In this document: positions 1-64,000 of the stretch, piece after piece
How positions within the stretch are numbered: the stretch's first letter is position 1
How the letters are laid out: each line of letters starts with the position of its first letter
Assembly (NCBI GenBank): GCA_021324015.1
Contig: JAJPJX010000060.1
Location: 62,001 to 126,000, forward strand
Length of the DNA: 64,000 nt
DNA from: Solibacteraceae bacterium
GTDB taxonomy: Bacteria; Acidobacteriota; Terriglobia; Bryobacterales; Bryobacteraceae
Reading direction: 5' to 3'
Position numbers and translations under genes: made by a program
The notes under the pieces: generated by a model
Seen by the model: the letters and a program-made list of their open reading frames with translations, nothing else
Database searches by the model: none
Told to the model about the DNA's origin: nothing

Positions 1-1089
1 GTGCCACTGCGGGCCCGCGCCCGCGTACACGCCGACGTTGATCTGGATGGTCGATTGGGCGGTCCCGCCGTACATGTTGATCTCGCCCTCGCCAACCGGC
101 TTCGTGGACGTGACCCGCACGCATCCGTCGTCGGTCACGTCGGCGGTCGCCGCCAGGCCCGCGCCGATGAACGCCGTGTTGATGCCGGCGGCGACCTGCG
201 CCGAGGTCTGCGCGGGTCCCGCCGTGAGGCCGACATAGATGGGCGTCCCGTCGATGATAAACGTCAACGTGTCATTCGCGCCCGCCGTGATCGCGAACGG
301 GCCGGGATTGTACGTGCGGCAGGTCGCCGGCCCACCATGCGGCAGAGTGTTGTCGAACGTCACCCGGTTCTTATAAACCGGATCGATGGCCGTGACGTGG
401 CAGATCTCCTCCAGAGCGTACGGCGGGTCGTCCAGATAGATCGGATCGTACGTGAAGTACACCGTATCCCCGACCTTCAACTCCAACTCGCCCGTCACCG
501 GGTCGAGATCGGACGCCCAGAGGTCGATGGTCCCGTTGGGCGCGGAGAGCGAGCGCGGGAGTGCGTAGAGCTTTCCCCACGGGACGCAATCGAACTCCGT
601 GTCGCGGAAGACGATGGCGACGTGGTCGAGGCCCTCGTCGGCCTGCGTGCCCGACAATTCCACGCTCACACTGGCGGGCGTCTCGCCTCCAGACACGACG
701 CTGGCGTACGAGAGGAGCTTCACCTCGCGGATCTCGCCGGGACCGCCCTTCCCGCAGACGAAGGTCATCGCGTCCCATGACACGGAGGGGTACTTGGCGG
801 CGTCGAGGCGCATGGCACCATCGAGGTCGTGGTTGTACTCGATATCGAACTCCAGCGTCAGGCCGGAGAGATCCGTCCGCGGCAGGTGCTTCTGGCGCAG
901 GTGGTTGAAGTAATCGTACGCGTTGTAAAGCCCGAGCACCGCGAAGTCTTCGGCGGCTTGGAAGATGCCGGAGATGGAGACACCCGTGGCGGTCGCATCA
1001 TGGAGCGTGGTCGTCGCGGCACGCCCCGTGAAGCCCTGCAACTGGAAGTTCCTGCGCGGATCGAAGATAGTGAGCGGTTCGCCAGCCAT
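1..1089 (-). CDS. Putative tail-tip structural protein, C-terminus outside window
   Basis: The frame is open from an ATG at 1089 to base 1 with no stop, so at least 363 residues are present and the C-terminus lies beyond the left edge. The protein starts MAGEPLTIFDPRR and has a mixed, beta-rich composition without membrane segments. Its ATG lies two bases after the stop of the large hub gene, so it is translated as part of the tail operon. I do not recognise a family. A tail-tip or central-fibre role is inferred only from position downstream of the hub. No competing minus-strand frame is open across this interval, and the plus-strand frame over it has phage-atypical arginine-rich composition. 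Confidence 0.7.
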   Translation of the reverse strand, partial: MAGEPLTIFDPRRNFQLQGFTGRAATTTLHDATATGVSISGIFQAAEDFAVLGLYNAYDYFNHLRQKHLPRTDLSGLTLEFDIEYNHDLDGAMRLDAAKYPSVSWDAMTFVCGKGGPGEIREVKLLSYASVVSGGETPASVSVELSGTQADEGLDHVAIVFRDTEFDCVPWGKLYALPRSLSAPNGTIDLWASDLDPVTGELELKVGDTVYFTYDPIYLDDPPYALEEICHVTAIDPVYKNRVTFDNTLPHGGPATCRTYNPGPFAITAGANDTLTFIIDGTPIYVGLTAGPAQTSAQVAAGINTAFIGAGLAATADVTDDGCVRVTSTKPVGEGEINMYGGTAQSTIQINVGVYAGAGPQWH

Positions 1090-1091
1090 TT

Positions 1092-4000
1092 TTAGGTCTG
1101 GATTACAACGGTCAAATCGGTGCCGGGGTCCGGACTGGCCACGGCGAGGATATCGAACGCAAGGCTGTCGCCCTCGCTGATGGTCGCGGTCGGCCAGATC
1201 GTCGGGCGCACCGTGGCGCCGGGGTCGTGGTCCTTGGTGAAGATGGCGTCGAACGTCTGTGCGTCCGGATCGGCCGCGAGCACCTGGACGTACTCCTCGT
1301 AGGCCTTGCCGAGGTTGATGTGAACGAACTCTCCCACATCGAAGCCGAGTTTGTTCGCACCGTACGACGCCGTGTTGACGGTCTGTTGGCCCGCGCCGAG
1401 CGTCACAGCGTCCACAATGATGATGCCGAAGTCGTTGTAAGGCAGGCGGCGCGTCGGCGGCTTGCCGTACCCCTCCTCCAGCAGGAAGTCGTACGTGTTC
1501 TTCGCGCCGTCCGGAATCATCTGTGCGATACCCATGTACTCAAGCGGTTGCCACGTTGCACCGTCGTCCTTCGAGTACTTCACCAGGAACGCGCTCTGCC
1601 CGTCCGTGGTCGGCGTCTGCACGTACGCGAAGACGCACCGGATCGAGGCGCTATCGTGGACGCGCATTGGGATGACCACGGTGTCCGCAACCGCCAGAGG
1701 GCCGGGGATCTGGAAGGAGTAAGCGCCGCCGTTGCACGTCCGGTCTCCCGGCATGAACGGTTCGCTGTGGTGCGACAACGGCCAGACGGTGAACGGACTG
1801 TAGCCGAAGTTATTGGCCACGCCGACGAGCATCGCGACCACGCTGGCAGACGGGAGGCTTGCTTCCACGCGTGCCGGGATGCCCGGCGTCCGGAAGAAGC
1901 CCTTCTTCACCGAGTAAGTGAAGATCCGGTAATCGAGCTTGAAGAACCGGATGCCAGCAGCGTGCGCGCACCGCAATGTCCCAAACGTGGCGAAGCCAGG
2001 ATCGACTCCGGGCCACGCACGCTGAAACTGGAAATTGCCGGTCGGGACCACGTCGCCCGTGGCACCAGGCCCAACGATCTGCGCGCACTCGTACGAGCGC
2101 AGGTATCCCACGTCCGGATTCTTCCCCTCGTCGTTGAAGACCACGAAGTCGCCCACCTTGAACGTGCGGCTGGTGTCCGGGTTCATCGTGCAGGCGACCG
2201 TCGCTGGATCGGTGGTCTTGTCGATGGCGGCGTCGAGGCTGGCCCACAGATCGGTGGCCAGTTCGTCCACGTAGTACAGTGCCATCGCGACCTCGTGCGC
2301 GGAGACGATGTTCATGTTGCCCGCCGCATCCGGCGCGACCTGAATGTCATCGAGCGCGATGGTCCCGTAGTCTCCGAGCTTCGGCGTCCCGCTGACAATG
2401 CCCGGAACCCCGGTGTCGTACATGATCTCTTCGGGCACCGGCTCCGGCACCACGTCGGCGGGTTTCGGGCCGGTGACCAGATCGTACATGCTGTCGGTCG
2501 TCGTGCGGCCCTGCACGTCAATGGAGAAGTCCTTGTTGAGCTTCCAGGAGACCACACGGAACTCGCCCGCGCCTCCGGGCATGTCCGCATGGGTCATCGA
2601 GCAGACCATCCCAGGCTCCGTGTTGAGCGCGAGCACCGTCGTCTTGAAGCCGATCTGCCGCGCAGCTTTCCACTCCGACGCGCTGATGCCGCCCAACTCC
2701 TCACGCAGCCTCGTGCTGATGATCCGGGCGGCTTGGCTCTTGGTGGACGTGCCAGAGAGGTTGACGCTCGACTTGAGGTACGTCGGCCCCGCGCCGCCGC
2801 CGATGAGTACGGCGTGGCCGATGTCGTACACCGCCACGCTGTTGTTTACGAACGCGAAGTCCTGGTCCGCGAAGTTGGCCGTCAGATGGTTGAACGACGG
2901 CTTCACCGGAGCCAGTTGCAGGCTGGCGAAGAGGATGTTGCCCTCTGTGAACGCCTCGACCGCAGATGAGTTCTCGCGGATGCCGATCCGGAGCTTCCCG
3001 AACGCGAACGTGTAATAGCCGAGGCAGTTCATCAGGACCTCTTGAATCCAGTCCCGAAGCGGCTTCTCCTCCTGGAGCGCGCCGCGGAACGCAAACTGCG
3101 TCTCTGTGCCCGCGCCGACCATTTTGGTAACGGAGTCGTTGCAGATCGCGGCGGCATCGCTCGCGGCCTGCGCGTCGAACAGAGTGGCGGCGGCGACCAA
3201 CTGATCGTGGGTCGCGTCCGCGCCCAACCGGAGGCCACGCGCCCGGAGGAGCATGTTGACCGCGATCCACACCGGGTTGGTGAGAGCCGGCCCGTAAACC
3301 GGCGTGTCCGGATCGTCCCACGTCCAGCCACGGAGTCCCTGCGCGACCGTGGCGATCATCGCGTGGTCTCCGGGCTTCGAGAGTTGCAGGCCCTTCGAGT
3401 CCGACCGCCGGATCACTACGAACGCCGTGCCCGCTGCGAAGTTGTCCTTGTAGGTCGAGTTGCCGGAGTACACCTTCCGGAAGTCGCCGCCCGTCTGGTT
3501 GCCGGATTGGTCGAGCGAGAAGAAGTCCGTGTCTCCGGCCGGATCGCTGCCAAGCACCAACCGCAGGCCATAGTCGTTCTTCGGGAAGCCGTGGTGCGCC
3601 TGCCCGTCGAGCGTGTGGCCGACCAGCGTCTCCGCGTTGCCGTCGCCGTCCTTGTCCTCGTAGTGGGTCGGCGTGTACGCGACCAGCGGGCCTTCGCCCA
3701 CGATCCCCAACGCCTCGTAGAAGTCGCTCTCGTCCCGGCCCGCCGCGACCTTGCAGTTGACCGGCATCTCCGTGTCGGTGTACACCTCCGGCAGCACTTG
3801 GTCGTAGATCGAATCCGCGACGATGGACGTGCTGGTAAGCGTGCTCCTGCCGAAGCCCCACACGCCGGTCGAGTTGTCCTTGATCCGGACGCCCTGCGGT
3901 TCCGCGATGATGCCTCCGTAGTACTTCTTCATCCCGTGCGCGAGGCACCCGTTTGGCGTGTCGTAGTTCTTGTCGCAGGAGTTGGCGGCGGCATCGGGAA

Positions 4001-4949
4001 AGTGGACGAGATCGAGCGCGCCGTGGCCGGAGTACGGGCACGCCTGCGTGTTGAACGCCTTCCAGCACGTGCGGGAGATCTTGCGCGTCGGGTACGGCAG
4101 GTTCGACTCGTAGAGGCCATCCGACGCGCGCACCTGGAACTCCGGGCCAGCGTCGAGGGACCAGTCCACGATATCGCCCTTCCACAGGTCGATCTTGATG
4201 CCGGTGCCGACGTGGAACAGCGAGAACTCGACCGACGCGCGATACAGATCCACGTCGTTGGCGAGGTCGCGCATCACGCGATCCGCGTTGCCAAAGACGA
4301 ACGTGGCGTCGTCCGACTCGTTGCCCATCCCCTGCGTTATGCCGTCGAAGTCGATCAGGCGCGGCAGGTAGAGCTGCGCGCCGACCGTGCAACGGCGGTC
4401 GGAGACATAGATAGCCGGATACCCCGCCGTAAGCGGGAGGATCTTGATCAGCGGGATGACCTGCTGGACCTGCGAGAGGAGTGCGGTCGCCAAGGCTCCG
4501 GACGGGAAGCGGGTGACCGTGGAGTTGAGCGTGTACGTCGGCGGGTTGGCCGGGATCTCGATCAGGTTCACGCCGACCGAACACACCCAATCCGCGACCA
4601 TCTGCCAGGAGAGCGGTTCGTTGGCGAACCGGCAGGTGTAAGCGGTCGTGCCGTTGCCGTCGTCGTTGGGCGCGTTATAGGTGAACGCGCCGTACGGCCC
4701 GTACTTCGACTCCCAAAAGTTCCGGAGCGCGATCCGCTGCGTGTCGTTCAACCACGTGCGGCGCACAGTGAAGTGCCGCGCGCCCGTGCCCAACAGGAAC
4801 CGCTGCTCGATCTTGACGTTCCCCGAACCGAACTGGTGGATCGCCACGTCCGGATGGCTTGCGCGCCCGTACGGGAACTCGGGCACGATGGGGAACGTGC
4901 CGGAGGCAGCAATCTCCGGCACGTTGATGTTGCCGATCTGGTCAGCCAT
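1092..4949 (-). CDS. Large tail-tip hub protein combining DUF2460-like, gpL-like and gpJ-like regions
   Basis: This is a 1285-residue protein. Start ATG 4949 was chosen because residues upstream of it are a shadow of the preceding peptidase gene. Residues 1-135 resemble DUF2460-type distal tail proteins and recall the protein at 8531-8932. Around residues 290-335 four cysteines, C295, C304, C325 and C335, resemble the iron-sulfur cysteine pattern of lambda tail-tip protein L. Later segments (RDWIQEVLMNCLGYYTFAFG and a following GRTTTDSMYDL) look like lambda gpJ/HK97 hub proteins. The hub closes the tail tip and carries the central fibre. Having these parts in one chain is unusual, since lambda uses separate M, L and J proteins. 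The start overlaps the previous stop by 8 bases. Confidence 0.8.
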   Translation of the reverse strand: MADQIGNINVPEIAASGTFPIVPEFPYGRASHPDVAIHQFGSGNVKIEQRFLLGTGARHFTVRRTWLNDTQRIALRNFWESKYGPYGAFTYNAPNDDGNGTTAYTCRFANEPLSWQMVADWVCSVGVNLIEIPANPPTYTLNSTVTRFPSGALATALLSQVQQVIPLIKILPLTAGYPAIYVSDRRCTVGAQLYLPRLIDFDGITQGMGNESDDATFVFGNADRVMRDLANDVDLYRASVEFSLFHVGTGIKIDLWKGDIVDWSLDAGPEFQVRASDGLYESNLPYPTRKISRTCWKAFNTQACPYSGHGALDLVHFPDAAANSCDKNYDTPNGCLAHGMKKYYGGIIAEPQGVRIKDNSTGVWGFGRSTLTSTSIVADSIYDQVLPEVYTDTEMPVNCKVAAGRDESDFYEALGIVGEGPLVAYTPTHYEDKDGDGNAETLVGHTLDGQAHHGFPKNDYGLRLVLGSDPAGDTDFFSLDQSGNQTGGDFRKVYSGNSTYKDNFAAGTAFVVIRRSDSKGLQLSKPGDHAMIATVAQGLRGWTWDDPDTPVYGPALTNPVWIAVNMLLRARGLRLGADATHDQLVAAATLFDAQAASDAAAICNDSVTKMVGAGTETQFAFRGALQEEKPLRDWIQEVLMNCLGYYTFAFGKLRIGIRENSSAVEAFTEGNILFASLQLAPVKPSFNHLTANFADQDFAFVNNSVAVYDIGHAVLIGGGAGPTYLKSSVNLSGTSTKSQAARIISTRLREELGGISASEWKAARQIGFKTTVLALNTEPGMVCSMTHADMPGGAGEFRVVSWKLNKDFSIDVQGRTTTDSMYDLVTGPKPADVVPEPVPEEIMYDTGVPGIVSGTPKLGDYGTIALDDIQVAPDAAGNMNIVSAHEVAMALYYVDELATDLWASLDAAIDKTTDPATVACTMNPDTSRTFKVGDFVVFNDEGKNPDVGYLRSYECAQIVGPGATGDVVPTGNFQFQRAWPGVDPGFATFGTLRCAHAAGIRFFKLDYRIFTYSVKKGFFRTPGIPARVEASLPSASVVAMLVGVANNFGYSPFTVWPLSHHSEPFMPGDRTCNGGAYSFQIPGPLAVADTVVIPMRVHDSASIRCVFAYVQTPTTDGQSAFLVKYSKDDGATWQPLEYMGIAQMIPDGAKNTYDFLLEEGYGKPPTRRLPYNDFGIIIVDAVTLGAGQQTVNTASYGANKLGFDVGEFVHINLGKAYEEYVQVLAADPDAQTFDAIFTKDHDPGATVRPTIWPTATISEGDSLAFDILAVASPDPGTDLTVVIQT

Positions 4950-5259
4950 TGATTTCCTGCTTGGGTTGGAACTCGATGTGGATGTGGTCCACTTCCAGGA
5001 GCACGTCGAAGTCCTCGCCCAAACACGTCTTGATCTGCGCGATGAGCTTCGGAACGTCGGCGGGCGCCACGTCGCGCGTGCGGAGGTCGATGGCCGCGCC
5101 CGCATAGTGGAGCGAGCCAGCCATGTGCTTTCCGTCCACGCAGGCGGTGATCATCAGGTCGTGGCCCGCCGCCTTGTAGACTTCCATCGCGGCAACCGCC
5201 GCGAGCAGGATCTCCGGACGCATGCCGGTGATCCGCACACCAGCCTTGAGAGAGAGCAT
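4942..5259 (-). CDS. M15/VanY-like zinc peptidase, probable tail-associated peptidoglycan hydrolase
   Basis: The 105-residue protein carries SLHYAGAAIDLRT with H51 and D58, and DHIHIEF with H92 and H94, matching the HxxxxxxD and HxH zinc ligands of D-Ala-D-Ala carboxypeptidase/L-Ala-D-Glu endopeptidase folds (M15). There is no signal peptide. The gene sits between a fibre-module protein and the hub, overlapping both (TAATG upstream, ATGGCTGA downstream), so it is more likely delivered with the tail to open the wall during DNA entry than to act as the main lysin. A glucosaminidase endolysin is encoded separately at 62.7-63.2 kb. Function as an endolysin remains possible. Confidence 0.75.
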   Translation of the reverse strand: MLSLKAGVRITGMRPEILLAAVAAMEVYKAAGHDLMITACVDGKHMAGSLHYAGAAIDLRTRDVAPADVPKLIAQIKTCLGEDFDVLLEVDHIHIEFQPKQEING

Positions 5260-5528
5260 TACCGATCCTCCACTTTGACCGAGATGGTCCTGTCGTCCGT
5301 CTTGCCGCCCGCCGTCACGATCCGGTTGGTGACGAGGTATGTTGTCCCAGCGTTGCCTCCGCGCAGCCACACCGTCGTCTTGCTGGCGGTGGTGGTGTCG
5401 GTCACCTTCTCGATGGCCGCGCCTTCCTCCAGCAGCCACTCGCTGGACGCGATCTCGTCGCCAGCCAGCCACGCCGACCAGTCCACCGAATAGTCGAGGA
5501 CCGCATCCGGATCTTTGGTAAACGTCAT
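5259..5528 (-). CDS. Small Ig-like virion protein, fibre module copy 1
   Basis: An 89-residue protein of the common phage family that begins MTFTKDPDAVLDY, has a WLAGDEI segment and ends in a beta-sandwich-like stretch (TTVWLRGGNAGTTYLVTNRI). It is clearly paralogous to the protein at 58803-59072, with identical MTFTKDP and VTNRI landmarks. Such proteins are usually annotated as minor virion or fibre-associated components; the precise position on the particle is not known to me. It overlaps both neighbours (ATGA with the gene upstream in transcription, TAATG with the M15 peptidase downstream). Confidence 0.75.
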   Translation of the reverse strand: MTFTKDPDAVLDYSVDWSAWLAGDEIASSEWLLEEGAAIEKVTDTTTASKTTVWLRGGNAGTTYLVTNRIVTAGGKTDDRTISVKVEDR

Positions 5529-6151
5529 GCGTCGATGCTCCTTTTCTCCCGTTGGGGATGGATGGTCCGGTCCTCTCCGGCGACCGCCAGGGCGCGCGGC
5601 TCCGTGCGCACCAGGAGGCTCCGGTCCTCGCTACCAGGCCGGTACACCCGTGCCTCCGGGCGCACGCGCAAGGTGCGGCTGGCGGGCGTCCCGAGCGCCG
5701 ACAGCATGACGCCCACGACCCTGGACCGGCCTGCCGCCACGCCAGCCAAGGATCGCGCGCAGGACGCGCGCCCGAGGACGGTGGACGAACCACTTGCGGT
5801 GCCAGCCAACGGCGCAACACGGGCCAACTGTGCGCTAACGGTGGCCGATCCTGCGAGGACTCCCGCCAGCCTGCGGACGACCGCCAGGCGCGCGGCCACC
5901 GTGCCGGAGGCGGGGGCGATCCCGCGCAGGCCGCAAACTACCGCGACCGCGCCGGAGACGTACGACGTGCCAGCCGCCGCGCCGCCAAACCCGCGCGCAC
6001 GGGCCAGGATGCCGGAGGACACACCCTGGCCCGTGGCCGCGCCAGCCAGCCTCCGGACGACCGCCAGACGAGCGGTGCCGGAAGACAGGCCCGTTGCGGT
6101 GCCCGCCAGGACGACCGAGCGCGTCCCGCCGAACAGCAGGAGGAGGGACAT
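5525..6151 (-). CDS. LAG-repeat virion protein, fibre module copy 1
   Basis: A 208-residue protein beginning MSLLLLFGG, followed by an imperfect repeat of about 18-20 residues with the core R.LAG...G.S..S..LA, recurring roughly six times to residue 150, then a basic beta-like tail. Start 6151 was chosen over an upstream ATG because the paralogue at 59069-59575 also begins with MLLLLF. The LLLLF start is seen in other phage virion proteins. No catalytic motif is visible; the repeats suggest an elongated fibre or linker. The stop overlaps the next start (ATGA). Confidence 0.65.
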   Translation of the reverse strand: MSLLLLFGGTRSVVLAGTATGLSSGTARLAVVRRLAGAATGQGVSSGILARARGFGGAAAGTSYVSGAVAVVCGLRGIAPASGTVAARLAVVRRLAGVLAGSATVSAQLARVAPLAGTASGSSTVLGRASCARSLAGVAAGRSRVVGVMLSALGTPASRTLRVRPEARVYRPGSEDRSLLVRTEPRALAVAGEDRTIHPQREKRSIDA

Positions 6152-6155
6152 AGCC

Positions 6156-7697
6156 CTACTTCTGCACCGCCATCTCGAAGACTTCCGCGCCTGCCATGCG
6201 ATGGAGCAGCAGGAAAACGAGCTTCGTGCTGCCATCCACGAACATCGCGGTCGCCATGCGCTGGCCGACCGCCGCCGTGCCGACCGGATACCGCAGGTAG
6301 AACGCCGGAGAGAGCGTCCGGTTCTTGTTGTCCCACTTCAGGCACCGCTGCCCGCCGTTCGGGTTGATGAACGTGAACCGCCCGCCACTCGTGTACGGAT
6401 CGGGAGTGGCGGTCGTGCCGGTCGTGAACGTCATACCGGACCCGCCGTAAACGATGTTGGCGGTCCACAAGCCGGTCGCGCCGCCCGCAATGTCGAACAG
6501 ATCCATCACGGCGCCCGCGCCGCCACGGAAGACGTACACGTAACTGTGCCGCGCCTGCTTTGCGGCGTCCGGACGCATGAAGAACGACGGGCAGGCGACC
6601 GAGCCAGCAGCGTGCGCCGCCGAGCGCGCGGCGAACGTGGTCGTGTCCCAGGTGTTGCCGTTGATCTGGTACGTGTACGTGTTGGTCTGGCCCGATCCCC
6701 AGTACAGGATGCGGTCGCCGTTCAACTCGATCACGAAGACGGCGTTCGCGGAGGGCGTCACCGTCCAAGCCGCGACCGTATAGACCGGAGACGCGCCCGC
6801 CGTGTGGGACGTGATGTTCCTGCGCTGGCCAACGGCGGTCGGCGTCGTGGTGTCCTGCACAATGCGAATCTGGAAGTTCCGGTACTCGTTGGCGAGCACC
6901 GCCGCATCGCCGCCCGCCGCTTGCCCCGTGATGCTGGTGGCCGCGCTCGCGGTCGCAGTCAACTGGCCGAAGAAGCCATCGCCGGGATTCGCGTCGTACG
7001 GGACGTACGATTCATCGAGTCCCAGGAGGCAGCAGTCCGTGCCGAGCGGGGTCGGCAGGTTCGTGGTCGCGAGATTGCCGGAGAACGAGTTGGTAGCGAT
7101 GTCGTAATACTTCCAGCAGCCTGCGGCCAGCGTGCCCGCGCTCATCATGAACAGGCGTCCGGAGAGGATCTCGTACGCATCGCCGTTTGCCGGAGTGAAG
7201 GAGAGCGGAGAGTCGAGATAGATGGTCGGTGTCGTGCCACCCGTGTTGCCGATGATGGTCCGCTCCTCGACCTTGCCCGACCCGCCCGCGCTATTGCCGA
7301 TGATGCGGATTTTGAAGCCGTTCGAGTTGCCCTTGTTCGCCAACTGGTTCGGCGCAACGGCGGCGGGCAGAGCGGTGCTGAGGACCACGCTGGTCGTCGT
7401 GCCGCCCGCTGCGAGGGTGCCGCGCGGTCCCTGCGACGGCATCATCACCGCGCCCGCGCCCGCGCCGAACGTGCCGGTCAACGCGGGCGATCCCAACTGG
7501 AACCAATCGTCGTCCTCCACGTCGTACGCCCACAGCGTGGTCGCGTTGACCAGCAGGTACACGTAGGCTCCACGGTCGGCATTGTTCCGCAAGCCCGCGA
7601 CGAGCGCGGTCCCGGCAGCGGACGCAGCGGGCGCGTTGGCAATCGGGCGCCACTCGGGGAGATCGATCAACGGCTTGAAAGCGAGAGTCGTAGGCAT
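6156..7697 (-). CDS. Large beta-rich virion protein, possible receptor-binding subunit
   Basis: A 513-residue protein rich in Gly, Thr, Ala and aromatic residues, with repeated segments such as WAYDVEDDDWFQLGSP, CWKYYDIATNSFSGN and GLWTANIVYGGSGM spaced like blades of a beta-propeller. No enzymatic motif was found. It occupies the slot that in the second module (59593-60369) holds an unrelated-looking 258-residue protein, so this is the least conserved member of the duplicated module, as expected of a host-contact protein. That role is inference from position and divergence. It is followed at a 4-base gap by the LAG-repeat gene. Confidence 0.6.
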   Translation of the reverse strand: MPTTLAFKPLIDLPEWRPIANAPAASAAGTALVAGLRNNADRGAYVYLLVNATTLWAYDVEDDDWFQLGSPALTGTFGAGAGAVMMPSQGPRGTLAAGGTTTSVVLSTALPAAVAPNQLANKGNSNGFKIRIIGNSAGGSGKVEERTIIGNTGGTTPTIYLDSPLSFTPANGDAYEILSGRLFMMSAGTLAAGCWKYYDIATNSFSGNLATTNLPTPLGTDCCLLGLDESYVPYDANPGDGFFGQLTATASAATSITGQAAGGDAAVLANEYRNFQIRIVQDTTTPTAVGQRRNITSHTAGASPVYTVAAWTVTPSANAVFVIELNGDRILYWGSGQTNTYTYQINGNTWDTTTFAARSAAHAAGSVACPSFFMRPDAAKQARHSYVYVFRGGAGAVMDLFDIAGGATGLWTANIVYGGSGMTFTTGTTATPDPYTSGGRFTFINPNGGQRCLKWDNKNRTLSPAFYLRYPVGTAAVGQRMATAMFVDGSTKLVFLLLHRMAGAEVFEMAVQK

Positions 7698-8117
7698 TTA
7701 GCTGATCCTCATCCGGACGGAGTTATACCAGAGGTTCCGATCCAAGGGTTTACCGAGCACGTCCCAAATGGGAGCGCTGTTCAACTGGTTCAGGGACGTG
7801 ACTGCGGTCACGCCCGAGACTGTCGTGATGGTCGCCAGCGTGAGGCTGGCGGTGATCGCGTCGAGCAGGACGCGCGTCCTGCCGGAGCCGGGGTCCTGGT
7901 TGATCGGACGGGTGAGAGCCTCCAGGATCGCGTACAGGGCAGCGTTGATATCGGAGAGCGTTACCTCCTGCGTGCCGTCCGCGCGCACGCTGGCGTGATT
8001 CTCCGACCCCTCCGCGCCGTCCGTGAGCTTCATGCGCTGGTAATGCCGCCCGCTGCCGACCTGATCTGTGGCGACGGTGGCACCAGCACCGGGAGTGATA
8101 TCTACGTTGTCGGCCAT
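7698..8117 (-). CDS. Virion protein with conserved ATDQ N-terminus, module copy 1
   Basis: A 139-residue protein starting MADNVDITPGAGATVATDQV and containing HYQRMKLTDGAEG. The same landmarks (ATDQ, HYQRVKLMDGTEG) open the 390-residue protein at 60392-61564, so the two share an N-terminal domain of about 60 residues, while the C-terminal parts differ in length and sequence. The shared domain may be a capsid or tail attachment module and the rest a variable appendage; this is inference. The gene directly abuts the next one, with the stop TAA adjoining that ATG. Confidence 0.65.
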   Translation of the reverse strand: MADNVDITPGAGATVATDQVGSGRHYQRMKLTDGAEGSENHASVRADGTQEVTLSDINAALYAILEALTRPINQDPGSGRTRVLLDAITASLTLATITTVSGVTAVTSLNQLNSAPIWDVLGKPLDRNLWYNSVRMRIS

Positions 8118-8121
8118 CGGA

Positions 8122-8520
8122 TCAGTCCTCCTTCACGACCAGCGTCCCCGCACCGAACTGGCCGAAGTCTCCGTTGCCGACCGTCTTCGGCGTCGTGAGC
8201 GCGTCCCAGTAGAGCAGGTTGCCGTTGGTCTGAGCATCGAACACGCCGAACGCGACGGCCTGCGACCAGTCCGCGAGCGCCGGCCCGAACTGGATGTTGT
8301 TCGTGTTCGCCACCTTCCGGACGTTCCCGGCGTCGGTGGCGGGCGCACCGAACGTGATGGCCTGCCTCTGGTAGCCGTTCCCGGCCAACTCCGTGCCCGC
8401 GCCCGCATCGTCGGCGGGCGCCACAGAGAACAGGCCGACGTACGGCGTCACTCCGGCGAGTGCGCTGCCGCGCAGGACGTTGAGCACGGCATCGGTATAG
8501 GACTGCGACTTACCAGGCAT
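8122..8520 (-). CDS. Conserved virion protein (MPGKS family), module copy 1
   Basis: A 132-residue protein beginning MPGKSQSYTDAVLN and ending in FGQFGAGTLVVKED. It is the best conserved member of the duplicated module: the copy at 61568-61969 keeps MPGKS, VTPYV, FSVAP, NGNLLYW, TTPKTV and GDFGQF at the same spacing. Proteins of this type are widespread in phages and usually annotated as structural; no catalytic residue stands out. It follows the distal tail gene after a short gap and precedes the ATDQ protein by 4 bases. Confidence 0.7.
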   Translation of the reverse strand: MPGKSQSYTDAVLNVLRGSALAGVTPYVGLFSVAPADDAGAGTELAGNGYQRQAITFGAPATDAGNVRKVANTNNIQFGPALADWSQAVAFGVFDAQTNGNLLYWDALTTPKTVGNGDFGQFGAGTLVVKED

Positions 8521-8530
8521 GGGCTTCCCC

Positions 8531-8932
8531 TCAAGCGAGTTCGATCAGTTCGATTTGCACGTCCGACCGGCCAGGAGTTACGGACTGGCTCCAATCGGAA
8601 TTGAAGCGGACAGTGTACCTGCCGGTCACCGCCACGCCGGTCGGGTCGTACGAGAACTTAGGGCTCGTCTCGTACGGATCGTAAAAGTAGAACGGTTCGT
8701 GCGTCCCGTTCCGGGCTTCGTAAAAGGTCCGGAGCGCCGCCAACTGCGACGGCGTGAGGCGCTTCGTGAGCGTCCACTTCTTGCGGCTGGTGGACGCCTG
8801 CGCCGACCGTTGGGACTCGCCATTCCGGTACTCGTTGTCGATGACCGGGTACTCGCGCGTGTGGGTGAACGCGCGAGAGAGCGAGTTGGGCATCACCGTG
8901 GTCGGCGCGGCATTTGCAACGGAGCCAGGCAT
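8531..8932 (-). CDS. DUF2460-like distal tail protein
   Basis: A 133-residue protein starting at ATG 8932 (MPGSVANAAPTT), which overlaps the tape-measure stop as TAATG; longer upstream readings are shadows of the tape measure gene. The segment LTPSQLAALRTFYEARNG followed by FYFYDPYE matches the pattern of DUF2460/HK97-type minor tail proteins, in which an aromatic-rich F.F.DP motif follows a helical segment. It probably forms part of the distal tail ring joining the tube to the tip. The hub N-terminus (1092-4949) shows a similar LRNFWESKYG..GAF.Y layout. Confidence 0.7.
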   Translation of the reverse strand: MPGSVANAAPTTVMPNSLSRAFTHTREYPVIDNEYRNGESQRSAQASTSRKKWTLTKRLTPSQLAALRTFYEARNGTHEPFYFYDPYETSPKFSYDPTGVAVTGRYTVRFNSDWSQSVTPGRSDVQIELIELA

Positions 8933-11900
8933 TACGAGGTCACCAAGCCGGGACTGAGTTGCAGGCTGGTCAACTCCCGCCGGCCCGCGTTCGACTTCGA
9001 CGCGCTCATCACCGCGCTCTGGACGACGCGCGGGTTGCTGGCGATGGCCTGCACCGCCTGCCCTTGGAGGAGGCTTGTGGTCGCAGGCCCGTCGAGTTGT
9101 ATGACCACAGGCTGCGCGCCGGAGGCCACGCCGCCGCCGATGCTGTCCAGCGTCGGCAGGCCACCCAAGCCGGGGAGAGCGGTCCCGTTGGAGTAACTCG
9201 GGGCTTGGTAGAGCGACCCGCCCCGCTGTGCAAGGTTGAGCGGTTGCATCGTGGCGGGTATCCCCTTCACGTCCTTGCCGGTGCTCATGCCGTACAACTG
9301 GATCAGATCGCGGACAGGCTGCGTCCGGATCGCCATGTCGAGGTTGCCACCACAGGACTGCTTGGCCATGTCCACGATCTGCTGGAGCACCGCCTTGTCG
9401 GTGATATCGACGCCGTACAGGGCCTTGACCTTGTCGTGCGCCTTCTCCGTCGCTCCTTTCACAAACAACCGGACGATGCCCGACAGGAACCCGACGCCCG
9501 CGCCGATGGCCGCGCCCAAGGGACCGCCGACGTTCCAACCGAACATCGCGCCGCCCGCCGTGCCCTCCGCGACACCGCCCCAACCGCCACGCCGCATGGC
9601 GTCCATATACAGGCCGATGCCCGCGCCGCCAATCGCGCCGATGGGACCACCAGAGAGGCCGATGCCCGCGCCCATGAGCGCGCCGCCGCCGATGGTGCTG
9701 AAGGCGCTGCCCTTCTGCATCCCGCTCAACATGAGCATGCCGCCAGCCAGCGTCATCGCGCCGTAGAGGTTCTTCCAACTGGCGAGGCTCTTGAGGTTCG
9801 ACCAGTTGAAGTTCAGCAGACCGCCCGCGCCAGCCTTGGACGTGATGCCGCCGCCGCCCGGATTGAACGGAGGCGTGGTGCCCGGAGTCACGCCGGGGAT
9901 AACGCCGCCGCCAGGAGAGGTGCTGCCGAAGACCGGCACCGCGCCGATCCCCAGGAGGCCACCAAGCCCACCGAGGATGCCGCCCGCACCACCAGGCCCC
10001 GCGCCGCCGCCTTCAAACGTGACCTTCTGGCCGGTGAACATCTGCATCAGGAGCGCGGCCACACGAGAGGTGACTACCTCCTTGATCGCGGTGAGGATCG
10101 CCGTCTTGAACGAGTTGGCGATGGCAGACCACACGGACTGCGACTTCTGGAGGAGCGCGTCGAAGATGCCGCCCGCCTGCTGCTTGAGCGAGTCGAAGAT
10201 CGCCTTGTTGTGGTCGCGGACCAACTGCGCCTGCCGGTTGGCTGCGTTCTCGCGCGCCGCCTTGATCGCGGCATCGTTCGCCTCGTCGTTCTCGTCGCGG
10301 ATCTCCTGGCGTTGGCCCTTCAGTTCATCGATACGCGCCTTGATTTCATCGGCTCTGTAGCCGAGGCGCTTCATCGTCAACTCCTCTTCATCGAGGATCT
10401 GGCGCGTCTCGATATCGTAGAGGGCCTGCTTCACCTTGTGGACCTTCTCCAGATAGTCGATCTCGATCTGCGCCTTCTGCGCCTCGACCGCGACCTTCTG
10501 CTGGAGCGTTACGGCGTCCTGGCCTTCCACCTGCCGGAGGCGCGCGTCCCGCTCGAACCCCGCGCGCTGCTCCTCGAAGCCGTACACCTCCTTGAGATGG
10601 TCGAGGTTGCGTTGAGCGATCTCCGTGTCGTTCTGGAGACGCTGCTGGAACCGGTGTGCCTCCCACTCCATCTGCTTGTGGGCTGCGTCCTCTTGGTCCT
10701 TGACGTAATCCGCGAGTGCCTTCTTGTTCTCGTCGGCACTCTTGCCAAGAAACGCCTTCAGCTTGTTATTCGCGTACTCGATGATCGAGTCCCACGCCTT
10801 CTTGGTGAGCGGGACGTGGTGCTCGCCGTTGTCGTCCACCCACGTGGTCTTGCTGGCGATCTCCTTGTTGATGTCGGCCACGTCCTTGGCGAACCCGGAG
10901 AGCGGAACCTCCATCGGCTTGCCGTTGACCATGATCGTGTTCAACCGGGAGCCAATGGCCTGATCGCGAAAGTACTTCTCGTTCTCCCGCTGCCGCTTCT
11001 GGATCTCGATCTGCCGCTTCAACTCCTCCGGATCGGGCTGGCCCGCGATCTTGATCTTGGGCAGGCCCGCGCCCAACTCCCACTGCGAGCCTTCCTCGTC
11101 CATGCCGGGAACCGACTTCCGGCCGGAGACCAACTCGCGGATCTGGTCGTCCGTCATGCCGCGCTTCCGGAGGTCGTCAATCTTGACCTTGCCTTTGAAC
11201 AGATCGTTCCGGAGCGCGTTGTTCTGCATCTCCTGGGTGCGCCGTTCCCAGGTCTCCTGCATGTCGGAGTACTCCTTGTACACGATGGCGCCCGCCGCCA
11301 CGACGCCGGTAATGAGCAATGCCCACGGGTTGGCTGCGAGCGCCACGGTCAGCGCCTTCACCGCCGCCGCGATGCCGAGGATCTTCGTGGCGATGGCGTA
11401 CGTCGCCAGGATGCCCGCCAGCCAGATCGCCATCTGGCCGAACTTCTCGATCAGGCCAATGTTGTCCTTGAGCCAGGCCACCATGTCTTTCAGGTGCCCA
11501 ACGACGGCTTTCAACTCGCCCTGGAACGCCTTGCCTACGTCCTCCTTGAGATCCGTGACCTCGCGCCCGAGAGCCTTCATCTGGCCAGCCACGGTGCCCG
11601 CCTCATCGCCCGCCGCGCCCTGGATCTTGGTCGCCGCCTCCACGATGGCGTTGTACCGGATCATCTGGACTTCGTTATCGGAAAGGGTCTTGCCGTGGAG
11701 TTGCGCCTGCAACCGCGCGACCTGCTCTGCCTTGGCGAGGTCGGGGAACAGCGAGAGTGTCCGGAGGCCACGGGACTGCCCCGTCTCGATCGCCAGCATG
11801 ATCTTCTCGAACGCCGTGCGTGCGTTGTCGCCTTCCGTGCTCATGGCGGCGGCGTCCTTGGCGATCTTGGCGAGGCCCTTGGCTTTGTCCAACCCGATAT

Positions 11901-12312
11901 CTGCGATGATGAGCTTCTGGACGGCGACGGTCGCGTCGGCGGCGGTGAAGCCCACCGCGCGCACGGCCTCTACCGCCTTGCTCGCGGCGGCGGCACTGTC
12001 GCCGTGCGCCTTGGCGAGTCCCTGCGTGACGGCGGCGGCGCGCTCTGCCTGCGCCGCCTCCTTCGCCGCCTCGACGGTCCACTCCTTGGCGAACTCGATG
12101 GCCTTCTTGATCGCGTCCGCGAGAAGATTGCCAGCCGTCGCGCCCTTGACCATCGAGGCCGTCATGCCGTCGATTCCCTGCGAGGCGCCGCGCGCCGCGC
12201 GCACGGCGGTCTGCTCGATGCCCGAGAGGTTCGCGTTGACGGATTTGATGGACGAGTTGGCCTTGTCCACCTCGACGGTGACGACCAGTTCGACTTGGTT
12301 GCTATTTGCCAT
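8932..12312 (-). CDS. Tape measure protein
   Basis: A 1126-residue protein and the longest helical tail gene here. It has alpha-helical Ala/Lys/Glu-rich N- and middle regions, a hydrophobic stretch near residues 315-365 (IWLAGILATYAIATKILGIA and following), a long charged coiled-coil section around 490-700, and Gly/Ala-rich hydrophobic segments near the C-terminus that resemble the membrane-active tail of tape measures. Position after the frameshifted tail chaperones and before the distal tail gene is diagnostic. Using the usual approximation of 0.15 nm per residue, a tail of about 170 nm is expected. No lysozyme domain was seen. Confidence 0.92.
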   Translation of the reverse strand: MANSNQVELVVTVEVDKANSSIKSVNANLSGIEQTAVRAARGASQGIDGMTASMVKGATAGNLLADAIKKAIEFAKEWTVEAAKEAAQAERAAAVTQGLAKAHGDSAAAASKAVEAVRAVGFTAADATVAVQKLIIADIGLDKAKGLAKIAKDAAAMSTEGDNARTAFEKIMLAIETGQSRGLRTLSLFPDLAKAEQVARLQAQLHGKTLSDNEVQMIRYNAIVEAATKIQGAAGDEAGTVAGQMKALGREVTDLKEDVGKAFQGELKAVVGHLKDMVAWLKDNIGLIEKFGQMAIWLAGILATYAIATKILGIAAAVKALTVALAANPWALLITGVVAAGAIVYKEYSDMQETWERRTQEMQNNALRNDLFKGKVKIDDLRKRGMTDDQIRELVSGRKSVPGMDEEGSQWELGAGLPKIKIAGQPDPEELKRQIEIQKRQRENEKYFRDQAIGSRLNTIMVNGKPMEVPLSGFAKDVADINKEIASKTTWVDDNGEHHVPLTKKAWDSIIEYANNKLKAFLGKSADENKKALADYVKDQEDAAHKQMEWEAHRFQQRLQNDTEIAQRNLDHLKEVYGFEEQRAGFERDARLRQVEGQDAVTLQQKVAVEAQKAQIEIDYLEKVHKVKQALYDIETRQILDEEELTMKRLGYRADEIKARIDELKGQRQEIRDENDEANDAAIKAARENAANRQAQLVRDHNKAIFDSLKQQAGGIFDALLQKSQSVWSAIANSFKTAILTAIKEVVTSRVAALLMQMFTGQKVTFEGGGAGPGGAGGILGGLGGLLGIGAVPVFGSTSPGGGVIPGVTPGTTPPFNPGGGGITSKAGAGGLLNFNWSNLKSLASWKNLYGAMTLAGGMLMLSGMQKGSAFSTIGGGALMGAGIGLSGGPIGAIGGAGIGLYMDAMRRGGWGGVAEGTAGGAMFGWNVGGPLGAAIGAGVGFLSGIVRLFVKGATEKAHDKVKALYGVDITDKAVLQQIVDMAKQSCGGNLDMAIRTQPVRDLIQLYGMSTGKDVKGIPATMQPLNLAQRGGSLYQAPSYSNGTALPGLGGLPTLDSIGGGVASGAQPVVIQLDGPATTSLLQGQAVQAIASNPRVVQSAVMSASKSNAGRRELTSLQLSPGLVTS

Positions 12313-12630
12313 GGGCGTTGATCCGTTCGCGCTCCAACTGGTCCCGTTCGTCGTCCAGGATCAGCATGGTGTAGAACTCGTCGGCCCGGATATCGTCAAG
12401 GCCGATGTGGATGCCGAGGTTGAGTGCCGCGCGCAGGTCGAGAGCGCGCCGGATGAGCAGTCCGGATTCGGAAGTCTGCGCGGCGTCGAGTTGGTCTTGG
12501 GGGCAGTGGTCGCAACGACCACCTTCGGGCGCGTCCGGACACAAACCCGGTTCGCAGAGTTCATCACGCCGGAGCGCCCAATGGATGAGGTAACGGAGGG
12601 AGGGTTTCTCCGGCCACTCCCCCGCTAAAA
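12302..12630 (-). CDS. Tail assembly chaperone T part, made by -1 frameshift from G
   Basis: The frame is open from above the G stop down to TAG/TAA at 12302, giving about 107 residues after the slip. No well-placed independent start was found, which fits expression only as a G-T fusion. The first part has a cysteine cluster C-x4-C-x8-C-x2-C, possibly metal-binding, followed by a helical LIRRALDLRAALNLGIH section and a charged C-terminus. In lambda the fused gpGT binds the tape measure and recruits tail tube subunits. The tape measure start overlaps the end of this frame. Confidence 0.8.
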
Positions 12631-13242
12631 ATTTGCGTCCCGATCCTCCTGGAAGGAGGCGTCGAGAGCATCGACGGCGGCTTTGACGGCGACGGCCTGA
12701 TGCACAATCGGCACGTCGCCCGCGTACCCTTCGGTCGCGTCGGTGAGCTTCTTGTACAGGTCTGCCGCCGCGCGCACGTTGATGGTCAACTCCTGCCGGT
12801 TGAACGGCAGGTCGAGCACGCGCGCAAAGGCGCGACGGTACGTGTTCACGTCCTTCGCGGACGGCATCTTCAGCAGGTGCGTGACAGAACCGCCAAGAAC
12901 GCGCAGGACCACCCGGAAGGAATCGCCCACCAGCACCACGTCGTCCACGTCGCAGGTGGCCAACTGCTCGATGACCTTCTGCGCCTCGAACGCATCAACT
13001 TCGGGTTCTTCCTCGGTCCGGATCTTCGCCAGGAGCGCGGCGTCGATATCCTCGCCGTTCGGGATCTGCGTTTCGGAGATCCCGCGCCCGAGGTTCTTCA
13101 CGATCACCTTGCGGCGGCGCTGCCTTTCCACCCACTCGTCGTCGGAGGGGAAACGGACCCGGATGGTCTTGACACCATCCGGGCCACGGAGTTGGATCGC
13201 TACCGGCCTGGTAGCGTCAAAAACAGGAGCGTTGGTTTCCAT
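12625..13242 (-). CDS. Tail assembly chaperone G
   Basis: A 205-residue acidic, mostly helical protein located between the tail tube gene and the tape measure, the canonical place for the gpG-type chaperone. It ends DRDANF with the stop TAG at 12625-12627, and its last codons form the slippery heptamer A AAT TTT. The protein contains a repeated LLKMP/DLPFNR region but no catalytic motif. Assignment rests on synteny and on the frameshift signal. Confidence 0.8.
   Translation of the reverse strand: METNAPVFDATRPVAIQLRGPDGVKTIRVRFPSDDEWVERQRRRKVIVKNLGRGISETQIPNGEDIDAALLAKIRTEEEPEVDAFEAQKVIEQLATCDVDDVVLVGDSFRVVLRVLGGSVTHLLKMPSAKDVNTYRRAFARVLDLPFNRQELTINVRAAADLYKKLTDATEGYAGDVPIVHQAVAVKAAVDALDASFQEDRDANF
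12628..12634 (-). promoter_or_regulatory. Programmed -1 frameshift heptamer A AAT TTT
   Basis: On the minus strand the last two sense codons of the G gene are AAT TTT, preceded by A, and followed by the stop TAG. This is the X XXY YYZ pattern in the correct phase. Slipping back one base leads into the T frame, which is open on both sides of the site. The position directly before the stop is typical of phage tail chaperone genes. Confidence 0.8.
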
Positions 13243-13252
13243 CGAAAATCCT

Positions 13253-14293
13253 TTACTGGCAGATGTTGTCCACCGCGCACTTGCCGACCGCCGTGAGGAT
13301 GCCCTGCGCGGCGTCGTACAACGGCACGCAGTCCACCGCGACCGTGAGGATCTGGTCCGTCTCCGCGATCTCGACCACGGAGTACGCGATCTTCTGCCAC
13401 GTCAACTGGAGCGAGTTGTTGGTGTCGTACGCCAGCGTGACGACCGCCGTGCCGGTGGTTTGCGCCTTGAGCTTCGTGTACTCGTCCGATCCGTTCATGA
13501 ACCGAGCAACCAAGCGCAAGTTGCCCTGCCGGTTGCCGAACTCCAGCCTGCCGCGGATCGCGCCCGTGGACCCGTCGCCCGCAGTCTGGAAGCCGGAGCC
13601 GGGGAAGAGGCCGGAGTCCATCCGGATGTTGTTCTTCCAGCCCGTCTCCAGGGAGACGATGTTCTTGTTGGTCACATAGTCCACGCCGTTGATCGAGAGC
13701 GTGAGCGATGCGGACGGCAGGAGCTTCTCTGCGGTCGCGGAGGGCATCGTGATGCCGGTCGCGGAGTCGATGACCTTGCCGGAGCCGACCAGTTCGACGC
13801 TGATCTTGCTGTTGGCGCGGCCAGGACCGGAGCCAACGCTGATCTGGAACGACTCGACGGCCATGCCGACCGCCTGCCGGTCCACGACAACGCCCGCGCC
13901 CGGACGGATCTGCTCGACGTACGACAGGTACGGCAACTCCGCAGCATCGCCGTTCGCCGGGATCAGCGGAGTGCAGGTGTACACGAAGTTCGGCCCGCCC
14001 GACTTGACGACCTTGCCGAGCGCGAACGCGACCGCCCACGACCCGATCTCCGCGCCGAGGTACTTCTCCAGCGTGCATCCCACGTCCCACGCCGTCTTGT
14101 ACGTGACGGTGGCGAACTCGTGGCCCTTGCCGTACTCTTCGGCGTCGTTCTCCGTGGCGAGCTTCGGGTTGATGAGGGACGCGTTGAGCTTCGTGAACCG
14201 CCACATATCCGCAGCAGCCTGCGCCGTGGCGATATCGGCCTGCTTCTTCTTCCCGAAGCAGATCAGTACTTCCTGGAGCCTAGTCGTGGACAT
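13253..14293 (-). CDS. Major tail tube protein
   Basis: A 346-residue protein starting MSTTRLQEVLICFGKKKQAD. It has a beta-rich core with segments such as GHEFATVTYKTAWDVGCTLE and SVELVGSGKVIDSATGITMP, and a C-terminal Ig-like section. It lies immediately before the tail chaperones and after the tail terminator, where siphovirus tube genes sit, and its length agrees with larger tube proteins carrying an extra domain. Homology to a specific family was not established from memory, so the call rests mainly on position and size. Confidence 0.8.
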   Translation of the reverse strand: MSTTRLQEVLICFGKKKQADIATAQAAADMWRFTKLNASLINPKLATENDAEEYGKGHEFATVTYKTAWDVGCTLEKYLGAEIGSWAVAFALGKVVKSGGPNFVYTCTPLIPANGDAAELPYLSYVEQIRPGAGVVVDRQAVGMAVESFQISVGSGPGRANSKISVELVGSGKVIDSATGITMPSATAEKLLPSASLTLSINGVDYVTNKNIVSLETGWKNNIRMDSGLFPGSGFQTAGDGSTGAIRGRLEFGNRQGNLRLVARFMNGSDEYTKLKAQTTGTAVVTLAYDTNNSLQLTWQKIAYSVVEIAETDQILTVAVDCVPLYDAAQGILTAVGKCAVDNICQ

Positions 14294-14438
14294 TCGTCGT
14301 TACCTCCTCGTGATCGGCCGGCGGGTCACACTGGCTCCAGCCAGCGACCATAAGCGGCGTCAAAACCTCGGGCGTTGCGTCAACCTCCTTCGGATCGCCC
14401 ACTCCGAAAGGCGGCTTCATCCAAAGCTTGTCCATCAT
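14280..14438 (-). CDS. Small hypothetical protein before the tail tube gene
   Basis: A 52-residue protein starting MMDKLWMKPPFGVGDPKEVD. Its start overlaps the stop of the tail terminator gene (ATGATGGA) and its end overlaps the tail tube start by 14 bases, so it is embedded in the translational chain of the tail operon and probably real. Pro-rich and acidic; no motif recognised. Similar tiny proteins with a PPFG.GD motif sit upstream of tube genes in other siphoviruses, from memory. Confidence 0.65.
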   Translation of the reverse strand: MMDKLWMKPPFGVGDPKEVDATPEVLTPLMVAGWSQCDPPADHEEVTTNVHD

Positions 14439-14911
14439 TCGTCTCCCATCTCGGTGAACGTAATCGGCACTTCGAAATAATCCAGACCCTCGGCGTCCGT
14501 CTGGCGTTGGATCAGTGGCAGATCCATCGGGTGGCACGACGGGTGAATCTGGAGGTTGAGCAATGGCTGGCCATCTCCGGAAGTGGGGACGCCCTTCGTG
14601 ACCAACCGGAAAATCCGGTAGTACGGGGTGGCCGGTTCCCCGTCGAACGACTCGCGCGCCCGGACGTACAACGTGATCGAGTGCTTCCACACGTCGAAGC
14701 CGCCGAAGGAGCCCGGCGCGGTGCCTTGCCACGCCGCCATGACGGACGGCGCGGGCATCGTGTGGATCGCGTGCGCGAGGCTCACGCGCTTCGGGTACTG
14801 GTCGTGGTATGCGAAGATCCGCTCCGGATCGCCGCCCATTTCATCGACCAGATCGGGAATGTCGCGCAGGGCCGCGACGAGGTTGTCCACCAGGACAGAG
14901 GAATCAATCAT
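14435..14911 (-). CDS. Tail terminator/completion-like protein
   Basis: A 158-residue protein beginning MIDSSVLVDNLVAALRDIPD, a helix typical of tail terminator proteins (gpU/HK97 gp-like), followed by a beta section with FDVWKHSITLYVRA and ending FEVPITFTEMGDE. It sits between the gp10-like connector and the tail tube gene. Tail terminators cap the finished tube and bind the head connector. The start overlaps the previous stop by 4 bases (ATGA). Confidence 0.7.
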   Translation of the reverse strand: MIDSSVLVDNLVAALRDIPDLVDEMGGDPERIFAYHDQYPKRVSLAHAIHTMPAPSVMAAWQGTAPGSFGGFDVWKHSITLYVRARESFDGEPATPYYRIFRLVTKGVPTSGDGQPLLNLQIHPSCHPMDLPLIQRQTDAEGLDYFEVPITFTEMGDE

Positions 14912-15363
14912 AGCTGTCTCCCGCCGAGGCTGCGCTCAATCGCAAGGCGCGGCGCGATCTCGTTCAACACCTGCTGCGCAGTCTGCTGAACCACCAAACG
15001 ATTCTTCGGAGAGAACACGGCCCAAGGCTCGATCCTGTTCGTGATCCACGCCTTGACGCGCTCCTTGCGGGTGGAGTTGCTGGCTTTGGCCTTGTTCTCG
15101 CTGACCGTCCGGACCATGAAGTTCCGGAGCATGTCGCCGGTCAGCATCAGGTCGCGGCGGTTGCCCTTGCCCATCTTGGTCTTTCGGATCGCGTAATACC
15201 GGGAGAGGGGCTTGGCCGCGCCATCGTTCGGGCCCTGCGCCGCCGCCAGACGGTTCTTGACGGAAGCCAGGCCGACGTTCCCGATCTTGAACATCTGCGC
15301 CTGCTTGATATTCAGGCGATCGAGACGCACTTCTTTTTTTTGGTAGATCCGGACGGACGGCAT
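14908..15363 (-). CDS. Neck/tail-completion protein, gp10 or virion-morphogenesis type
   Basis: A 151-residue basic protein starting MPSVRIYQKKEVRLDRLNIK. The middle LTGDMLRNFMVRTV and the C-terminal FSPKNRLVVQQTAQQVLNEI resemble the gp10-like/Mu gpG-type neck proteins that join head and tail. The high Lys/Arg content and lack of membrane segments fit a virion component. It overlaps the tail terminator start by 4 bases. The family match is by pattern only. Confidence 0.6.
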   Translation of the reverse strand: MPSVRIYQKKEVRLDRLNIKQAQMFKIGNVGLASVKNRLAAAQGPNDGAAKPLSRYYAIRKTKMGKGNRRDLMLTGDMLRNFMVRTVSENKAKASNSTRKERVKAWITNRIEPWAVFSPKNRLVVQQTAQQVLNEIAPRLAIERSLGGRQL

Positions 15364-15370
15364 GCTGGCC

Positions 15371-15670
15371 TCACGCGACCGCGCGCAGGGAGAGCGTTGC
15401 GCCGCCCATCGCGTCGGCTTTAGGCTCGAACACGGTATACGCCTGCCCGTCGATGGTGACCACGTCGCCGTGGTCCGGGGGCGTCGGAAGGTCTGCCATG
15501 TTGAGGAACAGGCGGGTGTACAAGCCGCCCACGTGCTGCTCCTCGTCGGAATCCTTCATCGGAACGGCCTTGATGGAGATCGGCGCGGCGGCGCCCTGCT
15601 GATAGGACACCGCCTTGCCGAACGCCTTCAGGACCGACTTGTTGAGCGCGGCAAACGGATCTGCCGCCAT
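15371..15670 (-). CDS. Head-tail joining protein, gpFII-like
   Basis: A 99-residue protein with MAADPFAALNKSVLKAFGKA at the N-terminus and a beta section HGDVVTIDGQAYTVFEPKAD. The pattern G-D-x-V-x-I-D-G-x-x-Y-x-V followed by D/G and L is characteristic of the small head-tail joining (stopper) proteins such as lambda gpFII. Location between capsid and neck genes supports this. It ends 7 bases before the next start. Confidence 0.65.
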   Translation of the reverse strand: MAADPFAALNKSVLKAFGKAVSYQQGAAAPISIKAVPMKDSDEEQHVGGLYTRLFLNMADLPTPPDHGDVVTIDGQAYTVFEPKADAMGGATLSLRAVA

Positions 15671-15675
15671 CGGAG

Positions 15676-16221
15676 TTACGCCTTCCTCGCGTACTCGATC
15701 CAGGCGGCATCGAGGTAGAGCGCGTCACCGGCATGCGCGCCAGGAACGAGCGCGAGGTTGAGCACCTCCGGCGCGGCGGGCACGTCGGCGGCGGCGAGCG
15801 TTACCACGTACTCCGCGCGAGCCTGCGCGATGGTCGGAGTCGCTGCGCCGCACTCCGTGTCACCCACGCCGAAGAACGCCTGCACGTCGATGTTGACCGT
15901 GTTCGCGTTCGCATCCTTGGCGCAGATGAGGTGGACCTCCATCGGCGCGGCGTCGTCCAGATCGGGAGGGAGGGCGACGGCGGGAAACTGCAACTCCACC
16001 TGCGACCCCGCCGCCCACGTAAGCCGGAGCGCCTTGTCGGTCGCGGAGTTGATGCGCTGGAGGATCGGCGCGGTGTTGCCGTCCGGACGCCCGCCCTCCG
16101 TCGTGTTCTGCACGACGTTGGCGGCGATGATGACGGCGTTGGCAAAATCGAGCGGGATCAACCCGACCTTCAGGTTTCCGTACTGCTCGATCATGCGGAT
16201 CGTCTGAACCTGCTTGGACAT
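15676..16221 (-). CDS. Head or neck structural protein, family not recognised
   Basis: A 181-residue protein beginning MSKQVQTIRMIEQYGNLKVG. The sequence is beta-rich with repeated hydrophobic strands (QVELQFPAVALPPDLDDAA, MEVHLICAKDANANTVNIDV) and a C-terminal LYLDAAWIEYARKA. No enzymatic motif. It lies in the head gene block one base before a small basic protein; a role as a decoration or connector component is inferred from this position only. Confidence 0.6.
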   Translation of the reverse strand: MSKQVQTIRMIEQYGNLKVGLIPLDFANAVIIAANVVQNTTEGGRPDGNTAPILQRINSATDKALRLTWAAGSQVELQFPAVALPPDLDDAAPMEVHLICAKDANANTVNIDVQAFFGVGDTECGAATPTIAQARAEYVVTLAAADVPAAPEVLNLALVPGAHAGDALYLDAAWIEYARKA

Positions 16222-16440
16222 TTACCTTTTCCCCTTCCTGGCGGCAGGCGCCGCCTCCTTGTGCTGCGCTGCGGGCGGCGCGCTGGTCACTTGGCGCGTC
16301 TCGAACAACTGCCGCAGGCGGCGCGTGGGAATGCCTTCGACCAATTCTCCGGGCTGGACCGAGTGGCCGTTATACAGGAAGGGCCGGTTCACGATGAACC
16401 GGCCTTCCGGGTTGAACTTCGGCAGAGAGCGGTAAGCCAT
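16222..16440 (-). CDS. Small basic head protein
   Basis: A 72-residue protein starting MAYRSLPKFNPEGRFIVNRP, with FLYNGHSVQPGELVEG and a Lys/Ala-rich C-terminus ending RKGKR. ATG 16440 is preferred because everything upstream in the frame is antisense-like shadow of the capsid gene. The compact GxxxxPGELV segment recalls short SH3-like beta proteins. It follows the major capsid gene by 11 bases and directly abuts the next gene. Function unknown. Confidence 0.65.
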   Translation of the reverse strand: MAYRSLPKFNPEGRFIVNRPFLYNGHSVQPGELVEGIPTRRLRQLFETRQVTSAPPAAQHKEAAPAARKGKR

Positions 16441-16451
16441 CGGGCACCTGC

Positions 16452-17441
16452 TTACGCGACGGCGTCCTTGAAAAAGTACCCGAGTTCCGTGGCGACGAGC
16501 TTGATGTCGAAGGCCATCTCGATCTCCACGATGTCGCTGGCGATGATCTCCCAGCGATACCGCTTGACACGGTTGCCTTCGTTGCCCGCGCCGAGGTAGC
16601 CGGTCCACCCGAAGGTGTACGCAGCAGACGGCGTGAGCAAGCCCGGATTGGGCGCCACGTGGCACAGGAGCGCGTTCTTGCCGCCGATGAAGGAGTGCGA
16701 AGCCGCCACGCCCTCGTCTGCGGTGTTCTCGATGGACCCCATGACGAGGATGCGGTCGATCTCCAGGATGGCCGCGAGGGCCTCGCGGGTGATGCGCGCG
16801 GGACCGCCGTTGGTCTGGCCGTACTTCACGCGGTCCACGAGGTCCGGATGATCCACGAGCTTCAGCCACACGGGTTCGCTGATGACGAGCGTGTTGGCCG
16901 GGTAACCCGTGGCCTGTTTGATGGCCAGTTTGCCCGCGCGGATGTCCTCGATGGGCGTCGAGGCGCCGTCGTTCCACTGAAGGAACTCGCCAGCACCAGG
17001 CGCGGCGGCTTTGCCCGCCACGTCGGTGGCCCACTTGCTGGCTGCGAAGAGGTTGGCGGCGAAAATCTTCTCGCGCCGGATGAGCGCCTGCTGCGTGAGG
17101 AACTCCGTGGCGTCCCGATCCATGTTGAGCACGGCGTCGGCGTTGCCGCGCAACTGGTCGGGGATCGGCTTCGACTCGGCCCACACGTCGCAGAAGTACG
17201 TCGGCGTGTTGTCGAGCTTGTAGCCGACGCTCGTGGCGGGAGTGCCGGGAGCGCGCTTCTGCATCTGGTCGCGGAAGAAGTCGCCCCGGTTATAGACGTA
17301 ATACCGGTCGGACTGCTTGGAGACCGGGATCACGGGAGCGAACTGCGCGGCCACGAACTCCGTCTGGCTTTGCAGGTACGCGATGCTGATCTGCGTCAGC
17401 GGCGTGTTTACATGGACATCACCGGGAGTCGGCGTGTACAT
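16452..17441 (-). CDS. Major capsid protein
   Basis: A 329-residue protein, a usual size for HK97-fold capsid proteins lacking a delta domain. It begins MYTPTPGDVHVNTPLTQISI and contains an aromatic N-arm (SDRYYVYNRGDFFRDQ), a spine-helix-like region (RREKIFAANLFAASKW) and a beta-rich C-terminal P/A-domain section ending YFFKDAVA. It lies downstream of protease/scaffold and decoration genes, as expected. A terminator hairpin stands between it and the decoration gene, so some transcripts may stop before the capsid gene unless anti-termination occurs. Confidence 0.9.
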   Translation of the reverse strand: MYTPTPGDVHVNTPLTQISIAYLQSQTEFVAAQFAPVIPVSKQSDRYYVYNRGDFFRDQMQKRAPGTPATSVGYKLDNTPTYFCDVWAESKPIPDQLRGNADAVLNMDRDATEFLTQQALIRREKIFAANLFAASKWATDVAGKAAAPGAGEFLQWNDGASTPIEDIRAGKLAIKQATGYPANTLVISEPVWLKLVDHPDLVDRVKYGQTNGGPARITREALAAILEIDRILVMGSIENTADEGVAASHSFIGGKNALLCHVAPNPGLLTPSAAYTFGWTGYLGAGNEGNRVKRYRWEIIASDIVEIEMAFDIKLVATELGYFFKDAVA

Positions 17442-17476
17442 CGTTCAGTTCTCCTTTCGTTGTCTGTGCGGGCAAT

Positions 17477-17511
17477 AAAAAAGGCCCCGGAGCCTCGCGG
17501 CCCGGAGCCTT
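17477..17511 (-). terminator. Rho-independent terminator between decoration and capsid genes
   Basis: On the minus strand AAGGCTCCGG (17511-17502) pairs with CCGGGGCCTT (17490-17481), ten pairs with one G-U, and the stem runs into six T residues (17482-17477). It sits inside the late operon, so it would cause partial termination or be bypassed by an antiterminator. Confidence 0.75.
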
Positions 17512-17534
17512 GTTCGCACCCGCTTGTTGGTTGA

Positions 17535-17897
17535 CTACCGCTGAAGGATCAGCAGGGCGGGGATGATGGACCCGTCCCCGGCGCCCGCAGCCAGAGCCCT
17601 TGCGAGGATCTTCCCCGCAGCCTGCGTCACTGCCTTACCAGCAGCGTCCGCTTCGAGCAACGCGCCGTTCGCCACGGCAGCGCCGCACATGACCTTGACC
17701 ACCATGCCAGGCGTCGCATAGAGCGCGCAGGGACGGCCCGCCGCAGCGGGCTTATCCGCAATCACTCCGTCCGCGGCAAGGCCCGCGCCGGTCACCGCCA
17801 CCCCGGTAGCACCGATGGTGCCGAACAGAAACTGCTTCGCAGAGAGGTCGGCACTGGCAGGAACGGAAATCGCTTGGTTTCCAACTTCGTAAGCCAT
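17535..17897 (-). CDS. Capsid decoration protein, DUF2190 type
   Basis: A 120-residue Ala/Gly-rich protein beginning MAYEVGNQAISVPASADLSA. The repeated small-residue beta pattern with GVIADKPAAAGRPCALYATP and the C-terminal ARALAAGAGDGSIIPALL matches DUF2190/capsid-cement proteins that bind the outside of HK97-type heads. Its position between scaffold/protease and major capsid fits. The long 5' gap to the protease gene contains a good ribosome site (AAAGGAG). Confidence 0.75.
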   Translation of the reverse strand: MAYEVGNQAISVPASADLSAKQFLFGTIGATGVAVTGAGLAADGVIADKPAAAGRPCALYATPGMVVKVMCGAAVANGALLEADAAGKAVTQAAGKILARALAAGAGDGSIIPALLILQR

Positions 17898-17932
17898 CGT
17901 TCGTTTCTCCTTTCGTGGATTGGCTCGCCGCC

Positions 17933-18472
17933 TTAGTTCGGCTTCACCGTGGCCGACTTCTCAGCGAGGTACTGCTGGTAAAGAGCAGGCTGGAGCTTCA
18001 TCGCCTCCACGTACGCCTGCGCGAACGTGATGTGCTTGCTGGCCGCGATCTGCGTGGCGGCAGCGTTCAACTGCGCCTCCGCGCCCACCGGAGCAGCGTC
18101 GGTGTGCGAACTGATCTGCGTACCCTGCGACTTCGCGGCTTTGCGCGCCAGGAGGGACTCGCGCGCCTGCGCAGGCGTCAGGCGCTTCGAGATGGCCTCC
18201 GCGAGAAATCCGGGTTCACCGGCCAACGTGCAGAGCGCCGCGATCTCCTCGTGCTCGCCGCGGATGCGCGCCTCGATAGCTGCGGCGTCCGGAGCGGGCG
18301 GCGCGGCCGGAGGCGCAGCAGCGGGCTCCGGAGTGGGCGGCGCGGCGGCGGAAGGCTGGGCCGGCGGTTGGGCAGCGGGGGCCGGAGCCTCCGTGCCAGT
18401 CTTCGTTTCGGCGGGCGCAGCACCCTGCGGGTTCGGAACGTCTGCCGGTTTGGTCTCGGTCGTTTGAGGCAT
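17933..18472 (-). CDS. Internal-start scaffold protein (Nu3-like), nested in the protease gene
   Basis: ATG 18472 lies in frame in the protease gene at its residue 323 and starts MPQTTETKPADVPNPQG. A purine-rich ribosome site precedes it, and the boundary coincides with the end of the protease domain and the start of the Pro/Ala linker plus helical C-terminus. By analogy to lambda C/Nu3 this would be the free scaffold. Separate expression is inferred and not directly proven by sequence. Confidence 0.55.
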   Translation of the reverse strand: MPQTTETKPADVPNPQGAAPAETKTGTEAPAPAAQPPAQPSAAAPPTPEPAAAPPAAPPAPDAAAIEARIRGEHEEIAALCTLAGEPGFLAEAISKRLTPAQARESLLARKAAKSQGTQISSHTDAAPVGAEAQLNAAATQIAASKHITFAQAYVEAMKLQPALYQQYLAEKSATVKPN

Positions 18473-19438
18473 CGTCGTATCCTCGTCCTTTCCTTGCTCG
18501 ATTTGCGCTTCGGCAGACGCCGTTGCGCGAGACTGCCTGAAGCCCTTCGCCGCCTGAGTCACCGCAGCGAGAGCATCATCAAAACTGCCAACCTGATCTG
18601 CAAGCCCTGCGGAGATCGCCTTCTCCCCCCAGAACAGGCCCGCATCCGTGTTCCGGATGAGCGCGGGCTTGAGGCCCCGGTTGCGCGCAACCGCCGTCAC
18701 GAACATGTCGTAAAGCCGGTCCACCTCCGTTTGGAGGTTCGCGCGGGCGTCGTCCGACAACGGCTGGTGCGTCGAGAAGTCGTTCTTCCGCGCGCCAGCA
18801 TAGACCGCCGTGTACTTGCGCCCGACCTTCTCGTCCCATCCGGACTGATCCATGTGGACCGCGATCACGCCGATGGAACCCACGCCGCCCGTCCTGGTGA
18901 GGAACAGGCGTTGCGCGCTCGAAGCCAGAGCGTACGCAGCCGAGAACGCCTCGTCGTTGGCGATGGCGTAACACGGCTTCTGGTCGCGGACGGCGTACAC
19001 CTCGTCCGCGAGATCGAACAGCCCGCCGACCTCGCCGCCAGGCGAGTCAACGTCGAGCAGGATGCCGCGGATACCGGGATCGTCGCGGGCGTCCGCGAGG
19101 TGGCTGCGGATCTGCTCGTAAGACTGAAGGCCGGATTCGGCGTCCATCCACGACGCCTTTTTCACCAGCGTGCCGGAGACGGAGAGAACCGCGATACCGT
19201 CCGGAGTCACCGGGTACGGCTTCCGGCCGGATGCGAGGGACAGAATCTCGTCGTCCTCTTCCTCGTCGTCCGGAGCGGGACGGGTGACCACAACCGGCAT
19301 CCCCTCGACCACGACATGCTCGCGCATTCCAATGCGCGGGCCGATGGCCTCCAGAATCACCATCAACTTGTCGATCTGGACCATCAGAGGCACGCCAAAC
19401 ACGCGCGCCGCGAGGTGCGGCAGATAGTTCTGCTTCAC
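17933..19438 (-). CDS. S49-family prohead protease with C-terminal scaffold (lambda C/Nu3-like)
   Basis: A 501-residue protein. Residues 75-300 are an SppA/ClpP-like S49 serine protease with DSPGGEV (131-137), the nucleophile S166 in NDEAFSAAYA and the general base K218 in ARKNDF. Residues 320-501 are Pro/Ala-rich then helical, as in assembly scaffolds. M323 has its own ribosome site (GGACGAGG 8-12 bases upstream), so an internal start at 18472 would make a free scaffold of 179 residues, exactly as lambda nu3 lies within C. The start overlaps the portal stop (ATGA). Confidence 0.88.
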   Translation of the reverse strand: MKQNYLPHLAARVFGVPLMVQIDKLMVILEAIGPRIGMREHVVVEGMPVVVTRPAPDDEEEDDEILSLASGRKPYPVTPDGIAVLSVSGTLVKKASWMDAESGLQSYEQIRSHLADARDDPGIRGILLDVDSPGGEVGGLFDLADEVYAVRDQKPCYAIANDEAFSAAYALASSAQRLFLTRTGGVGSIGVIAVHMDQSGWDEKVGRKYTAVYAGARKNDFSTHQPLSDDARANLQTEVDRLYDMFVTAVARNRGLKPALIRNTDAGLFWGEKAISAGLADQVGSFDDALAAVTQAAKGFRQSRATASAEAQIEQGKDEDTTMPQTTETKPADVPNPQGAAPAETKTGTEAPAPAAQPPAQPSAAAPPTPEPAAAPPAAPPAPDAAAIEARIRGEHEEIAALCTLAGEPGFLAEAISKRLTPAQARESLLARKAAKSQGTQISSHTDAAPVGAEAQLNAAATQIAASKHITFAQAYVEAMKLQPALYQQYLAEKSATVKPN

Positions 19439-21084
19439 TTTTTGGGCTCCTTCCCTCGCTTCTTCGTGGGTGGCTTGGCGGGCGTCTTCGCCGGAGGCTT
19501 GGCAGGCTGGCCGCTTTCGCCGCCGTCCGCTTCGCCCTCCGGCGTCACATCCTCGATCTTTTGGGCGCCACGGGCGTCCGTCCTGCGCGGGTCGGAGTCG
19601 AAGACCAACTCCAACTCGTCGGCGCGCTCGTTGTCCTTGGCGATCTGCTGATCGACCGCCTCCTCGTCCTCGCCCGTTTCGTTGATGGACATACTGCGCG
19701 ACTTCAAGCCCGCACGGATCGCCAGCACTTCAGCCTTCACGTCCTTCTCCGGATCAACCCATGCCCACTTCGGCGTGTGGTGCTGGACCGCCAGATACAG
19801 GGAGCGGTTGGCCTGGTAGTCACGGGCATCCAACTCACCGGCCAACACCGCCGCCTCGATGAACGCGCGCCACACCGGACGGCAGAACTGGTGGATGAAG
19901 ACGCCGTACTGGATCTGCTCGCAGAGCCTCCGGAACGAGAGGATGCCCGCGCGGATCGAGCTATAGCTCGTCTGCGAGAGATCGCCGGTCAGCATGTCGT
20001 ACGGCAGGCCCAAGCCCGCACCAATCCGCAGGAGTGTCTGGCGTTCGAACGCCTCGTAGTTCCCGCCCACGTCGGCGGGATCGGTGAACTTCACATCCTC
20101 GCCGGGTTCGAGATCCATCATCGTCCCGGCTTCGAGTTGCGCCACCTGGACGCCTTGCTCGTTGGACTCGATCTGCCCTCCGGCATCGGTCGCCTGCGGC
20201 CCGTCCTGCTCGTTGCCGAAGAACGGGTCCTCCGGGTTCTGCCGGATGATGAACGCCATCATCATGGCGGCGAACTTCTTCCGGAGCAGTTCGGCGTCGT
20301 CGTACTGATCGAGTTCCCACAACCGCACGAGTGCGTTGGCCAGCCACGGCACGCCACGGAGTTGGCCGGGGCGCATCGGACGGAACACGTGCATGATCTC
20401 GTCTGCCGGTACCCGGATCAGATCGAGATAGTTCGGGAAGAACAACCGCTCGCCAGGATGCTCCTTGTAGAAGTAGTAAGCCGTCCTCCGCTTCTGCTGG
20501 TCGAACTCGATCGACGCGCGCACGACATTGCCCTGCGGCGTCTCCGGCGTGGGGCGCGCGAGGTAGAACGGCAACTGCTCCGTCTCCATCAACTGGAGTT
20601 GAAGCGGAACAGTCAGGCCCCAATCCATCGGACGGATGTGCTTCCGGACGAAGCACTCGCCGCCTTCCACCATCGACCGGAAGGCGAGCGCCTGAAAGCC
20701 GTAGAAGTCGGTCAAGCCATCGGCATCGCACTCGTTTACGAACTGCGACCAGAGGTTCTGGATCTTCTCCTTCGTGGTCGCGTCCGGATGAAGCGACTGC
20801 GGCTTGATGCCGTTGCCGACAGCGTTGCAGACCCACTCATCGATGGCCTTGCCCGCCCACCCGTCCTTACGGGCGAGGTCGCGGGAGCGCGCGACCAACT
20901 GGTCCGCGCTCTGATACCAGACGGAGTTGACGGCATCGCGGGTCGTGGACCACGTGCCGAGCCGCCGGCCGGTCGTCGCGCCCTCGTACGGAGACGCGCT
21001 CGCGCGGCGCGCGAGCGCACCGCCAGGCGCAACCGCCCCGCTCCGCTTGAAGCGGGTCAAAAAACTGGAGAGTTTGAACGCCAT
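19435..21084 (-). CDS. Portal protein, lambda gpB family
   Basis: A 549-residue protein, close to lambda gpB (533). Recognisable segments include LARKDGWAGKAIDEWVCNAV near the N-terminus, ECFVRKHIRPMDWGLTVPLQ, and the family signature FRPMRPGQLRGVPWLA followed by the charged AELLRKKFAAMMMAF helix. Portal rings form the DNA entrance vertex. The C-terminus is Lys/Pro-rich (KPPAKTPAKPPTKKRGK), which resembles an unstructured basic tail. It starts on the last base of the gpW-like stop and overlaps the protease start. Confidence 0.92.
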   Translation of the reverse strand: MAFKLSSFLTRFKRSGAVAPGGALARRASASPYEGATTGRRLGTWSTTRDAVNSVWYQSADQLVARSRDLARKDGWAGKAIDEWVCNAVGNGIKPQSLHPDATTKEKIQNLWSQFVNECDADGLTDFYGFQALAFRSMVEGGECFVRKHIRPMDWGLTVPLQLQLMETEQLPFYLARPTPETPQGNVVRASIEFDQQKRRTAYYFYKEHPGERLFFPNYLDLIRVPADEIMHVFRPMRPGQLRGVPWLANALVRLWELDQYDDAELLRKKFAAMMMAFIIRQNPEDPFFGNEQDGPQATDAGGQIESNEQGVQVAQLEAGTMMDLEPGEDVKFTDPADVGGNYEAFERQTLLRIGAGLGLPYDMLTGDLSQTSYSSIRAGILSFRRLCEQIQYGVFIHQFCRPVWRAFIEAAVLAGELDARDYQANRSLYLAVQHHTPKWAWVDPEKDVKAEVLAIRAGLKSRSMSINETGEDEEAVDQQIAKDNERADELELVFDSDPRRTDARGAQKIEDVTPEGEADGGESGQPAKPPAKTPAKPPTKKRGKEPKK

Positions 21085-21296
21085 TAGAAGCCCTTGCTCG
21101 ACATCAGGCGCGTCTGGCGTTTGCGAACGCCCGACTTGGCGCGGTTCGAATTGACCATGTACTGCTGCGCCTTGATCTCCTCATCCGTGGTGCGGAACTC
21201 TACCGCGCGCCCGTCCGGAGCGACGACGCGCTTCTCGGGCGATGCAATGCGGTCCAGCGAGTCCTGAACCTGCTGGTCAGTAAACGTGTTTGCCAT
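21084..21296 (-). CDS. Head-tail joining protein gpW
   Basis: A 70-residue protein starting MANTFTDQQVQDSLDRIASP, close to lambda gpW (68 residues). The layout of an acidic N-helix, a short beta hairpin (RAVEFRTTDEEIK) and a basic C-terminus is that of gpW, which seals the portal after packaging. It lies between large terminase and portal as in lambda. Confidence 0.8.
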   Translation of the reverse strand: MANTFTDQQVQDSLDRIASPEKRVVAPDGRAVEFRTTDEEIKAQQYMVNSNRAKSGVRKRQTRLMSSKGF

Positions 21297-21299
21297 CGC

Positions 21300-23237
21300 T
21301 CACATCCCGAAGCGCCCGCTCACCCGCCGGCCACGGCGCGCGGCTGGCGCGGGTGCTTTCGTTGGGGGCGGTGCCTGTACCTGCGGCGCGGGCCGTGGCG
21401 CCGACGCGACCGGCAGGCCCATGCGATCCGCGACGATCTTCCAGTGCTTCTCCTGGAAGCGATCCAGCCCGACGCGCGCCGCCGCCGCACGGGCGTACAC
21501 ACGGCAGTCCAGAGCCTCGTTGCGGTCGCGCATCTTCTGCCACTCCAGTTTGCGGTAGCCCTTGACGAGCTTCGCCACCAACTGTTCAGCGGTGATCTGC
21601 TTGAAGTACTCCTCGCTGTAGCGCGGGAAGTGGCAGTATCCGGGCGGGAACGGGATTCCCTGTTCGAGATCCTCGTCGGTCGGACGTTCAAGCCGGAGCC
21701 ATCGGTACAACTCCTCCTTCGCCATTCCGGAGTTGACCGGCCAGACTTTAACGCCCCGCTTCAATTTTACGCCCAGCGGTCCAACTTCGATCGGAGAAGC
21801 AGCACCGATAATCGCGGGAGCGCGCGAGTCGCCTTTGATCACCAGGACGCGATGGCCCTGCCGCCGCGCCCATTCGTACACCTCGTTGGTCGCGTAACCG
21901 GAGTCCACGGCCAACTGAATGATCGGCAACTCCAGTCCGGAAACCGTTGTGAACGTCTCGTTCAGCAGGCCGGTGAGTTTCTCCCATACCTGCGGGCGCG
22001 CGGTGTCGCCTTCGAAGACCCGGTAGTCAATCGACCACGATTCCTTACCGCGCCCCCACGCGACGACCTCGACCTCGATGCGATCCCGCTGAACGTCCGC
22101 TCCGGCCGTAACGAAGATACCGCCGCGAGGCACGAGGCCGATCTTATACGCCTCGCGCCGGTCGTACAGGATCTTCCAGTCCGGAGCCTCACCCAGCAGC
22201 GTCCACGTTTCGCCCAGCACGGTGTTCACGAAGACCTGAAGCAGCGACGGGTTCTTCTGCGCCTGCTCGAACTGCTTGGCGGCGTCTCCCCACGAGAACC
22301 AGCCGACCGGCGAGTACATGCTCGACAAGTGGAAGCCCGCCGTCTTGCCGTCTCCCTTGGCGGTCGCACGCCACTGGCCGCGCGGCAGCATCCACTGCTT
22401 CTGGTGGTTCTGAATCTCCTGGCCGCAATGCTCGCAGATGTACACCGCCTTCTCCGCTTCGCCCTTGGGCCACCGGAGTTGCGGAAACTTCAAGACCTGG
22501 AACTCCCGGCAGATCGGGCACGGAACGGCGAAGTACCGCTTGTCCGACTCCTCGAACGCCGCCTCGATCCGCGACATGCCGGTGATCTTCGGCGTCGAGA
22601 CGAGGAACACCTTGCGGCGGGCGAACGTGCGGGTGCGCGCCATCGCCAGATTGATCGGGTCGCCCTCGCCGTCCACATCGCCGGGATACCCGTCCACCTC
22701 GTCCAGGAACAGGTAACGCGCCGCCATCGAGCGCAGGCCGATCGCGCTATTCGCGCCGGTCATCACCAGGACGCCGCCCGGAAACTCCTTCGCCAGCACC
22801 GTGTTTCCGGAGTCGCGCGAGCGCGGGTCGTGGACGAGGTTTCGGAGCACCTCCGACTCCTCGATCAGGGGATCGACCCTCTGCTTCGAGTTGCGCTTGG
22901 CCATCTCGACGGTCGGCTGCACCGCCATCATCGGGCCTGGCGCCTGATGGATCACGTACCCGATCCAATTGTTACCGCACTCGGTCCCGCCGATCTGCGC
23001 GCCCTTCATGAACACCGTGCGCTCGATCAGGCTGGTCGGCGACAGGCAGTCCATGATCTCGCGCAGGTACGGCGTCCGGTCGGTGCGCCACTGTCCCGGT
23101 TCGCTCGACGCCCGTTGCGAGAGCGTCCGATACTTGTCGGCCCACTGCGAGATCGTGAGGAACGGATCGGGACGCGCGCCAGCAGCCGCCGACGCCCGGA
23201 TGATCGCTTCAGTTGACGAGGCTGTCTGCGTAATCAT
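21300..23237 (-). CDS. terL: Terminase large subunit, lambda gpA family
   Basis: A 645-residue packaging ATPase/nuclease, almost the length of lambda gpA (641). The Walker A-like motif KGAQIGGTE is at 78-86 and Walker B YLFLDE at 175-180 with D179/E180. A zinc finger is visible (C240, C243, C268, C271), as in GpA-type terminases. A C-terminal nuclease region follows with acidic residues in AVDSGYATNEVYEWAR. GpA-type enzymes usually cut cos sites, so cohesive ends are expected. The start overlaps the small terminase by 29 bases. Confidence 0.93.
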   Translation of the reverse strand: MITQTASSTEAIIRASAAAGARPDPFLTISQWADKYRTLSQRASSEPGQWRTDRTPYLREIMDCLSPTSLIERTVFMKGAQIGGTECGNNWIGYVIHQAPGPMMAVQPTVEMAKRNSKQRVDPLIEESEVLRNLVHDPRSRDSGNTVLAKEFPGGVLVMTGANSAIGLRSMAARYLFLDEVDGYPGDVDGEGDPINLAMARTRTFARRKVFLVSTPKITGMSRIEAAFEESDKRYFAVPCPICREFQVLKFPQLRWPKGEAEKAVYICEHCGQEIQNHQKQWMLPRGQWRATAKGDGKTAGFHLSSMYSPVGWFSWGDAAKQFEQAQKNPSLLQVFVNTVLGETWTLLGEAPDWKILYDRREAYKIGLVPRGGIFVTAGADVQRDRIEVEVVAWGRGKESWSIDYRVFEGDTARPQVWEKLTGLLNETFTTVSGLELPIIQLAVDSGYATNEVYEWARRQGHRVLVIKGDSRAPAIIGAASPIEVGPLGVKLKRGVKVWPVNSGMAKEELYRWLRLERPTDEDLEQGIPFPPGYCHFPRYSEEYFKQITAEQLVAKLVKGYRKLEWQKMRDRNEALDCRVYARAAAARVGLDRFQEKHWKIVADRMGLPVASAPRPAPQVQAPPPTKAPAPAARRGRRVSGRFGM

Positions 23238-23751
23238 TCAGGCCCTTGCGAATCTCGTCCGTGAGAATCTCGTGGATGCGAGACGTGTCGAGCGCGTCGG
23301 CCCGCTCTGCTGGCACGCCCGCGCCGAGCAGGATGTCCTTCACCTCCGCTGCGATGCTGGCGCACACCCGATCCGCGATGTTGAGCATCGCGTCCCGGCG
23401 CTGCCGGTCGATGTTGAACTGCGCGATCTTTACCTCGTCCTTGGAGACGAGACTGCCGACCTTCTCCTCGTACTCGATCTTGGCGAGGCGCACCTGGTAG
23501 TGCTCCCGAACCGCCCGCGCCTTGGTGTACTGCGCCGCGCCGAAGCCGTCGCCGTCGTCCTCCGGCTGGCGGCGCGTCCCAATGACGGGACCACGCTTGT
23601 GCGTATTCGTCTCCCATTCCTGATCGGCGCGGTCGGAGTCGATCCGGCCATCCGGCAGCAGCGAGATCCGGCCAGACGTAATCGCCTTTTGTACGGTGGA
23701 GAGGCCGACGCCACGGTGCCGTGCGTACGCCCTCTGGCTCAAAACTGCCAT
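23209..23751 (-). CDS. terS: Terminase small subunit, Nu1-like
   Basis: A 180-residue protein with an N-terminal helix-turn-helix (LSQRAYARHRGVGLSTVQKA) and a helical C-terminal half. The HTH begins right after ATG 23751. An ATG at 23811 in the same frame is less likely because the added residues are just the antisense of the conserved leader at 23789-23813. Small terminases recognise the packaging site and recruit the large subunit, and it lies directly upstream of and overlaps terL. The gene is divergent from the DUF3489 gene at 23853. Confidence 0.85.
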   Translation of the reverse strand: MAVLSQRAYARHRGVGLSTVQKAITSGRISLLPDGRIDSDRADQEWETNTHKRGPVIGTRRQPEDDGDGFGAAQYTKARAVREHYQVRLAKIEYEEKVGSLVSKDEVKIAQFNIDRQRRDAMLNIADRVCASIAAEVKDILLGAGVPAERADALDTSRIHEILTDEIRKGLNDYADSLVN

Positions 23752-23788
23752 CGGAATTCTTTTTGAACTTTCCGCTTTACTTCCCGCG

Positions 23789-23813
23789 CGACCGGAGTGA
23801 TGAATCGTCATGC
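23789..23813 (+). promoter_or_regulatory. Conserved leader element, copy 1
   Basis: The sequence CGACCGGAGTGATGAATCGT followed by CATGC is one of three near-identical leaders in the window (others at 24368-24401 plus and 30331-30362 minus). All three lie just upstream of a single-gene cassette that ends in a GCCGCCC hairpin. They could be a promoter, an activator site or a conserved 5' untranslated region. Confidence 0.65.
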
Positions 23814-23852
23814 GCGGACGACAAGCCGCCAGAAAGGAAAGCAGATACGACC

Positions 23853-24284
23853 ATGACGAACGAGACCAGCACCACCGAAACCGCCGCCGTTGCGGAACAG
23901 AGCGCCAGCCCCGCGCCCGCCACGAAGAAGGCCAGCAAGAAGGCCTCCAAGAAGACCAGCAAGAAGGAAGCGAAGCCTGTCAGCAAGAAGGCCTCCAAAA
24001 AGGACGCCAAGCCCCCCGCCAAGAAGGAAGCGAAGCCCACCGGCAAGAAGACCTCCAAAGCCACGGACGGCCAGCCCCGCGAGGGCAGCAAGAAGGCCAT
24101 CGTACTGGACCTCCTGCGCCGCAAGAATGGCGCGACGATGGCCGAGATCGCCAAGGCCACCGACTGGCAGAATCACTCGATTAGGGGCTTCATCTCCGGC
24201 ACCCTCACCAAGAAGATGGGGCTGACGGTCGAGAGCAGCAAGAACGAGGCTGGCGACCGCGTGTACCGCATCGCCAGCAAGTAG
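23853..24284 (+). CDS. DUF3489-like protein with histone-H1-like lysine tail
   Basis: A 143-residue protein. Residues 20-75 are Lys/Ala/Ser-rich repeats of the KKASKK/KKEAKP type, closely like bacterial histone-H1-like tails. Residues 80-143 are a DUF3489-type winged-helix domain (VLDLLRRKNGATMAEIAKAT, then HSIRGFISGTLTKKMGL). It should bind DNA non-specifically through the tail. ATG 23853 was chosen for the AAAGGAAA ribosome site. The gene stands alone with its own leader and double-hairpin terminator, opposite to the structural operon, as expected of a moron. Confidence 0.8.
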   Translation: MTNETSTTETAAVAEQSASPAPATKKASKKASKKTSKKEAKPVSKKASKKDAKPPAKKEAKPTGKKTSKATDGQPREGSKKAIVLDLLRRKNGATMAEIAKATDWQNHSIRGFISGTLTKKMGLTVESSKNEAGDRVYRIASK

Positions 24285-24329
24285 GCCTCCATACCGGAGG
24301 CCAGCCGCCCGGTCCTCCGGGCGGCTTTA
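24284..24329 (+). terminator. Double-hairpin terminator after the DUF3489 gene
   Basis: A first hairpin pairs GGCCTCC (24284-24290) with GGAGGCC (24296-24302). A second pairs GCCGCCCGG (24304-24312) with CCGGGCGGC (24317-24325), followed by TTTAT. The GCCGCCC/GGGCGGC stem recurs at 24746-24765 and 29924-29943. Confidence 0.8.
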
Positions 24330-24367
24330 TTAGTTCAGGGCGCGATTATCCCCTTGATCTTCCGCGC

Positions 24368-24401
24368 GACCGAAGGGATGAATGGTCGTGCAAGGAGATA
24401 A
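24368..24401 (+). promoter_or_regulatory. Conserved leader element, copy 2
   Basis: GACCGAAGGGATGAATGGTC continues with GTGCAAGGAGATA. It is nearly identical to copies at 23789 and 30331 and includes the ribosome site AAGGAG of the next gene. TTGATC 17 bases before GATGAAT could act as a -35/-10 pair, but the match to sigma-70 is weak and the other two copies do not keep TTGATC. Confidence 0.65.
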
Positions 24402-24405
24402 GCAG

Positions 24406-24729
24406 ATGGCCAGAGCCAGGAAACAGACCAAAGAGACGACGCCAGGATTTGCGATCAAGATCAACCCGCAAACGGAACTCGGCCTCGCGATGCTGATCGC
24501 GGAAACGGAAGACGGTCACTACGAGCCGGTGGCGGTAGTGTCCTCCGTATCGGAGGCGCGCGAGATTGCCGCCAGCGACTTCGCCCGCCGCCTCAAGGAA
24601 GTAGGGATGGGGTGCGAGGACGTAACCTGCCCCGCGCGGTACGCGATCTGGGCGCAGGGTATTGGCGGCGAGTACAAGCCACTCCGCGAATACGAGATCG
24701 ACGGCACCGCCCCGCAGATCGAATGGTAG
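24406..24729 (+). CDS. Hypothetical single-gene cassette protein
   Basis: A 107-residue protein starting MARARKQTKETTPGFAIKIN after the strong site AAGGAG. It appears to be a small alpha/beta protein (VAVVSSVSEAREIAASDFAR) with two cysteines (GMGCEDVTC). No family was recognised. It has its own leader and terminator and lies on the opposite strand to the flanking operons, so it behaves as an independently transcribed accessory gene. An upstream start at 24382 would translate the leader and is rejected. Confidence 0.65.
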   Translation: MARARKQTKETTPGFAIKINPQTELGLAMLIAETEDGHYEPVAVVSSVSEAREIAASDFARRLKEVGMGCEDVTCPARYAIWAQGIGGEYKPLREYEIDGTAPQIEW

Positions 24730-24745
24730 CGCGCCCCGCGCGCCA

Positions 24746-24770
24746 GCCGCCCCGAGACGGGCGGCTTCTT
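24746..24770 (+). terminator. Terminator after the 24.4-kb cassette gene
   Basis: GCCGCCC (24746-24752) pairs with GGGCGGC (24759-24765) around a CGAGAC loop, followed by TTCTTTG. It lies between converging genes and shares its stem with the other two cassette terminators. Confidence 0.7.
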
Positions 24771-24780
24771 TGCTTCTTGC

Positions 24781-26076
24781 CTATTGGCTCACCGGGTGAG
24801 CCTCCCCACTGACTTCTGCTGCCACATCATCGAACGCGCGTCCGGACCCATCGAGGCGCGCCACTTGCCCCGTGAACGCCTGCCAGCGCCGCACGATCAC
24901 ATCGCAGTACTTCGGGTCCAGTTCGATCACTCGCGCCTGCCGCCCGGTCTTCTCGCACGCGATGATCGTCGTCCCGCTCCCACCGAACGGGTCTAGGATC
25001 GTGTCACGCGACTTGCTGTTGTTCCGGAGGGCGCGCTCGACCAACTCGACTGGCTTCATTGTCGGGTGCTCGCGGTTTGCGCTGGGCCGCTTAATCTCCC
25101 ACGTGTCGCTCTGGCCCCGGTCGCCGCACCAATAGTGCGTGCCGCCCTCGCGCCAACCGTACATGATCGGTTCGTAGTTGTGCCGGTAGTCTCCCCAGCC
25201 CAGAGTGAAGTGGTTCTTGACCCAGATGATGATGCCCGACCAGTGGCCTCCGGCCTCGAGGAACGCCTGCCGGAGCGTGTGCATCTCGGACGAGGACATG
25301 CAGATGTACACCGCGCCCTTGCAGACGGCCAGGATGTTCGCGGAGGCGTCCTTGAGGAAGCCGTAGAACTTGGCGCCCAGCGAGTCGTTCTGGATCTTGA
25401 GTTTGTCCTTGGTGCGGCCCTCGTAATCGATGTTGTACGGCGGGTCGGTGAAGCACATGTCGGCCAGATCGCCAGCCAGCACCTTCTCCACATGCCCGAG
25501 GACCGTTGCATCCCCGCACAGCAACCGATGCTGCCCCATGACCCACAGGTCGCCCGCCACCGTGACGACCTTTTCCTGCTCGTCCGGAACGGCGTCCTCG
25601 TCCGTGAGTCCGGTCTTGGTCTGCTCCGGGCCCGCAAGGATCTCCTCGATCTCGTCCTCGGTGAAGCCCACAAGGTCCAAATCGAACTCGTCCTCTTTCA
25701 ACGACTCCAACTCGACGCGCAGCATCTCTTCGTCCCATCCGGCACTCAGAGCCAGGCGGTTGTCCGCGAGGACGAGCGCGCGGCGTTGGGTTTCCGTGAG
25801 GTGGTCCAGGACAATGACCGGCACCTCCGTCATCTTCAACTTGCGCGCCGCAGCCAGGCGCGCGTGGCCCGCGATGATAATTCCGTCCGCGCCGACCAGG
25901 ATCGGGTTGGTCCAACCGAATTCCGCGATGCTGGCGGCGACCTGGGCGACCTGCTCCTCCGTGTGCGTCCGCGCGTTGCGGGCGTACGGAATCAGTTTAT
26001 CGATCGGCCAGAACTGGACAAGGAGGTTGCGAAGGCGCTCCACAGGTTTGAGATGTTCTTCCACTTTGGCTTTCAC
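24781..26076 (-). CDS. ParB/Srx-like domain fused to DNA methyltransferase, DPPY type
   Basis: A 431-residue protein. GTG 26076 was chosen because GGAGG lies 8 bases upstream and the longer frame has no homology. Residues 25-110 are a ParB-like domain (NARTHTEEQVAQVAASIAEF, IIIAGHARLAAARKL). The methyltransferase has DPPY at 211-214 and the SAM-binding DPFGGSGTT at 362-370, the order of beta-class enzymes. DPPY favours adenine-N6 methylation. Such fusions are common in phage late or middle regions and may protect phage DNA or mark it for packaging. It is about as similar in layout to 26735-28273 as paralogues are. Confidence 0.85.
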   Translation of the reverse strand: MKAKVEEHLKPVERLRNLLVQFWPIDKLIPYARNARTHTEEQVAQVAASIAEFGWTNPILVGADGIIIAGHARLAAARKLKMTEVPVIVLDHLTETQRRALVLADNRLALSAGWDEEMLRVELESLKEDEFDLDLVGFTEDEIEEILAGPEQTKTGLTDEDAVPDEQEKVVTVAGDLWVMGQHRLLCGDATVLGHVEKVLAGDLADMCFTDPPYNIDYEGRTKDKLKIQNDSLGAKFYGFLKDASANILAVCKGAVYICMSSSEMHTLRQAFLEAGGHWSGIIIWVKNHFTLGWGDYRHNYEPIMYGWREGGTHYWCGDRGQSDTWEIKRPSANREHPTMKPVELVERALRNNSKSRDTILDPFGGSGTTIIACEKTGRQARVIELDPKYCDVIVRRWQAFTGQVARLDGSGRAFDDVAAEVSGEAHPVSQ

Positions 26077-26095
26077 TCCGCAACCTCCATCTTGT

Positions 26096-26632
26096 TTAGG
26101 CCGCAGTCTTCGGCTGGGCCTGGTTGACCACGTTCGCAATCGACGTGGTGGCGGTGGCGAGCGCCTGGACGATCTGCTGCAACGTCGCCAGGACCGGCGT
26201 GATGGTGGCGTCCACCTGCTTGGCGACCGCCGCCGCGACAGCCTGCGCGTCCACGCCGACGCCAGCCGCGCTCACGTCCGTGGCGCGATTGGCGGGCACG
26301 GCGCCAGCCGTCAGGTTCGAACCCGCGCCGCGCGAGACGGGGTTCAACTCGTCGGTCCAGAGGGCATCGGCGGCAACGTCGGCGTGTTTGATGGCCTGCT
26401 TCGCCACCATGTTGCTCGTCTCCACGGCGTTCTGGAGCGCCTGGAGAGCGACGTTCTGGATCTGATCGAACTGAATCTGCGAACGGCGCGCGATCAGCAG
26501 ATCGAGATCCTGGTAAGCGTCATACGTGCGCTTGGTGTTGGCTGCGGTGAGTTCGGAATGCGCTTTGAAAAACTCATCCGTTCCGGTTTCGAATTCACGC
26601 TCGCCCTGGTTGGGCGTGGCGACTTCAGGCAT
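26096..26632 (-). CDS. Hypothetical helical protein between the two methyltransferases
   Basis: A 178-residue protein starting MPEVATPNQGEREFETGTDE with a strong ribosome site (AAGGAGAGA). It is helical with LQALQNAVETSNMVAKQA in the middle and an Ala/Val/Gln-rich C-terminal helix (ALATATTSIANVVNQAQ) that may be amphipathic. There is no enzymatic motif. It lies between the paralogous ParB-methyltransferases and 20 bases before the second, suggesting co-transcription. The repeated QNAV/AKQA patterns faintly recall RebB-like or virion-internal proteins, but I cannot assign it. Confidence 0.6.
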   Translation of the reverse strand: MPEVATPNQGEREFETGTDEFFKAHSELTAANTKRTYDAYQDLDLLIARRSQIQFDQIQNVALQALQNAVETSNMVAKQAIKHADVAADALWTDELNPVSRGAGSNLTAGAVPANRATDVSAAGVGVDAQAVAAAVAKQVDATITPVLATLQQIVQALATATTSIANVVNQAQPKTAA

Positions 26633-26734
26633 ACATTCTCTCCTTCGAAAGATGATTTAAGAACGCTCCCCAATCACGGTTCTCTCCGTTGCTATGGCTC
26701 GCTCGGACGGCTCGATGCCGCCGCTTTCATTGGC

Positions 26735-28273
26735 TTAGGAAGCCTTGCGCTTCCTGGGGCCGTAGTGTGGGTTTGGCCCGTGGTGCCTTATCGCCCGCGA
26801 GTCCTGGGCCTTCGCGTTGACGGCCTGCTCGACCGGGATGCCTCGCGCCGCCGCAACCGACTGGAACGTGCCGGTGCTCCCGTCCCCGTCCACCAGCAAC
26901 GGCGTCTCGCCGGTCAAATTCCAGATGCGCCGGAGGATCACATCGCAGTAGGCTGGCGACAGTTCGCAGCCACACCCGGTGCGCGCGAGAAGCGCCGCCG
27001 CCGCGATGGTGGTGCCGGACCCCATAAACGGATCGAAGACCACGTCGCCCTCGTCACTGAACGCGAGGAGGAAGAACTCGACCAGCGCGCGGGGGAACGG
27101 AGCGGAGTGCGATCCCTGCGAGGATTCCGACTTCACCTCGATCACATTGGACGGGCGCGCGACTCCCTTGTACCGGCCTTCGCTATCCGTGGCGTCTGCT
27201 TTGCCAGCCGCATCGCCACGCGCGCCCGTGCCCAGCAAGCCCGAGCCAGACTTCGACTTCGGGTTGTTGGGCGAGTAGTCGAAACAATCCTCGCTCTCGT
27301 GTCCGACCCGCTTGGGCCGGAATTTGATCTGCTGCTGGCGCGAGAAGTGGAAGATTGGCTCCCATGCGTTTTTGAAACGGTTGTTCCAACCGCCAGGCAC
27401 GCCGTTGTCGGTCTTGCGCCAGCAGAACTCGTCAACAAACCGCCACTCCCACTGGCGGCGGTGTGCGATGACCAGATCCTTCACGTACAGGTTCCGCTCG
27501 CCCTCGTCGGCGTGCTCCTTGATGTTCAGAAGGTAGGAGCCATCGTCCGCGAGCACCGACCGGATGTTGGTCGCCACATCCTTGTACCAGGCCACGTACT
27601 CCTCCGGCCGGATCGGTTTGAACCCGCTGGAGGAGTCGTACTCCCGCTGCGTGGCGTACGGCGGTGAGGTGATGCAGACGTTCGGGCGCGCGTCGTCCAG
27701 GAGCTTCAGGACGACCGTGATGTCCCGGCAGTCTCCGCAGATCAAACGGTGCGGCCCGATGGTCCACAGGTCGCCAGCCCGAGTAACCGGGTTGACCGGA
27801 GCCTCCGGAACGTCCTCTTCCTCGTCCGGAGCGGACTGCGGTTCGTCGCCGGCCAGCAGATCCTCCAACTCGTCGTCGGAGAAGCCCACGAGCGCGAGGT
27901 CCACGCCGTCCGATTCGAGGTCGCGTAACTCCGCGGCAAGGACCTTCTCGTCCCACCCGGCGTTGAGCGCCAACTTGTTGTCCGCGATGATGTATGCGCG
28001 CCGTTGAGTCTCGGTGAGGTGATCCAGGACGACAACCGGAACCTCACCGAGATTCAACTTGCGGGCAGCCAGGAGACGACCGTGGCCAGCGATGATCCCG
28101 GCGTTGGAGTCCACCAGGATAGGAGCGTTGAAACCGAATTCCGCGATCGACGCCGCGATTTGCGCCACTTGCGCATCGGAGTGCGTGCGCGCGTTCTTCG
28201 CGTACGGCACCAGCCGGTCGGTGGGCCAGATCTCGATGCGCCGCGCCATCGCGGTCGTGATGGAAGTGCTCAT
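26735..28273 (-). CDS. ParB/Srx-like domain fused to DNA methyltransferase, TSPPY type
   Basis: A 512-residue protein starting MSTSITTAMARRIEIWPTDR; an alternative start is ATG 28249. Residues 20-110 form a ParB-like domain (KNARTHSDAQVAQIAASIAE, IIAGHGRLLAA). TSPPY is at 202-206 and DPFMGSGTT begins at 414, again beta-class order. TSPPY is the motif most often seen in cytosine-N4 enzymes, so this paralogue may write a different mark from the DPPY enzyme. A long N-terminal extension in the frame (up to 28666) is unsupported, having no ribosome site and a shadow-like composition. Confidence 0.85.
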   Translation of the reverse strand: MSTSITTAMARRIEIWPTDRLVPYAKNARTHSDAQVAQIAASIAEFGFNAPILVDSNAGIIAGHGRLLAARKLNLGEVPVVVLDHLTETQRRAYIIADNKLALNAGWDEKVLAAELRDLESDGVDLALVGFSDDELEDLLAGDEPQSAPDEEEDVPEAPVNPVTRAGDLWTIGPHRLICGDCRDITVVLKLLDDARPNVCITSPPYATQREYDSSSGFKPIRPEEYVAWYKDVATNIRSVLADDGSYLLNIKEHADEGERNLYVKDLVIAHRRQWEWRFVDEFCWRKTDNGVPGGWNNRFKNAWEPIFHFSRQQQIKFRPKRVGHESEDCFDYSPNNPKSKSGSGLLGTGARGDAAGKADATDSEGRYKGVARPSNVIEVKSESSQGSHSAPFPRALVEFFLLAFSDEGDVVFDPFMGSGTTIAAAALLARTGCGCELSPAYCDVILRRIWNLTGETPLLVDGDGSTGTFQSVAAARGIPVEQAVNAKAQDSRAIRHHGPNPHYGPRKRKAS

Positions 28274-28336
28274 GCTGGAGCCGAAGGCCGAAAGTGATTG
28301 CAGTATTCGCTGATCGAGCGCACAATCAAAATCACA

Positions 28337-28579
28337 ATGGCAAGAAGCAACCACATCTCCGTCGAGATCGAGGCGAAGTTTGGCAGCACTTTTCAGGAAG
28401 AAGTGGCGATGCGCATGCTGCCCAAGTACATCAACGCCTGGAAAGCGTTCTTCCTGGAAAAGCACTCCAAGAACGCCATCGAGTTCCGAATCACGAACGT
28501 CGAGCACATCACGCCCATGAGAGAACCTGCGCCCCGGAACAGGCAACGGCGGTCCGATAGACTGCCGTGCTCCCGCTAA
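28337..28579 (+). CDS. Small basic hypothetical protein
   Basis: An 80-residue protein starting MARSNHISVEIEAKFGSTFQ, with a helical middle (MRMLPKYINAWKAFFLEKHS) and an Arg-rich C-terminus. The start follows an A-rich stretch but has no strong ribosome site. It is divergent from the methyltransferase gene, 63 bases from its start. The amphipathic helix and sensible composition favour coding, but support is limited to that. Confidence 0.45.
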   Translation: MARSNHISVEIEAKFGSTFQEEVAMRMLPKYINAWKAFFLEKHSKNAIEFRITNVEHITPMREPAPRNRQRRSDRLPCSR

Positions 28580-28978
28580 ACGCCGCCACGTCGCCCACAT
28601 CTCGCCCCGTTCGCGCCGGAGCGCGGCAGGTGGAGGCGTTGGGCCAAGAGACGGGCGGCGGCGCAACGGGGCGCGCGGGGGCGCGAACGCCGCCAGCCGT
28701 ACCCGACCACCTCACTTTTTTTGTGACGCTGGCGAAATGGTGCAATCGCGGAACGCGCCGGAGATTTTGCCCCGGTAGTACCTAAAGTGGAGCGAGAATT
28801 GCATGGTCGGCCGGCGCTTCGCGTTCATTCTGACCGCTGTGGTGGTCGGTGAGTTGGGTGCGCCAACGCCACCGACCCGTTGCCGGATTGATGGCGTTGG
28901 CCTCTCGAAACAGTGGTTCAAATCCAGTCCTTGGATAGTCGCTCGGCTCGCATGGTTCTCTCAAGGACTGTGGCTCGC
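28580..28978. other. About 400 bases without a convincing gene
   Basis: Short frames exist on both strands, but their composition is that of shadows. An inverted repeat CAGTCCTTG/CAAGGACTG frames about 30 bases near 28926-28970. The region lies between the end of the zinc-finger gene (minus) and the plus-strand gene at 28337, and might carry a promoter, but no clear -35/-10 pair was seen. Confidence 0.4.
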
Positions 28979-29236
28979 TCAACTGTTTGATAAGCCGCAC
29001 GTGCAACGGAACAACTGGCAATCGCAGACTGGCAGTGGCGTGCGCTGCGGACCAGGGCCGTGCGTGAGCATGTGCTGGCGGTACGCCTTGCGCGTGCCGA
29101 ACTCCTGCCCGCACGCGCCGCAGATATCGCCAGCCCACGGGCCGTCGTCGTCGTTCGAGGACTCAGCACGATCTGGAAACGACTCTTCGCTGTAATCGTC
29201 CTCAACGCAAGGCCCTGAAAGTGATTGGATCAACAC
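28979..29236 (-). CDS. C2H2 zinc-finger protein
   Basis: An 85-residue protein. Residues 39-59 form a canonical C2H2 finger with C39, C42, H55 and H59 (spacing C-x2-C-x12-H-x3-H; CGACGQEFGTRKAYRQHM). A second cysteine cluster, C71, C73, C78 and C80, follows. The N-terminus is acidic. It starts at GTG 29236 within the stop of the preceding gene (GTGTTGA), so it is translationally coupled. A single classical C2H2 finger is uncommon in phages; it suggests nucleic-acid or protein binding, but the target is unknown. Confidence 0.7.
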   Translation of the reverse strand: MLIQSLSGPCVEDDYSEESFPDRAESSNDDDGPWAGDICGACGQEFGTRKAYRQHMLTHGPGPQRTPLPVCDCQLFRCTCGLSNS

Positions 29237-29592
29237 GTCGCGTTCCCCGCCATGCAGTCCAGCAGAACGCGCAAAAAGATTGGGCGCGTCTCAGGCGGCG
29301 CGAGGTTGTACTCGCAACTCTGATCGGTCTTGATCCGATGACCCAAGGGCCTCAATGCCCAAGGCTGGTGGCCGTCGTTCAGTTCGTGCCTGTACGAATA
29401 CGCTTGACCCATGTGGTCGCGCACCGTCGTAGGCTTCGGATCTCCGGGCCGCTTGTACATGATGGCTCGGGAGACGCGCCCCTTTTTGTGGCGCACAACC
29501 TTCGCCAAGCCGTCGCGTTCGAGTTTCAAAGCCCTGCGTAGCGGAACGAGGCCCTGGAATTCACAGTCGTAGGAATAGAGCGGAACCGTCAT
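29230..29592 (-). CDS. Hypothetical basic protein
   Basis: A 120-residue protein starting MTVPLYSYDCEFQGLVPLRR, preceded by the ribosome site GGGAGA. It is rich in Arg, Lys and His, with a KLERDGLAKVVRHKKGRVSR section that suggests nucleic-acid binding. No family recognised. It is the first gene of a two-gene unit with the C2H2 protein. Upstream, between it and the tRNA, lies an inverted repeat CGAGGTG/CACCTCG (29706-29725) that could be an operator. Confidence 0.6.
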   Translation of the reverse strand: MTVPLYSYDCEFQGLVPLRRALKLERDGLAKVVRHKKGRVSRAIMYKRPGDPKPTTVRDHMGQAYSYRHELNDGHQPWALRPLGHRIKTDQSCEYNLAPPETRPIFLRVLLDCMAGNATC

Positions 29593-29786
29593 GGTCGTCT
29601 CCCATGACGCTCAGCGCTGTGGTGCTTTCTGCGGGGTGGCTCTAAATGAAAATCGCCAGCAGCGACACCGCTACTGGCCGATCATGCGGGATTGAGTTTT
29701 TTTGTCGAGGTGTCCCGGCACCTCGTATTTGGCTGCTCTGATTTTCTCAGAAACGTAAGCGCCGGTCAATGTTTTTTATGGTGGGA

Positions 29787-29863
29787 TGGTGGGCCCGACA
29801 GAACTCGAATCTGTGACCTTCTGCGTGTCAAGCAGACGCTCTAACCAACTGAGCTACGGGCCC
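29787..29863 (-). tRNA. tRNA-Val(GAC), CCA encoded
   Basis: The minus strand folds into a complete cloverleaf: acceptor GGGCCCG/CGGGCCC, D stem GCTC/GAGC, anticodon stem TCTGC/GCAGA around loop TTGACAC giving anticodon GAC, T stem ACAGA/TCTGT with loop TTCGAGT, discriminator A and an encoded CCA. A weak promoter (TTGGTC, 18 bases, TACGAT) lies just upstream. No second copy of the 3' part was found in the window, so it is more likely a phage-carried tRNA than the integration site. Confidence 0.93.
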
Positions 29864-29916
29864 GCAAGACTCATCGTACCAAACTTGAAGAGGACTGACC
29901 AAACAGCATCGAGGAT

Positions 29917-29943
29917 AAAAAAAGCCGCCCGTCTCCGGGCGGC
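29917..29943 (-). terminator. Terminator after the 30-kb cassette gene
   Basis: Minus-strand GCCGCCCG (29943-29936) pairs with CGGGCGGC (29931-29924) around a GAGA loop, followed by seven T residues (29923-29917). Same stem as the other cassette terminators. Confidence 0.82.
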
Positions 29944-29983
29944 ATCAGTGGTCGGCGGCAAGTCCGCGATCTTGCGCGCCAGC

Positions 29984-30322
29984 CTATCGGCGGTTGACCG
30001 GCGTCTTCTCGTAATCCTCCAGCGTACGCGTCCCGTGGACTTCGGCGTCGTGCTTCTCAGCCCAGTTGGTGAGCTCGGCTGCGGATTTGAACATCCGGCG
30101 CCACGGCTTGTTGGCGAGGCCCTTCACTCCATACGCCTCGATCTGGTTCAGCCTGATTACGGTCGCCGGAGCCAGATCCGACTCGCTGTAATAACCGGCG
30201 TGTTTGCCCCTGATCGCAATCGCGTAAAAGGAGCCAGAAGGAGCAACCTCCGTGACGACGCCACGCTCGCCCTGGTGCTCTCCGTACTCGATCAGAACTT
30301 TGTCGCCTTCCTGGTATGCCAT
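29984..30322 (-). CDS. SH3/KOW-like single-gene cassette protein
   Basis: A 112-residue protein starting MAYQEGDKVLIEYGEHQGER after the site AAGGAG. The first 40 residues look like a KOW/SH3-type beta barrel (GDKVLIEYG...GVVTEV). The C-terminal half is helical (RRMFKSAAELTNWAEKHD). The gene carries the conserved leader upstream and the common GC terminator downstream, so it is a third member of the cassette family. No enzymatic role is apparent. An RNA or protein interaction domain is the best guess. Confidence 0.68.
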   Translation of the reverse strand: MAYQEGDKVLIEYGEHQGERGVVTEVAPSGSFYAIAIRGKHAGYYSESDLAPATVIRLNQIEAYGVKGLANKPWRRMFKSAAELTNWAEKHDAEVHGTRTLEDYEKTPVNRR

Positions 30323-30330
30323 CTGCCTAT

Positions 30331-30362
30331 CTCCTTGCACCACGATTCATCACTCCGGTTGG
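30331..30362 (-). promoter_or_regulatory. Conserved leader element, copy 3
   Basis: On the minus strand CCAACCGGAGTGATGAATCG continues TGGTGCAAGGAG, matching the copies at 23789 and 24368 at nearly every position, including the downstream ribosome site shared with copy 2. The orientation matches the gene it precedes. Confidence 0.65.
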
Positions 30363-30406
30363 CGGGAAAGGCAAGAAGATAAGCGCGCCGATCACGATCT
30401 TTTTTC

Positions 30407-30448
30407 GCCAGCCACACGGCACGTGGGCGCGCCCACGCGTTGGCTGGC
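30407..30448. repeat. Nested palindrome
   Basis: CGTGGGCGCGCCCACG (30422-30437) is a perfect 16-base palindrome. It is enclosed by a second inverted repeat GCCAGCCA (30407-30414) and TGGCTGGC (30441-30448). There is no T-run after the stem on the minus strand, so it is not an ordinary terminator for the flanking gene. Cruciform or protein site possible. Confidence 0.7.
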
Positions 30449-31119
30449 ACCACACGTCCACCGGCCTGGCTCCGGCCAAACGTGCGCGCCCCCTGCGCGA
30501 CGGGTGGCGCGTTTTTCCTTCGTCCATATATAGGAGTCGGAAAATCTTGTCCTTGGCGCACGGCGTGGCGAAAGGACAGGACGGCGTCTGGAAACCCTCC
30601 CATAGCTACCATCTTCCCAACTCTGTGATTCTGGCTGGGTTATACTGGCGTAACGTGGAGTCCACGTATGGAATGGTGACAGGCTGGTGGTTGGGCAGTG
30701 TGGACTCCAGTTGGACTCCACAGGGGTAGACGACCACGCCTAAGTGATAGTAGAATATAGAGATAGTGGGTCGGGGCCTCTTCCTTGACACGTATAAAAT
30801 ATCAATCACTTACAGACACCCCTACTGAAAACACAAGAGTTACACGTTTTCGATTTGGACCCCACACGGACCCCGGCATAGCGATTTAGGCCTCTTCCGT
30901 GCGCGTTTGGACCCCGGTTGGACCCCACGACCATAGAGTTCTTCCGCGATACATAAGTGTTCCGGACCCCATAATCTGATGTGGTCACAAACGTGCTTTC
31001 ACGCGTGCGCGCGCGGTCGTACTCGCCTTCCAAAAACTTCTCATCTGTATGTCACAGGCAGAAGAGAAGTTTTTTGAACTCCTATATAGAGCAAGCGAAA
31101 AATCGGCTCCCGGCGACAT
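30449..31119. promoter_or_regulatory. Gene-free AT-richer control region with paired repeats; possible origin
   Basis: No frame here has plausible composition. The region holds TGGASTCCA palindromes at 30656-30664, 30701-30709 and 30712-30720, and GGACCCC direct repeats at 30857, 30868, 30909, 30920 and 30964. Three pairs have an exact 11-base spacing. An inverted repeat TAAGTGAT/ATCACTTA spans 30741-30812, GGCCTCTTCC occurs twice (30775, 30889), and a TTGACA lies at 30785. GC content drops against its surroundings. Regulatory array or replication origin are both compatible. Confidence 0.6.
31032..31074. terminator. Inverted repeat with flanking A and T runs
   Basis: AAAAACTTCTC (31032-31042) is perfectly complementary to GAGAAGTTTTT (31064-31074), separated by 21 bases. 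The A-run on one side and T-run on the other would allow termination in both directions. With such a loop it could equally be a protein-binding palindrome. Confidence 0.5.
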
Positions 31120-31146
31120 GTGATACTGGGGAGCGTGAGACGGCGC

Positions 31147-31551
31147 ATGATCAGCGTGGCGGTCAACGGCGCGGAGATGCTCCGGTTGGAGCGTGAGCGC
31201 GTGGCGGCGGGCGCGCGCAGCCTGCCGCAGTATGTTCGCCATCGATGTGGCCTCCCGGCTGGCTTGGTGTCGAACGGCGTCGTGGCCGACGACCTCGGCG
31301 TGCGCCGGGCGCTCGAACGGCACGTGATCAGCTTCTACGTGACCGAGGAGGAGTACGCCGCCCTGCGTGACCAATCCAGCCTGCCCAACGGGCCGGGCAT
31401 CACCGTGGCGCAGTACGCGCGGACGCGATGCGACCTGTCGGTGCGGTACGTCTCGAAGCCTGGCACGCAGGACCGCGTGCGCGAGGAGGACGAGGCGTGG
31501 GCGATCCTCAATGGGTTGGGGTTGTCTGCCGACGATTACTTCGAGGACTGA
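31147..31551 (+). CDS. Tandem ribbon-helix-helix DNA-binding protein
   Basis: A 134-residue protein from ATG 31147 (GTG 31120 is an alternative). It contains two similar units: residues 1-36 (MISVAVNGAEMLRLERERVA, then LPQYVRHRCGLP) and 60-97 (HVISFYVTEEEYAALRDQSS, then ITVAQYARTRCDLS). Each shows the beta strand, helix A, turn and helix B of RHH/MobC-like domains, and both end in R.RC.L. RHH proteins normally dimerise; here one chain holds the pair. It is encoded beside the repeat array and on the opposite strand to the next operon, as expected of its regulator or an origin-binding protein. Confidence 0.75.
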   Translation: MISVAVNGAEMLRLERERVAAGARSLPQYVRHRCGLPAGLVSNGVVADDLGVRRALERHVISFYVTEEEYAALRDQSSLPNGPGITVAQYARTRCDLSVRYVSKPGTQDRVREEDEAWAILNGLGLSADDYFED

Positions 31552-31561
31552 TCACCGGCCT

Positions 31562-31741
31562 TCATAACCGCCGCCGCCGCGCCCGCCGTTCGAACCACCG
31601 CCATACGATAGCGACGCCGATCCCGATGGTCGTGCAAGCGGAGACGCGCGCCCCGAGCGACCACCCGTACTCGCTCATCCATTGGTTGGCGACCAGCGCG
31701 ATGGCCAGCATGAGGGTGTACAGCCAGATGCTTGATCTCAT
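31562..31741 (-). CDS. Small membrane protein, two transmembrane segments
   Basis: A 59-residue protein, MRSSIWLYTLMLAIALVANQ at the start, then WSLGARVSACTTIGIGVAIV, ending in a basic RRARRRRL tail. The two hydrophobic helices and positive C-terminus suggest an inner-membrane protein with both ends inside. Could be holin-like, an exclusion factor or of other function. It is the last gene of the small-gene operon and overlaps the preceding stop by four bases. Confidence 0.6.
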   Translation of the reverse strand: MRSSIWLYTLMLAIALVANQWMSEYGWSLGARVSACTTIGIGVAIVWRWFERRARRRRL

Positions 31742-31995
31742 AGTTTTCGGATCGCCTCCGTGATCTCCTCCTCGGGCACGTCCGGTCCCTGCGTCACGGT
31801 CGAAGTCAACGTCGCGCCGCAGATCCCGCACTTGCACAGCGGGCAATCCGCCTCGATGGGGTGCTGGTATAACTCCGACGAGCCATCGGAGAGGCCCGCG
31901 TATAGCTCGGCCCACCGGCGATCCACGCCGACGAACTTCAGATCGCTCGCGTGTCCGTTGGCGCAGGTGAACCTGATGATCCACTGCTCCATCAT
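31738..31995 (-). CDS. Small zinc-ribbon protein
   Basis: An 85-residue protein starting MMEQWIIRFTCANGHASDLK. CPLCKCGICG near the C-terminal third holds four cysteines (C-x2-C-x-C-x2-C), and an earlier C11/H15 pair may also bind metal. The remainder is acidic. Starts within the stop of the preceding gene (ATGATGG). No known family recognised. Confidence 0.62.
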   Translation of the reverse strand: MMEQWIIRFTCANGHASDLKFVGVDRRWAELYAGLSDGSSELYQHPIEADCPLCKCGICGATLTSTVTQGPDVPEEEITEAIRKL

Positions 31996-32162
31996 CCAAT
32001 CACCTCATCCAACTCCTTATGCCAACCGTGTTTTGGCTCCTGGCGCCCGACCGCGCCGTACCACGCGCCGCAATCGCACCGCGCGATCAACGACATGATG
32101 CCCAACGGCACCTGCGCGCCGCAGTACGGGCACGTGAGCACGTCCCACACGAGCTCGCTCAT
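31992..32162 (-). CDS. 56-residue zinc-ribbon protein
   Basis: Starts MSELVWDVLTCPYCGAQVPL at ATG 32162, overlapping the previous stop as ATGA, and ends at TGA 31992 inside the next start. Two cysteine pairs, C11/C14 (CPYC) and C29/C31 (CDC), form a zinc ribbon. The chained overlaps on both sides support coding in spite of its small size. Confidence 0.65.
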   Translation of the reverse strand: MSELVWDVLTCPYCGAQVPLGIMSLIARCDCGAWYGAVGRQEPKHGWHKELDEVIG

Positions 32163-32488
32163 GGCCACGGGACCGCCGGCCCGGTGCGGTGCTCGAAGAA
32201 CTCGCCATGCAGCCGCCGTGCGAACTCAATCGCGTGGGCGCGGTCGAGGTTGTACTGCTTGACGGTCGGGCAAAGCAGGATTCGGCACGCCAGCTTCTCG
32301 CGTTCGCCCGCCTCGATTAATCGGTGACACACCTCGCACGCCAGCCAGTCGCCGACGCTCCGGCCCTTGAGCGTGGCTTTGGCATCGAACGTCCGCGCGG
32401 GATAAGACCAGGCCGGGGCGGGCGAGGAACAGAAGTCGCAGGTCAATTCGCCCTCCTGGGTTTGGGCTTCTTCCCGCTGCGCAGCCAT
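32159..32488 (-). CDS. Zinc-binding hypothetical protein
   Basis: A 109-residue protein with CDFCSSPAP at residues 17-25 and CEVCHRLIEAGERE further on, giving a C-x2-C...C-x2-C/H site like treble-clef or ribbon folds. A helical C-terminus follows (DRAHAIEFARRLHGEFFEH). It overlaps the start of the next gene by four bases and the end of the upstream gene by 46 bases. Function unknown. Confidence 0.62.
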   Translation of the reverse strand: MAAQREEAQTQEGELTCDFCSSPAPAWSYPARTFDAKATLKGRSVGDWLACEVCHRLIEAGEREKLACRILLCPTVKQYNLDRAHAIEFARRLHGEFFEHRTGPAVPWP

Positions 32489-32778
32489 TCGACGTTCTCC
32501 TGGTTGGTTGTTGGGTCGCCCTTGGATTCGGTCGTCAACTCGGGCGGCTTCTCCATCAGTTTGTCGGTGTACGCCATCAATTCTCGCTGGTCGTCAGGCG
32601 TCGGCGGCATGTACCACTCGGTAAAGAACGCGATCCGCGTCTGGTTGGTCTCGGCGTCATACGTCATCGCAGGCCAGAACCGAACGTAATTGCCCGATGC
32701 CAGTTCGCCGACCACGCCGCCGAGCACCTGTTCGGCTCCGTCAATCTCGCGCGGAGGAAGTGATCCTATGATCCGCAT
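32443..32778 (-). CDS. Hypothetical small-operon protein
   Basis: A 111-residue protein starting MRIIGSLPPREIDGAEQVLG, with an FWPAMTYDAETNQTRIAFFT beta section and a Lys-rich C-terminus. No motif. The 46-base overlap with the following gene is longer than usual here. Ordinary codon use for this phage supports it. Confidence 0.55.
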   Translation of the reverse strand: MRIIGSLPPREIDGAEQVLGGVVGELASGNYVRFWPAMTYDAETNQTRIAFFTEWYMPPTPDDQRELMAYTDKLMEKPPELTTESKGDPTTNQENVEWLRSGKKPKPRRAN

Positions 32779-32811
32779 ATCGGTTTCCTCCTGGCGGCCT
32801 CACGCAATGCC

Positions 32812-33048
32812 TCACGAGACAGAGTGGTCGTCATGACCGGTCACCTCCTCGAATCCCAGGAACGGCAGGTCTGCGCCCTTGATGCCGTGCAGCGCGATAT
32901 AGTGCCGTTGCACCATCCAGGACCGTCCTTCGACGGTCACCCTGGTGTACTCGCCCAACTGCGCGATGAGCGCGCGGACCATGCGCTCGATCACCGGATC
33001 GGTGTAGTGTAGCGGGCGTCCGCAGTGGCACATCGCTTCAGGCGGCAT
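32812..33048 (-). CDS. Hypothetical protein with CxC motif
   Basis: A 78-residue protein beginning MPPEAMCHCGRPLHYTDP, a single CHC cysteine pair, followed by a helical section (IERMVRALIAQLGEYTRVTV) and ending acidic. It overlaps the end of the upstream zinc-finger gene by 11 bases. No family recognised. Confidence 0.55.
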   Translation of the reverse strand: MPPEAMCHCGRPLHYTDPVIERMVRALIAQLGEYTRVTVEGRSWMVQRHYIALHGIKGADLPFLGFEEVTGHDDHSVS

Positions 33049-33280
33049 CCTGCCTCCATCGCTTCTTGACGTTTGCCCGCCGCACCGCGCTCAACTCCTC
33101 CGGCGTCAACCGCCGATAGTGCTTCCGATGATACTCGGCCATATACTCCTTCTTGGCCTCGTCCCGGCAGGCCGCGCAGTACTTCTGACCGTGCCCACGG
33201 TGCCGCCCACAACGCGCACAGGGCCGCGACGTTGCGCCCGAGTATGGCCGGTGGCCCAGCAACGCGGACAACTCGGCCAT
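33038..33280 (-). CDS. Zinc-finger protein with basic helical tail
   Basis: An 80-residue protein starting at ATG 33280 (GAGG six bases upstream). CARCGRHRGHGQKYCAAC holds four cysteines in the C-x2-C...C-x2-C pattern. The tail HRKHYRRLTPEELSAVRRAN is basic and helical, resembling the extensions after zinc fingers in phage HNH or transcription-related proteins. No HNH residues follow, so a DNA-binding role is more likely than cleavage. Confidence 0.6.
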   Translation of the reverse strand: MAELSALLGHRPYSGATSRPCARCGRHRGHGQKYCAACRDEAKKEYMAEYHRKHYRRLTPEELSAVRRANVKKRWRQDAA

Positions 33281-33297
33281 GCGGTCCTCAACCACGG

Positions 33298-33621
33298 CTA
33301 CCTCGGCCTCCTGGATTTGTCGATCGCGATGGCCTTCTCCATGATTCCGACGATGGCATCCGCTGCCTCGTGTGGCAGCATCAGTTTGTGGAAGGCCGTC
33401 AACAGCAACGCCCGCCCCTGGTCGGAGTGCATTGTGGCAACGGTCACGATGAACACCAGGATGTCGATATCCGTCTGGAGACATGCGATGGCCTTCTGCT
33501 TGGCGGCCTCCGCACGCTCGTCCACGATCTGCGTCTGAAGGCTCGCGATATACGACGCCACGAAGTCCACGAGCGCGGCGCGCGCCTCCTGGCTCAATGG
33601 GCGCGAGTACAGGGTCGTCAT
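33298..33621 (-). CDS. Hypothetical helical protein
   Basis: A 107-residue protein from ATG 33621 (MTTLYSRPLSQEARAALVDF). Almost wholly helical, with a hydrophobic stretch ILVFIVTVATMH that may be a buried or single membrane helix. Its start overlaps the previous stop (ATGA). No motif recognised. Confidence 0.58.
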   Translation of the reverse strand: MTTLYSRPLSQEARAALVDFVASYIASLQTQIVDERAEAAKQKAIACLQTDIDILVFIVTVATMHSDQGRALLLTAFHKLMLPHEAADAIVGIMEKAIAIDKSRRPR

Positions 33622-33869
33622 GCCGCCATCCCGGCGCGCACCGCGTCGATGAGCATCTGCTCGATGCGCTGGATGGTCGCGCTCTTGCCTTTGGGGAACC
33701 ACTCGGGCCGGTCCTCGACCTCGCGCAACCGGAAGAACATCATGGCCGCGTCGTCTGCCGTGATCCATCCGTACAGGTCCTCCCAGCCGTGCGCCTCGTA
33801 GCACGCTTTGATGCCGTCCTGCGCCTCCTGCGACAGCCCCGCAAAGTGGAACGCATCCTCACCCTTCAC
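33618..33869 (-). CDS. Hypothetical small protein
   Basis: An 83-residue protein from GTG 33869, with GGAGG 7 bases upstream. It contains AQDGIKACYEAHGWEDLYGW and a mixed charged C-terminus. No motif. The start lies inside the end of the upstream gene by 11 bases. Confidence 0.55.
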   Translation of the reverse strand: MKGEDAFHFAGLSQEAQDGIKACYEAHGWEDLYGWITADDAAMMFFRLREVEDRPEWFPKGKSATIQRIEQMLIDAVRAGMAA

Positions 33870-34206
33870 GTTTGGCCTCCTCCGCGCCCAGAAAGATCCG
33901 CGACTGCTGCCGCAACTCGTCGATGGTGTACGTTCCGCTGGTCCACAGGACGCCCTGGACAAAACCGATCCACCGATGCAGCTTGTCCTCCGGCCATCGG
34001 TCAACCTCCTGGACGGTGAGCATGCCCGGATCAAGGTCCATCAGCATGTGGTCGATCATCCACAGCAGGTGATCGAACTCCGCGGTCACGCGCGCCCAAC
34101 CGGCCAGGCCGGGCCGGTCCTGGAACCGCCGCGCGACCGCGTTGTACCGGCCTCGCAATTCGGCCTTGTAGTGATGGAGCAACTCCACAACCTGATCGCG
34201 GTTCAC
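33859..34206 (-). CDS. Hypothetical helical protein
   Basis: A 115-residue protein from GTG 34206, which overlaps the preceding stop. It is helical with MDLDPGMLTVQEVDRWPEDK and two Met-rich segments (LLWMIDHMLM). The ribosome site GAGGTGGA precedes it. No family recognised. Consistent spacing within the operon is the main support. Confidence 0.57.
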   Translation of the reverse strand: MNRDQVVELLHHYKAELRGRYNAVARRFQDRPGLAGWARVTAEFDHLLWMIDHMLMDLDPGMLTVQEVDRWPEDKLHRWIGFVQGVLWTSGTYTIDELRQQSRIFLGAEEAKREG

Positions 34207-34481
34207 GATTCCACCTCGTTCTCTCCCTCGACCAGGAACTCCGTGTCCTCGACCGCCTCGGCGATATGGAAGCTCTCCCACGGCTCGTCCTCGACGCCCT
34301 CGGCGGGCTTCGGCAATAGGCCCGCCCGTAACCGAATGAAGGCCTCGGCCAGCCCGTCTGGCGACCAGAGCCAGGAAGCGGGCACCACACACTTGACCCG
34401 CTCCTCACGGGTGGTGCCCTGCTGCTTCGCGTCATACGCCACGGTTATGATCGCGGCGCCCGTAAACTCCTTCATCTCCAT
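34203..34481 (-). CDS. Hypothetical acidic protein
   Basis: A 92-residue acidic protein starting MEMKEFTGAAIITVAYDAKQ. It has one pair of beta strands then a helical, Glu-rich C-terminus ending EGENEVES. No motif. Overlaps its neighbours on both sides by four and ten bases. Confidence 0.57.
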   Translation of the reverse strand: MEMKEFTGAAIITVAYDAKQQGTTREERVKCVVPASWLWSPDGLAEAFIRLRAGLLPKPAEGVEDEPWESFHIAEAVEDTEFLVEGENEVES

Positions 34482-34657
34482 TCGCCTCCGCAGTCAGGAC
34501 ACCGCCAGTGATCTATCCGGTCATGCTCGACCATGCCAATTGCCCGGCTAAAGCGCGTCGCGCCGCCATAGGCGGGGCGATCCTTCTCGGGGATCGCCTC
34601 GCCGTCGAGATCGGCACCGCAATGTGGGCACCGTTCTGGTGTGCGCCGTGGCGTCAC
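34472..34657 (-). CDS. 61-residue zinc-ribbon protein
   Basis: From GTG 34657, overlapping the previous stop as GTGA. The protein has CPHCGADLDG near the start and CPDCGGEWR at the end, a clean C-x2-C...C-x2-C ribbon with an intervening 40-residue basic section. Ribosome site AAGGA. One of a notable series of such small proteins in this operon. Confidence 0.65.
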   Translation of the reverse strand: MTPRRTPERCPHCGADLDGEAIPEKDRPAYGGATRFSRAIGMVEHDRIDHWRCPDCGGEWR

Positions 34658-35067
34658 GCCGCTTCCTTGCCTACCGCGCGCCGCTTGGCCATGTCCTTGT
34701 TGACCCGCCGCATCCTCTCGGCGGCGGCCTTCCGCATCGCGGGGGTCCATTGAACCTTCTTCTTGGCGGGCTTCGGTGCTTCCGTTGCGCCCGGTCTCGG
34801 CCCCTTGCCAGATCGGAACGCCGCCCACCGCTTCTTGAGTGCCGCCGCCTGCGGCGTGGCCCTCTGCTGTGCCTTCTTCCCGTTGGCCGCCCACCGCTTC
34901 CGTTGCGCTTCTGCGATCCGCGCCCGTCCGGCCGCGCTGATGTGCTTCCGCGCTGGCTTGGCATTGGTCAGTCCTAACTGCTCGCGCAACGCCGCCGCAC
35001 GCGTCGCTAATAGGCGGCGCTCGATCTCGCAATCCACCAGTTCGTTGAGTAACTGCTCCTTCGTCAT
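34654..35067 (-). CDS. Basic DNA-binding-like protein with repeated KRW/RMRR motifs
   Basis: A 137-residue, very basic protein starting MTKEQLLNELVDCEIERRLL, with an N-terminal helix pair. The later segments ISAAGRARIAEAQRKRWAAN, AALKKRWAAFRSGKGPR and AMRKAAAERMRRVNKDMAKR look like three variants of a NUMOD3-like DNA-binding motif (A..RKRWA). It probably binds DNA non-specifically. Its start overlaps the methyltransferase stop by four bases. Confidence 0.6.
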   Translation of the reverse strand: MTKEQLLNELVDCEIERRLLATRAAALREQLGLTNAKPARKHISAAGRARIAEAQRKRWAANGKKAQQRATPQAAALKKRWAAFRSGKGPRPGATEAPKPAKKKVQWTPAMRKAAAERMRRVNKDMAKRRAVGKEAA

Positions 35068-35759
35068 TCCATCTCCTTCCGTGTGAGTACAAACATGCGG
35101 TCGTGCAAACCGATCCATTGGGGGATCGCCACGACCTTCTCGATCCGCCAGTCCCGATCCACCGCCTCGTAGAACGCGTCGTCGCCGGTGCAGCCGCCCA
35201 ACTCGCCCACGAAAATCACCGTCCGTCCCGCATAGTTCGCCAAGCACCGCGAAGCCATCGGCAACTTGTACGGCGGCCAGCACAGAAACAGCGTGCGACG
35301 CGGGTGGAACCGCACCATCCCCGCGCCGCCACGCCGCACCGGGAAGTAAGCGCCGCACTCCTTGACCCACCGGTGCCGCTTCTTTTTGGCTGTCCTCTGG
35401 CCCATGCGCGAGTCATACGCTACCACGTCGCCTCCGGCCTCGGTCGCCAGGCGTGCCCAATAGCCCGTGCCCGCGCCGATCTCGACCACCGGAGAATGCT
35501 CGACCAGTGTCTTGATCGCCTTCTCGTCGGGCACCGCCCAAGCCCACCGCTCGCAGGCATAATCGCGGGCGGCGAACTCGGCGATGCTGAAGGCCTTGAC
35601 CACCACCTCATCCTTCACGTCCATCTGGATGCCCCACCGCTTGAGCGTGCCGAGGCTGGCGCGCGCTTGCTCCGGCGTGATCTTCAGCTTGTTGGGCAAC
35701 TCCCGCCAGAGCTTCAACAGGTCGTTCGGAAACGCGCTTGGGCTTGTGCCGTTCTTCAT
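35064..35759 (-). CDS. SAM-dependent methyltransferase-like protein
   Basis: A 231-residue protein. The SAM-binding segment VVEIGAGTGYWARLATEAGG (about residues 91-110) is clear, and FLCWPPYKL further on resembles a DPPY-type catalytic loop with W replacing D. This layout resembles phage methyltransferases of the type next to Dam-like enzymes, but could also act on protein or RNA. The gene overlaps the end of the upstream Xre frame by about 150 bases. Confidence 0.65.
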   Translation of the reverse strand: MKNGTSPSAFPNDLLKLWRELPNKLKITPEQARASLGTLKRWGIQMDVKDEVVVKAFSIAEFAARDYACERWAWAVPDEKAIKTLVEHSPVVEIGAGTGYWARLATEAGGDVVAYDSRMGQRTAKKKRHRWVKECGAYFPVRRGGAGMVRFHPRRTLFLCWPPYKLPMASRCLANYAGRTVIFVGELGGCTGDDAFYEAVDRDWRIEKVVAIPQWIGLHDRMFVLTRKEME

Positions 35760-36099
35760 GCAGCACCCTCACCGCATGCACCGTCTCCCAAGAGTTGATG
35801 GACGCCAGGAACAGTGTCGCCAGATGCGCGGTCTTGCTCTCCGTGTGGATCTTCCGCTCGCCGGGCTTCGGCTTCCTCACGCCACGAGCGATCCGCGCCA
35901 GCGCGAGGCGGTACTCCGAGGCGGGCGAGTGCTCGCCTCGTTCCCACTCCGAGATCATCCTGGGCAACGGGGCCGGGGTTCCGCGCCGGGCATGCCTGCT
36001 GATCTCGCGTGCCAGTTCCTCCTGGCTCCAGTCCTTGTGGCGGCGCAACTCGGCAATGGCGTCGCCAATGATCCGGTGCATCGATGCGATGTGCTTCAC
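35608..36099 (-). CDS. Xre-family helix-turn-helix regulator
   Basis: A 163-residue protein from GTG 36099 (ATG 36081 is an alternative). WSQEELAREISRHARRGTPA and RMISEWERGEHSPASEYRLA carry the Xre/Cro HTH including the conserved SEWERG step. The C-terminal 50 residues overlap the next gene in another frame for 152 bases and have shadow-like composition, so the true protein may be shorter or the overlap may be real. It could be the repressor or a small-gene operon regulator, but its position within an operon argues against a classical CI. Confidence 0.6.
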   Translation of the reverse strand: MKHIASMHRIIGDAIAELRRHKDWSQEELAREISRHARRGTPAPLPRMISEWERGEHSPASEYRLALARIARGVRKPKPGERKIHTESKTAHLATLFLASINSWETVHAVRVLHEERHKPKRVSERPVEALAGVAQQAEDHAGASARQPRHAQAVGHPDGREG

Positions 36100-36142
36100 G
36101 TGTCAAACGAGGACCTCCGTGTTCCGGGCCGCCCACGTCGTT

Positions 36143-36931
36143 CTATGCGCGCGTCCCGACTCCGTTGCTGTGGTTCGTGCCGTTCAACTCGGCTTTGCGC
36201 CAGATCGTCTGACGCCTCCCGAAGTGCTCTTGCTCCTTGATCAACTCGCCTCGTTCATGGAGCGTCATCATGGCTTGCGCTATCGAGGCGCGCACGCGGA
36301 CGCGTTCGTTGGAGTCGATCTGCCGCCCATTGGCCATGAGGGACAGAACGTCGTTGACCGTGAATGGGTCGTCGAACGTCTGCGTGGCCGCCAGGACGAG
36401 TTGCCGGGTGACCTGGACCCGCTCCGTTATGGCGTCTGGCGGCGCGGGCGCGACCGGCCTCGCTGGGGCCGGCGGCTCAACGGCTGGCAGCACGCCACGG
36501 AGGGCATCCTCTGTCGCCGGGTCGTCGGTGAATGGCAGCAGCGCCTTGAGCATGTGGACCTTGCGCTCGTGCGCCTGCGCCTCGGCGAGGAGCTTCTCCT
36601 GGATCGCTTCCTCGCTGGCGATGGCGGCCTCGATACGTTCCTTTAGGGACTCCACCTTCGGCGGCGGCGGTGCTGGCTGCGGCGCGGTCGGAGGCGTGGG
36701 ACGTTGTTGTTGCATCTTCCGTTCTCCTTCTTGGTTGGGGGTCTGATGGACGACGCCGAGGGCGTGGCGCAGGCTGGACAGATTGTTGCGCATGGACCTG
36801 TGGTCGCTGGGCGTCTTGGGGCTGGTGAACTTCTGTCCGTTGGGCAGGCGGTAAACGCGGTGCTTGTCGTCGCGTAACAGCACGGCACCGTGCTCGTCCA
36901 GGAGCCGATCAATCTCGGTTGCCGCGTTCAT
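36143..36931 (-). CDS. HicA-like domain fused to coiled coil and winged helix
   Basis: A 262-residue protein. Residues 5-60 (LLDEHGAVLLRDDKHRVYRL, LSSLRHALG) resemble the HicA toxin dsRNA-binding fold including the conserved H24. After a Pro-rich linker, residues 95-262 match the layout of the protein at 52099-52590: coiled coil, the DDPATEDAL landmark (EDPATQEL in the other), then FTVNDVL and a winged helix ending RRQTIWRK. This looks like an N-terminal toxin-like domain added to a duplicated gene. Starts overlapping its upstream zinc gene (ATGA). Confidence 0.6.
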   Translation of the reverse strand: MNAATEIDRLLDEHGAVLLRDDKHRVYRLPNGQKFTSPKTPSDHRSMRNNLSSLRHALGVVHQTPNQEGERKMQQQRPTPPTAPQPAPPPPKVESLKERIEAAIASEEAIQEKLLAEAQAHERKVHMLKALLPFTDDPATEDALRGVLPAVEPPAPARPVAPAPPDAITERVQVTRQLVLAATQTFDDPFTVNDVLSLMANGRQIDSNERVRVRASIAQAMMTLHERGELIKEQEHFGRRQTIWRKAELNGTNHSNGVGTRA

Positions 36932-37086
36932 ACGCACTCCACGCAGATGGAATCCTCGAGCGAATTGCAGCACGGCCCGTACATCCGGCCGCACTTCTCG
37001 CACCCGCATCGCTCATCGGCGTCGCAGGCCTGGCCGCAAATCTCGCAGGTCACGAACTCTGGTTTCTGCTGCTTCGGTCGCGCCAT
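36928..37086 (-). CDS. 52-residue cysteine-rich protein
   Basis: From ATG 37086: MARPKQQKPEFVTCEICGQA, followed by CDADERCGCEKCGR and CCNSL..SICVEC. Around a dozen cysteines in 52 residues form at least two metal sites. Its stop overlaps the next start and it abuts the previous gene (36928 TGA in ATGA), which supports coding despite the short length. Confidence 0.65.
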   Translation of the reverse strand: MARPKQQKPEFVTCEICGQACDADERCGCEKCGRMYGPCCNSLEDSICVECV

Positions 37087-37398
37087 TTAGTTGTCCGTGG
37101 TGAGCGGTAGCTCAACCGCGTATCCCTTCAGGACGGTGAGCTTCTGGCCATGCAGGTCGCGCCAACCGTCCGGATTGTGGACCGCAAAAAAGGCTACATC
37201 GCGGTCATCGTGTTTATGCCCGATCAGGAGTATGAGGTCCACGCGCTGCTCGCGCATTACATCGAGCGCCTCCTTGGAGCACGATCCTGGCCCAAGGTCG
37301 GGCATCTCGTCGGGTGTCGATGCGTCGAGCACCTCGCCAAGCACTCGGCCTGGCGGTCCATCGACCATCACCACGTCTCCCTTCTCGAATAGCTTCAT
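37087..37398 (-). CDS. Hypothetical small protein, SH3-like start
   Basis: A 103-residue protein from ATG 37398 with the ribosome site GAGGGA. It begins MKLFEKGDVVMVDGPPGRVL, an SH3/KOW-like beta hairpin, and continues with an alpha/beta section. No motif. It abuts the cysteine-rich gene downstream. Confidence 0.55.
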   Translation of the reverse strand: MKLFEKGDVVMVDGPPGRVLGEVLDASTPDEMPDLGPGSCSKEALDVMREQRVDLILLIGHKHDDRDVAFFAVHNPDGWRDLHGQKLTVLKGYAVELPLTTDN

Positions 37399-37601
37399 AG
37401 ATCCCTCTGGCTGGCGCGCAGGATGTTGCTCTTGCCGCCCGGTTGGATGAGGAAGTAATTGCTGGCCGCCGCTTGGCGCGGGTGGCGGCGAACCAACCAC
37501 GCCAGTTTCCGGTATCGGAGTGGCGCGCTCGCGCGCACGCGGAGTGGCCGACCCAGGACCAGGATCGGCGCGTTGTTTGGTTGCTCGTCGATGTTCTTCA
37601 T
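37395..37601 (-). CDS. Hypothetical basic small protein
   Basis: A 68-residue protein from ATG 37601, starting MKNIDEQPNNAPILVLGRPL and becoming basic (LRYRKLAWLVRRHPRQ). It overlaps the neighbouring starts and stops by four bases. No motif. Confidence 0.52.
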   Translation of the reverse strand: MKNIDEQPNNAPILVLGRPLRVRASAPLRYRKLAWLVRRHPRQAAASNYFLIQPGGKSNILRASQRDL

Positions 37602-37909
37602 TGGTGGTCGATCCAATATTCGAACGCCGCCCGCGCCGCTTGGCGCAACGTCATGCCGGGCGGGTCGTGCTCCGTCCCGCCATAGCATGAGCACCGCCGT
37701 TGCTGGTGCGCCAGCGACCCGACGACCATCCGCATGTGGCACTCGAAGTGGTATGGCTTCTCGGACTCGCCGTCTGTGTCGATGTGCGGGATAATCACGC
37801 CACGGTTGCCCGTCTCGATTGGCTCCAGACAGAAGCCGCAGGCCGCGCCGACCGGCGTGGGCGCCGACTGCTCCTCGGGTTCGACAATGGTGACGCCGAA
37901 CCACTTCAT
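37598..37909 (-). CDS. Zinc-binding hypothetical protein
   Basis: A 103-residue protein starting MKWFGVTIVEPEEQSAP. CGFCLEPIETGNRG near residue 24 and CSCYGG near residue 73, with a HIDTDG and FECHM between them, indicate a metal-binding (treble-clef-like) centre. It overlaps both neighbours by four bases. No known family identified. Confidence 0.6.
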   Translation of the reverse strand: MKWFGVTIVEPEEQSAPTPVGAACGFCLEPIETGNRGVIIPHIDTDGESEKPYHFECHMRMVVGSLAHQQRRCSCYGGTEHDPPGMTLRQAARAAFEYWIDHQ

Positions 37910-38421
37910 CGGTCTGGCTCCGGCTCCGGCTGGTGCTCAACGGCATCGCACCACGCGCCCCATATGTTCGGGAAGTCGCGCCGGATATGTTCGAGCATGC
38001 GTGTCATTCGGGCGGTTGCGTTCGATAACTCTGCGCATGAGCCAAGCAACTCTCCAAAGACCGAATTGACGGCTATATCCGGGTCCTTAGCGGCGGCAAC
38101 CAGCAGCCCATCGTTGATCTCCGCGAGGCGCACGTAAAGCGTGTGGAAGTGATTCACTGGAGCCTGCTTCATGTTGACGGGAGGCAGCCATGCGAGTTTG
38201 ATGTCCTCTCCGATTCGCGCCAGGCGCGCAACCGCAGACGCGCAGGCCCAATGGCAGAGGGCACCCTCAACGGTGTGGATACGTCCGTCCTCTGGCGGGT
38301 GCTCCTTAGGCAAAAGCGTCGTTTCGTCGCCAGGTTCAAATTTGTGCTGGCAGATGCCGCACGGCATGCCAAGCGCCGGATGATCTGCTCGTAATGGAGG
38401 GAACTTGCGGAGGTCAGTCAT
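37906..38421 (-). CDS. Hypothetical protein with CGIC/CHWAC motif
   Basis: A 171-residue protein from ATG 38421. CGICQHKFEPGD and CHWACASAV form a ring/treble-clef-like cluster in the N-terminal third, and the remainder is helical (FHTLYVRLAEINDGLLVAAA). The start overlaps the upstream gene by eight bases. Function unknown. Confidence 0.58.
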   Translation of the reverse strand: MTDLRKFPPLRADHPALGMPCGICQHKFEPGDETTLLPKEHPPEDGRIHTVEGALCHWACASAVARLARIGEDIKLAWLPPVNMKQAPVNHFHTLYVRLAEINDGLLVAAAKDPDIAVNSVFGELLGSCAELSNATARMTRMLEHIRRDFPNIWGAWCDAVEHQPEPEPDR

Positions 38422-38719
38422 GGGGAGGTTTGCTCTGCTCGATTTCGTAATGGCCGCCACGGACGAGCTCGATCCACGGGCCAATGGGCTGGCCATCTAT
38501 CGCTTCGCGCATCAGGAGCATTTCGATTTGGGAGTATTGGGTGTGCAGGAGGAATCCGTCCGCGACCCGGCACCACGACGGCTTGTCACTTAGCCGAATT
38601 GCGATGGAGAGTCCGTTGCTGGAGATGAGGTCGACCGTGGCGGTCACAGCCTCATCGGGTCTGCCATGCGGGTACACCCACACGACGCCACCGGTGGTGA
38701 TGGCTGCTGCTGATTTCAC
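38414..38719 (-). CDS. Hypothetical small-operon protein
   Basis: A 101-residue protein from GTG 38719. It contains beta strands (GGVVWVYPHGRPDEAVTATV, ISSNGLSIAIRL) and a helical C-terminus. The strand layout slightly recalls a PilZ-like barrel, but no conserved arginine motif is evident. First gene of the small-gene operon; promoter elements upstream in the AT-rich 38720-38835 stretch are plausible but not clearly defined. Confidence 0.5.
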   Translation of the reverse strand: MKSAAAITTGGVVWVYPHGRPDEAVTATVDLISSNGLSIAIRLSDKPSWCRVADGFLLHTQYSQIEMLLMREAIDGQPIGPWIELVRGGHYEIEQSKPPHD

Positions 38720-38835
38720 AACTACGGTTCCTGCGTTCCTGAGGCGAACAAATGGGAAGGTAACAAGTACTTATAGGATTTGTCTACTGACAATTCTTTC
38801 ACCGGACATAAAAGTTGTCACTACGAAAGCAGCTC

Positions 38836-39255
38836 TTATCGCCTCCCCCTGGATCTCCCCTCGTGGATGAGCCGCCGGCATTGCCGTTCGCTCAACGTGG
38901 TGCCGAACCGTCGTTTAATCCAATCGCAAAGCATCGGCGCCGTCCACTCGTCTCCGTACCTGCCGACGAACTGAGGCGGCACCTTCACGGTTGTGAGCAC
39001 CTCGTCGCGCTGCGCCGCCGTGAGGCGACGCGGACGCCCAGGGCGCGGCTTTTCGCGTAATGCGGCCTTTCCATGAGCCTTGTAGACACTTACCCACCTC
39101 ATGATCGTGCGCTCGGATTCCTTGAACCACCTGGCCAGTTCCTCATAGCTCATGCCACGATCATGGAACCAGACTGCGTGCATTCTGTGGCCGCGTCGTT
39201 GTTCGGCCGAGCCGCGTATTTCCCATTCGAGTTCGTCGCTGGTTCCGGAGGGCAT
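38836..39255 (-). pseudogene. IS630-type transposase N-terminal fragment (HTH only)
   Basis: A 139-residue product, MPSGTSDELEWEIRGSAEQR at its start, with FHDRGMSYEELARWFKESER and LREKPRPGRPRRLTAAQRDE, the winged-helix DNA-binding half of IS630 transposases. It stops at RRLIHEGRSRGRR where the DDE catalytic domain would begin, and no DDE segment or terminal inverted repeats were seen nearby. It is either a remnant or a domesticated DNA-binding protein. The position at the boundary of the cargo region suggests past insertion. Confidence 0.6.
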
Positions 39256-39478
39256 GATCCGAAAATGAGCACACGGAAGCGTGCGGCATACGGAGGTTAT
39301 CTCAGGATCGAACGCGCGGACACCACGTTCAGATCCGCAATTGACAAAACTTTTGACCGAAAAAATTAGAAAGGTAGAACGGACAGGCTATGCGGGACCA
39401 GGAGGAGCGCCATGCTGGTGGCGAGCACCTTGATATTCCAAATTCGTCGCCGGGTGGCGACATCCTGGCACAGTCGGC

Positions 39479-40099
39479 CTAGTGCGCAGGGATCGGGCGT
39501 GCAACTCGTCGGCGGTCGAAGAACTCATGGCGCCCCGCCGCCTGGCTGTAATCCGGATTCTTGATCTTTATCCAGGTCGGCGCCTTCGGGTCATACACGC
39601 CGTCCCGCTGTTTGGCCACGATTCCTTCGAGGTCTTGGCGGCAGATCTCGCGGAACAGGTCCACGCCGCGTCCGTCGATGTGATCGACGTACAACAACCG
39701 GGACGGTTGGCGCGGCACCAAGCGCCGCAGGATGGCCTTCCTCTTTACCAACGGCAGGCAACGCAGGTCGCGGCCATCCAACCAGAGGCAATCGAAGGCG
39801 TAGAAGTACGGGTCTGCGCGGCGGTGCAGGAGCGGGTAGAACTGCGCGCGGCCGGAGCCGTCCAGTGCCACAATCTCGCCATCCAGGATGGCCTCGTGCT
39901 GGCCAACGGCGGCGGCGAGCGACGTGGCCAAGCCGGGGAAGCTCTTGAAAATGTTGCCGTTGCGCGAAACAAGGCGGCCGCCGCCAGCCTCGATGTAGGC
40001 GACGGCGCGGAAGCCGTCCCACTTCAGTTCGAACAGCCAGTCGGGATGGTCGAAGGGTTCGGACAGACAGACCAAGCGGAGCGGGGTAATGCGTTGCAG
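39479..40099 (-). CDS. ATP-dependent DNA ligase, catalytic domain, 5' end damaged
   Basis: About 206 residues with the ligase nucleotidyltransferase motifs: I KWDGFRA with the adenylated lysine, III LDGEIV, IIIa FYAFDCLW, IV EGIVAKQ and V WIKIKNPDYS. It resembles LigD-type ligase domains without the OB domain. In-frame homology (LQRITPLRL) continues upstream of TTG 40075 to a stop at 40112-40114, with no ATG, so the natural start is missing or CTG is used. The break point lies inside a repeat also found next to the integrase stop. Confidence 0.75.
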   Translation of the reverse strand: MQRITPLRLVCLSEPFDHPDWLFELKWDGFRAVAYIEAGGGRLVSRNGNIFKSFPGLATSLAAAVGQHEAILDGEIVALDGSGRAQFYPLLHRRADPYFYAFDCLWLDGRDLRCLPLVKRKAILRRLVPRQPSRLLYVDHIDGRGVDLFREICRQDLEGIVAKQRDGVYDPKAPTWIKIKNPDYSQAAGRHEFFDRRRVARPIPAH

Positions 40100-40112
40100 G
40101 TAACGCGCCTCT

Positions 40113-40126
40113 TATTGCTATTTTAC
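40113..40126. repeat. Near-identical repeat, outer copy (possible attachment half-site)
   Basis: TATTGCTATTTTAC here and TACTGCTATTTTAC at 44552-44565 differ at one base. The copies flank a 4.4-kb cargo segment. This copy lies exactly where the ligase gene loses its 5' end; the other overlaps the stop codon of the integrase. An 11-base exact match alone could be chance in 64 kb, so the placement is what makes it notable. Confidence 0.4.
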
Positions 40127-40380
40127 CTGCGCGCTTGGACGCGGCACTCTGGGGGACACGGGCGAACACAGGCGATGCGCATTGCGGCGCTTTCTGTGGC
40201 ATCGAAAACCCCAGTGCAAATCGACGACAATCCGCTCGCAATCTCTTGATTCCAGGTCGCTACACGCTCTGAATGCCATCGATACGGACCAGACTTATGC
40301 AGCAACGACTGTTTTTTGACATCATCAGCCCCTTGAAAAATCAAGAGCTTACGTGCTAACCATGGTAGCGAACCATCATC

Positions 40381-41697
40381 ATGGCAAGGTCGAACACAGC
40401 CCGCCAACTCAGCCTCTACCCGGAGGTTGTGGAGCCGGCCGTAGCAGTGAAGGCCGACACTACTTCAACCTTCACTGACAACGTTTCACTTCCGATTCAC
40501 CGCTGGTTTCGCTATTCCGCAGGCTTCTCAGCCGTGTGGGCGCACGCGCTCATTGAGCGTGAGAAGGCGAATGGTCGCAGGACCGTCCTCGACCCGTTCT
40601 CTGGATCGGGCACCACAGTCCTTGAGGCCGAACAATGCGGAATGGAGGCCATTGGAGTTGAGGCCCACCCGTTCGTGGCCCGCGTCGGACGGGTAAAGCT
40701 TCTGTGGAGGTCCGACGTTGAGGCGTTCAAGAGATTTGGTCATCGAATCCTCGACCATGCAATGCACCGAAAGCCTGAAGCGAGGGCAACGCCACCGCCA
40801 CCGCTCCTGGCCAAGTGTTTTCCGGCTGATGTTCTGGCCAAGCTCTATTCGCTCCGGACAGCATGGCAGGAGCAGAATGACGAATCTTCTGCCTCCGAGC
40901 TGTCTTGGCTTGCATTGATGTCGATTCTCCGTGAGTGTTCGCCGGTAGGCACGGCACAGTGGCAATACGTTCTGCCAAACAAATCGAAGGCGAAGGTGGT
41001 CGATCCCTACGAGGCATTTGGCAGCAAGGTGCTCATATTCGCTGGCGACATGCAAGCCCGGCAGTGGATGTCCCACGGCCCGCAGGCCCGCCTCATTCAG
41101 GAGGATGCTAGATTCTGCACTTCAGTACCGGATGGATGGGCCGACTTGGTTGTCACGTCACCGCCGTACGCCAACAATTATGACTACGCCGACGCCACGC
41201 GCTTGGAGATGACATTCCTTGGCGACATCAACGGTTGGGGTGACTTGCAGACATCTGTTCGCGATCATCTGGTTCGTTCCTGCACCCAACATGTGGGTCC
41301 CATCAGCCGGCAGACCGATGAGATCTTGCTGGACCCACTGCTGGAACCGATACGCGCGGAAATCAAAGACGTTTGCGCCAAACTTGCCGTGGAGCGGGAA
41401 TCCCACGGCGGCAAGAAGCAATACCATACGATGGTTGCCTGTTACTTTAGCGACTTGGCAAAAGTTTGGGTTGCGTTGCGCCGGGCTACGGCTGCGAACT
41501 GCCTAGTTTGTTTCGTCATAGGTGATTCCGCACCGTATGGGATTTATGTTCCTGTTGACCGGTGGCTCGGGGATTTGGCCGTGGCCGCGGGCTTCAGGTC
41601 ATACAATTTCGAGAAGACCAGAGACAGGAACATCAAGTGGAAGAACCGGAAGCATCGCGTGCCGTTGCACGAAGGAAGGTTGTGGGTCGAAGGATAA
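40381..41697 (+). CDS. DNA methyltransferase of the cargo cassette
   Basis: A 438-residue protein. The SAM-binding DPFSGSGTT (71-79) precedes the catalytic TSPPY (259-263), so the order is opposite to the phage ParB-fused enzymes and it is a different class. TSPPY suggests cytosine-N4 or adenine-N6 methylation. The N-terminus includes SLPIHRWFRYSAGFSA, seen in methyltransferases of restriction systems. It is followed 4 bases later by a nuclease-like gene and then by an EVE gene overlapping that, so it forms a plus-strand operon read against the phage operons. Confidence 0.82.
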   Translation: MARSNTARQLSLYPEVVEPAVAVKADTTSTFTDNVSLPIHRWFRYSAGFSAVWAHALIEREKANGRRTVLDPFSGSGTTVLEAEQCGMEAIGVEAHPFVARVGRVKLLWRSDVEAFKRFGHRILDHAMHRKPEARATPPPPLLAKCFPADVLAKLYSLRTAWQEQNDESSASELSWLALMSILRECSPVGTAQWQYVLPNKSKAKVVDPYEAFGSKVLIFAGDMQARQWMSHGPQARLIQEDARFCTSVPDGWADLVVTSPPYANNYDYADATRLEMTFLGDINGWGDLQTSVRDHLVRSCTQHVGPISRQTDEILLDPLLEPIRAEIKDVCAKLAVERESHGGKKQYHTMVACYFSDLAKVWVALRRATAANCLVCFVIGDSAPYGIYVPVDRWLGDLAVAAGFRSYNFEKTRDRNIKWKNRKHRVPLHEGRLWVEG

Positions 41698-41701
41698 CTT
41701 A

Positions 41702-42604
41702 ATGGCAGAATCTCCTGCACACCAATTCGGCCAGATGATTGGCGACGTTCTCGAAGCCGCGATTGAACCCATTTTGCAGAGCTTCGCAACCAAGTATGGC
41801 TTGTACTTGGACAAGAAGGGGCTGCGCCCAGCCCGACCTGGGAATAAGGTCAGTTGGACCGACGGGAAGGAGAACAAGCACGACCTGGATTTTGTTTTGG
41901 AGCGCGGCGGTACTGCGGCCAAGAAAGGAATCCCCGTAGCGTTCATCGAGACAGCCTGGAGACGCTACACCAAGCATTCCCGCAACAAGGCTCAGGAAAT
42001 CCAGGGCGCAATCATACCTCTCATCGAGAAGCACAAGAACCATTGTCCATTCATCGGCGTGGTGCTGGCAGGAGTTTTTACTGACGGCGCCCTGTCGCAA
42101 TTGCGCTCTCTCGGCTTCACCGTTGCATACTTCCCCTATACAACCATCATAAAAGCATTCTCGGTAGTTGGAATCGACGCAAGCTCTGACGAGCAGACGC
42201 CAGACGATGAGTTCGCCGAGAAGATGAGAAGATGGAACGCCCTCAAGCCAGCGGACAAAGCGAAGCTCTACAAAACGCTGATCGATCTCAACGAGGGCGA
42301 GATGAAGTTGTTTTTCGGCAACCTCGTTAAGATGGTAAATCGGCAGATCAAGAGCGTCAGGATTCTTCCTCTCCACGGCGCGCCGGTAGAATGGGCGAAC
42401 ATCGAAGATGCGATCAAGTTCATTGCCGACTATAGGGAGGAGTCCACAGACAAAGCTCTGCTTCGCTATGAAGTACAAATCGTGTACGTGAACGGCGACC
42501 GGATCTCCGGCGAATTTGGCGCCAAGCAGGACGCCATCGACTTCCTGAAGACTTACCAGACGGCCTGCAAGACAGATTCGGAGGCCGTCGGAGGAAAGTC
42601 GTGA
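41702..42604 (+). CDS. Putative restriction endonuclease, PD-(D/E)xK-like
   Basis: A 300-residue protein. The segment NKHDLDFVLERG with D61/D63 followed by GIPVAFIETAWRRYTKHSRN (E83) is arranged like the D...E-x-K core of restriction enzymes, with T/A replacing the usual lysine and K91 or K96 nearby as possible replacement. The start lies 4 bases after the methyltransferase stop and the stop overlaps the EVE gene, the layout of a restriction-modification operon. The catalytic assignment is by pattern and genomic neighbourhood, not a confident family match. Confidence 0.62.
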   Translation: MAESPAHQFGQMIGDVLEAAIEPILQSFATKYGLYLDKKGLRPARPGNKVSWTDGKENKHDLDFVLERGGTAAKKGIPVAFIETAWRRYTKHSRNKAQEIQGAIIPLIEKHKNHCPFIGVVLAGVFTDGALSQLRSLGFTVAYFPYTTIIKAFSVVGIDASSDEQTPDDEFAEKMRRWNALKPADKAKLYKTLIDLNEGEMKLFFGNLVKMVNRQIKSVRILPLHGAPVEWANIEDAIKFIADYREESTDKALLRYEVQIVYVNGDRISGEFGAKQDAIDFLKTYQTACKTDSEAVGGKS

Positions 42605-43014
42605 GTTCTGCCGTCAGTACTACCAACTGGTTCTTTGTGGCGCACCATGTTCTCCATCTGACCGAGGTCGAGGAAGGACGAGAAACATGGTGGTGCGTTG
42701 ACCGCAACACCGCTCCCGGCGATCGGGCCTTCATATACAGGCCGTTGAAGGGTGTCTGTTGGTATTTTGAAATTCTGGAACACATCAAGCCGGATGCGTT
42801 TTGTTCGTCGTTCGGGATGGGAACCGCCCGAGTTAAGATACTCAGGGTGTTTGACCCGCCAATCAGTGCCAAACAGATGAAGTCTTCATCAGTTGTCAAA
42901 GACGAGGGTTTCGTACGACGCAATTTTCAAGGAAAGGCATTCGTCGTTCATTCCAAGGAGACACCGAAGGCGATGTTGAGTCTGGCGCGGAAGAACGAGC
43001 GCGCCGCAAAATGA
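42601..43014 (+). CDS. EVE-domain (PUA/YTH-like) modified-base reader
   Basis: A 137-residue protein from GTG 42601, sharing its TGA overlap with the nuclease gene. TTNWFFVAHHVL, WWCVDRNTAPGDRAFIYRPL and GVCWYFEILE follow the strand and loop order of EVE domains, including the PGD turn. EVE domains bind modified cytosine or adenine in restriction and defence systems and are frequent companions of McrB-type proteins. Here it would read the mark made by the methyltransferase or by an invading phage. The exact base is unknown. Confidence 0.72.
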   Translation: MSSAVSTTNWFFVAHHVLHLTEVEEGRETWWCVDRNTAPGDRAFIYRPLKGVCWYFEILEHIKPDAFCSSFGMGTARVKILRVFDPPISAKQMKSSSVVKDEGFVRRNFQGKAFVVHSKETPKAMLSLARKNERAAK

Positions 43015-43021
43015 GGAGCCT

Positions 43022-43603
43022 CTACAGGGTGACCCTTCGTCGTGCCAGAGTGCGGTAGAGACGAACCATCTGCCTCAAGTCCTCTATCAATTCGAGTTCC
43101 GCAGGGAGTGAGACATCATAGGTCTTTCCGAATGCGTGCCCGGCCTCATAGTACGTCGCCGGAGCGCCAGGATAACTAACATCCAGCGTTATCGGACCGT
43201 CGCTGAAGGCGGTTCTGAATTGCGGCACCTTTGATCGAATCAATTCCGCATTCGGTCTCAGCATCTCGGGCGATTCACCTGCGATGCCCTGATTGAGAGA
43301 GAGAACGAGGCGCTTCATGGACCCCGCAAAAAGATACGCAACGTAATAGCCGCGCTGCGGGCTGCTCGCAACGGTGGGGTCCATGATGGCTATCCACGGC
43401 GTATCTGCCCATCGTCCCTGTCCCGACGAACCCTTGACCCTTAGTCCTAATGCGTCCTGCCCCAACACATCGATTATGAGGGCTGGGATCTCATTGCGGA
43501 TCGTGTTCGCCACTGGATGGCCCTTGATGCTCGTCCGTTTGGCCGATTCGTACGACACTAGCACTCGCCGGAATGCCGTTCTCAGGCCGGTCGAAGCGTC
43601 CAT
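43022..43603 (-). CDS. Free-standing McrB N-terminal-like (DUF3578) protein
   Basis: A 193-residue protein. ATG 43603 was chosen for the GGAGG six bases upstream. VKGSSGQGRWADTPWIAIMD and GYYVAYLFAGSMKRLVLSLN match the core of the McrB-type N-terminal domain that opens type IV restriction enzymes. Here no AAA+ GTPase follows, so the domain is alone. It converges tail-to-tail with the EVE gene (8 bases apart), so it is part of the cargo region but not the same transcript. DNA-modification reading or regulation are the likely roles. Confidence 0.75.
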   Translation of the reverse strand: MDASTGLRTAFRRVLVSYESAKRTSIKGHPVANTIRNEIPALIIDVLGQDALGLRVKGSSGQGRWADTPWIAIMDPTVASSPQRGYYVAYLFAGSMKRLVLSLNQGIAGESPEMLRPNAELIRSKVPQFRTAFSDGPITLDVSYPGAPATYYEAGHAFGKTYDVSLPAELELIEDLRQMVRLYRTLARRRVTL

Positions 43604-43688
43604 TTTCGCCTCCGTCGTCAATCCAGCTGCCAAGCAGAAAACTGCTCATACAGCGGAATCCGGAAGGTATCACATTGCGGACTGGCGT

Positions 43689-44063
43689 TCACCGCCTGTC
43701 AGCAGCCGTCTTCGCCTGGTGCTCCTCCGTCGTCAGCCACTGCATGTTGGCCGGCTGGTCCGCGCCGCCTTTGCTCAACGGCACGCGGTGGTCGATTTGG
43801 TAGCCGGGACACACGCCCGTAGTCCTGCCGGTCGCCGGGCACGGATTCGCTTGCCGGAATTCACGTATCGCGGCGGCACTCCGGGCGATGCGACCGTTCG
43901 CGGCTCGCTGGCACTCGGCGCACCGCGTCGAGCGGGGTCTCTCGGAACGCCTAGTGGGGCGTTCGGTGCGGCGTTCGGAACGCGGGCTGGACCGCCCGGT
44001 GCGCGCCCAGGAGATGCTGACGATTGCAGCAGCGAGTGAGAGGATTGCCAGGAGGCGACGCAT
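43689..44063 (-). CDS. Secreted HNH endonuclease
   Basis: A 124-residue protein with a hydrophobic signal-like N-terminus (MRRLLAILSLAAAIVSISWA) and an HNH core: CAECQ and CPATGRTTGVCPGYQIDH, then NMQWLTTEEHQAK. Cysteine pairs and the H-x(n)-N-x(n)-H residues are all in place. Nucleases with this layout, probably periplasmic, are common in proteobacterial phages and could degrade incoming DNA. Preceded by no clear ribosome site. Located between the McrB-N gene and the 44.1-kb gene. Confidence 0.72.
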   Translation of the reverse strand: MRRLLAILSLAAAIVSISWARTGRSSPRSERRTERPTRRSERPRSTRCAECQRAANGRIARSAAAIREFRQANPCPATGRTTGVCPGYQIDHRVPLSKGGADQPANMQWLTTEEHQAKTAADRR

Positions 44064-44143
44064 ACAACGAAGATCGGCTGGATGCGATCATTTCTTTACA
44101 AGGCACGATTGACATTTTTCCGAATTTGCCCGATTGTATTCGC

Positions 44144-44395
44144 ATGACTGATGCTGAGCGCCGGGATCGCGAGCAGCGATTCAGGCGAAGTTTCGAGCAA
44201 GAGTTTCCGGACTTCGCGCGTAAGTGCGCGTTGGACGTCGAGATGGTCATTCTCCACCAGGACGCATTCGCGGTCGATTACCAGGAAGACGAGTTCGCGA
44301 AGCTCGGCAAGGCCATCAAGTACGCCGGGCTCATGGGGAAGGTAGTGAACGTCATCGGCCGGAACGCGGAGACACTGCGGCCCATGCCAGCCTAA
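44144..44395 (+). CDS. Hypothetical small protein
   Basis: An 83-residue protein from ATG 44144: MTDAERRDREQRFRRSFEQE, helical and charged, then hydrophobic LGKAIKYAGLMGKVVNVIGR. Extension to 44024 would run back over the HNH start and is less likely. TTGACA lies about 30 bases upstream, but a good -10 at normal spacing was not found. No family recognised. Confidence 0.5.
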   Translation: MTDAERRDREQRFRRSFEQEFPDFARKCALDVEMVILHQDAFAVDYQEDEFAKLGKAIKYAGLMGKVVNVIGRNAETLRPMPA

Positions 44396-44540
44396 GGGAC
44401 CGGGCCAACCTGTCAATCAGTTCCCAGAAGATCAGTTTGCGCGGGTGTGCGTCGTTGTGTCCCTGCGCATTGAGATATGCGAGGAGAGCCTCCTGGTTCT
44501 CCTCGCTGTGGTCTTCGAACTCGATCATCGCCATCGTCAT
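44352..44540 (-). CDS. Possible small protein downstream of integrase
   Basis: A 62-residue frame from ATG 44540, MTMAMIEFEDHSEENQEALL, with an acidic helical N-terminus and basic C-terminus. It follows the integrase stop by 21 bases but overlaps the converging 44144-44395 gene by 44 bases. Composition is compatible with coding, but nothing further supports it. Confidence 0.35.
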   Translation of the reverse strand: MTMAMIEFEDHSEENQEALLAYLNAQGHNDAHPRKLIFWELIDRLARSLRLAWAAVSPRSGR

Positions 44541-44551
44541 GCTCGACGCCG

Positions 44552-44565
44552 TACTGCTATTTTAC
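44552..44565. repeat. Near-identical repeat, inner copy overlapping the integrase stop
   Basis: TACTGCTATTTTAC differs by one base from the copy at 40113-40126. The integrase stop TAA (44562-44564) lies within it. Attachment sites next to the 3' end of the integrase gene are typical of temperate phages. Confidence 0.4.
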
Positions 44566-45962
44566 GCCGCCGTCTCCTTGGCCTTGATCTCAACCACGTT
44601 GTTGTGGCGGTCCTTGCGCGCGGCGCGGGCGATCTTGGCGCGCTCGCGCTGGCGGCGCAGCAGGTCCGTTGCGGGCTGTGCGGCGGGCAGATCCGTCTTG
44701 GCCGCCGCCTTGTACCGCATGTCCTGGATGCGTCGCGTGAGGGTGCTGTGGCGCCTGATGGCGATCTGCGTATAGTCGAGCGTCGTGTCCACCTTCGAGT
44801 GGCCCGCGATCTTGCTGGCCTCGATTGCGGTGCCGCCCACTTCCTGCCGCCACGAGATGTTGGCGCGGCGCAGGGAGTGCATCCCAAAGCCAGGGAAGTC
44901 AAGGCCCGGATCATCCGGGTCATCGGCGTTCTGCTTGAGCGATGCCGCCGCCTCTTTGAGCGCCTTGCGCACGCCAGAGTCCCATCGGGGCTGCGTGAGG
45001 TCAATGTCCTGCGGGAAGACCCAATCGTTAGGCCCGCGCCGCTTCAGGCTGGCGATCCACGTCTTGTACCGCTCCGTCAACGCGCCCAGCGCAAGGTCGC
45101 GCCTGCTCTTGGCCGTCTTGGGTTCGTCGATGTCGCCGTGGAAGTTCCGCTGCTCGATGTGGATGATGCCCTTATCGAGATCCACGTGCTTGATCATCAG
45201 GCCGGTCGCCTCCGAGATCCGCGTGCCGGTGTCGAGGCAGGTTTCACAGATCAGGCGGTTGGGGTCTTCGATGAGCGCGAGCACCTGCGCCGTCTGCTCC
45301 GGGTCGAGGATGCGCTTCTCGCGGACCTCCCACTTCTTAGGCAACCGCACCCGGTGTATCGGGTTGGCGAACGTCTCGGGCAGGAAGTCCCACTGGATCG
45401 CCTTGGTGATGATCCCGCTCATGGCGTTGCGGAGGCCGCACATGCCGTGCCAGGAGGTGGAGTTGTTCTGGAGCCAGTCCAGCACGTCCTTGGATCGAAT
45501 ATCCTTGATCGCGACGCCGCCCCACTTGGGGAGCAACTTCGCCAAGCAATCGCGGTACTTGATGCGCGTCGGCAGAGCCAGGAGCGGTTTGCCCGCCGCG
45601 CTGCCCTCGACATACTCCTTGCGCCACACCTCGGCCAACGCGCCGAACGTGGCGTCGCCCGGCTCCGTCTTCTTGGGCGCGCGCACCGGCGTCGCGGGCA
45701 CCGGCGCGTCGTCGTCGTCGTCCGTGCTGCCAGCCGCAGGGTCGCCGCCCTCCTGAAGCTGCGCGAAGAAGGCGTCGCGCTTCTCGCGCGCCTCCTTGAT
45801 CCCCATCGGGTGATCCTTGTCCCGGCTCGGGCCAATGACATAGCTGCGCCGGATGCGCTCCACTTCGCTGCCTTCAACCACGTCCTCGTAGTATCGGAAG
45901 AACCACTGGTACACTCCGCGAATCTTGCGTTCGTGGACCTCTGGATGTTGTGCTTTGATCAT
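44562..45962 (-). CDS. int: Tyrosine site-specific recombinase (integrase)
   Basis: A 466-residue protein. ATG 45962 has AGGAG at the right distance; a TTG six codons earlier is less likely. The full catalytic set is visible: R248 in LDTGTRISE, K285 in KTAKSRRD, H362 and R365 in MHSLRRANIS, H388 in AGHSKVDTT and Y397 in DYTQI. An acidic insert of five Asp residues separates the arm-binding from the core-binding region. The enzyme should integrate and excise the phage; the neighbouring repeat at its stop is the best att candidate. Confidence 0.92.
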   Translation of the reverse strand: MIKAQHPEVHERKIRGVYQWFFRYYEDVVEGSEVERIRRSYVIGPSRDKDHPMGIKEAREKRDAFFAQLQEGGDPAAGSTDDDDDAPVPATPVRAPKKTEPGDATFGALAEVWRKEYVEGSAAGKPLLALPTRIKYRDCLAKLLPKWGGVAIKDIRSKDVLDWLQNNSTSWHGMCGLRNAMSGIITKAIQWDFLPETFANPIHRVRLPKKWEVREKRILDPEQTAQVLALIEDPNRLICETCLDTGTRISEATGLMIKHVDLDKGIIHIEQRNFHGDIDEPKTAKSRRDLALGALTERYKTWIASLKRRGPNDWVFPQDIDLTQPRWDSGVRKALKEAAASLKQNADDPDDPGLDFPGFGMHSLRRANISWRQEVGGTAIEASKIAGHSKVDTTLDYTQIAIRRHSTLTRRIQDMRYKAAAKTDLPAAQPATDLLRRQRERAKIARAARKDRHNNVVEIKAKETAA

Positions 45963-46042
45963 CGTTTCTCCTGTGCCCAACCAACAGCACCTCGACCCTT
46001 ACCTTCCTGGGGTCCATAGCGCAAGGCGTCTAACGACGCCGA

Positions 46043-47740
46043 TTACAGCGAGATGCCCAACGACTCCCGCTGGCAGATGTACAGGCGTTCATACGCCCTG
46101 GTGATGCCCACATAGAACTGGCGGATCACCGGGTCGCGATCCGCCCCGCCGTGGCTGTACTGCGCGTCGCCCGCCTGCGAGAGATCGGGGAACAGGAACA
46201 CCACGTCGGCCTGGCCCCCCTTGACCGAGTGGATCGTGCCGACAATCACCTGGGGCTTGTCGATCAGGGCGCGCGGCCCCCGCCTGGCGGCAACCTCGAT
46301 GGGGAACTTGGCGCGCTCGGCCATGTCCGTGGTGAGGCGCGTGCGCCACCAGTCGAGCAGGACGCGGTAATCGCCGTCGAGCGCCGTCATGAGGGAGTCG
46401 AGGGCCGGCGGTTCGAATATCTCCACGAGGCGATCCATTCCGGCCGCCTGCGCCGCATCCGCCGCCTTGAGCTTCGTCTTGGCTCCGTGACGCAGGATGC
46501 CCTTGGATTGGAGCGCCTCGGCCCACTGCGCCAGATCGCCGTTCGTCCACGGGCGGTCGTCGCTAAACGCCGGGTGCGCAACGAGCAACGAGAGCACTCG
46601 GCCGGCGCTCGACACCCGCTTGCCGACGCGGATCGGGTTCCAGAAGCCGTTCGAGCGACGGTATGGATTATGGAACGGGATGCCCTCCTTGCGGAGGATC
46701 GCGATAAGCGGCCGGAGGTGGTAGGAGCAGGCCGCCAGGAACATCACCTCCTTGCCGTCCGCGAGGTGCTTCTCTGCCTCGCGCAGAATCCGGCACTCGA
46801 TGTGCTTATAGGTGTCAGCCTTCCCGGTGAACTTGCACGTGTCGCCGTCCGCATCGCGCGGCAGGTACTCCTTGGCCTGGCGCCTCGTGACCATGTGGAT
46901 CAGGTCCTCGGCCATGCGATGCACGGCGCGCGGCACACGGTAGGACTGTTTGAGCACGATCTTGTGGTCGTCGGGGATGTCCGGATCGAGGAACGCCTCG
47001 GGCGTCGCGCCGGTGAACGAATAGATGGTCTGGTCGTCGTCGCCCGCCACGATGAAATAGCTGGCGTGCTCACCCCACTTTCGGACCAGCGACAACTGCA
47101 TGCGGTTGAGGTCCTGGGCTTCGTCGGCGAAGATCACGGCGGGATTGTTCGGAGCGATCGCCACGTCCCGCAGGCACTTCTCGATGAGGTCCGTGAAGTC
47201 GAGCACGCCATTGTCCTGCTTGTACTGCGCCCACATCTGCTCGAACGCCACGAGCGTCGGCGGCCACGCACGCCTGGGCATCATCATCCCCCGGTAGCGG
47301 CTCAACTGCTCCAGGAGTGCGTCGCCGCCCTTGGCGGCATCGTCCTCGTCGGCGGCCTCCTCGCCGTCCAGCCGTCCCTGGCGCTTCTGCTGCGTGATGG
47401 CCAGGGACGGGTGGTCCTTGTTCCAGTCCTCGACGTTCGCCTCCGCGATCTCCGGGCCGCCCAGCGCATGCCAGCAGTGGGAGTGGAGCGTGCCGACGCG
47501 ATCCGACGCGATGGGCAGATCGCGCCCGGCCAATTCCGCGGCGGCGGCGCGCGAGAAGGACGTGACCAGCACACCCTCCGGGCCGTACCGCTCGACGGCC
47601 CGGTGGATCTGCCGGGTGAGGTTGGTCGTCTTGCCCGTGCCAGGCGGCCCGAAGATCCTGTACTCGGACGTGACCTCGTGGTCCCGCCGGCCGATTTCCT
47701 CGAGCGTGCCCGTGGCGCGCGTCTCACTGGACGGTGACAT
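46043..47740 (-). CDS. UvrD/Rep-type superfamily 1 helicase
   Basis: A 565-residue protein with all SF1 motifs: I GPPGTGKTT (31-39), II DEAQD (206-210), III GDDDQTIYSFTGA, IV QSYRVPRAVHR, V GTIHSVKGGQADVV and VI YVGITRAYERLYI. Somewhat shorter than UvrD, so accessory 1B/2B subdomains are reduced. Likely unwinds DNA in replication or recombination next to the primase, whose stop overlaps its start by 17 bases. Confidence 0.9.
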   Translation of the reverse strand: MSPSSETRATGTLEEIGRRDHEVTSEYRIFGPPGTGKTTNLTRQIHRAVERYGPEGVLVTSFSRAAAAELAGRDLPIASDRVGTLHSHCWHALGGPEIAEANVEDWNKDHPSLAITQQKRQGRLDGEEAADEDDAAKGGDALLEQLSRYRGMMMPRRAWPPTLVAFEQMWAQYKQDNGVLDFTDLIEKCLRDVAIAPNNPAVIFADEAQDLNRMQLSLVRKWGEHASYFIVAGDDDQTIYSFTGATPEAFLDPDIPDDHKIVLKQSYRVPRAVHRMAEDLIHMVTRRQAKEYLPRDADGDTCKFTGKADTYKHIECRILREAEKHLADGKEVMFLAACSYHLRPLIAILRKEGIPFHNPYRRSNGFWNPIRVGKRVSSAGRVLSLLVAHPAFSDDRPWTNGDLAQWAEALQSKGILRHGAKTKLKAADAAQAAGMDRLVEIFEPPALDSLMTALDGDYRVLLDWWRTRLTTDMAERAKFPIEVAARRGPRALIDKPQVIVGTIHSVKGGQADVVFLFPDLSQAGDAQYSHGGADRDPVIRQFYVGITRAYERLYICQRESLGISL

Positions 47741-49598
47741 GGCGGTCTCCTTCGTGCTGCGGGTAATCGGCGGGGTCGAAGCGGTTTTCGAGCACCTCCC
47801 CCTTGTGGTCCTCGGGGCCGGGCAACGCCCACCGCGACTGGTCTTTGAACTTGGAGCCGCGCACGCGGAGGCTCTTGGCGCCCATCGCGGAGAGGGCAGC
47901 CGCGATCTTATTGATGGAGAGGTTCTGGAACGTCGTCTTGTTGATGTATCCCTGGAGTTCCGCCGCGATGATGGTGATCCTGCCGTTGATGACCATGGGC
48001 TTGCGCTGGTCCTGGAGCTTCAACTCCTCCTCGACGGAGCGGATGAAGTTCGTCTCGGTCAGGTAACTCTGGAGGTACTGGCGCATAGCGCCCAGCCAAT
48101 GCATCTCGTCCGATCCCTCCTCGACGATGCAGGCGTCGAGCATCATCTGCGCGACCGTTTTCCAGACGGGGGCCTTGATGCGATCCATGACCCGCCGCAC
48201 CTGCGCGCCGATCACGGCCAGCACGAACGTCTGGTCCATCAGCTTGCCGTAGGAGGGGATCTCCATCTTCGTGCCGTTCTCCAACTCGATGCGGTACTGC
48301 GGGTCCTTGCCCCGGATCTCGACCATGCGGAGAATCCGGTTCGGCGGGTTGAGCTTCAGATAAACAGAAATCTCCGAGCAGAGCGCGACGCGCTGGCGCG
48401 CTTCTGCCTGCGGATCAGGCGGCGGGGGCGGCGTGGCGGCGTCGGGCGGCGGGCTGGTACTCTCGGTCGCCTTGCCGTTGACCAGCGCAACGGGGGCCGC
48501 CTGTGCCGCCGCCAGGCCGGTCGTGGGCGGCGTCTCTGCCGCGCCCTGCGCGCCGGTAACGGCAGGGATCGCCACGCGGTATTCCGACCGCTCCTGTGCC
48601 AGCGCGATGGTGCGCTGGTAGTACGTGATGCCCTTGCGGTGCTTCTGGACGTACATGGAGCGGTGGTGGATGATCAGGTCCACGATCTGCTGCTCCGACA
48701 GCCCCGCGTCCACGCCGAAGTCGGCCAGCGCGAGGTCGTAAGCGGACTGCGAGTCGTCCTTCAGATCGTGCCTGCGGCGCTCCCAGGTGTTCCGGAACCT
48801 GGCAGCCGTCTTCGGGTCCGTCTGCTTCGGGTCCATCCACGCATCAAGCAGTTCTTGAGGGATGCGCGCGGCGGGATTGATGGCGAGCGGTTTGTCGGCG
48901 AACTTCTCCTTCCACTCGCGCGCCGCCTTCTCCTGCGCCTCCGGATCGGGGATGGTCGCGTCCTCCAGCAACTCCTCGAAGTCGCCCAGGTTGTAATAGG
49001 CACCGCCATGGCTGTGGACCACCACGTCCTTCGGATTGGCCGGGTCCTTCAGGTTCTTGGTGCCGGGGATGCGCAGGATGCGGGCGAGATCGGAGAGGCG
49101 CTCGTACACCCACCCCTTGGCCGCTGCGTTCAACCGGAGCATGGTGTGCCAGCGACCGAGGAGCCGCATCACCCGCTGGCGGTCCTCCTCGGAGTCGAAC
49201 ATATACGGCTCCTTGAACAACCACCAGGCGTGAATGCCGTTGCCGGTCGCCAGCATGATCGTCGGCGGGAACCCCGCAGGGAGGATCGACAACGCCTCCG
49301 GAATAGTGCCAGGCAGAGGCTTGTCGTGCGCCGCCGACCGGAGATCCAGGTCGGTGCCGATACCCGCCAGGCCGGTAATCTCCTCGGAGACGCACCGCCG
49401 ATTCGGGCCGTACTGCTCCTTGGAGCATCCGACGCCGATGTACACGTCCTTCTTCTGGCCGTGCGCCGTGGCCATCTCTGCGGCCTTCTCCACGTCCAGG
49501 AACCAATGCGAGCGCTTCTCGGGCCACGTCCACAGCAGGACGTACTGGTCCTCAGGCTTGGCACCCCACAACAGGTCCAGGAACTCCTTGGGCGTCAT
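47724..49598 (-). CDS. RepB/AEP-type primase with C-terminal extension
   Basis: A 624-residue protein from ATG 49598 (MTPKEFLDLLWGAKPEDQYV); longer frames are shadows of the HD gene. ITGLAGIGTDLDLRSAAHDK holds an acidic D-x-D, and ATGNGIHAWWLFKEP and LARILRIPGTKNLKDP match the G-x-G-x-H and R-x-P-G-T-x-N steps of plasmid/phage archaeo-eukaryotic primases. A Pro-rich linker near residue 395 leads to a C-terminal half resembling DUF-type helicase-loader or DNA-binding regions. Makes primers for phage replication; follows the HD gene. Confidence 0.78.
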   Translation of the reverse strand: MTPKEFLDLLWGAKPEDQYVLLWTWPEKRSHWFLDVEKAAEMATAHGQKKDVYIGVGCSKEQYGPNRRCVSEEITGLAGIGTDLDLRSAAHDKPLPGTIPEALSILPAGFPPTIMLATGNGIHAWWLFKEPYMFDSEEDRQRVMRLLGRWHTMLRLNAAAKGWVYERLSDLARILRIPGTKNLKDPANPKDVVVHSHGGAYYNLGDFEELLEDATIPDPEAQEKAAREWKEKFADKPLAINPAARIPQELLDAWMDPKQTDPKTAARFRNTWERRRHDLKDDSQSAYDLALADFGVDAGLSEQQIVDLIIHHRSMYVQKHRKGITYYQRTIALAQERSEYRVAIPAVTGAQGAAETPPTTGLAAAQAAPVALVNGKATESTSPPPDAATPPPPPDPQAEARQRVALCSEISVYLKLNPPNRILRMVEIRGKDPQYRIELENGTKMEIPSYGKLMDQTFVLAVIGAQVRRVMDRIKAPVWKTVAQMMLDACIVEEGSDEMHWLGAMRQYLQSYLTETNFIRSVEEELKLQDQRKPMVINGRITIIAAELQGYINKTTFQNLSINKIAAALSAMGAKSLRVRGSKFKDQSRWALPGPEDHKGEVLENRFDPADYPQHEGDRHVTVQ

Positions 49599-50128
49599 GC
49601 GGTCAACTCCGTGAAGCGATCCAGGAACCGCGTCTCGGCCACTTTGGGGAGCCACGGCTCGACGGTGAGGGTGGGCAGAGGCGCCACGCCGCACTCGTTG
49701 ATGATCCACTCCCTGTCGTCCATCGAAGTCACATCGCGGAACTCGGTCGCCAGCATCGCGCGGTCGGCGACGATGACGGAGCGCGGCATCTCCGGCCGCA
49801 GGTTGTACCGGTCGCAGATCGTGACCATCAGCCGGCCCTCGGCGATGCGGTACTGAACCATCTCCAGGAGGCCCTTGAACGGGCGGGGCAGGTCGCCGGT
49901 GTACGCCTCGCTGGCGTCGTGCAGGAGACCCCACAGGGCGTCCTCCTTGGGCACCAACTGGCTCACGAGGATAGAGTGCTGCGCCACGGAATAGAACTTC
50001 GTCGTGTGCCCCAGGAACCGGCAGAGATGCGAGAGAGAGCGGGCAATGTCGAAGATGCTGATCTCGCTGGTCTTGGGGTCCAGGAGATCGACGTGCCGCC
50101 CGGTATAAGTCCGAAAATAGTTCGCCAT
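49595..50128 (-). CDS. HD-domain phosphohydrolase, YfbR-like
   Basis: A 177-residue protein from ATG 50128 (MANYFRTYTGRHVDLLDPKT). YSVAQHSILVSQLV and LLHDASEAYTGDLPRPFK give the H...HD metal site (H51, H70 and D71) with the characteristic EAYTGD segment. Related proteins hydrolyse deoxynucleoside monophosphates and would adjust nucleotide pools. Overlaps the primase start by four bases. Confidence 0.82.
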   Translation of the reverse strand: MANYFRTYTGRHVDLLDPKTSEISIFDIARSLSHLCRFLGHTTKFYSVAQHSILVSQLVPKEDALWGLLHDASEAYTGDLPRPFKGLLEMVQYRIAEGRLMVTICDRYNLRPEMPRSVIVADRAMLATEFRDVTSMDDREWIINECGVAPLPTLTVEPWLPKVAETRFLDRFTELTA

Positions 50129-50133
50129 GCGAT

Positions 50134-50418
50134 TCACCACAGTCCTTTTTGCTGCTTCGAAGCGCGCGGACGCGGGTCCGCGACGGGTGCTGCTTTCGAT
50201 TCCTCGGGCGGCGGCGGGTCGTCGGTGTACACCGGCCTGGTAGCCAGCCACTTGTCCCACGCGACGAAGCGCTCGCCGTTCCAGACGCAGAGCGTCGCGT
50301 CGTCCATGGGCGCGTCGGCGGGGATCTGCGACAACAGATCCGCCTCGCGCGCCTGGCGGTCCTCGATGGCCTGCTCCTGCTCGCGGTACTGACGCAAAGC
50401 CTCGCGACCGTAAATCAT
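50134..50418 (-). CDS. Hypothetical small early protein
   Basis: A 94-residue protein from ATG 50418. The N-terminal half is helical and charged (YREQEQAIEDRQAREADLLS), followed by FVAWDKWLATRPVYTDD and a Pro/basic C-terminus. No motif. It overlaps the nuclease-like gene upstream by four bases. Confidence 0.55.
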   Translation of the reverse strand: MIYGREALRQYREQEQAIEDRQAREADLLSQIPADAPMDDATLCVWNGERFVAWDKWLATRPVYTDDPPPPEESKAAPVADPRPRASKQQKGLW

Positions 50419-51035
50419 GCGGCACTCCCCAGCGCTAACCGCCGCAGTAAATTGCGGTCTTCGTTCAACCGCCCGAGGCAGTACTGAAGGGTGAGGCGCG
50501 TGATGTCCGGCTTCCGGAACAGCGTCACGGACGGCGTATGCGTGTATGGGATGCCGCCGACACGAGGGTTCACCAGATCGCGCGGGAGACGGAATACGAC
50601 AGAGGTTTCGGGAAGCGGAGCGAACGCGAACATGTCCAACTCGGTAACAAGGTATCGACGGTGTTGGCGCCCACTGCATCTTTTCGTGTTGAACTGGTAA
50701 CTTCGCGGGTCATACCCCCAGGGCTGGTTTGTGCCTTTCACTTGGATCGTGATGAGCCCCTTTAACGAGATGGCAGGGATTTCGAGTTGCGAAATGTTGC
50801 TGGTCAGGTCGAACGGTTGGCCCGTCCGTGCGATCCACGTTGGGAAACCGGCGGCCTCAAGAATATCCATCACTCGGAGTTGCGCCCGGATTTCGGTCTG
50901 GTCGGTTGAAGCCCCGTCTTCCTGCGACTCGCATACAACGTCGTCGCTTGCCGTCATTTCGTCAGGCGTTACAACGTCGGGTCCGATGGGACCGAACTCG
51001 AAGGTGGATTGAAGGAGCGTGCTATCAGGCGTCAT
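50415..51035 (-). CDS. PD-(D/E)xK-like nuclease, degenerate
   Basis: A 206-residue protein. MDILEAAGFPTWIARTGQPF DLTSN then LKGLITIQVKGTNQ resembles the D...(E/Q)xK core of intron-endonuclease-like nucleases, with Q in place of E in QVK, so activity is uncertain. The layout agrees with restriction-like folds but the call is by pattern. Early-operon position beside VRR-NUC and HD genes suggests nucleic-acid processing. Confidence 0.45.
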   Translation of the reverse strand: MTPDSTLLQSTFEFGPIGPDVVTPDEMTASDDVVCESQEDGASTDQTEIRAQLRVMDILEAAGFPTWIARTGQPFDLTSNISQLEIPAISLKGLITIQVKGTNQPWGYDPRSYQFNTKRCSGRQHRRYLVTELDMFAFAPLPETSVVFRLPRDLVNPRVGGIPYTHTPSVTLFRKPDITRLTLQYCLGRLNEDRNLLRRLALGSAA

Positions 51036-51080
51036 GCCGCCCCCCGATCACGCAATCGACGCGACAGATGGAGCCGTACG

Positions 51081-51254
51081 TCATACCGACCGATCCAGAT
51101 CCTCCGGACTCAATTCCTCACCGCACGCCGGGCACTCCCACCACTCGTCGTGCCAGCGCTCGTAGGGCCCGCACTCCAGACCGTGCGTCTCGATGCTGTC
51201 GTGCTCCCGATACGCGGGCACGACCTGCTCTCCGCATTTGGGGCACGTGATCAC
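51081..51254 (-). CDS. 57-residue zinc-ribbon protein
   Basis: From GTG 51254, overlapping the next gene upstream by four bases (GTGA). CPKCGEQVV and CPACGEELS form a C-x2-C...C-x2-C ribbon separated by about 35 residues rich in Trp and His. A single-ribbon protein like those at 31-38 kb, now in the early operon. Confidence 0.62.
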   Translation of the reverse strand: MITCPKCGEQVVPAYREHDSIETHGLECGPYERWHDEWWECPACGEELSPEDLDRSV

Positions 51255-51472
51255 AGAGCACGTCCCATCAGGATGCTGTGGCCGTCCCGCAGCCGTGCGG
51301 CCATCCTGCGCGTGGCGATGTACTGGACGCAGTCCAGCGTGGCCTCGCTGGGCTTCGTCTTTGGCGCGCAGTCCGGGCAGGTCTCGCCATGCCACGTTGC
51401 GGTCGGGTTGTGCTTCTCCTCCTTGCGCCAGGAGACAAACGGCTTCTTGCAGCGGGCGCAGAGCTTATCCAT
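51251..51472 (-). CDS. Small zinc-binding protein
   Basis: A 73-residue protein from ATG 51472, MDKLCARCKKPFVSWRKEEK, with CARC and CPDC pairs around 30 residues apart, then a helical basic C-terminus. It overlaps neighbours on both sides. No family beyond the ribbon. Confidence 0.6.
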   Translation of the reverse strand: MDKLCARCKKPFVSWRKEEKHNPTATWHGETCPDCAPKTKPSEATLDCVQYIATRRMAARLRDGHSILMGRAL

Positions 51473-51911
51473 GCTGCGCCCCCTGCTTCTGCTCCTCGAA
51501 ATGCCGATGGCCGCACCGAGGACAGCGGGCCGGCGCTTCACTGCCGCGCCAGGTATAGCCGCGGCAGCCGCCGCACAGCCAGTACGACTCGGGCTGGCGC
51601 GCCGAGTACGGAATGCCCAGGATGGCGAACGCCTCCTCGGCGCTCCGGGCGACGCCATAGATCGCCTGCCCTTCCACGCTCCACTCCCGGCCACGCTCGG
51701 CCTGCAACGTGGTCAACTCGGACTTCGAATCGAACGGCCTCTTGACCTCGATCTCGAAGTGGCGCCCGCGATAGCTGCCGTAGAGGTCCGGATCGCCCGC
51801 CATGCCCATGACGGTGCCGTGGCGCTTACGGATCACCAGGCCGGGCACCTTCTTGAGCTTCGCCATGATCTGCGACACGATGCTCTTTTCCAACTGCGCC
51901 CTCGGCCTCAC
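51465..51911 (-). CDS. VRR-NUC nuclease with C-terminal zinc ribbon
   Basis: A 148-residue protein from GTG 51911 (GTGA overlap with the upstream stop). HGTVMGMAGDPDLYGSYRGR and HFEIEVKRPFDSKSE show the G-D/P-D...E-V-K nuclease core (D40 or D42, E55, K57) of VRR-NUC proteins, which cut branched or flap DNA. A ribbon CGGCRGY...CPRCGH follows. Stand-alone phage VRR-NUC proteins are common near helicase or recombination genes. Confidence 0.82.
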   Translation of the reverse strand: MRPRAQLEKSIVSQIMAKLKKVPGLVIRKRHGTVMGMAGDPDLYGSYRGRHFEIEVKRPFDSKSELTTLQAERGREWSVEGQAIYGVARSAEEAFAILGIPYSARQPESYWLCGGCRGYTWRGSEAPARCPRCGHRHFEEQKQGAQHG

Positions 51912-52096
51912 GCGCGCACCTCCGTCTCCGGCGCGCTGGGCGCCGGCCCGAACTGGACCGGCGAGATCCGCCGCGCGCCGCACTTCGTACAGGTCTGCAC
52001 GTCCACGTTGGGATTGCCGTCGAACTCCCGCCAACGGCGCGGGAACCCCCAATCGTGGCCGGGGTGCAGGAGCGTAAACCACAGCGAGATCAGCAT
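51908..52096 (-). CDS. Small protein with CxxC site
   Basis: A 62-residue protein, MLISLWFTLLHPGHDWGFPR at its start, with a single CTKC pair and a basic, Pro-rich C-terminus. Overlaps its downstream neighbour by four bases. No function assigned. Confidence 0.55.
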   Translation of the reverse strand: MLISLWFTLLHPGHDWGFPRRWREFDGNPNVDVQTCTKCGARRISPVQFGPAPSAPETEVRA

Positions 52097-52098
52097 GG

Positions 52099-52590
52099 CT
52101 ATTTGCCCTCAGGCCTGCGGTACACCGTGGCCTCGCGCCCACGGCCCTGCTTCACGACCTCGACATCTCCGGCCTTGGCCATCGAGGTCAGCGCAAGGCT
52201 GATGCTGGCCTTGCGCTGCTTCTCGAACTCCGGGTGCCGGATCTTCGGCGTCGAAGGCATGTGAGCGATCGACGCCGCAAAGATGTCGTGGACGGTGAAC
52301 TCGCGCTTGGCGGGCACCTCGGCCACGTACTCGCGGACGCGCTGCATCCCGACGTAATGCTTCTCGCCCGCGTCGCCCTTGTTGCCGTTGGGGACGGGCA
52401 CGCCGTTCTGCACGGCCATGCCGACCACCACGTCCTTCATCAACTCCTGCGTGGCGGGGTCCTCCAGGAGGTAATACATCTGCTCCAGCTTGGTGATCTT
52501 CTGCTCCTCGGCCTCGGCCTGGCGCAGATACACGTCGCGCTGCTCCTGGGTCTCGGAGATCCGTTCGATGATGTTTTCAAGCACGTCCAT
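52099..52590 (-). CDS. Coiled-coil plus winged-helix protein
   Basis: A 163-residue protein. Residues 1-45 are a Gln/Glu-rich coiled coil (ERISETQEQRDVYLRQAEAE), then YLLEDPATQELMKDVVV, then a winged helix (KREFTVHDIFAASIAHMPST and KAGDVEVVKQGRGREATVYR). It is the clear counterpart of residues 95-262 of the HicA-like protein at 36143-36931. Probably DNA-binding; possibly a regulator of the early genes. Confidence 0.65.
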   Translation of the reverse strand: MDVLENIIERISETQEQRDVYLRQAEAEEQKITKLEQMYYLLEDPATQELMKDVVVGMAVQNGVPVPNGNKGDAGEKHYVGMQRVREYVAEVPAKREFTVHDIFAASIAHMPSTPKIRHPEFEKQRKASISLALTSMAKAGDVEVVKQGRGREATVYRRPEGK

Positions 52591-52605
52591 GGGGCACCTC
52601 CGGAG

Positions 52606-52923
52606 CTACCGCTCCGGCCCCCCGAACAGGCTTGTGATGGACCGCTTGATCCCGTGCATCGCAGTGGCGAGCGCGGCCTCGTGGAGCAACTGCCGGTACA
52701 GCAGCACCGCCGCCGGCACCTTCTCCGGCCCGCCAGCCCGCGTGATCGCGTGATCGAGCAACGCCGTGCTCTCAATCAACCGCACGGTGTGCTCGGGCAT
52801 CATCCGCGTCGGGACGTTGTGCTCGGCGCACCAGGAGGTTGCCGCACCCACGAAGTCCTCGTTCCTGGCGTTGTCCTGCTTCAGCTTGTCCGTCGTCTTC
52901 GTTTTCGTCGTCTTGCTGCTCAT
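52606..52923 (-). CDS. Hypothetical helical protein
   Basis: A 105-residue protein from ATG 52923, beginning MSSKTTKTKTTDKLKQDNAR and then a helical section with CAEHNVPTRMMPEHTVRLIE. Strong Lys/Thr N-terminus. No family. Lies between the winged-helix gene and DUF2303 gene with 100 bases of gap to the latter. Confidence 0.55.
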   Translation of the reverse strand: MSSKTTKTKTTDKLKQDNARNEDFVGAATSWCAEHNVPTRMMPEHTVRLIESTALLDHAITRAGGPEKVPAAVLLYRQLLHEAALATAMHGIKRSITSLFGGPER

Positions 52924-53024
52924 GGTGGTGTCCTCTTTGCTTTTGAAGTTGCGGCGGGCGCCGGGTAAGCGTTCCGGATCGTTTAAGGAGGGTGTCGCAG
53001 CTCCCGCTCCCCCGCCGTCCTGCC

Positions 53025-53876
53025 CTACTCGTCGATATGGCCCGCGAGAAGCGGCAACGCCGTCTCGTTCGCGATCCGCTGGCTGATCTCCTTGAGAGCG
53101 TGCTCGACGTACCGGTGAGGCCGCACGACCTCGTACCAGAACACGACCTTGCCCTCCTGGAGCCGCCAGCGCAGCCGCACCTCGATGCGGTACGCCGGGC
53201 CGTTCACGTGGATCGGGACGCCGAGGACAAATTTCTCGGGGATCTCGATGGTGCCCTTCTGCGCGGTGCCGCGCACCACCTCGTCGTACTGGAACTGGAT
53301 CTGGCCGTTGGCGAGGCGCACGCCGGAGGAGAACTCGACCGACTTCTTGGCTTCGAACGTGAGAGCGACCTGGAGCAATTCCGCGGCGGGAGGCTCCACG
53401 ATATCCGGCAGGTTCTCCTCCAGGAACCGCGCGAAATCGACCTGCGTCATCTGCTTGCGGTTGGCGGCCATCCACGTCTCGAACTCGACGCTACGGCGCG
53501 GTTTGAACGACGCGCTGTGCTCGTTCCACGAGGGCTTGTCGAGCTCGTGGTAATCGAACGCCGCCCTGAAGACCTCGGCTTCCACGTCGAAGAAGATGAG
53601 CGTGGCGCCAGTCATGAACTCCTTCGCATAGGCGATGAACGAGTCGGCGTCCTGGAGCGTCACGTCCTGCTCGATCCGCAGCGGGCGAGGCAGGAAGGAT
53701 TCCAGGTCCTCGACCTTGTAATCCTTGGGGACGACGGTGAAGACCCCGGCATTGGAGCAATCCGCAGGCACGGAGCGCGGTTCGCCCAGGGCGGCACCGG
53801 CAGCGATGGCCGACTGCACGTCGCCGATCTGCGCAGGCCCGTTGGTCTGGGTGTAGTTGTAATTGTCGCGGGACAC
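53025..53876 (-). CDS. DUF2303/YfdQ-family protein
   Basis: A 283-residue protein from GTG 53876 with GGAGG about 9 bases before it. FTVVPKDYKVEDLESFLPRP and ALTFEAKKSVEFSSGVRLAN match the family, whose members sit in recombination or replication clusters of temperate phages. C-terminal beta section includes GVPIHVNGPAYRIEVRLRWR. No catalytic residues are evident to me. It precedes a small protein and the cysteine-cluster protein, forming a cluster. Confidence 0.68.
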   Translation of the reverse strand: MSRDNYNYTQTNGPAQIGDVQSAIAAGAALGEPRSVPADCSNAGVFTVVPKDYKVEDLESFLPRPLRIEQDVTLQDADSFIAYAKEFMTGATLIFFDVEAEVFRAAFDYHELDKPSWNEHSASFKPRRSVEFETWMAANRKQMTQVDFARFLEENLPDIVEPPAAELLQVALTFEAKKSVEFSSGVRLANGQIQFQYDEVVRGTAQKGTIEIPEKFVLGVPIHVNGPAYRIEVRLRWRLQEGKVVFWYEVVRPHRYVEHALKEISQRIANETALPLLAGHIDE

Positions 53877-53877
53877 G

Positions 53878-54210
53878 TTAGATGACCTCCTTGAGTTCGT
53901 TGGCCTGCTCGATCTCGACCACGCGCAACGGAAGCTGCTGCTGGCGCGGGTCGTTGCGCACGAGGCGGTTGTCCTCGGTCAAATAGAAGACCGTCATGCC
54001 GCGCTCGGGCTCGGGCAGTTTGGTTTTGATCTGGTGCTCGACCATCACGACGTTGGTGACGCCCTTGGATGCGGGCTTCACCGTGACCGTGAACGTGACA
54101 GAGCCAGCCTTGCCGGATTCCCGCACGGCGGCGAGAACCTTGGCCAGCGCGGCAGACAGTTCCAGGACCGCCGCGCCGTTGTTGAGTTGCAGGATAGTCT
54201 CGGGGAACAT
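53878..54210 (-). CDS. Hypothetical recombination-cluster protein
   Basis: A 110-residue protein from ATG 54210 (GGAG five bases before). MFPETILQLNNGAAVLELSA begins a helix, followed by beta strands (SVTFTVTVKPASKGVTNVVM) and a C-terminal beta hairpin. It abuts the DUF2303 gene. In other phages similar small proteins lie between DUF2303 and ssDNA-annealing-type genes, from memory. Confidence 0.55.
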   Translation of the reverse strand: MFPETILQLNNGAAVLELSAALAKVLAAVRESGKAGSVTFTVTVKPASKGVTNVVMVEHQIKTKLPEPERGMTVFYLTEDNRLVRNDPRQQQLPLRVVEIEQANELKEVI

Positions 54211-54218
54211 CGGCACTC

Positions 54219-54911
54219 CTATCTCTCCTGCGTGACCCGATCCGCGAATCCCTGCGCGAACGCGCGCATCCCCTCGGCGTTGGCGATCTCGGCAGGGGAC
54301 AGCTTGCGGATGAACTTGAGGGCCGCCTTGCCGTACACGTTGCCCTTGTTCTGCGCCTTCTCCAACTCGATCCGCAGGATGCAGTGGTGGTACGGCACCC
54401 GCTGCGTCACGAGCTTCAGGAAGAACTGGCGCACCGCCTTGAGGCTGGTCGGCGGGATCGAGACGACCTCGGGCAGCATCGACGTGCCGCGCAGCATGAA
54501 CAACTGCTTCGACTGCTTGCACGCCTGGCCCGCGCCGCCCTCGGGATCGCTGTCGTACTGCGCCAGCGGGCACTTCGAGCAATCCCCACCGGGCTTGCCG
54601 ACGCCGGTGATGCCATCGCGCGACGAGCAGTCGGGCGGGACATTGCCCGCGTCCTTCTTCTCGTAGTAGGTGCGGTTGTCGCGAACGTGGACGACGACGC
54701 CCTCGATGGCCTTGTCGGTGGTGTCGCCCTCAAGGCCGGGGATCAGCCAGAGGGCGGTTCCGGAGGCCACTTTGATGCGGGGCAGGTCAAACTCCGTGAT
54801 GCTGCCACTGGCGCAATTGACGGCGAACGCCGCCATGACCTCCTTGCGTTCTTCTTCGGGCATCGTGAGCGCAAGAGGCGCATCGATGCTTTTGACGAGT
54901 TCCTGGGACAT
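54219..54911 (-). CDS. Cysteine-cluster early protein, probable ssDNA/recombination function
   Basis: A 230-residue protein, MSQELVKSIDAPLALTMPEE at the start. CSSRDGITGVGKPGGDCSKC and QACKQSKQLFMLR hold four conserved cysteines, a metal-binding centre. The FDLPRIKVASGTALWLIPGL and SLKAVRQFFLKLVTQRVPYH sections occur in a widespread family of phage early proteins that I recognise but cannot name. Position between DUF2303 and the helicase suggests single-strand binding or recombination; this is inferred from neighbours. Confidence 0.6.
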   Translation of the reverse strand: MSQELVKSIDAPLALTMPEEERKEVMAAFAVNCASGSITEFDLPRIKVASGTALWLIPGLEGDTTDKAIEGVVVHVRDNRTYYEKKDAGNVPPDCSSRDGITGVGKPGGDCSKCPLAQYDSDPEGGAGQACKQSKQLFMLRGTSMLPEVVSIPPTSLKAVRQFFLKLVTQRVPYHHCILRIELEKAQNKGNVYGKAALKFIRKLSPAEIANAEGMRAFAQGFADRVTQER

Positions 54912-54924
54912 AGTTCTCCTTTGT

Positions 54925-55368
54925 TCAGGCTTTGCGACTGCTTAATTCGTGGCCGAGCCAAACCTTGAGCGCCTTGCCCAGCGGTTCGGGCATGGCCGCC
55001 TGGATCTCCTCGGCGGTTGCGACTCGCTCCTCGCGCTCGGCCAGCGCGAGCACACCGGACGCGATCTCCTTGACGAATCCACGGAGTTGCGAGTCGTTGT
55101 AGTTCTGCGGAATGAACTGATCGAGGCCAGCTTGCTTGAGCGCCTCGACCACGGCCCACCGATCCTCGACCGGCGACGCCTCCACCTTCGGCTTCAACGT
55201 GAGCGTGCGCCCATCGGCGGTCACCTTCTGGAAGCCCGCGTTGAGCATCTCGTTCACGACCACCGCCTCCAGTTCTCCGAGGTCGTGCTTCGCCTGCTTC
55301 AACTCGGCAGAGAGCGCATCGACGCGCCTCTCAAGACACACGTATTCCTTCACCTTCGCGGTATCCAA
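54925..55368 (-). CDS. Hypothetical helical early protein, TTG start
   Basis: A 147-residue protein. The only convincing start is TTG 55368 (MDTAKVKEYVCLERRVDALS) with GGGAG upstream; the next ATG would lose a well-formed helix. Composition is helical and charged. Related proteins often precede DUF2303-type genes. No motif. Confidence 0.58.
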   Translation of the reverse strand: MDTAKVKEYVCLERRVDALSAELKQAKHDLGELEAVVVNEMLNAGFQKVTADGRTLTLKPKVEASPVEDRWAVVEALKQAGLDQFIPQNYNDSQLRGFVKEIASGVLALAEREERVATAEEIQAAMPEPLGKALKVWLGHELSSRKA

Positions 55369-55386
55369 TCTGTTCTCCCTTCTGCT

Positions 55387-57117
55387 TTAGTTCTTGATCT
55401 CCGCGAGGATCGAGTCGATGATGTTCTGGCGCTTTGCGAGCGCCCGGATCACCTTCACGTCCACCGTGTTCCTCGCGACAAGGTGGATATGCGTTACCGG
55501 CCTCTCCTGGCCAGGCCGGTGAGTACGCTTCTTGGCCTGCTCATACTTCTCCAGGCGGAAACCGATGGAATAGAAAATCGAGTACCGGGCGCGGGTGCAA
55601 TCGACGCCCTCGCCGCCACTGTCGATCTGCGCGACGAGGACCTGCGCCCCACCGTCCTGCCAGAGTTTCAACTCATCGCGGCGGCCGGAGATCTCCAGCG
55701 TGGTGAATCCGTTGGCCGCGCAGACCTCGTGAACGCCGTCCATGTCCTTGTGGAAGCGGCACCAGATAACGACCGGCTCTCCGGAGGCCTCGAAGGCGTC
55801 CGTCCGATCCGCGCCAATGTCCTCCAGGGTGTCGGCCAGCAGCTTCAGCTTGCTCGAATCAACCCGCTGCGGTTCGCCGTCGTCGGTGGGCACGCAGCCT
55901 CCAGTCACTTGCTGGAGGCGCAAGAGCTTCACCATCGCGTTGGCCGCCGTTACCGTGCCATCCTTCACGCGCGCCACGAAGTCCTCGTCGAGATCCTTGT
56001 AGATTCGGGCGGCCTCGCCGGTGAGCGCGCAGTAATACGTGACCTCGGTCGCGGGCGGCAGGTCCAGGACCTCCGGCCCCACACGGAACGTGATCCGGCT
56101 CATCAGGCGTTCGAGATCCTCGACGTTCTGATAGCCGGTGATCTGCTTACGCTGATACCCGCCCATGACCGCGTACTTGGCGCGGAACGCCGTAAAGGAC
56201 GGGCCGAAGATGGTCACGTCCAGGAAGCGGAAGATCGCGTAAATGTCCATCGGGCCGTGGGGCATCGGCGTGCCGGTAAGCGCCACACGGTATGCGGCGC
56301 GCGTGCGCAGCCGCTTGAACTCCAGGGACGCCTTGCCACTCGGGCTCTTGATCCGGTGCGCCTCGTCCGCGATGAGGAAGTCCCACCACTGCTTCTCCAT
56401 CCACGTCGCCATTGGGTCGCGCCAAGCGGCGTCGTAATTGACGACCATGATGAAAGGCCTGCCGAGCGTGTCGGCGAGCGCCATCTTCTCCTGCGCCAGC
56501 TTCGTCTTGTCCGCGACCGATCCAACCTCGTCGTCGAGCGCGACGACAATCAACTCGATGCCCACGTGCCGCGCCAACTGCGCCAACCACACCTGGATCA
56601 CGCGCAAGGGGCAGAACACAATCACGTGGGGCGGCTTCTTGCTCTCGGCGCGGCGGTCCTGCAATGCCAGCAAGAGCATGCAGGCCACGAGGCTCTTGCC
56701 CGTGCCCATGCCCATCGCCAGCAGGATGCCGTGCATGCCCGCCGCGAAGTGGTCGAGGCAGAACTTGAAGGCGGCCATCTGGTGCCGCCATGGCTTTGTC
56801 AGCAGGCCCGCCGGCAGGGTAATCTCCGGCTCCGGCACGACCACGGGCGCGATGGAAGGAGCGGGCACCGCGCCCGTGGCAGGAGGCGGGGGGACGAGGA
56901 CCCCGGTGCCGGAAGTCAATGCATCGAACTCGGGCGTCGTCTGGATATTCCGCAGCGCGGTGCGCAGCAGGCGCGCGTAATCCGTGGTCGCCGGGAAGAA
57001 GTACGACTGGCCATTGCTGGCGATCCGCGCGCCAAGGCGGATACAGGTCAGCATGTTGGCCAGGGACGGCTCGACGCGGATGCTACCGGACTCGACGCTC
57101 ACGAGCGTGTCGTTCAC
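55387..57117 (-). CDS. SNF2-family (SF2) helicase/ATPase
   Basis: A 576-residue protein from GTG 57117, overlapping the upstream stop as GTGA. Walker A GMGTGKS (136-142), DEAH (251-254), VALTGTPMPHGP and the C-terminal VAQIDSGGEGVDC, RTHRPGQERPV cover the SNF2 motifs I-VI. The N-terminal 110 residues are a Pro-rich extension. Likely remodels or translocates on DNA in phage replication or recombination. Second of the two helicases of the early operon. Confidence 0.9.
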   Translation of the reverse strand: MNDTLVSVESGSIRVEPSLANMLTCIRLGARIASNGQSYFFPATTDYARLLRTALRNIQTTPEFDALTSGTGVLVPPPPATGAVPAPSIAPVVVPEPEITLPAGLLTKPWRHQMAAFKFCLDHFAAGMHGILLAMGMGTGKSLVACMLLLALQDRRAESKKPPHVIVFCPLRVIQVWLAQLARHVGIELIVVALDDEVGSVADKTKLAQEKMALADTLGRPFIMVVNYDAAWRDPMATWMEKQWWDFLIADEAHRIKSPSGKASLEFKRLRTRAAYRVALTGTPMPHGPMDIYAIFRFLDVTIFGPSFTAFRAKYAVMGGYQRKQITGYQNVEDLERLMSRITFRVGPEVLDLPPATEVTYYCALTGEAARIYKDLDEDFVARVKDGTVTAANAMVKLLRLQQVTGGCVPTDDGEPQRVDSSKLKLLADTLEDIGADRTDAFEASGEPVVIWCRFHKDMDGVHEVCAANGFTTLEISGRRDELKLWQDGGAQVLVAQIDSGGEGVDCTRARYSIFYSIGFRLEKYEQAKKRTHRPGQERPVTHIHLVARNTVDVKVIRALAKRQNIIDSILAEIKN

Positions 57118-57353
57118 GCAGCATCCTCCTGCAACAACGCCAGGCGGCGCATGGCCTCGCGCTTGATGCGCTCCATGGGCGCGGACACAAAGTCGCCGTC
57201 GCAGTACTTGTACGCGCTCGTGAGCGAGCGCGCCTTGCCGCCGTACTCCGGCTCGGCGCTTACCGCGACCATCATCTGCGGCAGGCCGCCGTGATCGCGC
57301 CGCCGCTTCCTGCCGTTGCTGGACACACGTTTCCTGTACTTCGGTTTCGCCAT
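57114..57353 (-). CDS. Small basic early protein
   Basis: A 79-residue protein from ATG 57353 with GAGAGGAA before it. Starts MAKPKYRKRVSSNGRKRRRD, highly basic, with a helical C-terminus (MERIKREAMRRLALLQEDAA). First gene of the early operon, 126 bases downstream of a likely promoter. Probably nucleic-acid binding. Confidence 0.6.
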   Translation of the reverse strand: MAKPKYRKRVSSNGRKRRRDHGGLPQMMVAVSAEPEYGGKARSLTSAYKYCDGDFVSAPMERIKREAMRRLALLQEDAA

Positions 57354-57738
57354 GTTCCTCTCGCCGTTTTGTCGTGCAGACACACCTCGGGCGCACACGT
57401 TGAGCTGCGGGGTTCGAGGCTCCGTTCGCCTCGCGGTGCGACCGGCCCGAAGCGGGCTGCGATCTAAACTACAAATCGAAAATAATCTGTAGCCGAATCG
57501 CGGTCAAGATGCGTATCGAAGCGTACTACGCACGTTTCCGCGCATATCGCTGAGATGCAACGCGATATAGTACGACCTCAACCCCCGTGTTGTAGTACAA
57601 GATCGGACACTCTCTTTTTGGGCCTTATTGGTGTGCTTTGTAAGCGGAGCGAAACAGAGGAGTTACTGCGTGCGGAGGGAAACACAACAGCAGGCCGCCA
57701 AGCCGGGGGTATGTGGACGGGCGGCCCGCTGGGGAAGG
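57354..57738. other. Control region between early and lysis operons
   Basis: No gene with plausible composition. Contains the promoter at 57479-57507, an inverted repeat ATATCGC (57544-57550)/GCGATAT (57562-57568), and TAGTAC at 57568 and 57593 with the reverse GTACTA at 57523. These may be operators for the early promoter. Confidence 0.5.
57479..57507 (-). promoter_or_regulatory. Sigma-70-like early promoter
   Basis: On the minus strand TTGACC (57507-57502) and TATTTT (57484-57479) are separated by 17 bases. It points into the early operon and leaves a leader of about 120 bases before the first ATG at 57353. An AT-rich stretch follows. Confidence 0.65.
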
Positions 57739-58074
57739 TCATTCCTGGGACTCGATGGTACTCACGATCCGGGCATGCCGATGCTCGCATCGTTCGTCGA
57801 TGTGGTCGAGCCTCGCGGTGAGGATCGACATCTCGCGCCCGATGCCAGAGCGGATTTCCAGGATGAGTTTCTCGCTGACATACTTGCCATTGATCGCCGC
57901 CAGCACCTCGTCCTTCCACGTGACGAACTGCTTCAACAACTCGGCCTTGAGCGTGGCGGCGTCTGCTTCCAGCTTCGCTTGCACGGCGGCCAGGCGCAGG
58001 CCGACGTACACGTTGATCGCCACCGACACGATGCCGATCACGGAGATGATGACGGTCCATTCCTGTGCGGTCAC
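57739..58074 (-). CDS. Holin-like or lysis-associated protein with N-terminal membrane helix
   Basis: A 111-residue protein from GTG 58074 (GTGA overlap). One hydrophobic helix VTAQEWTVIISVIGIVSVAI opens the protein, followed by an alpha-helical coiled section (VQAKLEADAATLKAELLKQF) with conserved KYVSEKLI. It lies in the block after the endolysin and the 61-residue membrane protein, so a role in lysis or a membrane anchor is plausible. Confidence 0.58.
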   Translation of the reverse strand: MTAQEWTVIISVIGIVSVAINVYVGLRLAAVQAKLEADAATLKAELLKQFVTWKDEVLAAINGKYVSEKLILEIRSGIGREMSILTARLDHIDERCEHRHARIVSTIESQE

Positions 58075-58256
58075 TTTGGAGGTTCCTCCGGTCTGCGCCC
58101 GACCATGCTGCGGCCCAGCACGCCGAGCGCGAACGGAATCAAGTCCTCGCCCTTGGGCACGTGCAACACCCACAGCCCCGCGCCCATCGCGATGAGGATG
58201 AGGCAGACCACCACGTGGCCTGCCTCGCGTTCAAGGAAGTCGGCGCGGATCGACAT
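58071..58256 (-). CDS. Holin candidate, two transmembrane segments
   Basis: A 61-residue protein: a short N-terminus MSIRADFLEREAGHV, helices VVVCLILIAMGAGLWVLHV and IPFALGVLGRSMVG, then a basic, proline-rich tail. Size, topology and position after the endolysin block fit a class II holin. No specific family match is claimed. Confidence 0.58.
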   Translation of the reverse strand: MSIRADFLEREAGHVVVCLILIAMGAGLWVLHVPKGEDLIPFALGVLGRSMVGRRPEEPPK

Positions 58257-58259
58257 GGC

Positions 58260-58760
58260 TTACTTCGCGGTGCTTTGGAACGTGTAGCCGATCTGCGCGT
58301 GGAACCACGGCTGCCAGCCCGGATTGACGGGCGAGTAAATCTCCCTGGCCGCCAGCGTGAAGCTCCAGTTGGGTGCGCGCGCCGGGTGGAACGTGATGCC
58401 GCCGCCGAGCGTACCCGCCAGCCCAACCGCCGATCCGGTGACCGCCGCGCCGCCCTGCCCCAGGACGAACAGATCCACCTTCATCGCGGAAGATCCTGCG
58501 CTCGCGACCACCTGCCGCACGCCGGTGGAGGTCGAGTACACGAGGTTCTTCGGGTCCTTCACGGAGCCGCGCACCTCGAATCCGGTGAGCGAGCACGTGC
58601 TGGCGCTCGCGTTGCAAATGCCGATGGCGAGGTTGCCCGCGCCGAACGGCGCGGTGGTGTACAGACTCGGGCCGGCGCCCACGTAAATCGTCTGTGCGAA
58701 CGCTCCGGTTGCCAGCAGCAACACCAGGAGCGAGAAGAGACACGTCTTGAGTCGAATCAT
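58260..58760 (-). CDS. Signal-peptide outer-membrane barrel-like protein
   Basis: A 166-residue protein with a classical signal peptide, MIRLKTCLFSLLVLLLATGA, cleavage after AFA. The mature part has alternating short hydrophobic/aromatic strands (TIYVGAGPSLYTTAP, GGGITFHPARAPNWSFTLA, WFHAQIGYTFQSTAK), compatible with an eight-strand outer-membrane barrel. Phage-encoded barrels can block superinfection or help lysis. The last strand ends close to an aromatic residue. Function is inferred. Confidence 0.58.
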   Translation of the reverse strand: MIRLKTCLFSLLVLLLATGAFAQTIYVGAGPSLYTTAPFGAGNLAIGICNASASTCSLTGFEVRGSVKDPKNLVYSTSTGVRQVVASAGSSAMKVDLFVLGQGGAAVTGSAVGLAGTLGGGITFHPARAPNWSFTLAAREIYSPVNPGWQPWFHAQIGYTFQSTAK

Positions 58761-58802
58761 ACTGCTCTCATTTCTGCCCGGAGATCGCCGGGCGCGAGTT
58801 GA

Positions 58803-59072
58803 TTAGCGGTCCTGGACCTGGACGATGAACGACCTCTCGTCGGTCCTGCCCGCCTGCGTGGTGATCCTGTTCGTCACCGTGTACGATGCGCCCACAGACC
58901 CCCCCGACAGCCACACGGTGGCTTGGGTCGGCGTGTTCGCCTCGTCGCTGGCGGTGAGGCCCGTGGGGTTAACTGCCCACTCGCTCTCATCGATCTGGTC
59001 GCCCGCCAGCCACTTCGACCAGTCGATCGCATAATCGAGAACCGCATTGGGGTCCTTCGTGAAAGTCATCAT
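58803..59072 (-). CDS. Small Ig-like virion protein, fibre module copy 2
   Basis: An 89-residue protein (MMTFTKDPNAVLDYAIDWSK) with the same landmarks as 5259-5528: MTFTKDP, WLAGDQI, ATVWLSGG and VTNRI. Start overlaps the previous stop as ATGATG. About half of the residues are the same as in copy 1 when aligned by eye. Second copy of the same role, next to the lysis genes instead of the tail hub. Confidence 0.72.
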   Translation of the reverse strand: MMTFTKDPNAVLDYAIDWSKWLAGDQIDESEWAVNPTGLTASDEANTPTQATVWLSGGSVGASYTVTNRITTQAGRTDERSFIVQVQDR

Positions 59073-59575
59073 GCTGCGATCCTCCTGGGTTCCGCAGGCA
59101 CCACCACGATCCGCGTCTCCCCGTCTGCTGCTACGCACCGGATCTCGCGGTCAACCACGACCGAGCGAGCGTCCGTGGCGGCCACGGCGCGGATCTCGTA
59201 CGGCACCACGACGATGCGGATGCCGGGCGTCGAGACAGTGCGACGGATCGTCTCCAGGACGCCGAGCGCGCTAGAGGAGCCGAGGACCACACCCGCCAGC
59301 GAGCGCACGCGTGCCAGGCGCGCGGAGGCCGCCGACGACCCGGCAGCCAGCGCGCGCATGGCGTGGTACGCCCGGAACGCACCAGAGGTGGTCCCCTGGC
59401 CGAGCGCCGCCCGCGCCAGGAGACTGCGGATTCGGATGATGCGGCCGGACACGGACGACGTGCCGGGCGCATCACCCGCCAGGGACCGGAGCGCCGTGAG
59501 TTGCGCGCCAGCCGCGCTCTGGCCGAGGACGGCTCCGGCCAGAGCGCGCGTGTTGTTGAACAGCAGCAGGAGCAT
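59069..59575 (-). CDS. LAG-repeat virion protein, fibre module copy 2
   Basis: A 168-residue protein starting MLLLLFNNTRALAGAVLG, with the same repeat core (R.LAG...G.SS..A.LARVRSLAG) in about four to five units, and a C-terminal beta-like section (IRIVVVPYEIRAVAATDARS). Copy of the 5525-6151 protein with fewer repeats. Its repeat number has changed between copies, a sign of unequal expansion or contraction. Confidence 0.63.
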   Translation of the reverse strand: MLLLLFNNTRALAGAVLGQSAAGAQLTALRSLAGDAPGTSSVSGRIIRIRSLLARAALGQGTTSGAFRAYHAMRALAAGSSAASARLARVRSLAGVVLGSSSALGVLETIRRTVSTPGIRIVVVPYEIRAVAATDARSVVVDREIRCVAADGETRIVVVPAEPRRIAA

Positions 59576-59592
59576 GGTGCCCTACGGCGTGA

Positions 59593-60369
59593 CTACCGCT
59601 CCCACCAGCCCATCTCCAACTCGAACGACAGGCCGGTCGTCGCGTTGCCGGGGAACCACGTATACAGCGTGAGCGCGGAGTTGGGGCCGAGGATCACGGG
59701 CGGGATGCAGCTAACCCGGCGACCGGGGCACACGGCTTCCGCCGCCGTCAGACCGGGATACGGGCCGGGATCGGCGGTGCCGCAGACGAGCACCATCTCC
59801 TCGCCGACGACGGGGATGCCGCCCATGCTGGCGTTCGCCACGACGCGCGCCGAACCCGAGGACGCCGTGAGCACCGAGACGGTCGCGCTGTTCTGCGCAT
59901 TGACAGAGCAGACGGACTGCGTGGCCACGTCGGAGTTGGGCGAGGTCGGCGTGAGCGCCAGCGTGTTGTTGGTCGAGAGCGTGCGGAGCTGCGGGTCCGT
60001 CTTGATCGCGAACCGCACGCCGGTCGCGGTCGCCGGGACCACGGTGCAGATCAGCTTGATGTAATCCAGGTACATGCGCTTGCCGAAGGGGTTGGCCTTC
60101 GAGTCGTTGTTCTGGACATACAGCAGGGGCGCGGTGTCCAAGAACGCAGCCTGGATGTTGTACGCCTGGCCCGTACCGGGCGTCACGGTGGTGGCGATGA
60201 AGTACGAGCCTTCATCGGCCAGCAGGTGCTTGGTCGGCACGAGCGACATGACGTACTGCTCGCCGTACCGGCCGCCACGGACGTTCGTGACCGGGGCCTT
60301 CTGATCCGCCTGCGGCGAGGGGATCGCCCTGGCGGGCGTCCAGAGTTGATTGACATCGATTCCGGGCAT
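59593..60369 (-). CDS. Beta-rich virion protein, module copy 2 variable slot
   Basis: A 258-residue protein from ATG 60369 with AGGAG upstream (MPGIDVNQLWTPARAIPSPQ). Contains PVTNVRGGRYGEQYVMSLVP and YLDYIKLICTVVPATATGVR. It occupies the slot of the 513-residue protein at 6156-7697 but shares no obvious sequence with it. Tail-fibre tip or receptor-binding roles are possible. Confidence 0.6.
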   Translation of the reverse strand: MPGIDVNQLWTPARAIPSPQADQKAPVTNVRGGRYGEQYVMSLVPTKHLLADEGSYFIATTVTPGTGQAYNIQAAFLDTAPLLYVQNNDSKANPFGKRMYLDYIKLICTVVPATATGVRFAIKTDPQLRTLSTNNTLALTPTSPNSDVATQSVCSVNAQNSATVSVLTASSGSARVVANASMGGIPVVGEEMVLVCGTADPGPYPGLTAAEAVCPGRRVSCIPPVILGPNSALTLYTWFPGNATTGLSFELEMGWWER

Positions 60370-60391
60370 CGGTTGTTCTCCTTTCGAGTGA

Positions 60392-61564
60392 CTACTGAAC
60401 AGGCAGACTGGCAGGCACCACACCGCCCTTGATATCGAGAGCGTCCGTGCCAGCGAGGGCCTGCAAGATCAAAAGCAAGAGAGCGTTCGTCTCACGAAGT
60501 TCCTGGCGAAGCAGGGTGATCGTGGAGTCGGCGACCTGAAGGACGCCGGTCGTGTCCGTGAGGAGCGCTCTGGCAGTGCCAGCGGTATTAGGGTTCGGCG
60601 CGGCATAAGACGGGCTGACCGTGAAAAGGCCGTCCGCGCCAGCGATCAACAGGAACGTGGGCTGGTTCGTGGTTTGCCCGTTGAGCGCCGCATTGTCGAG
60701 CGCAGCCGTCAACTGGCGCGCGAAACCCGAGGACGTACCGTCGCCGCCGACGACCGGCACCATCAAGGTGCTCCCGAGGGCCGCCCCAATGGTCAGCGGT
60801 CCAAGGATGGTCGGACGCCCACTCGCATCGACTCCGAGGGCGACGGGATTGCCGCCCGACATGCCGTGCGCCACGACAGAGGGCGTCGGCTCCGTGGCAT
60901 TCGTGTACCGGCTGGCCTGCAACTGCGCCAGCCCCGAGGTGAATGCGGTCACGCGGACCCGGAAGTATGCGAAGCCCGAGAGCATGAAATCCCACGCGAC
61001 GTTGATCGCGTTGATCGCGGGGTTGCTGTCGATCTGGCCGTTGGTCGTCCTGCAACCGGCCACGGTGACCCACGGGCCGAGAACCGGATCGGCGACCGTC
61101 GCCTCGAAGATGATGGTGAGGTTGTACGTGCCAGAAACCTGGAGCGTCAGCCCGTTCGCACCCGCCAGCGGGATCGGACCCCAGATCGCGCCGTTGGCGC
61201 CCAGCGCGCCGCCGAGGAGCGGAAGGTTGGCCGAGGCGATGGGCAGCGGATCGTGATCGCTGGCCAGCACCACCGGGACGCAACTGCCCGACTGCGAGCG
61301 CCCCTGGTGAACGATGCGGACGTGGAGCACCTCATCCGGGCCGTTAACAACCTTGACGCTCGCGGCCCCGGTCTTCAGGTCCTCGATATCGGCCTCGGTG
61401 ACATACGTTTGGAGAGATCCCTGCCCATCGCTCTGGATGGGGCTGCTCGATCCCTCCGTGCCGTCCATCAATTTCACGCGCTGGTAATGCGCGCCGGTGT
61501 TCGGGTCCTGGTCGGTCGCGATGACCGCACCCTGGCCGGGACTAATCGGGATATTGTCGGGCAT
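60392..61564 (-). CDS. ATDQ-domain virion protein with long C-terminal fibre, module copy 2
   Basis: A 390-residue protein beginning MPDNIPISPGQGAVIATDQD, sharing the ATDQ and HYQRVKLMDGTEG region with 7698-8117. The long extension is beta-rich (NGLTLQVSGTYNLTIIFEAT, FMLSGFAYFRVRVTAFTSGL) and ends in LLLLILQALAGTDALDIKGG. Compared with copy 1 this protein is over 250 residues longer, so module 2 may present the longer fibre. Structural by synteny. Confidence 0.65.
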   Translation of the reverse strand: MPDNIPISPGQGAVIATDQDPNTGAHYQRVKLMDGTEGSSSPIQSDGQGSLQTYVTEADIEDLKTGAASVKVVNGPDEVLHVRIVHQGRSQSGSCVPVVLASDHDPLPIASANLPLLGGALGANGAIWGPIPLAGANGLTLQVSGTYNLTIIFEATVADPVLGPWVTVAGCRTTNGQIDSNPAINAINVAWDFMLSGFAYFRVRVTAFTSGLAQLQASRYTNATEPTPSVVAHGMSGGNPVALGVDASGRPTILGPLTIGAALGSTLMVPVVGGDGTSSGFARQLTAALDNAALNGQTTNQPTFLLIAGADGLFTVSPSYAAPNPNTAGTARALLTDTTGVLQVADSTITLLRQELRETNALLLLILQALAGTDALDIKGGVVPASLPVQ

Positions 61565-61567
61565 GGG

Positions 61568-61969
61568 CTAGTCCTCCTCGACCGCGAGCGAGCCCGGCGC
61601 GAACTGGCCGAAGTCGCCCTGCTGCACTGTCTTGGGCGTCGTGAGCGTGTTCCAGTACAGTAGATTGCCGTTGGTCAGCGCGTCGAAGATGCCGAACGCG
61701 ACCGCTTGGAGCCAGTCGGCGGATGCGGGGCCGAACTGGAGATTGTTGGTGTTCGCGATCTTGCGCTGGTTCGCGGAGTCGCCCGCACCGGGCGCACCGA
61801 AGGTGGTGGCCTGGCGGGCGTATCCGCTGGCGGTGAGTTCCGTTCCCGCCGATCCGTCGTCGCCGGGCGCGACCGAGAACAGGGCGACGTACGGCGTGAC
61901 GCCGGGCAGGTCGTCGCCGTTCAGCACGTTGAGCACGGCGTCGGAGTAAGCGTGCGATTTTCCGGGCAT
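61568..61969 (-). CDS. Conserved virion protein (MPGKS family), module copy 2
   Basis: A 133-residue protein, MPGKSHAYSDAVLNVLNGDD at the start and GDFGQFAPGSLAVEED at the end. Nearly the same length as 8122-8520 with many identical segments (VTPYV, FSVAP, TNNLQFGPA, NGNLLYWN, TTPKTV). Clearly a paralogue, evidence for duplication of the complete fibre module. Confidence 0.72.
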   Translation of the reverse strand: MPGKSHAYSDAVLNVLNGDDLPGVTPYVALFSVAPGDDGSAGTELTASGYARQATTFGAPGAGDSANQRKIANTNNLQFGPASADWLQAVAFGIFDALTNGNLLYWNTLTTPKTVQQGDFGQFAPGSLAVEED

Positions 61970-61984
61970 ACTGTGAGTCCTCCT

Positions 61985-62683
61985 CTACATCGCGTGGGCC
62001 GCGCCGTAAGCCACAAGCCAGAGCGCGGACTTGATCTTCTGCCACGTAGTCTTTGGCTTCACGAAGGCGCTCGTGGCGGTGTGAACATCGGCGGTGATCC
62101 CCGCGATGTTGTCGCCGTTCCTCACCGCAGCATCGGCGAGCTTCGGCGCGGCCTTGCCAGCCGCCTCGGACGCCTCCGCGACGCCACGCGCGGCAACGGT
62201 CGCAGATTCGACGGACGCCTTCACGTCCCAATACAGGTCGTCCCAGGAGTCGCGCAGGTCCTGCACCGTGCTTTGAGCTTCCTTAAGCGTCGGTTTAAGA
62301 TCCTCACGCACCCCCGCGAGAGTGCCGTTGGCCGTCGCCAGTTGAGCGTTCGCGTCGGCCACAACGGTATTGGTCGTCGCGAGCAGCGTGTCCACGCGCG
62401 CCAGCACATCGCCCGAGCGCCGGTCCAGGATCATGAGCGCCCGGTCCACCTTCGCCTGTGCATCGCCAGCCTGGGAGTTGACGGCGGCCAGCAACTCCCG
62501 GCGCGTGGCCGCGATCTCGCCGACCAGGGCGGCGCGTGTGGTCTGGACCTCGGTAGAAACGGCCCCCGGCAACGCACGGGCGGCCTGTGTGGCGGCGTGG
62601 AGGAGGAGGATAGCCTGTACCGCCACCCCGGTCAGGGCGGCCAACAGGGCGCACGACAACGCCACCCGCAACTTAAGCCACAT
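61985..62683 (-). CDS. Membrane-anchored coiled-coil protein of the lysis block
   Basis: A 232-residue protein from ATG 62683. Begins MWLKLRVALSCALLAALTGV, a membrane anchor or signal, then a long Ala-rich coiled coil with repeated VDRALM.LD..SGDVLARV patterns, and a short hydrophobic C-terminal section (IKSALWLVAYGAAHAM). It overlaps the end of the endolysin by 11 bases, so it could be a spanin-like or lysis-regulating protein, but it has no lipobox and no sequence match to known spanins. Confidence 0.58.
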   Translation of the reverse strand: MWLKLRVALSCALLAALTGVAVQAILLLHAATQAARALPGAVSTEVQTTRAALVGEIAATRRELLAAVNSQAGDAQAKVDRALMILDRRSGDVLARVDTLLATTNTVVADANAQLATANGTLAGVREDLKPTLKEAQSTVQDLRDSWDDLYWDVKASVESATVAARGVAEASEAAGKAAPKLADAAVRNGDNIAGITADVHTATSAFVKPKTTWQKIKSALWLVAYGAAHAM

Positions 62684-63161
62684 GGGTCTGCTCCTGGCGC
62701 GCGGCGGCAATGGCCTGCGCCACGTTCGCCTGGCCCGCGATTTGCGACACCAAGCTGGCGTAATGCGGGTCCGTGGCATACGTCTTGGCGACCGCCGCAA
62801 TCAGACCGTGCAGATCGCGCCCGGCCTGGTACGTCTGCCACGCCGCCCGGTACGGCGACCCCTGCGTGATGAGCCACGCGAAGTCCTTGCAGGATTCGGC
62901 CAACGACGGGTAATCGGCGAACGCGAGATCCATCTTCACGCGCTCGCCATCCACGACCTCGGTGGTCGTCACCGTGCAGCACATCATGTGGCGGGGAGCC
63001 ATCTTGATTCCGAAATAGTTCGCATGGCCCACGGGCTTGACGCCCCACTGGGATTCGGTCGCCCACTGCGCGATCAACAACGCCGCAGGGCATCCGGTCT
63101 GCGCTTCGAGCGCAACGGCAATGTGCGCGACTTCATGAAGCCGCGCGTCGCGGTCATCCAT
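62673..63161 (-). CDS. Endolysin, glucosaminidase (FlgJ-like) type
   Basis: A 162-residue protein from ATG 63161, chosen because GAGG precedes it (GTG 63167 is possible). VALEAQTGCPAALLIAQWAT then ESQWGVKPVGHANYFGIKMA is the glucosaminidase core with catalytic E36, followed by AFADYPSLAESCKDFAWLIT and YPRYA-like repeats typical of this family. It cleaves peptidoglycan glycan strands. No signal peptide, so release needs a holin, consistent with the small membrane genes downstream. Confidence 0.82.
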   Translation of the reverse strand: MDDRDARLHEVAHIAVALEAQTGCPAALLIAQWATESQWGVKPVGHANYFGIKMAPRHMMCCTVTTTEVVDGERVKMDLAFADYPSLAESCKDFAWLITQGSPYRAAWQTYQAGRDLHGLIAAVAKTYATDPHYASLVSQIAGQANVAQAIAAARQEQTHVA

Positions 63162-63182
63162 AAGCACCTCGTTGGTTTGGGA

Positions 63183-64000
63183 TTACAGGAACACGGCAGG
63201 AGGCGGCTGCTTGGGCAACGGCAGAGGCCATCCAAACAGGCAGATGTGGTCGTATGCCCAGAACTTGATCACTGGGACTCCCGTCCGCTGCGCGGCCTGA
63301 AACTCGCGCGCCCACGGCCAGGCCGGGTTGTACCAGCCCTCCAGATACCGGCAGTGGGCGCGGTCCCAGGAGAGCGCCGTGAAGGGATATCCGGCGCACG
63401 TCTGCGCCTCATCGAGATTGAAGTCGATCCCTCCGTACTGGAATCCCTCGCACAGGAACGTGTCGAATCCGGAGCCGGAGCGTGTCTGCCAGGCCGGGGG
63501 CATATTCACGTACCGCAGCAGGCGGCATCGCGTCGGGTCGTTCACGTCCAGAGGCCACAGCAGTTCGAATTGAGCCGCCGGCACGAGCGCCAGCACGGCG
63601 GCTTGCACCGCCGCCACGTAATTGCCCAACCGCGACCGCAGGAAGTTCGCGTCCGCGTACCCGTTGACGCTGGGGTCGTCGTTGGCGGTCAGGAACGTGT
63701 GGAGCGCGCGGCCAAGGGAGGCGAGGGCGGCAGCCGCGGTGTCGGCGTCATAGAAGCCCATCCCGCTCGCGCCCACGATGTACCACCACAGCACCTCGCC
63801 GAACTGGAGCCGGGGCGTGAGGCCCGCCGCCGCCATCAGCCCGGCCATCTCCGCGTACACCGATGCCATGTACGTCTCGACCGCCGTGCCGAACGCCGCC
63901 ATGGAGCTTTTGAGGCCGCCGAAGCCGGTGTCCGTGGTCGCGGGGCTGCCGTCCGGATACCTCTGCGTCCACACCGCGCCGTGCGCCGGATCGTCGGGCG
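63183..64000 (-). CDS. Tail-associated protein, N-terminus outside window
   Basis: The frame is open to the right edge, so the start lies outside; at least 272 residues are present. C-terminal segments LQFGEVLWWYIVGASGMGFY, PLDVNDPTRCRLLRYVN and VPVIKFWAYDHICLFGWPLP are rich in aromatic residues and loosely resemble TIM-barrel-type glycosidases found at phage tail tips, but no catalytic pair can be assigned. It precedes the endolysin by 22 bases. Tail-tip or fibre hydrolase is a guess from composition and place. Confidence 0.6.
   Translation of the reverse strand, partial: PDDPAHGAVWTQRYPDGSPATTDTGFGGLKSSMAAFGTAVETYMASVYAEMAGLMAAAGLTPRLQFGEVLWWYIVGASGMGFYDADTAAAALASLGRALHTFLTANDDPSVNGYADANFLRSRLGNYVAAVQAAVLALVPAAQFELLWPLDVNDPTRCRLLRYVNMPPAWQTRSGSGFDTFLCEGFQYGGIDFNLDEAQTCAGYPFTALSWDRAHCRYLEGWYNPAWPWAREFQAAQRTGVPVIKFWAYDHICLFGWPLPLPKQPPPAVFL

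Follow-up and report, generated by a model that had tools for sequence, protein, structure and literature searches.

A predicted Type II restriction-modification pair with unusual EVE and MrcB_N neighbors next to a prophage-like integrase

RESULTS AND DISCUSSION

Organization of the locus

The window (the 64,000-nt stretch of DNA analyzed here, which forms the right-hand end of a contig of 126,375 bases) carries a block of four genes that, judged by homology and predicted structure, very probably contains an orthodox Type II restriction-modification (RM) system of the R.PamI/NcoI-like restriction endonuclease (REase) family; an EVE protein would be a probable accessory, an MrcB_N protein a passenger or remnant, and the block itself foreign. 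By analogy with close homologs in this family, the methyltransferase (MTase) would methylate one short palindromic site in the host, probably at N4-cytosine, and the PD-(D/E)XK REase would cut unmethylated copies of the same site, with destruction of incoming phage or plasmid DNA as the expected outcome. The RM core is ordinary, one more member of a widespread REase family in which PamI is the one specificity-characterized relative found here; it is the EVE/MrcB_N neighborhood that is unusual, and it is unreplicated. Both neighbors are small proteins of types that read modified bases in DNA; these readers matter only if they are shown to act with the RM pair.

A sequence-only reading of this DNA had described four open reading frames (ORFs) joined by a 4-base gap, a GTGA overlap, and an 8-base convergence, all of which we find as claimed. 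The genes for the MTase (40381 to 41697), the nuclease (41702 to 42604), and the EVE-like protein (42601 to 43014) lie on the plus strand, and that for the MrcB_N protein (43022 to 43633) lies on the minus strand. The nuclease begins with an ATG at 41702, 4 bases after the MTase; the GTG start of the EVE-like gene overlaps the nuclease stop codon; and the MrcB_N gene converges on the operon, ending 8 bases from the EVE stop. Two features are additional to that reading: the stated limits of the block, 40113 and 44565, coincide with an 11-bp direct repeat, TGCTATTTTAC, and a short HNH ORF (43689 to 44063, minus strand) lies 55 bases upstream of the MrcB_N gene on the same strand.

All four genes have a GC content of 0.52 to 0.57, with third-position GC of 0.60 to 0.69, for which most phage genes have 0.83 to 0.90. 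Taken with the overlap of the EVE and REase genes, the common low GC suggests that the four may have arrived together, while the conserved system is the pair alone. A single import of four genes would fit this composition, and to that extent it counts against the orthodox RM reading.

The methyltransferase

The 438-residue MTase matches the PADLOC MTase_II model PDLC03306 along almost its entire length (6.8e-147), with a further match to Pfam N6_N4_Mtase at 6.4e-11. It had been described as a TSPPY methyltransferase, and both motif I (DPFSGSGTT) and motif IV (TSPPY) are present, in the order I then IV (alpha-like). TSPPY favors m4C; the protein is predicted to be an N4-cytosine methylase, probably, with N6-adenine methylation less likely.

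The restriction endonuclease

The 300-residue product of the second gene gave its top match to PADLOC REase_II model PDLC03525 (1.2e-74), which carries no enzyme name, and a further match to PDLC03541 (3.9e-32). The latter model corresponds to R.PamI; the pAMI7 protein matches it over 308 of 308 positions (3e-222). Identity is 29% to R.PamI and 40% to REases on plasmids of Erwinia aphidicola, which are adjoined by the same kind of MTase. An AlphaFold model built from a 43-sequence alignment has a mean pLDDT of 91, and VIA-align placed BstEII (Z 10.4, 136 residues, 2.8 Å) and BsoBI (Z 9.4, 145 residues, 3.1 Å) at the top, followed by BsaWI, SgrAI, PspGI, AgeI, and NgoMIV interspersed with other PD-(D/E)XK nucleases. 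Fold and homology to R.PamI together bear out the earlier assignment of a PD-(D/E)xK-like nuclease. The enzyme is a separate protein with a nuclease fold and no motor domain. Run against PDB sequences, the REase profile gave a chance match only.

Residues D63, E83, and K96 are invariant among 77 aligned sequences, and the region that contains them is conserved in R.PamI. The residue two positions past E83 is an alanine, so the catalytic lysine probably comes from elsewhere, and K96 is a candidate for it.

Plasmid pAMI7 of Paracoccus aminophilus carries a Type II RM module of NcoI specificity (PMC3925955). The MTase gene lies directly upstream of the REase gene there as it does here; however, M.PamI is a C5-cytosine MTase, whereas the enzyme here is an amino-MTase with TSPPY, and PamI lacks an EVE or MrcB_N neighbor. 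Because the two MTases differ in this way, NcoI specificity is not simply transferable. The recognition site may be CCATGG-like. The window contains 9 CCATGG sites versus 17 expected, one of them just before the MTase start. We considered this site as a methylation-controlled switch in the MTase leader and rejected the idea, since it is not conserved in the relatives, where CCATGG shows no enrichment upstream of the MTase. It had been suggested that the MrcB_N protein might substitute for a specificity part; given that the REase family recognizes its own site, as the PamI module does, such a role is unnecessary.

Conservation of the MTase-REase pair

Among 84,980 species genomes scanned, 100 relatives turned up, and 80 of these were retained (L006 to L085); their hosts include Acidobacteria, Planctomycetes, Verrucomicrobia, Bacteroidetes, Cyanobacteria, Proteobacteria, one archaeon, and others. 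In 79 of them the REase gene is immediately preceded by the same MTase gene, typically 1 to 4 bases away; the remaining one (L067) sits at a contig edge, its sequence starting with the REase. Genes, order, and spacing are those of the pair described here, as they are on the E. aphidicola plasmids, with REase identities of about 40 to 65%. By its distribution among these genomes the MTase-REase pair is a mobile two-gene system, and the near-universal upstream MTase identifies the RM core as known and ordinary. The combination of modification and cutting that the sequence-only reading had proposed is thus upheld, as a Type II RM pair.

In four relatives (L068, L072, L075, and L076) the MTase and REase are fused into one ORF of ~725 aa; these are found in Nostoc, Fischerella, and Cyanocohniella.

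Searches with single sequences and with profiles found an EVE gene beside the REase in none of the 80 neighborhoods and an MrcB_N gene likewise in none; 68 of the 80 include 1.5 kb or more of sequence on the downstream side of the REase. Annotated phages held no relatives of the REase or the EVE protein, and viral contigs held none of the REase, EVE, or MrcB_N proteins, the single-protein patterns used for the latter detecting close relatives only. The absence of both neighbors from the 80 neighborhoods leaves a conserved four-gene system unsupported, and we rejected the four-gene cassette as a conserved unit. The earlier idea of one unfamiliar system with two readers finds no support in this comparison, nor did the joint occurrence of the same four genes, which had been proposed as a check, turn up in any of these relatives. 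It is accordingly very improbable that the EVE and MrcB_N proteins are obligate reader subunits that direct or license cutting by the MTase-REase pair: contiguity, the GTGA overlap, the common low GC, and the fact that the EVE relatives found are nuclease fusions (see below) would all suit such a four-part composite, but co-occurrence is 0 of 80, the RM pair is complete alone, the MrcB_N gene is on the opposite strand, and the arrangement is a single instance.

The EVE protein

The third gene encodes a protein of 137 residues that we identify from Pfam and its relatives as a divergent, stand-alone EVE (PUA-like) domain protein. The Pfam EVE model is matched over almost its whole length at 0.0077, with a score of 16.7 bits that falls below the 23-bit cutoff; the earlier label of EVE protein draws its support from homology to EVE-containing proteins. 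An archaeal EVE-HNH protein (L094), in which both domains are themselves subthreshold in Pfam, was matched at 1e-7 by tblastn; a second archaeal relative (L095) is an EVE domain (Pfam EVE, 8.7e-8) fused to a NucS-like nuclease. These were the only relatives found; plasmids, 247 genomes of the same phylum, and 249 from the phylum of Paraburkholderia yielded none but the protein itself. A profile built from the three sequences detects a bona fide EVE protein of the host at 3.3e-7, and there are weak EVE matches to PDB entries 2gbs and 1zce. A single-sequence AlphaFold prediction reached a pLDDT of only 50 and was set aside as evidence.

In L094 (703 to 2019, minus strand), the archaeal EVE-HNH gene adjoins a gene that by eye resembles those for DUF262-type proteins, a possible defense pair.

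The kinship with L094 links the protein to EVE-HNH modification-dependent endonucleases of the VcaM4I type, but here the EVE domain stands alone and follows a Type II REase. The overlap of its start with the REase stop, together with the common low GC, indicates that it is probably coexpressed with the REase; the operon would have acquired the gene at its 3′ end, cotranslation is probable, and the product is most likely an accessory that binds modified DNA. A stronger version, in which MTase, REase, and EVE form a three-gene operon, the EVE protein binding MTase-methylated DNA and tuning expression, protection, or restriction while MrcB_N is unrelated, seems to us possible but unlikely. The translational overlap is what such an operon would show, and EVE proteins adjoin Type I RM systems elsewhere (PMC7641849); nevertheless, the arrangement was seen once, with an EVE gene beside no other member of the REase family. 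A term search of the text of that main EVE survey (PMC7641849) found no EVE gene beside a Type II RM pair.

The MrcB_N protein and the HNH ORF

The convergent gene encodes a stand-alone MrcB_N (DUF3578/ADAM) domain protein of 203 residues; its start codon is uncertain, either a TTG at 43633 or an internal ATG. As the DUF3578/McrB-N label already implied, the domain is certain (Pfam MrcB_N, 2e-39); it spans residues 24 to 197 and is without a GTPase. A profile made with ten MrcB_N relatives matches the N-domain of Escherichia coli McrB (PDB 3ssc) at 7e-6. In contrast to McrBC Type IV systems, no GTPase or McrC gene adjoins it, and the only McrC match in the host genome belongs to an McrBC-like pair on another contig (C66) that has no MrcB_N match. 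Other MrcB_N domains on plasmids occur with a McrB GTPase and McrC, with HNH, with NOV_C, or alone beside a NOV_C gene, a variety which indicates that a GTPase-free MrcB_N is not unique. Convergent and with no GTPase or McrC nearby, the gene is most plausibly an independent passenger: it would be transcribed on its own, as a passenger or as the remnant of a modification reader, and would be no required subunit.

The HNH ORF encodes 124 residues with a hydrophobic N terminus and matches PHROG 589 HNH at 5.8e-8 and Pfam HNH at 0.0012, which is subthreshold; it probably lies outside the RM system. We weighed whether it and the MrcB_N gene represent one modification-dependent (Type IV-like) enzyme, now split or decayed and independent of the RM pair, as two plasmid MrcB_N relatives fused to HNH domains and the 55-base spacing on one strand might suggest. 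This is improbable: the HNH ORF has a signal-like N terminus, an affinity to phage HNH proteins, and a GC content of 0.69, unlike MrcB_N and its other neighbors, and the gene order is opposite to that of the fusions.

One further role would give both readers a function. McrBC-type enzymes are lethal to cells that gain certain m4C or m5C methylases, and E. coli McrBC kills cells that acquire the m4C methylase M.PvuII (PMC2614495); more generally, RM systems conflict with resident methyl-directed enzymes (PMC8989522). The EVE protein, the GTPase-less McrB N-domain, or both might coat the MTase's own marks and so shield the newly marked genome from resident McrBC-type enzymes, and the host does carry the McrB-McrC-like pair on C66. 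We regard this as a long shot, because the association was seen once. If true, the shield could give the RM block access to hosts that possess Type IV restriction; a reader protecting the marks of its own RM system would also be a novel means of resolving the conflict of such systems with Type IV enzymes.

Prophage-like surroundings

The window includes phage structural genes for a terminase, portal, head protease, major head, and tail. Two to three related prophage-like units lie in tandem on the contig, about 67 to 92% identical in their matching pieces, with intervals between them that have no phage counterparts: window positions 44473 to 58020 match 39670 to 56042 of the contig (C2), and 29824 to 37910 match 24407 to 30203. 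The segment from 37.9 to 44.47 kb, which includes the RM block, has no counterpart; the equivalent stretch farther to the left encodes a sigma factor and an M23 peptidase. Next to the block, a tyrosine integrase of the right-hand unit (44562 to 45980, minus strand) matches Pfam Phage_integrase at 3.8e-15 and PHROG 1 integrase at 2e-46; it is context and not part of the RM system.

The RM block is bracketed by exact copies of TGCTATTTTAC at 40116 to 40126 and at 44555 to 44565, the latter overlapping the integrase stop codon; there are exactly two copies in the 126,375-base contig, versus 0.0013 expected. The related sequence TTGCTATCCTAC is found where a second integrase gene ends (3′ end, contig position 39752). 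These repeats look like attachment cores of tandem prophages, which would make the RM block an att-flanked module. Were they att cores, 40126 would be the end of the left unit (~62.4 kb in length) and the right unit would begin near 44555, with the RM block in the gap; strong similarity persists for ~80 bases to the left of the integrase-end cores, which makes the exact border uncertain. Thus the earlier description of cargo beside an integrase is true of position, but the block sits between two prophage-like units, not clearly inside one, and is not clearly phage cargo. We favor a foreign, low-GC acquisition that would have inserted between two related prophage-like units, with an integrase adjoining. 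A 19-bp perfect repeat to the left of the two integrases (44473) was tried as the att core and rejected, as it has no copy at a right end.

Two other features of the window were noted. Near the terminase, two ParB-like/DNA-methyltransferase fusion proteins (PHROG 498) are encoded side by side at 24781 to 26139 and 26735 to 28666. Directly left of the RM block, at 39479 to 40075, is an ORF of 198 residues with an ATP-dependent DNA ligase domain, short for a full ligase.
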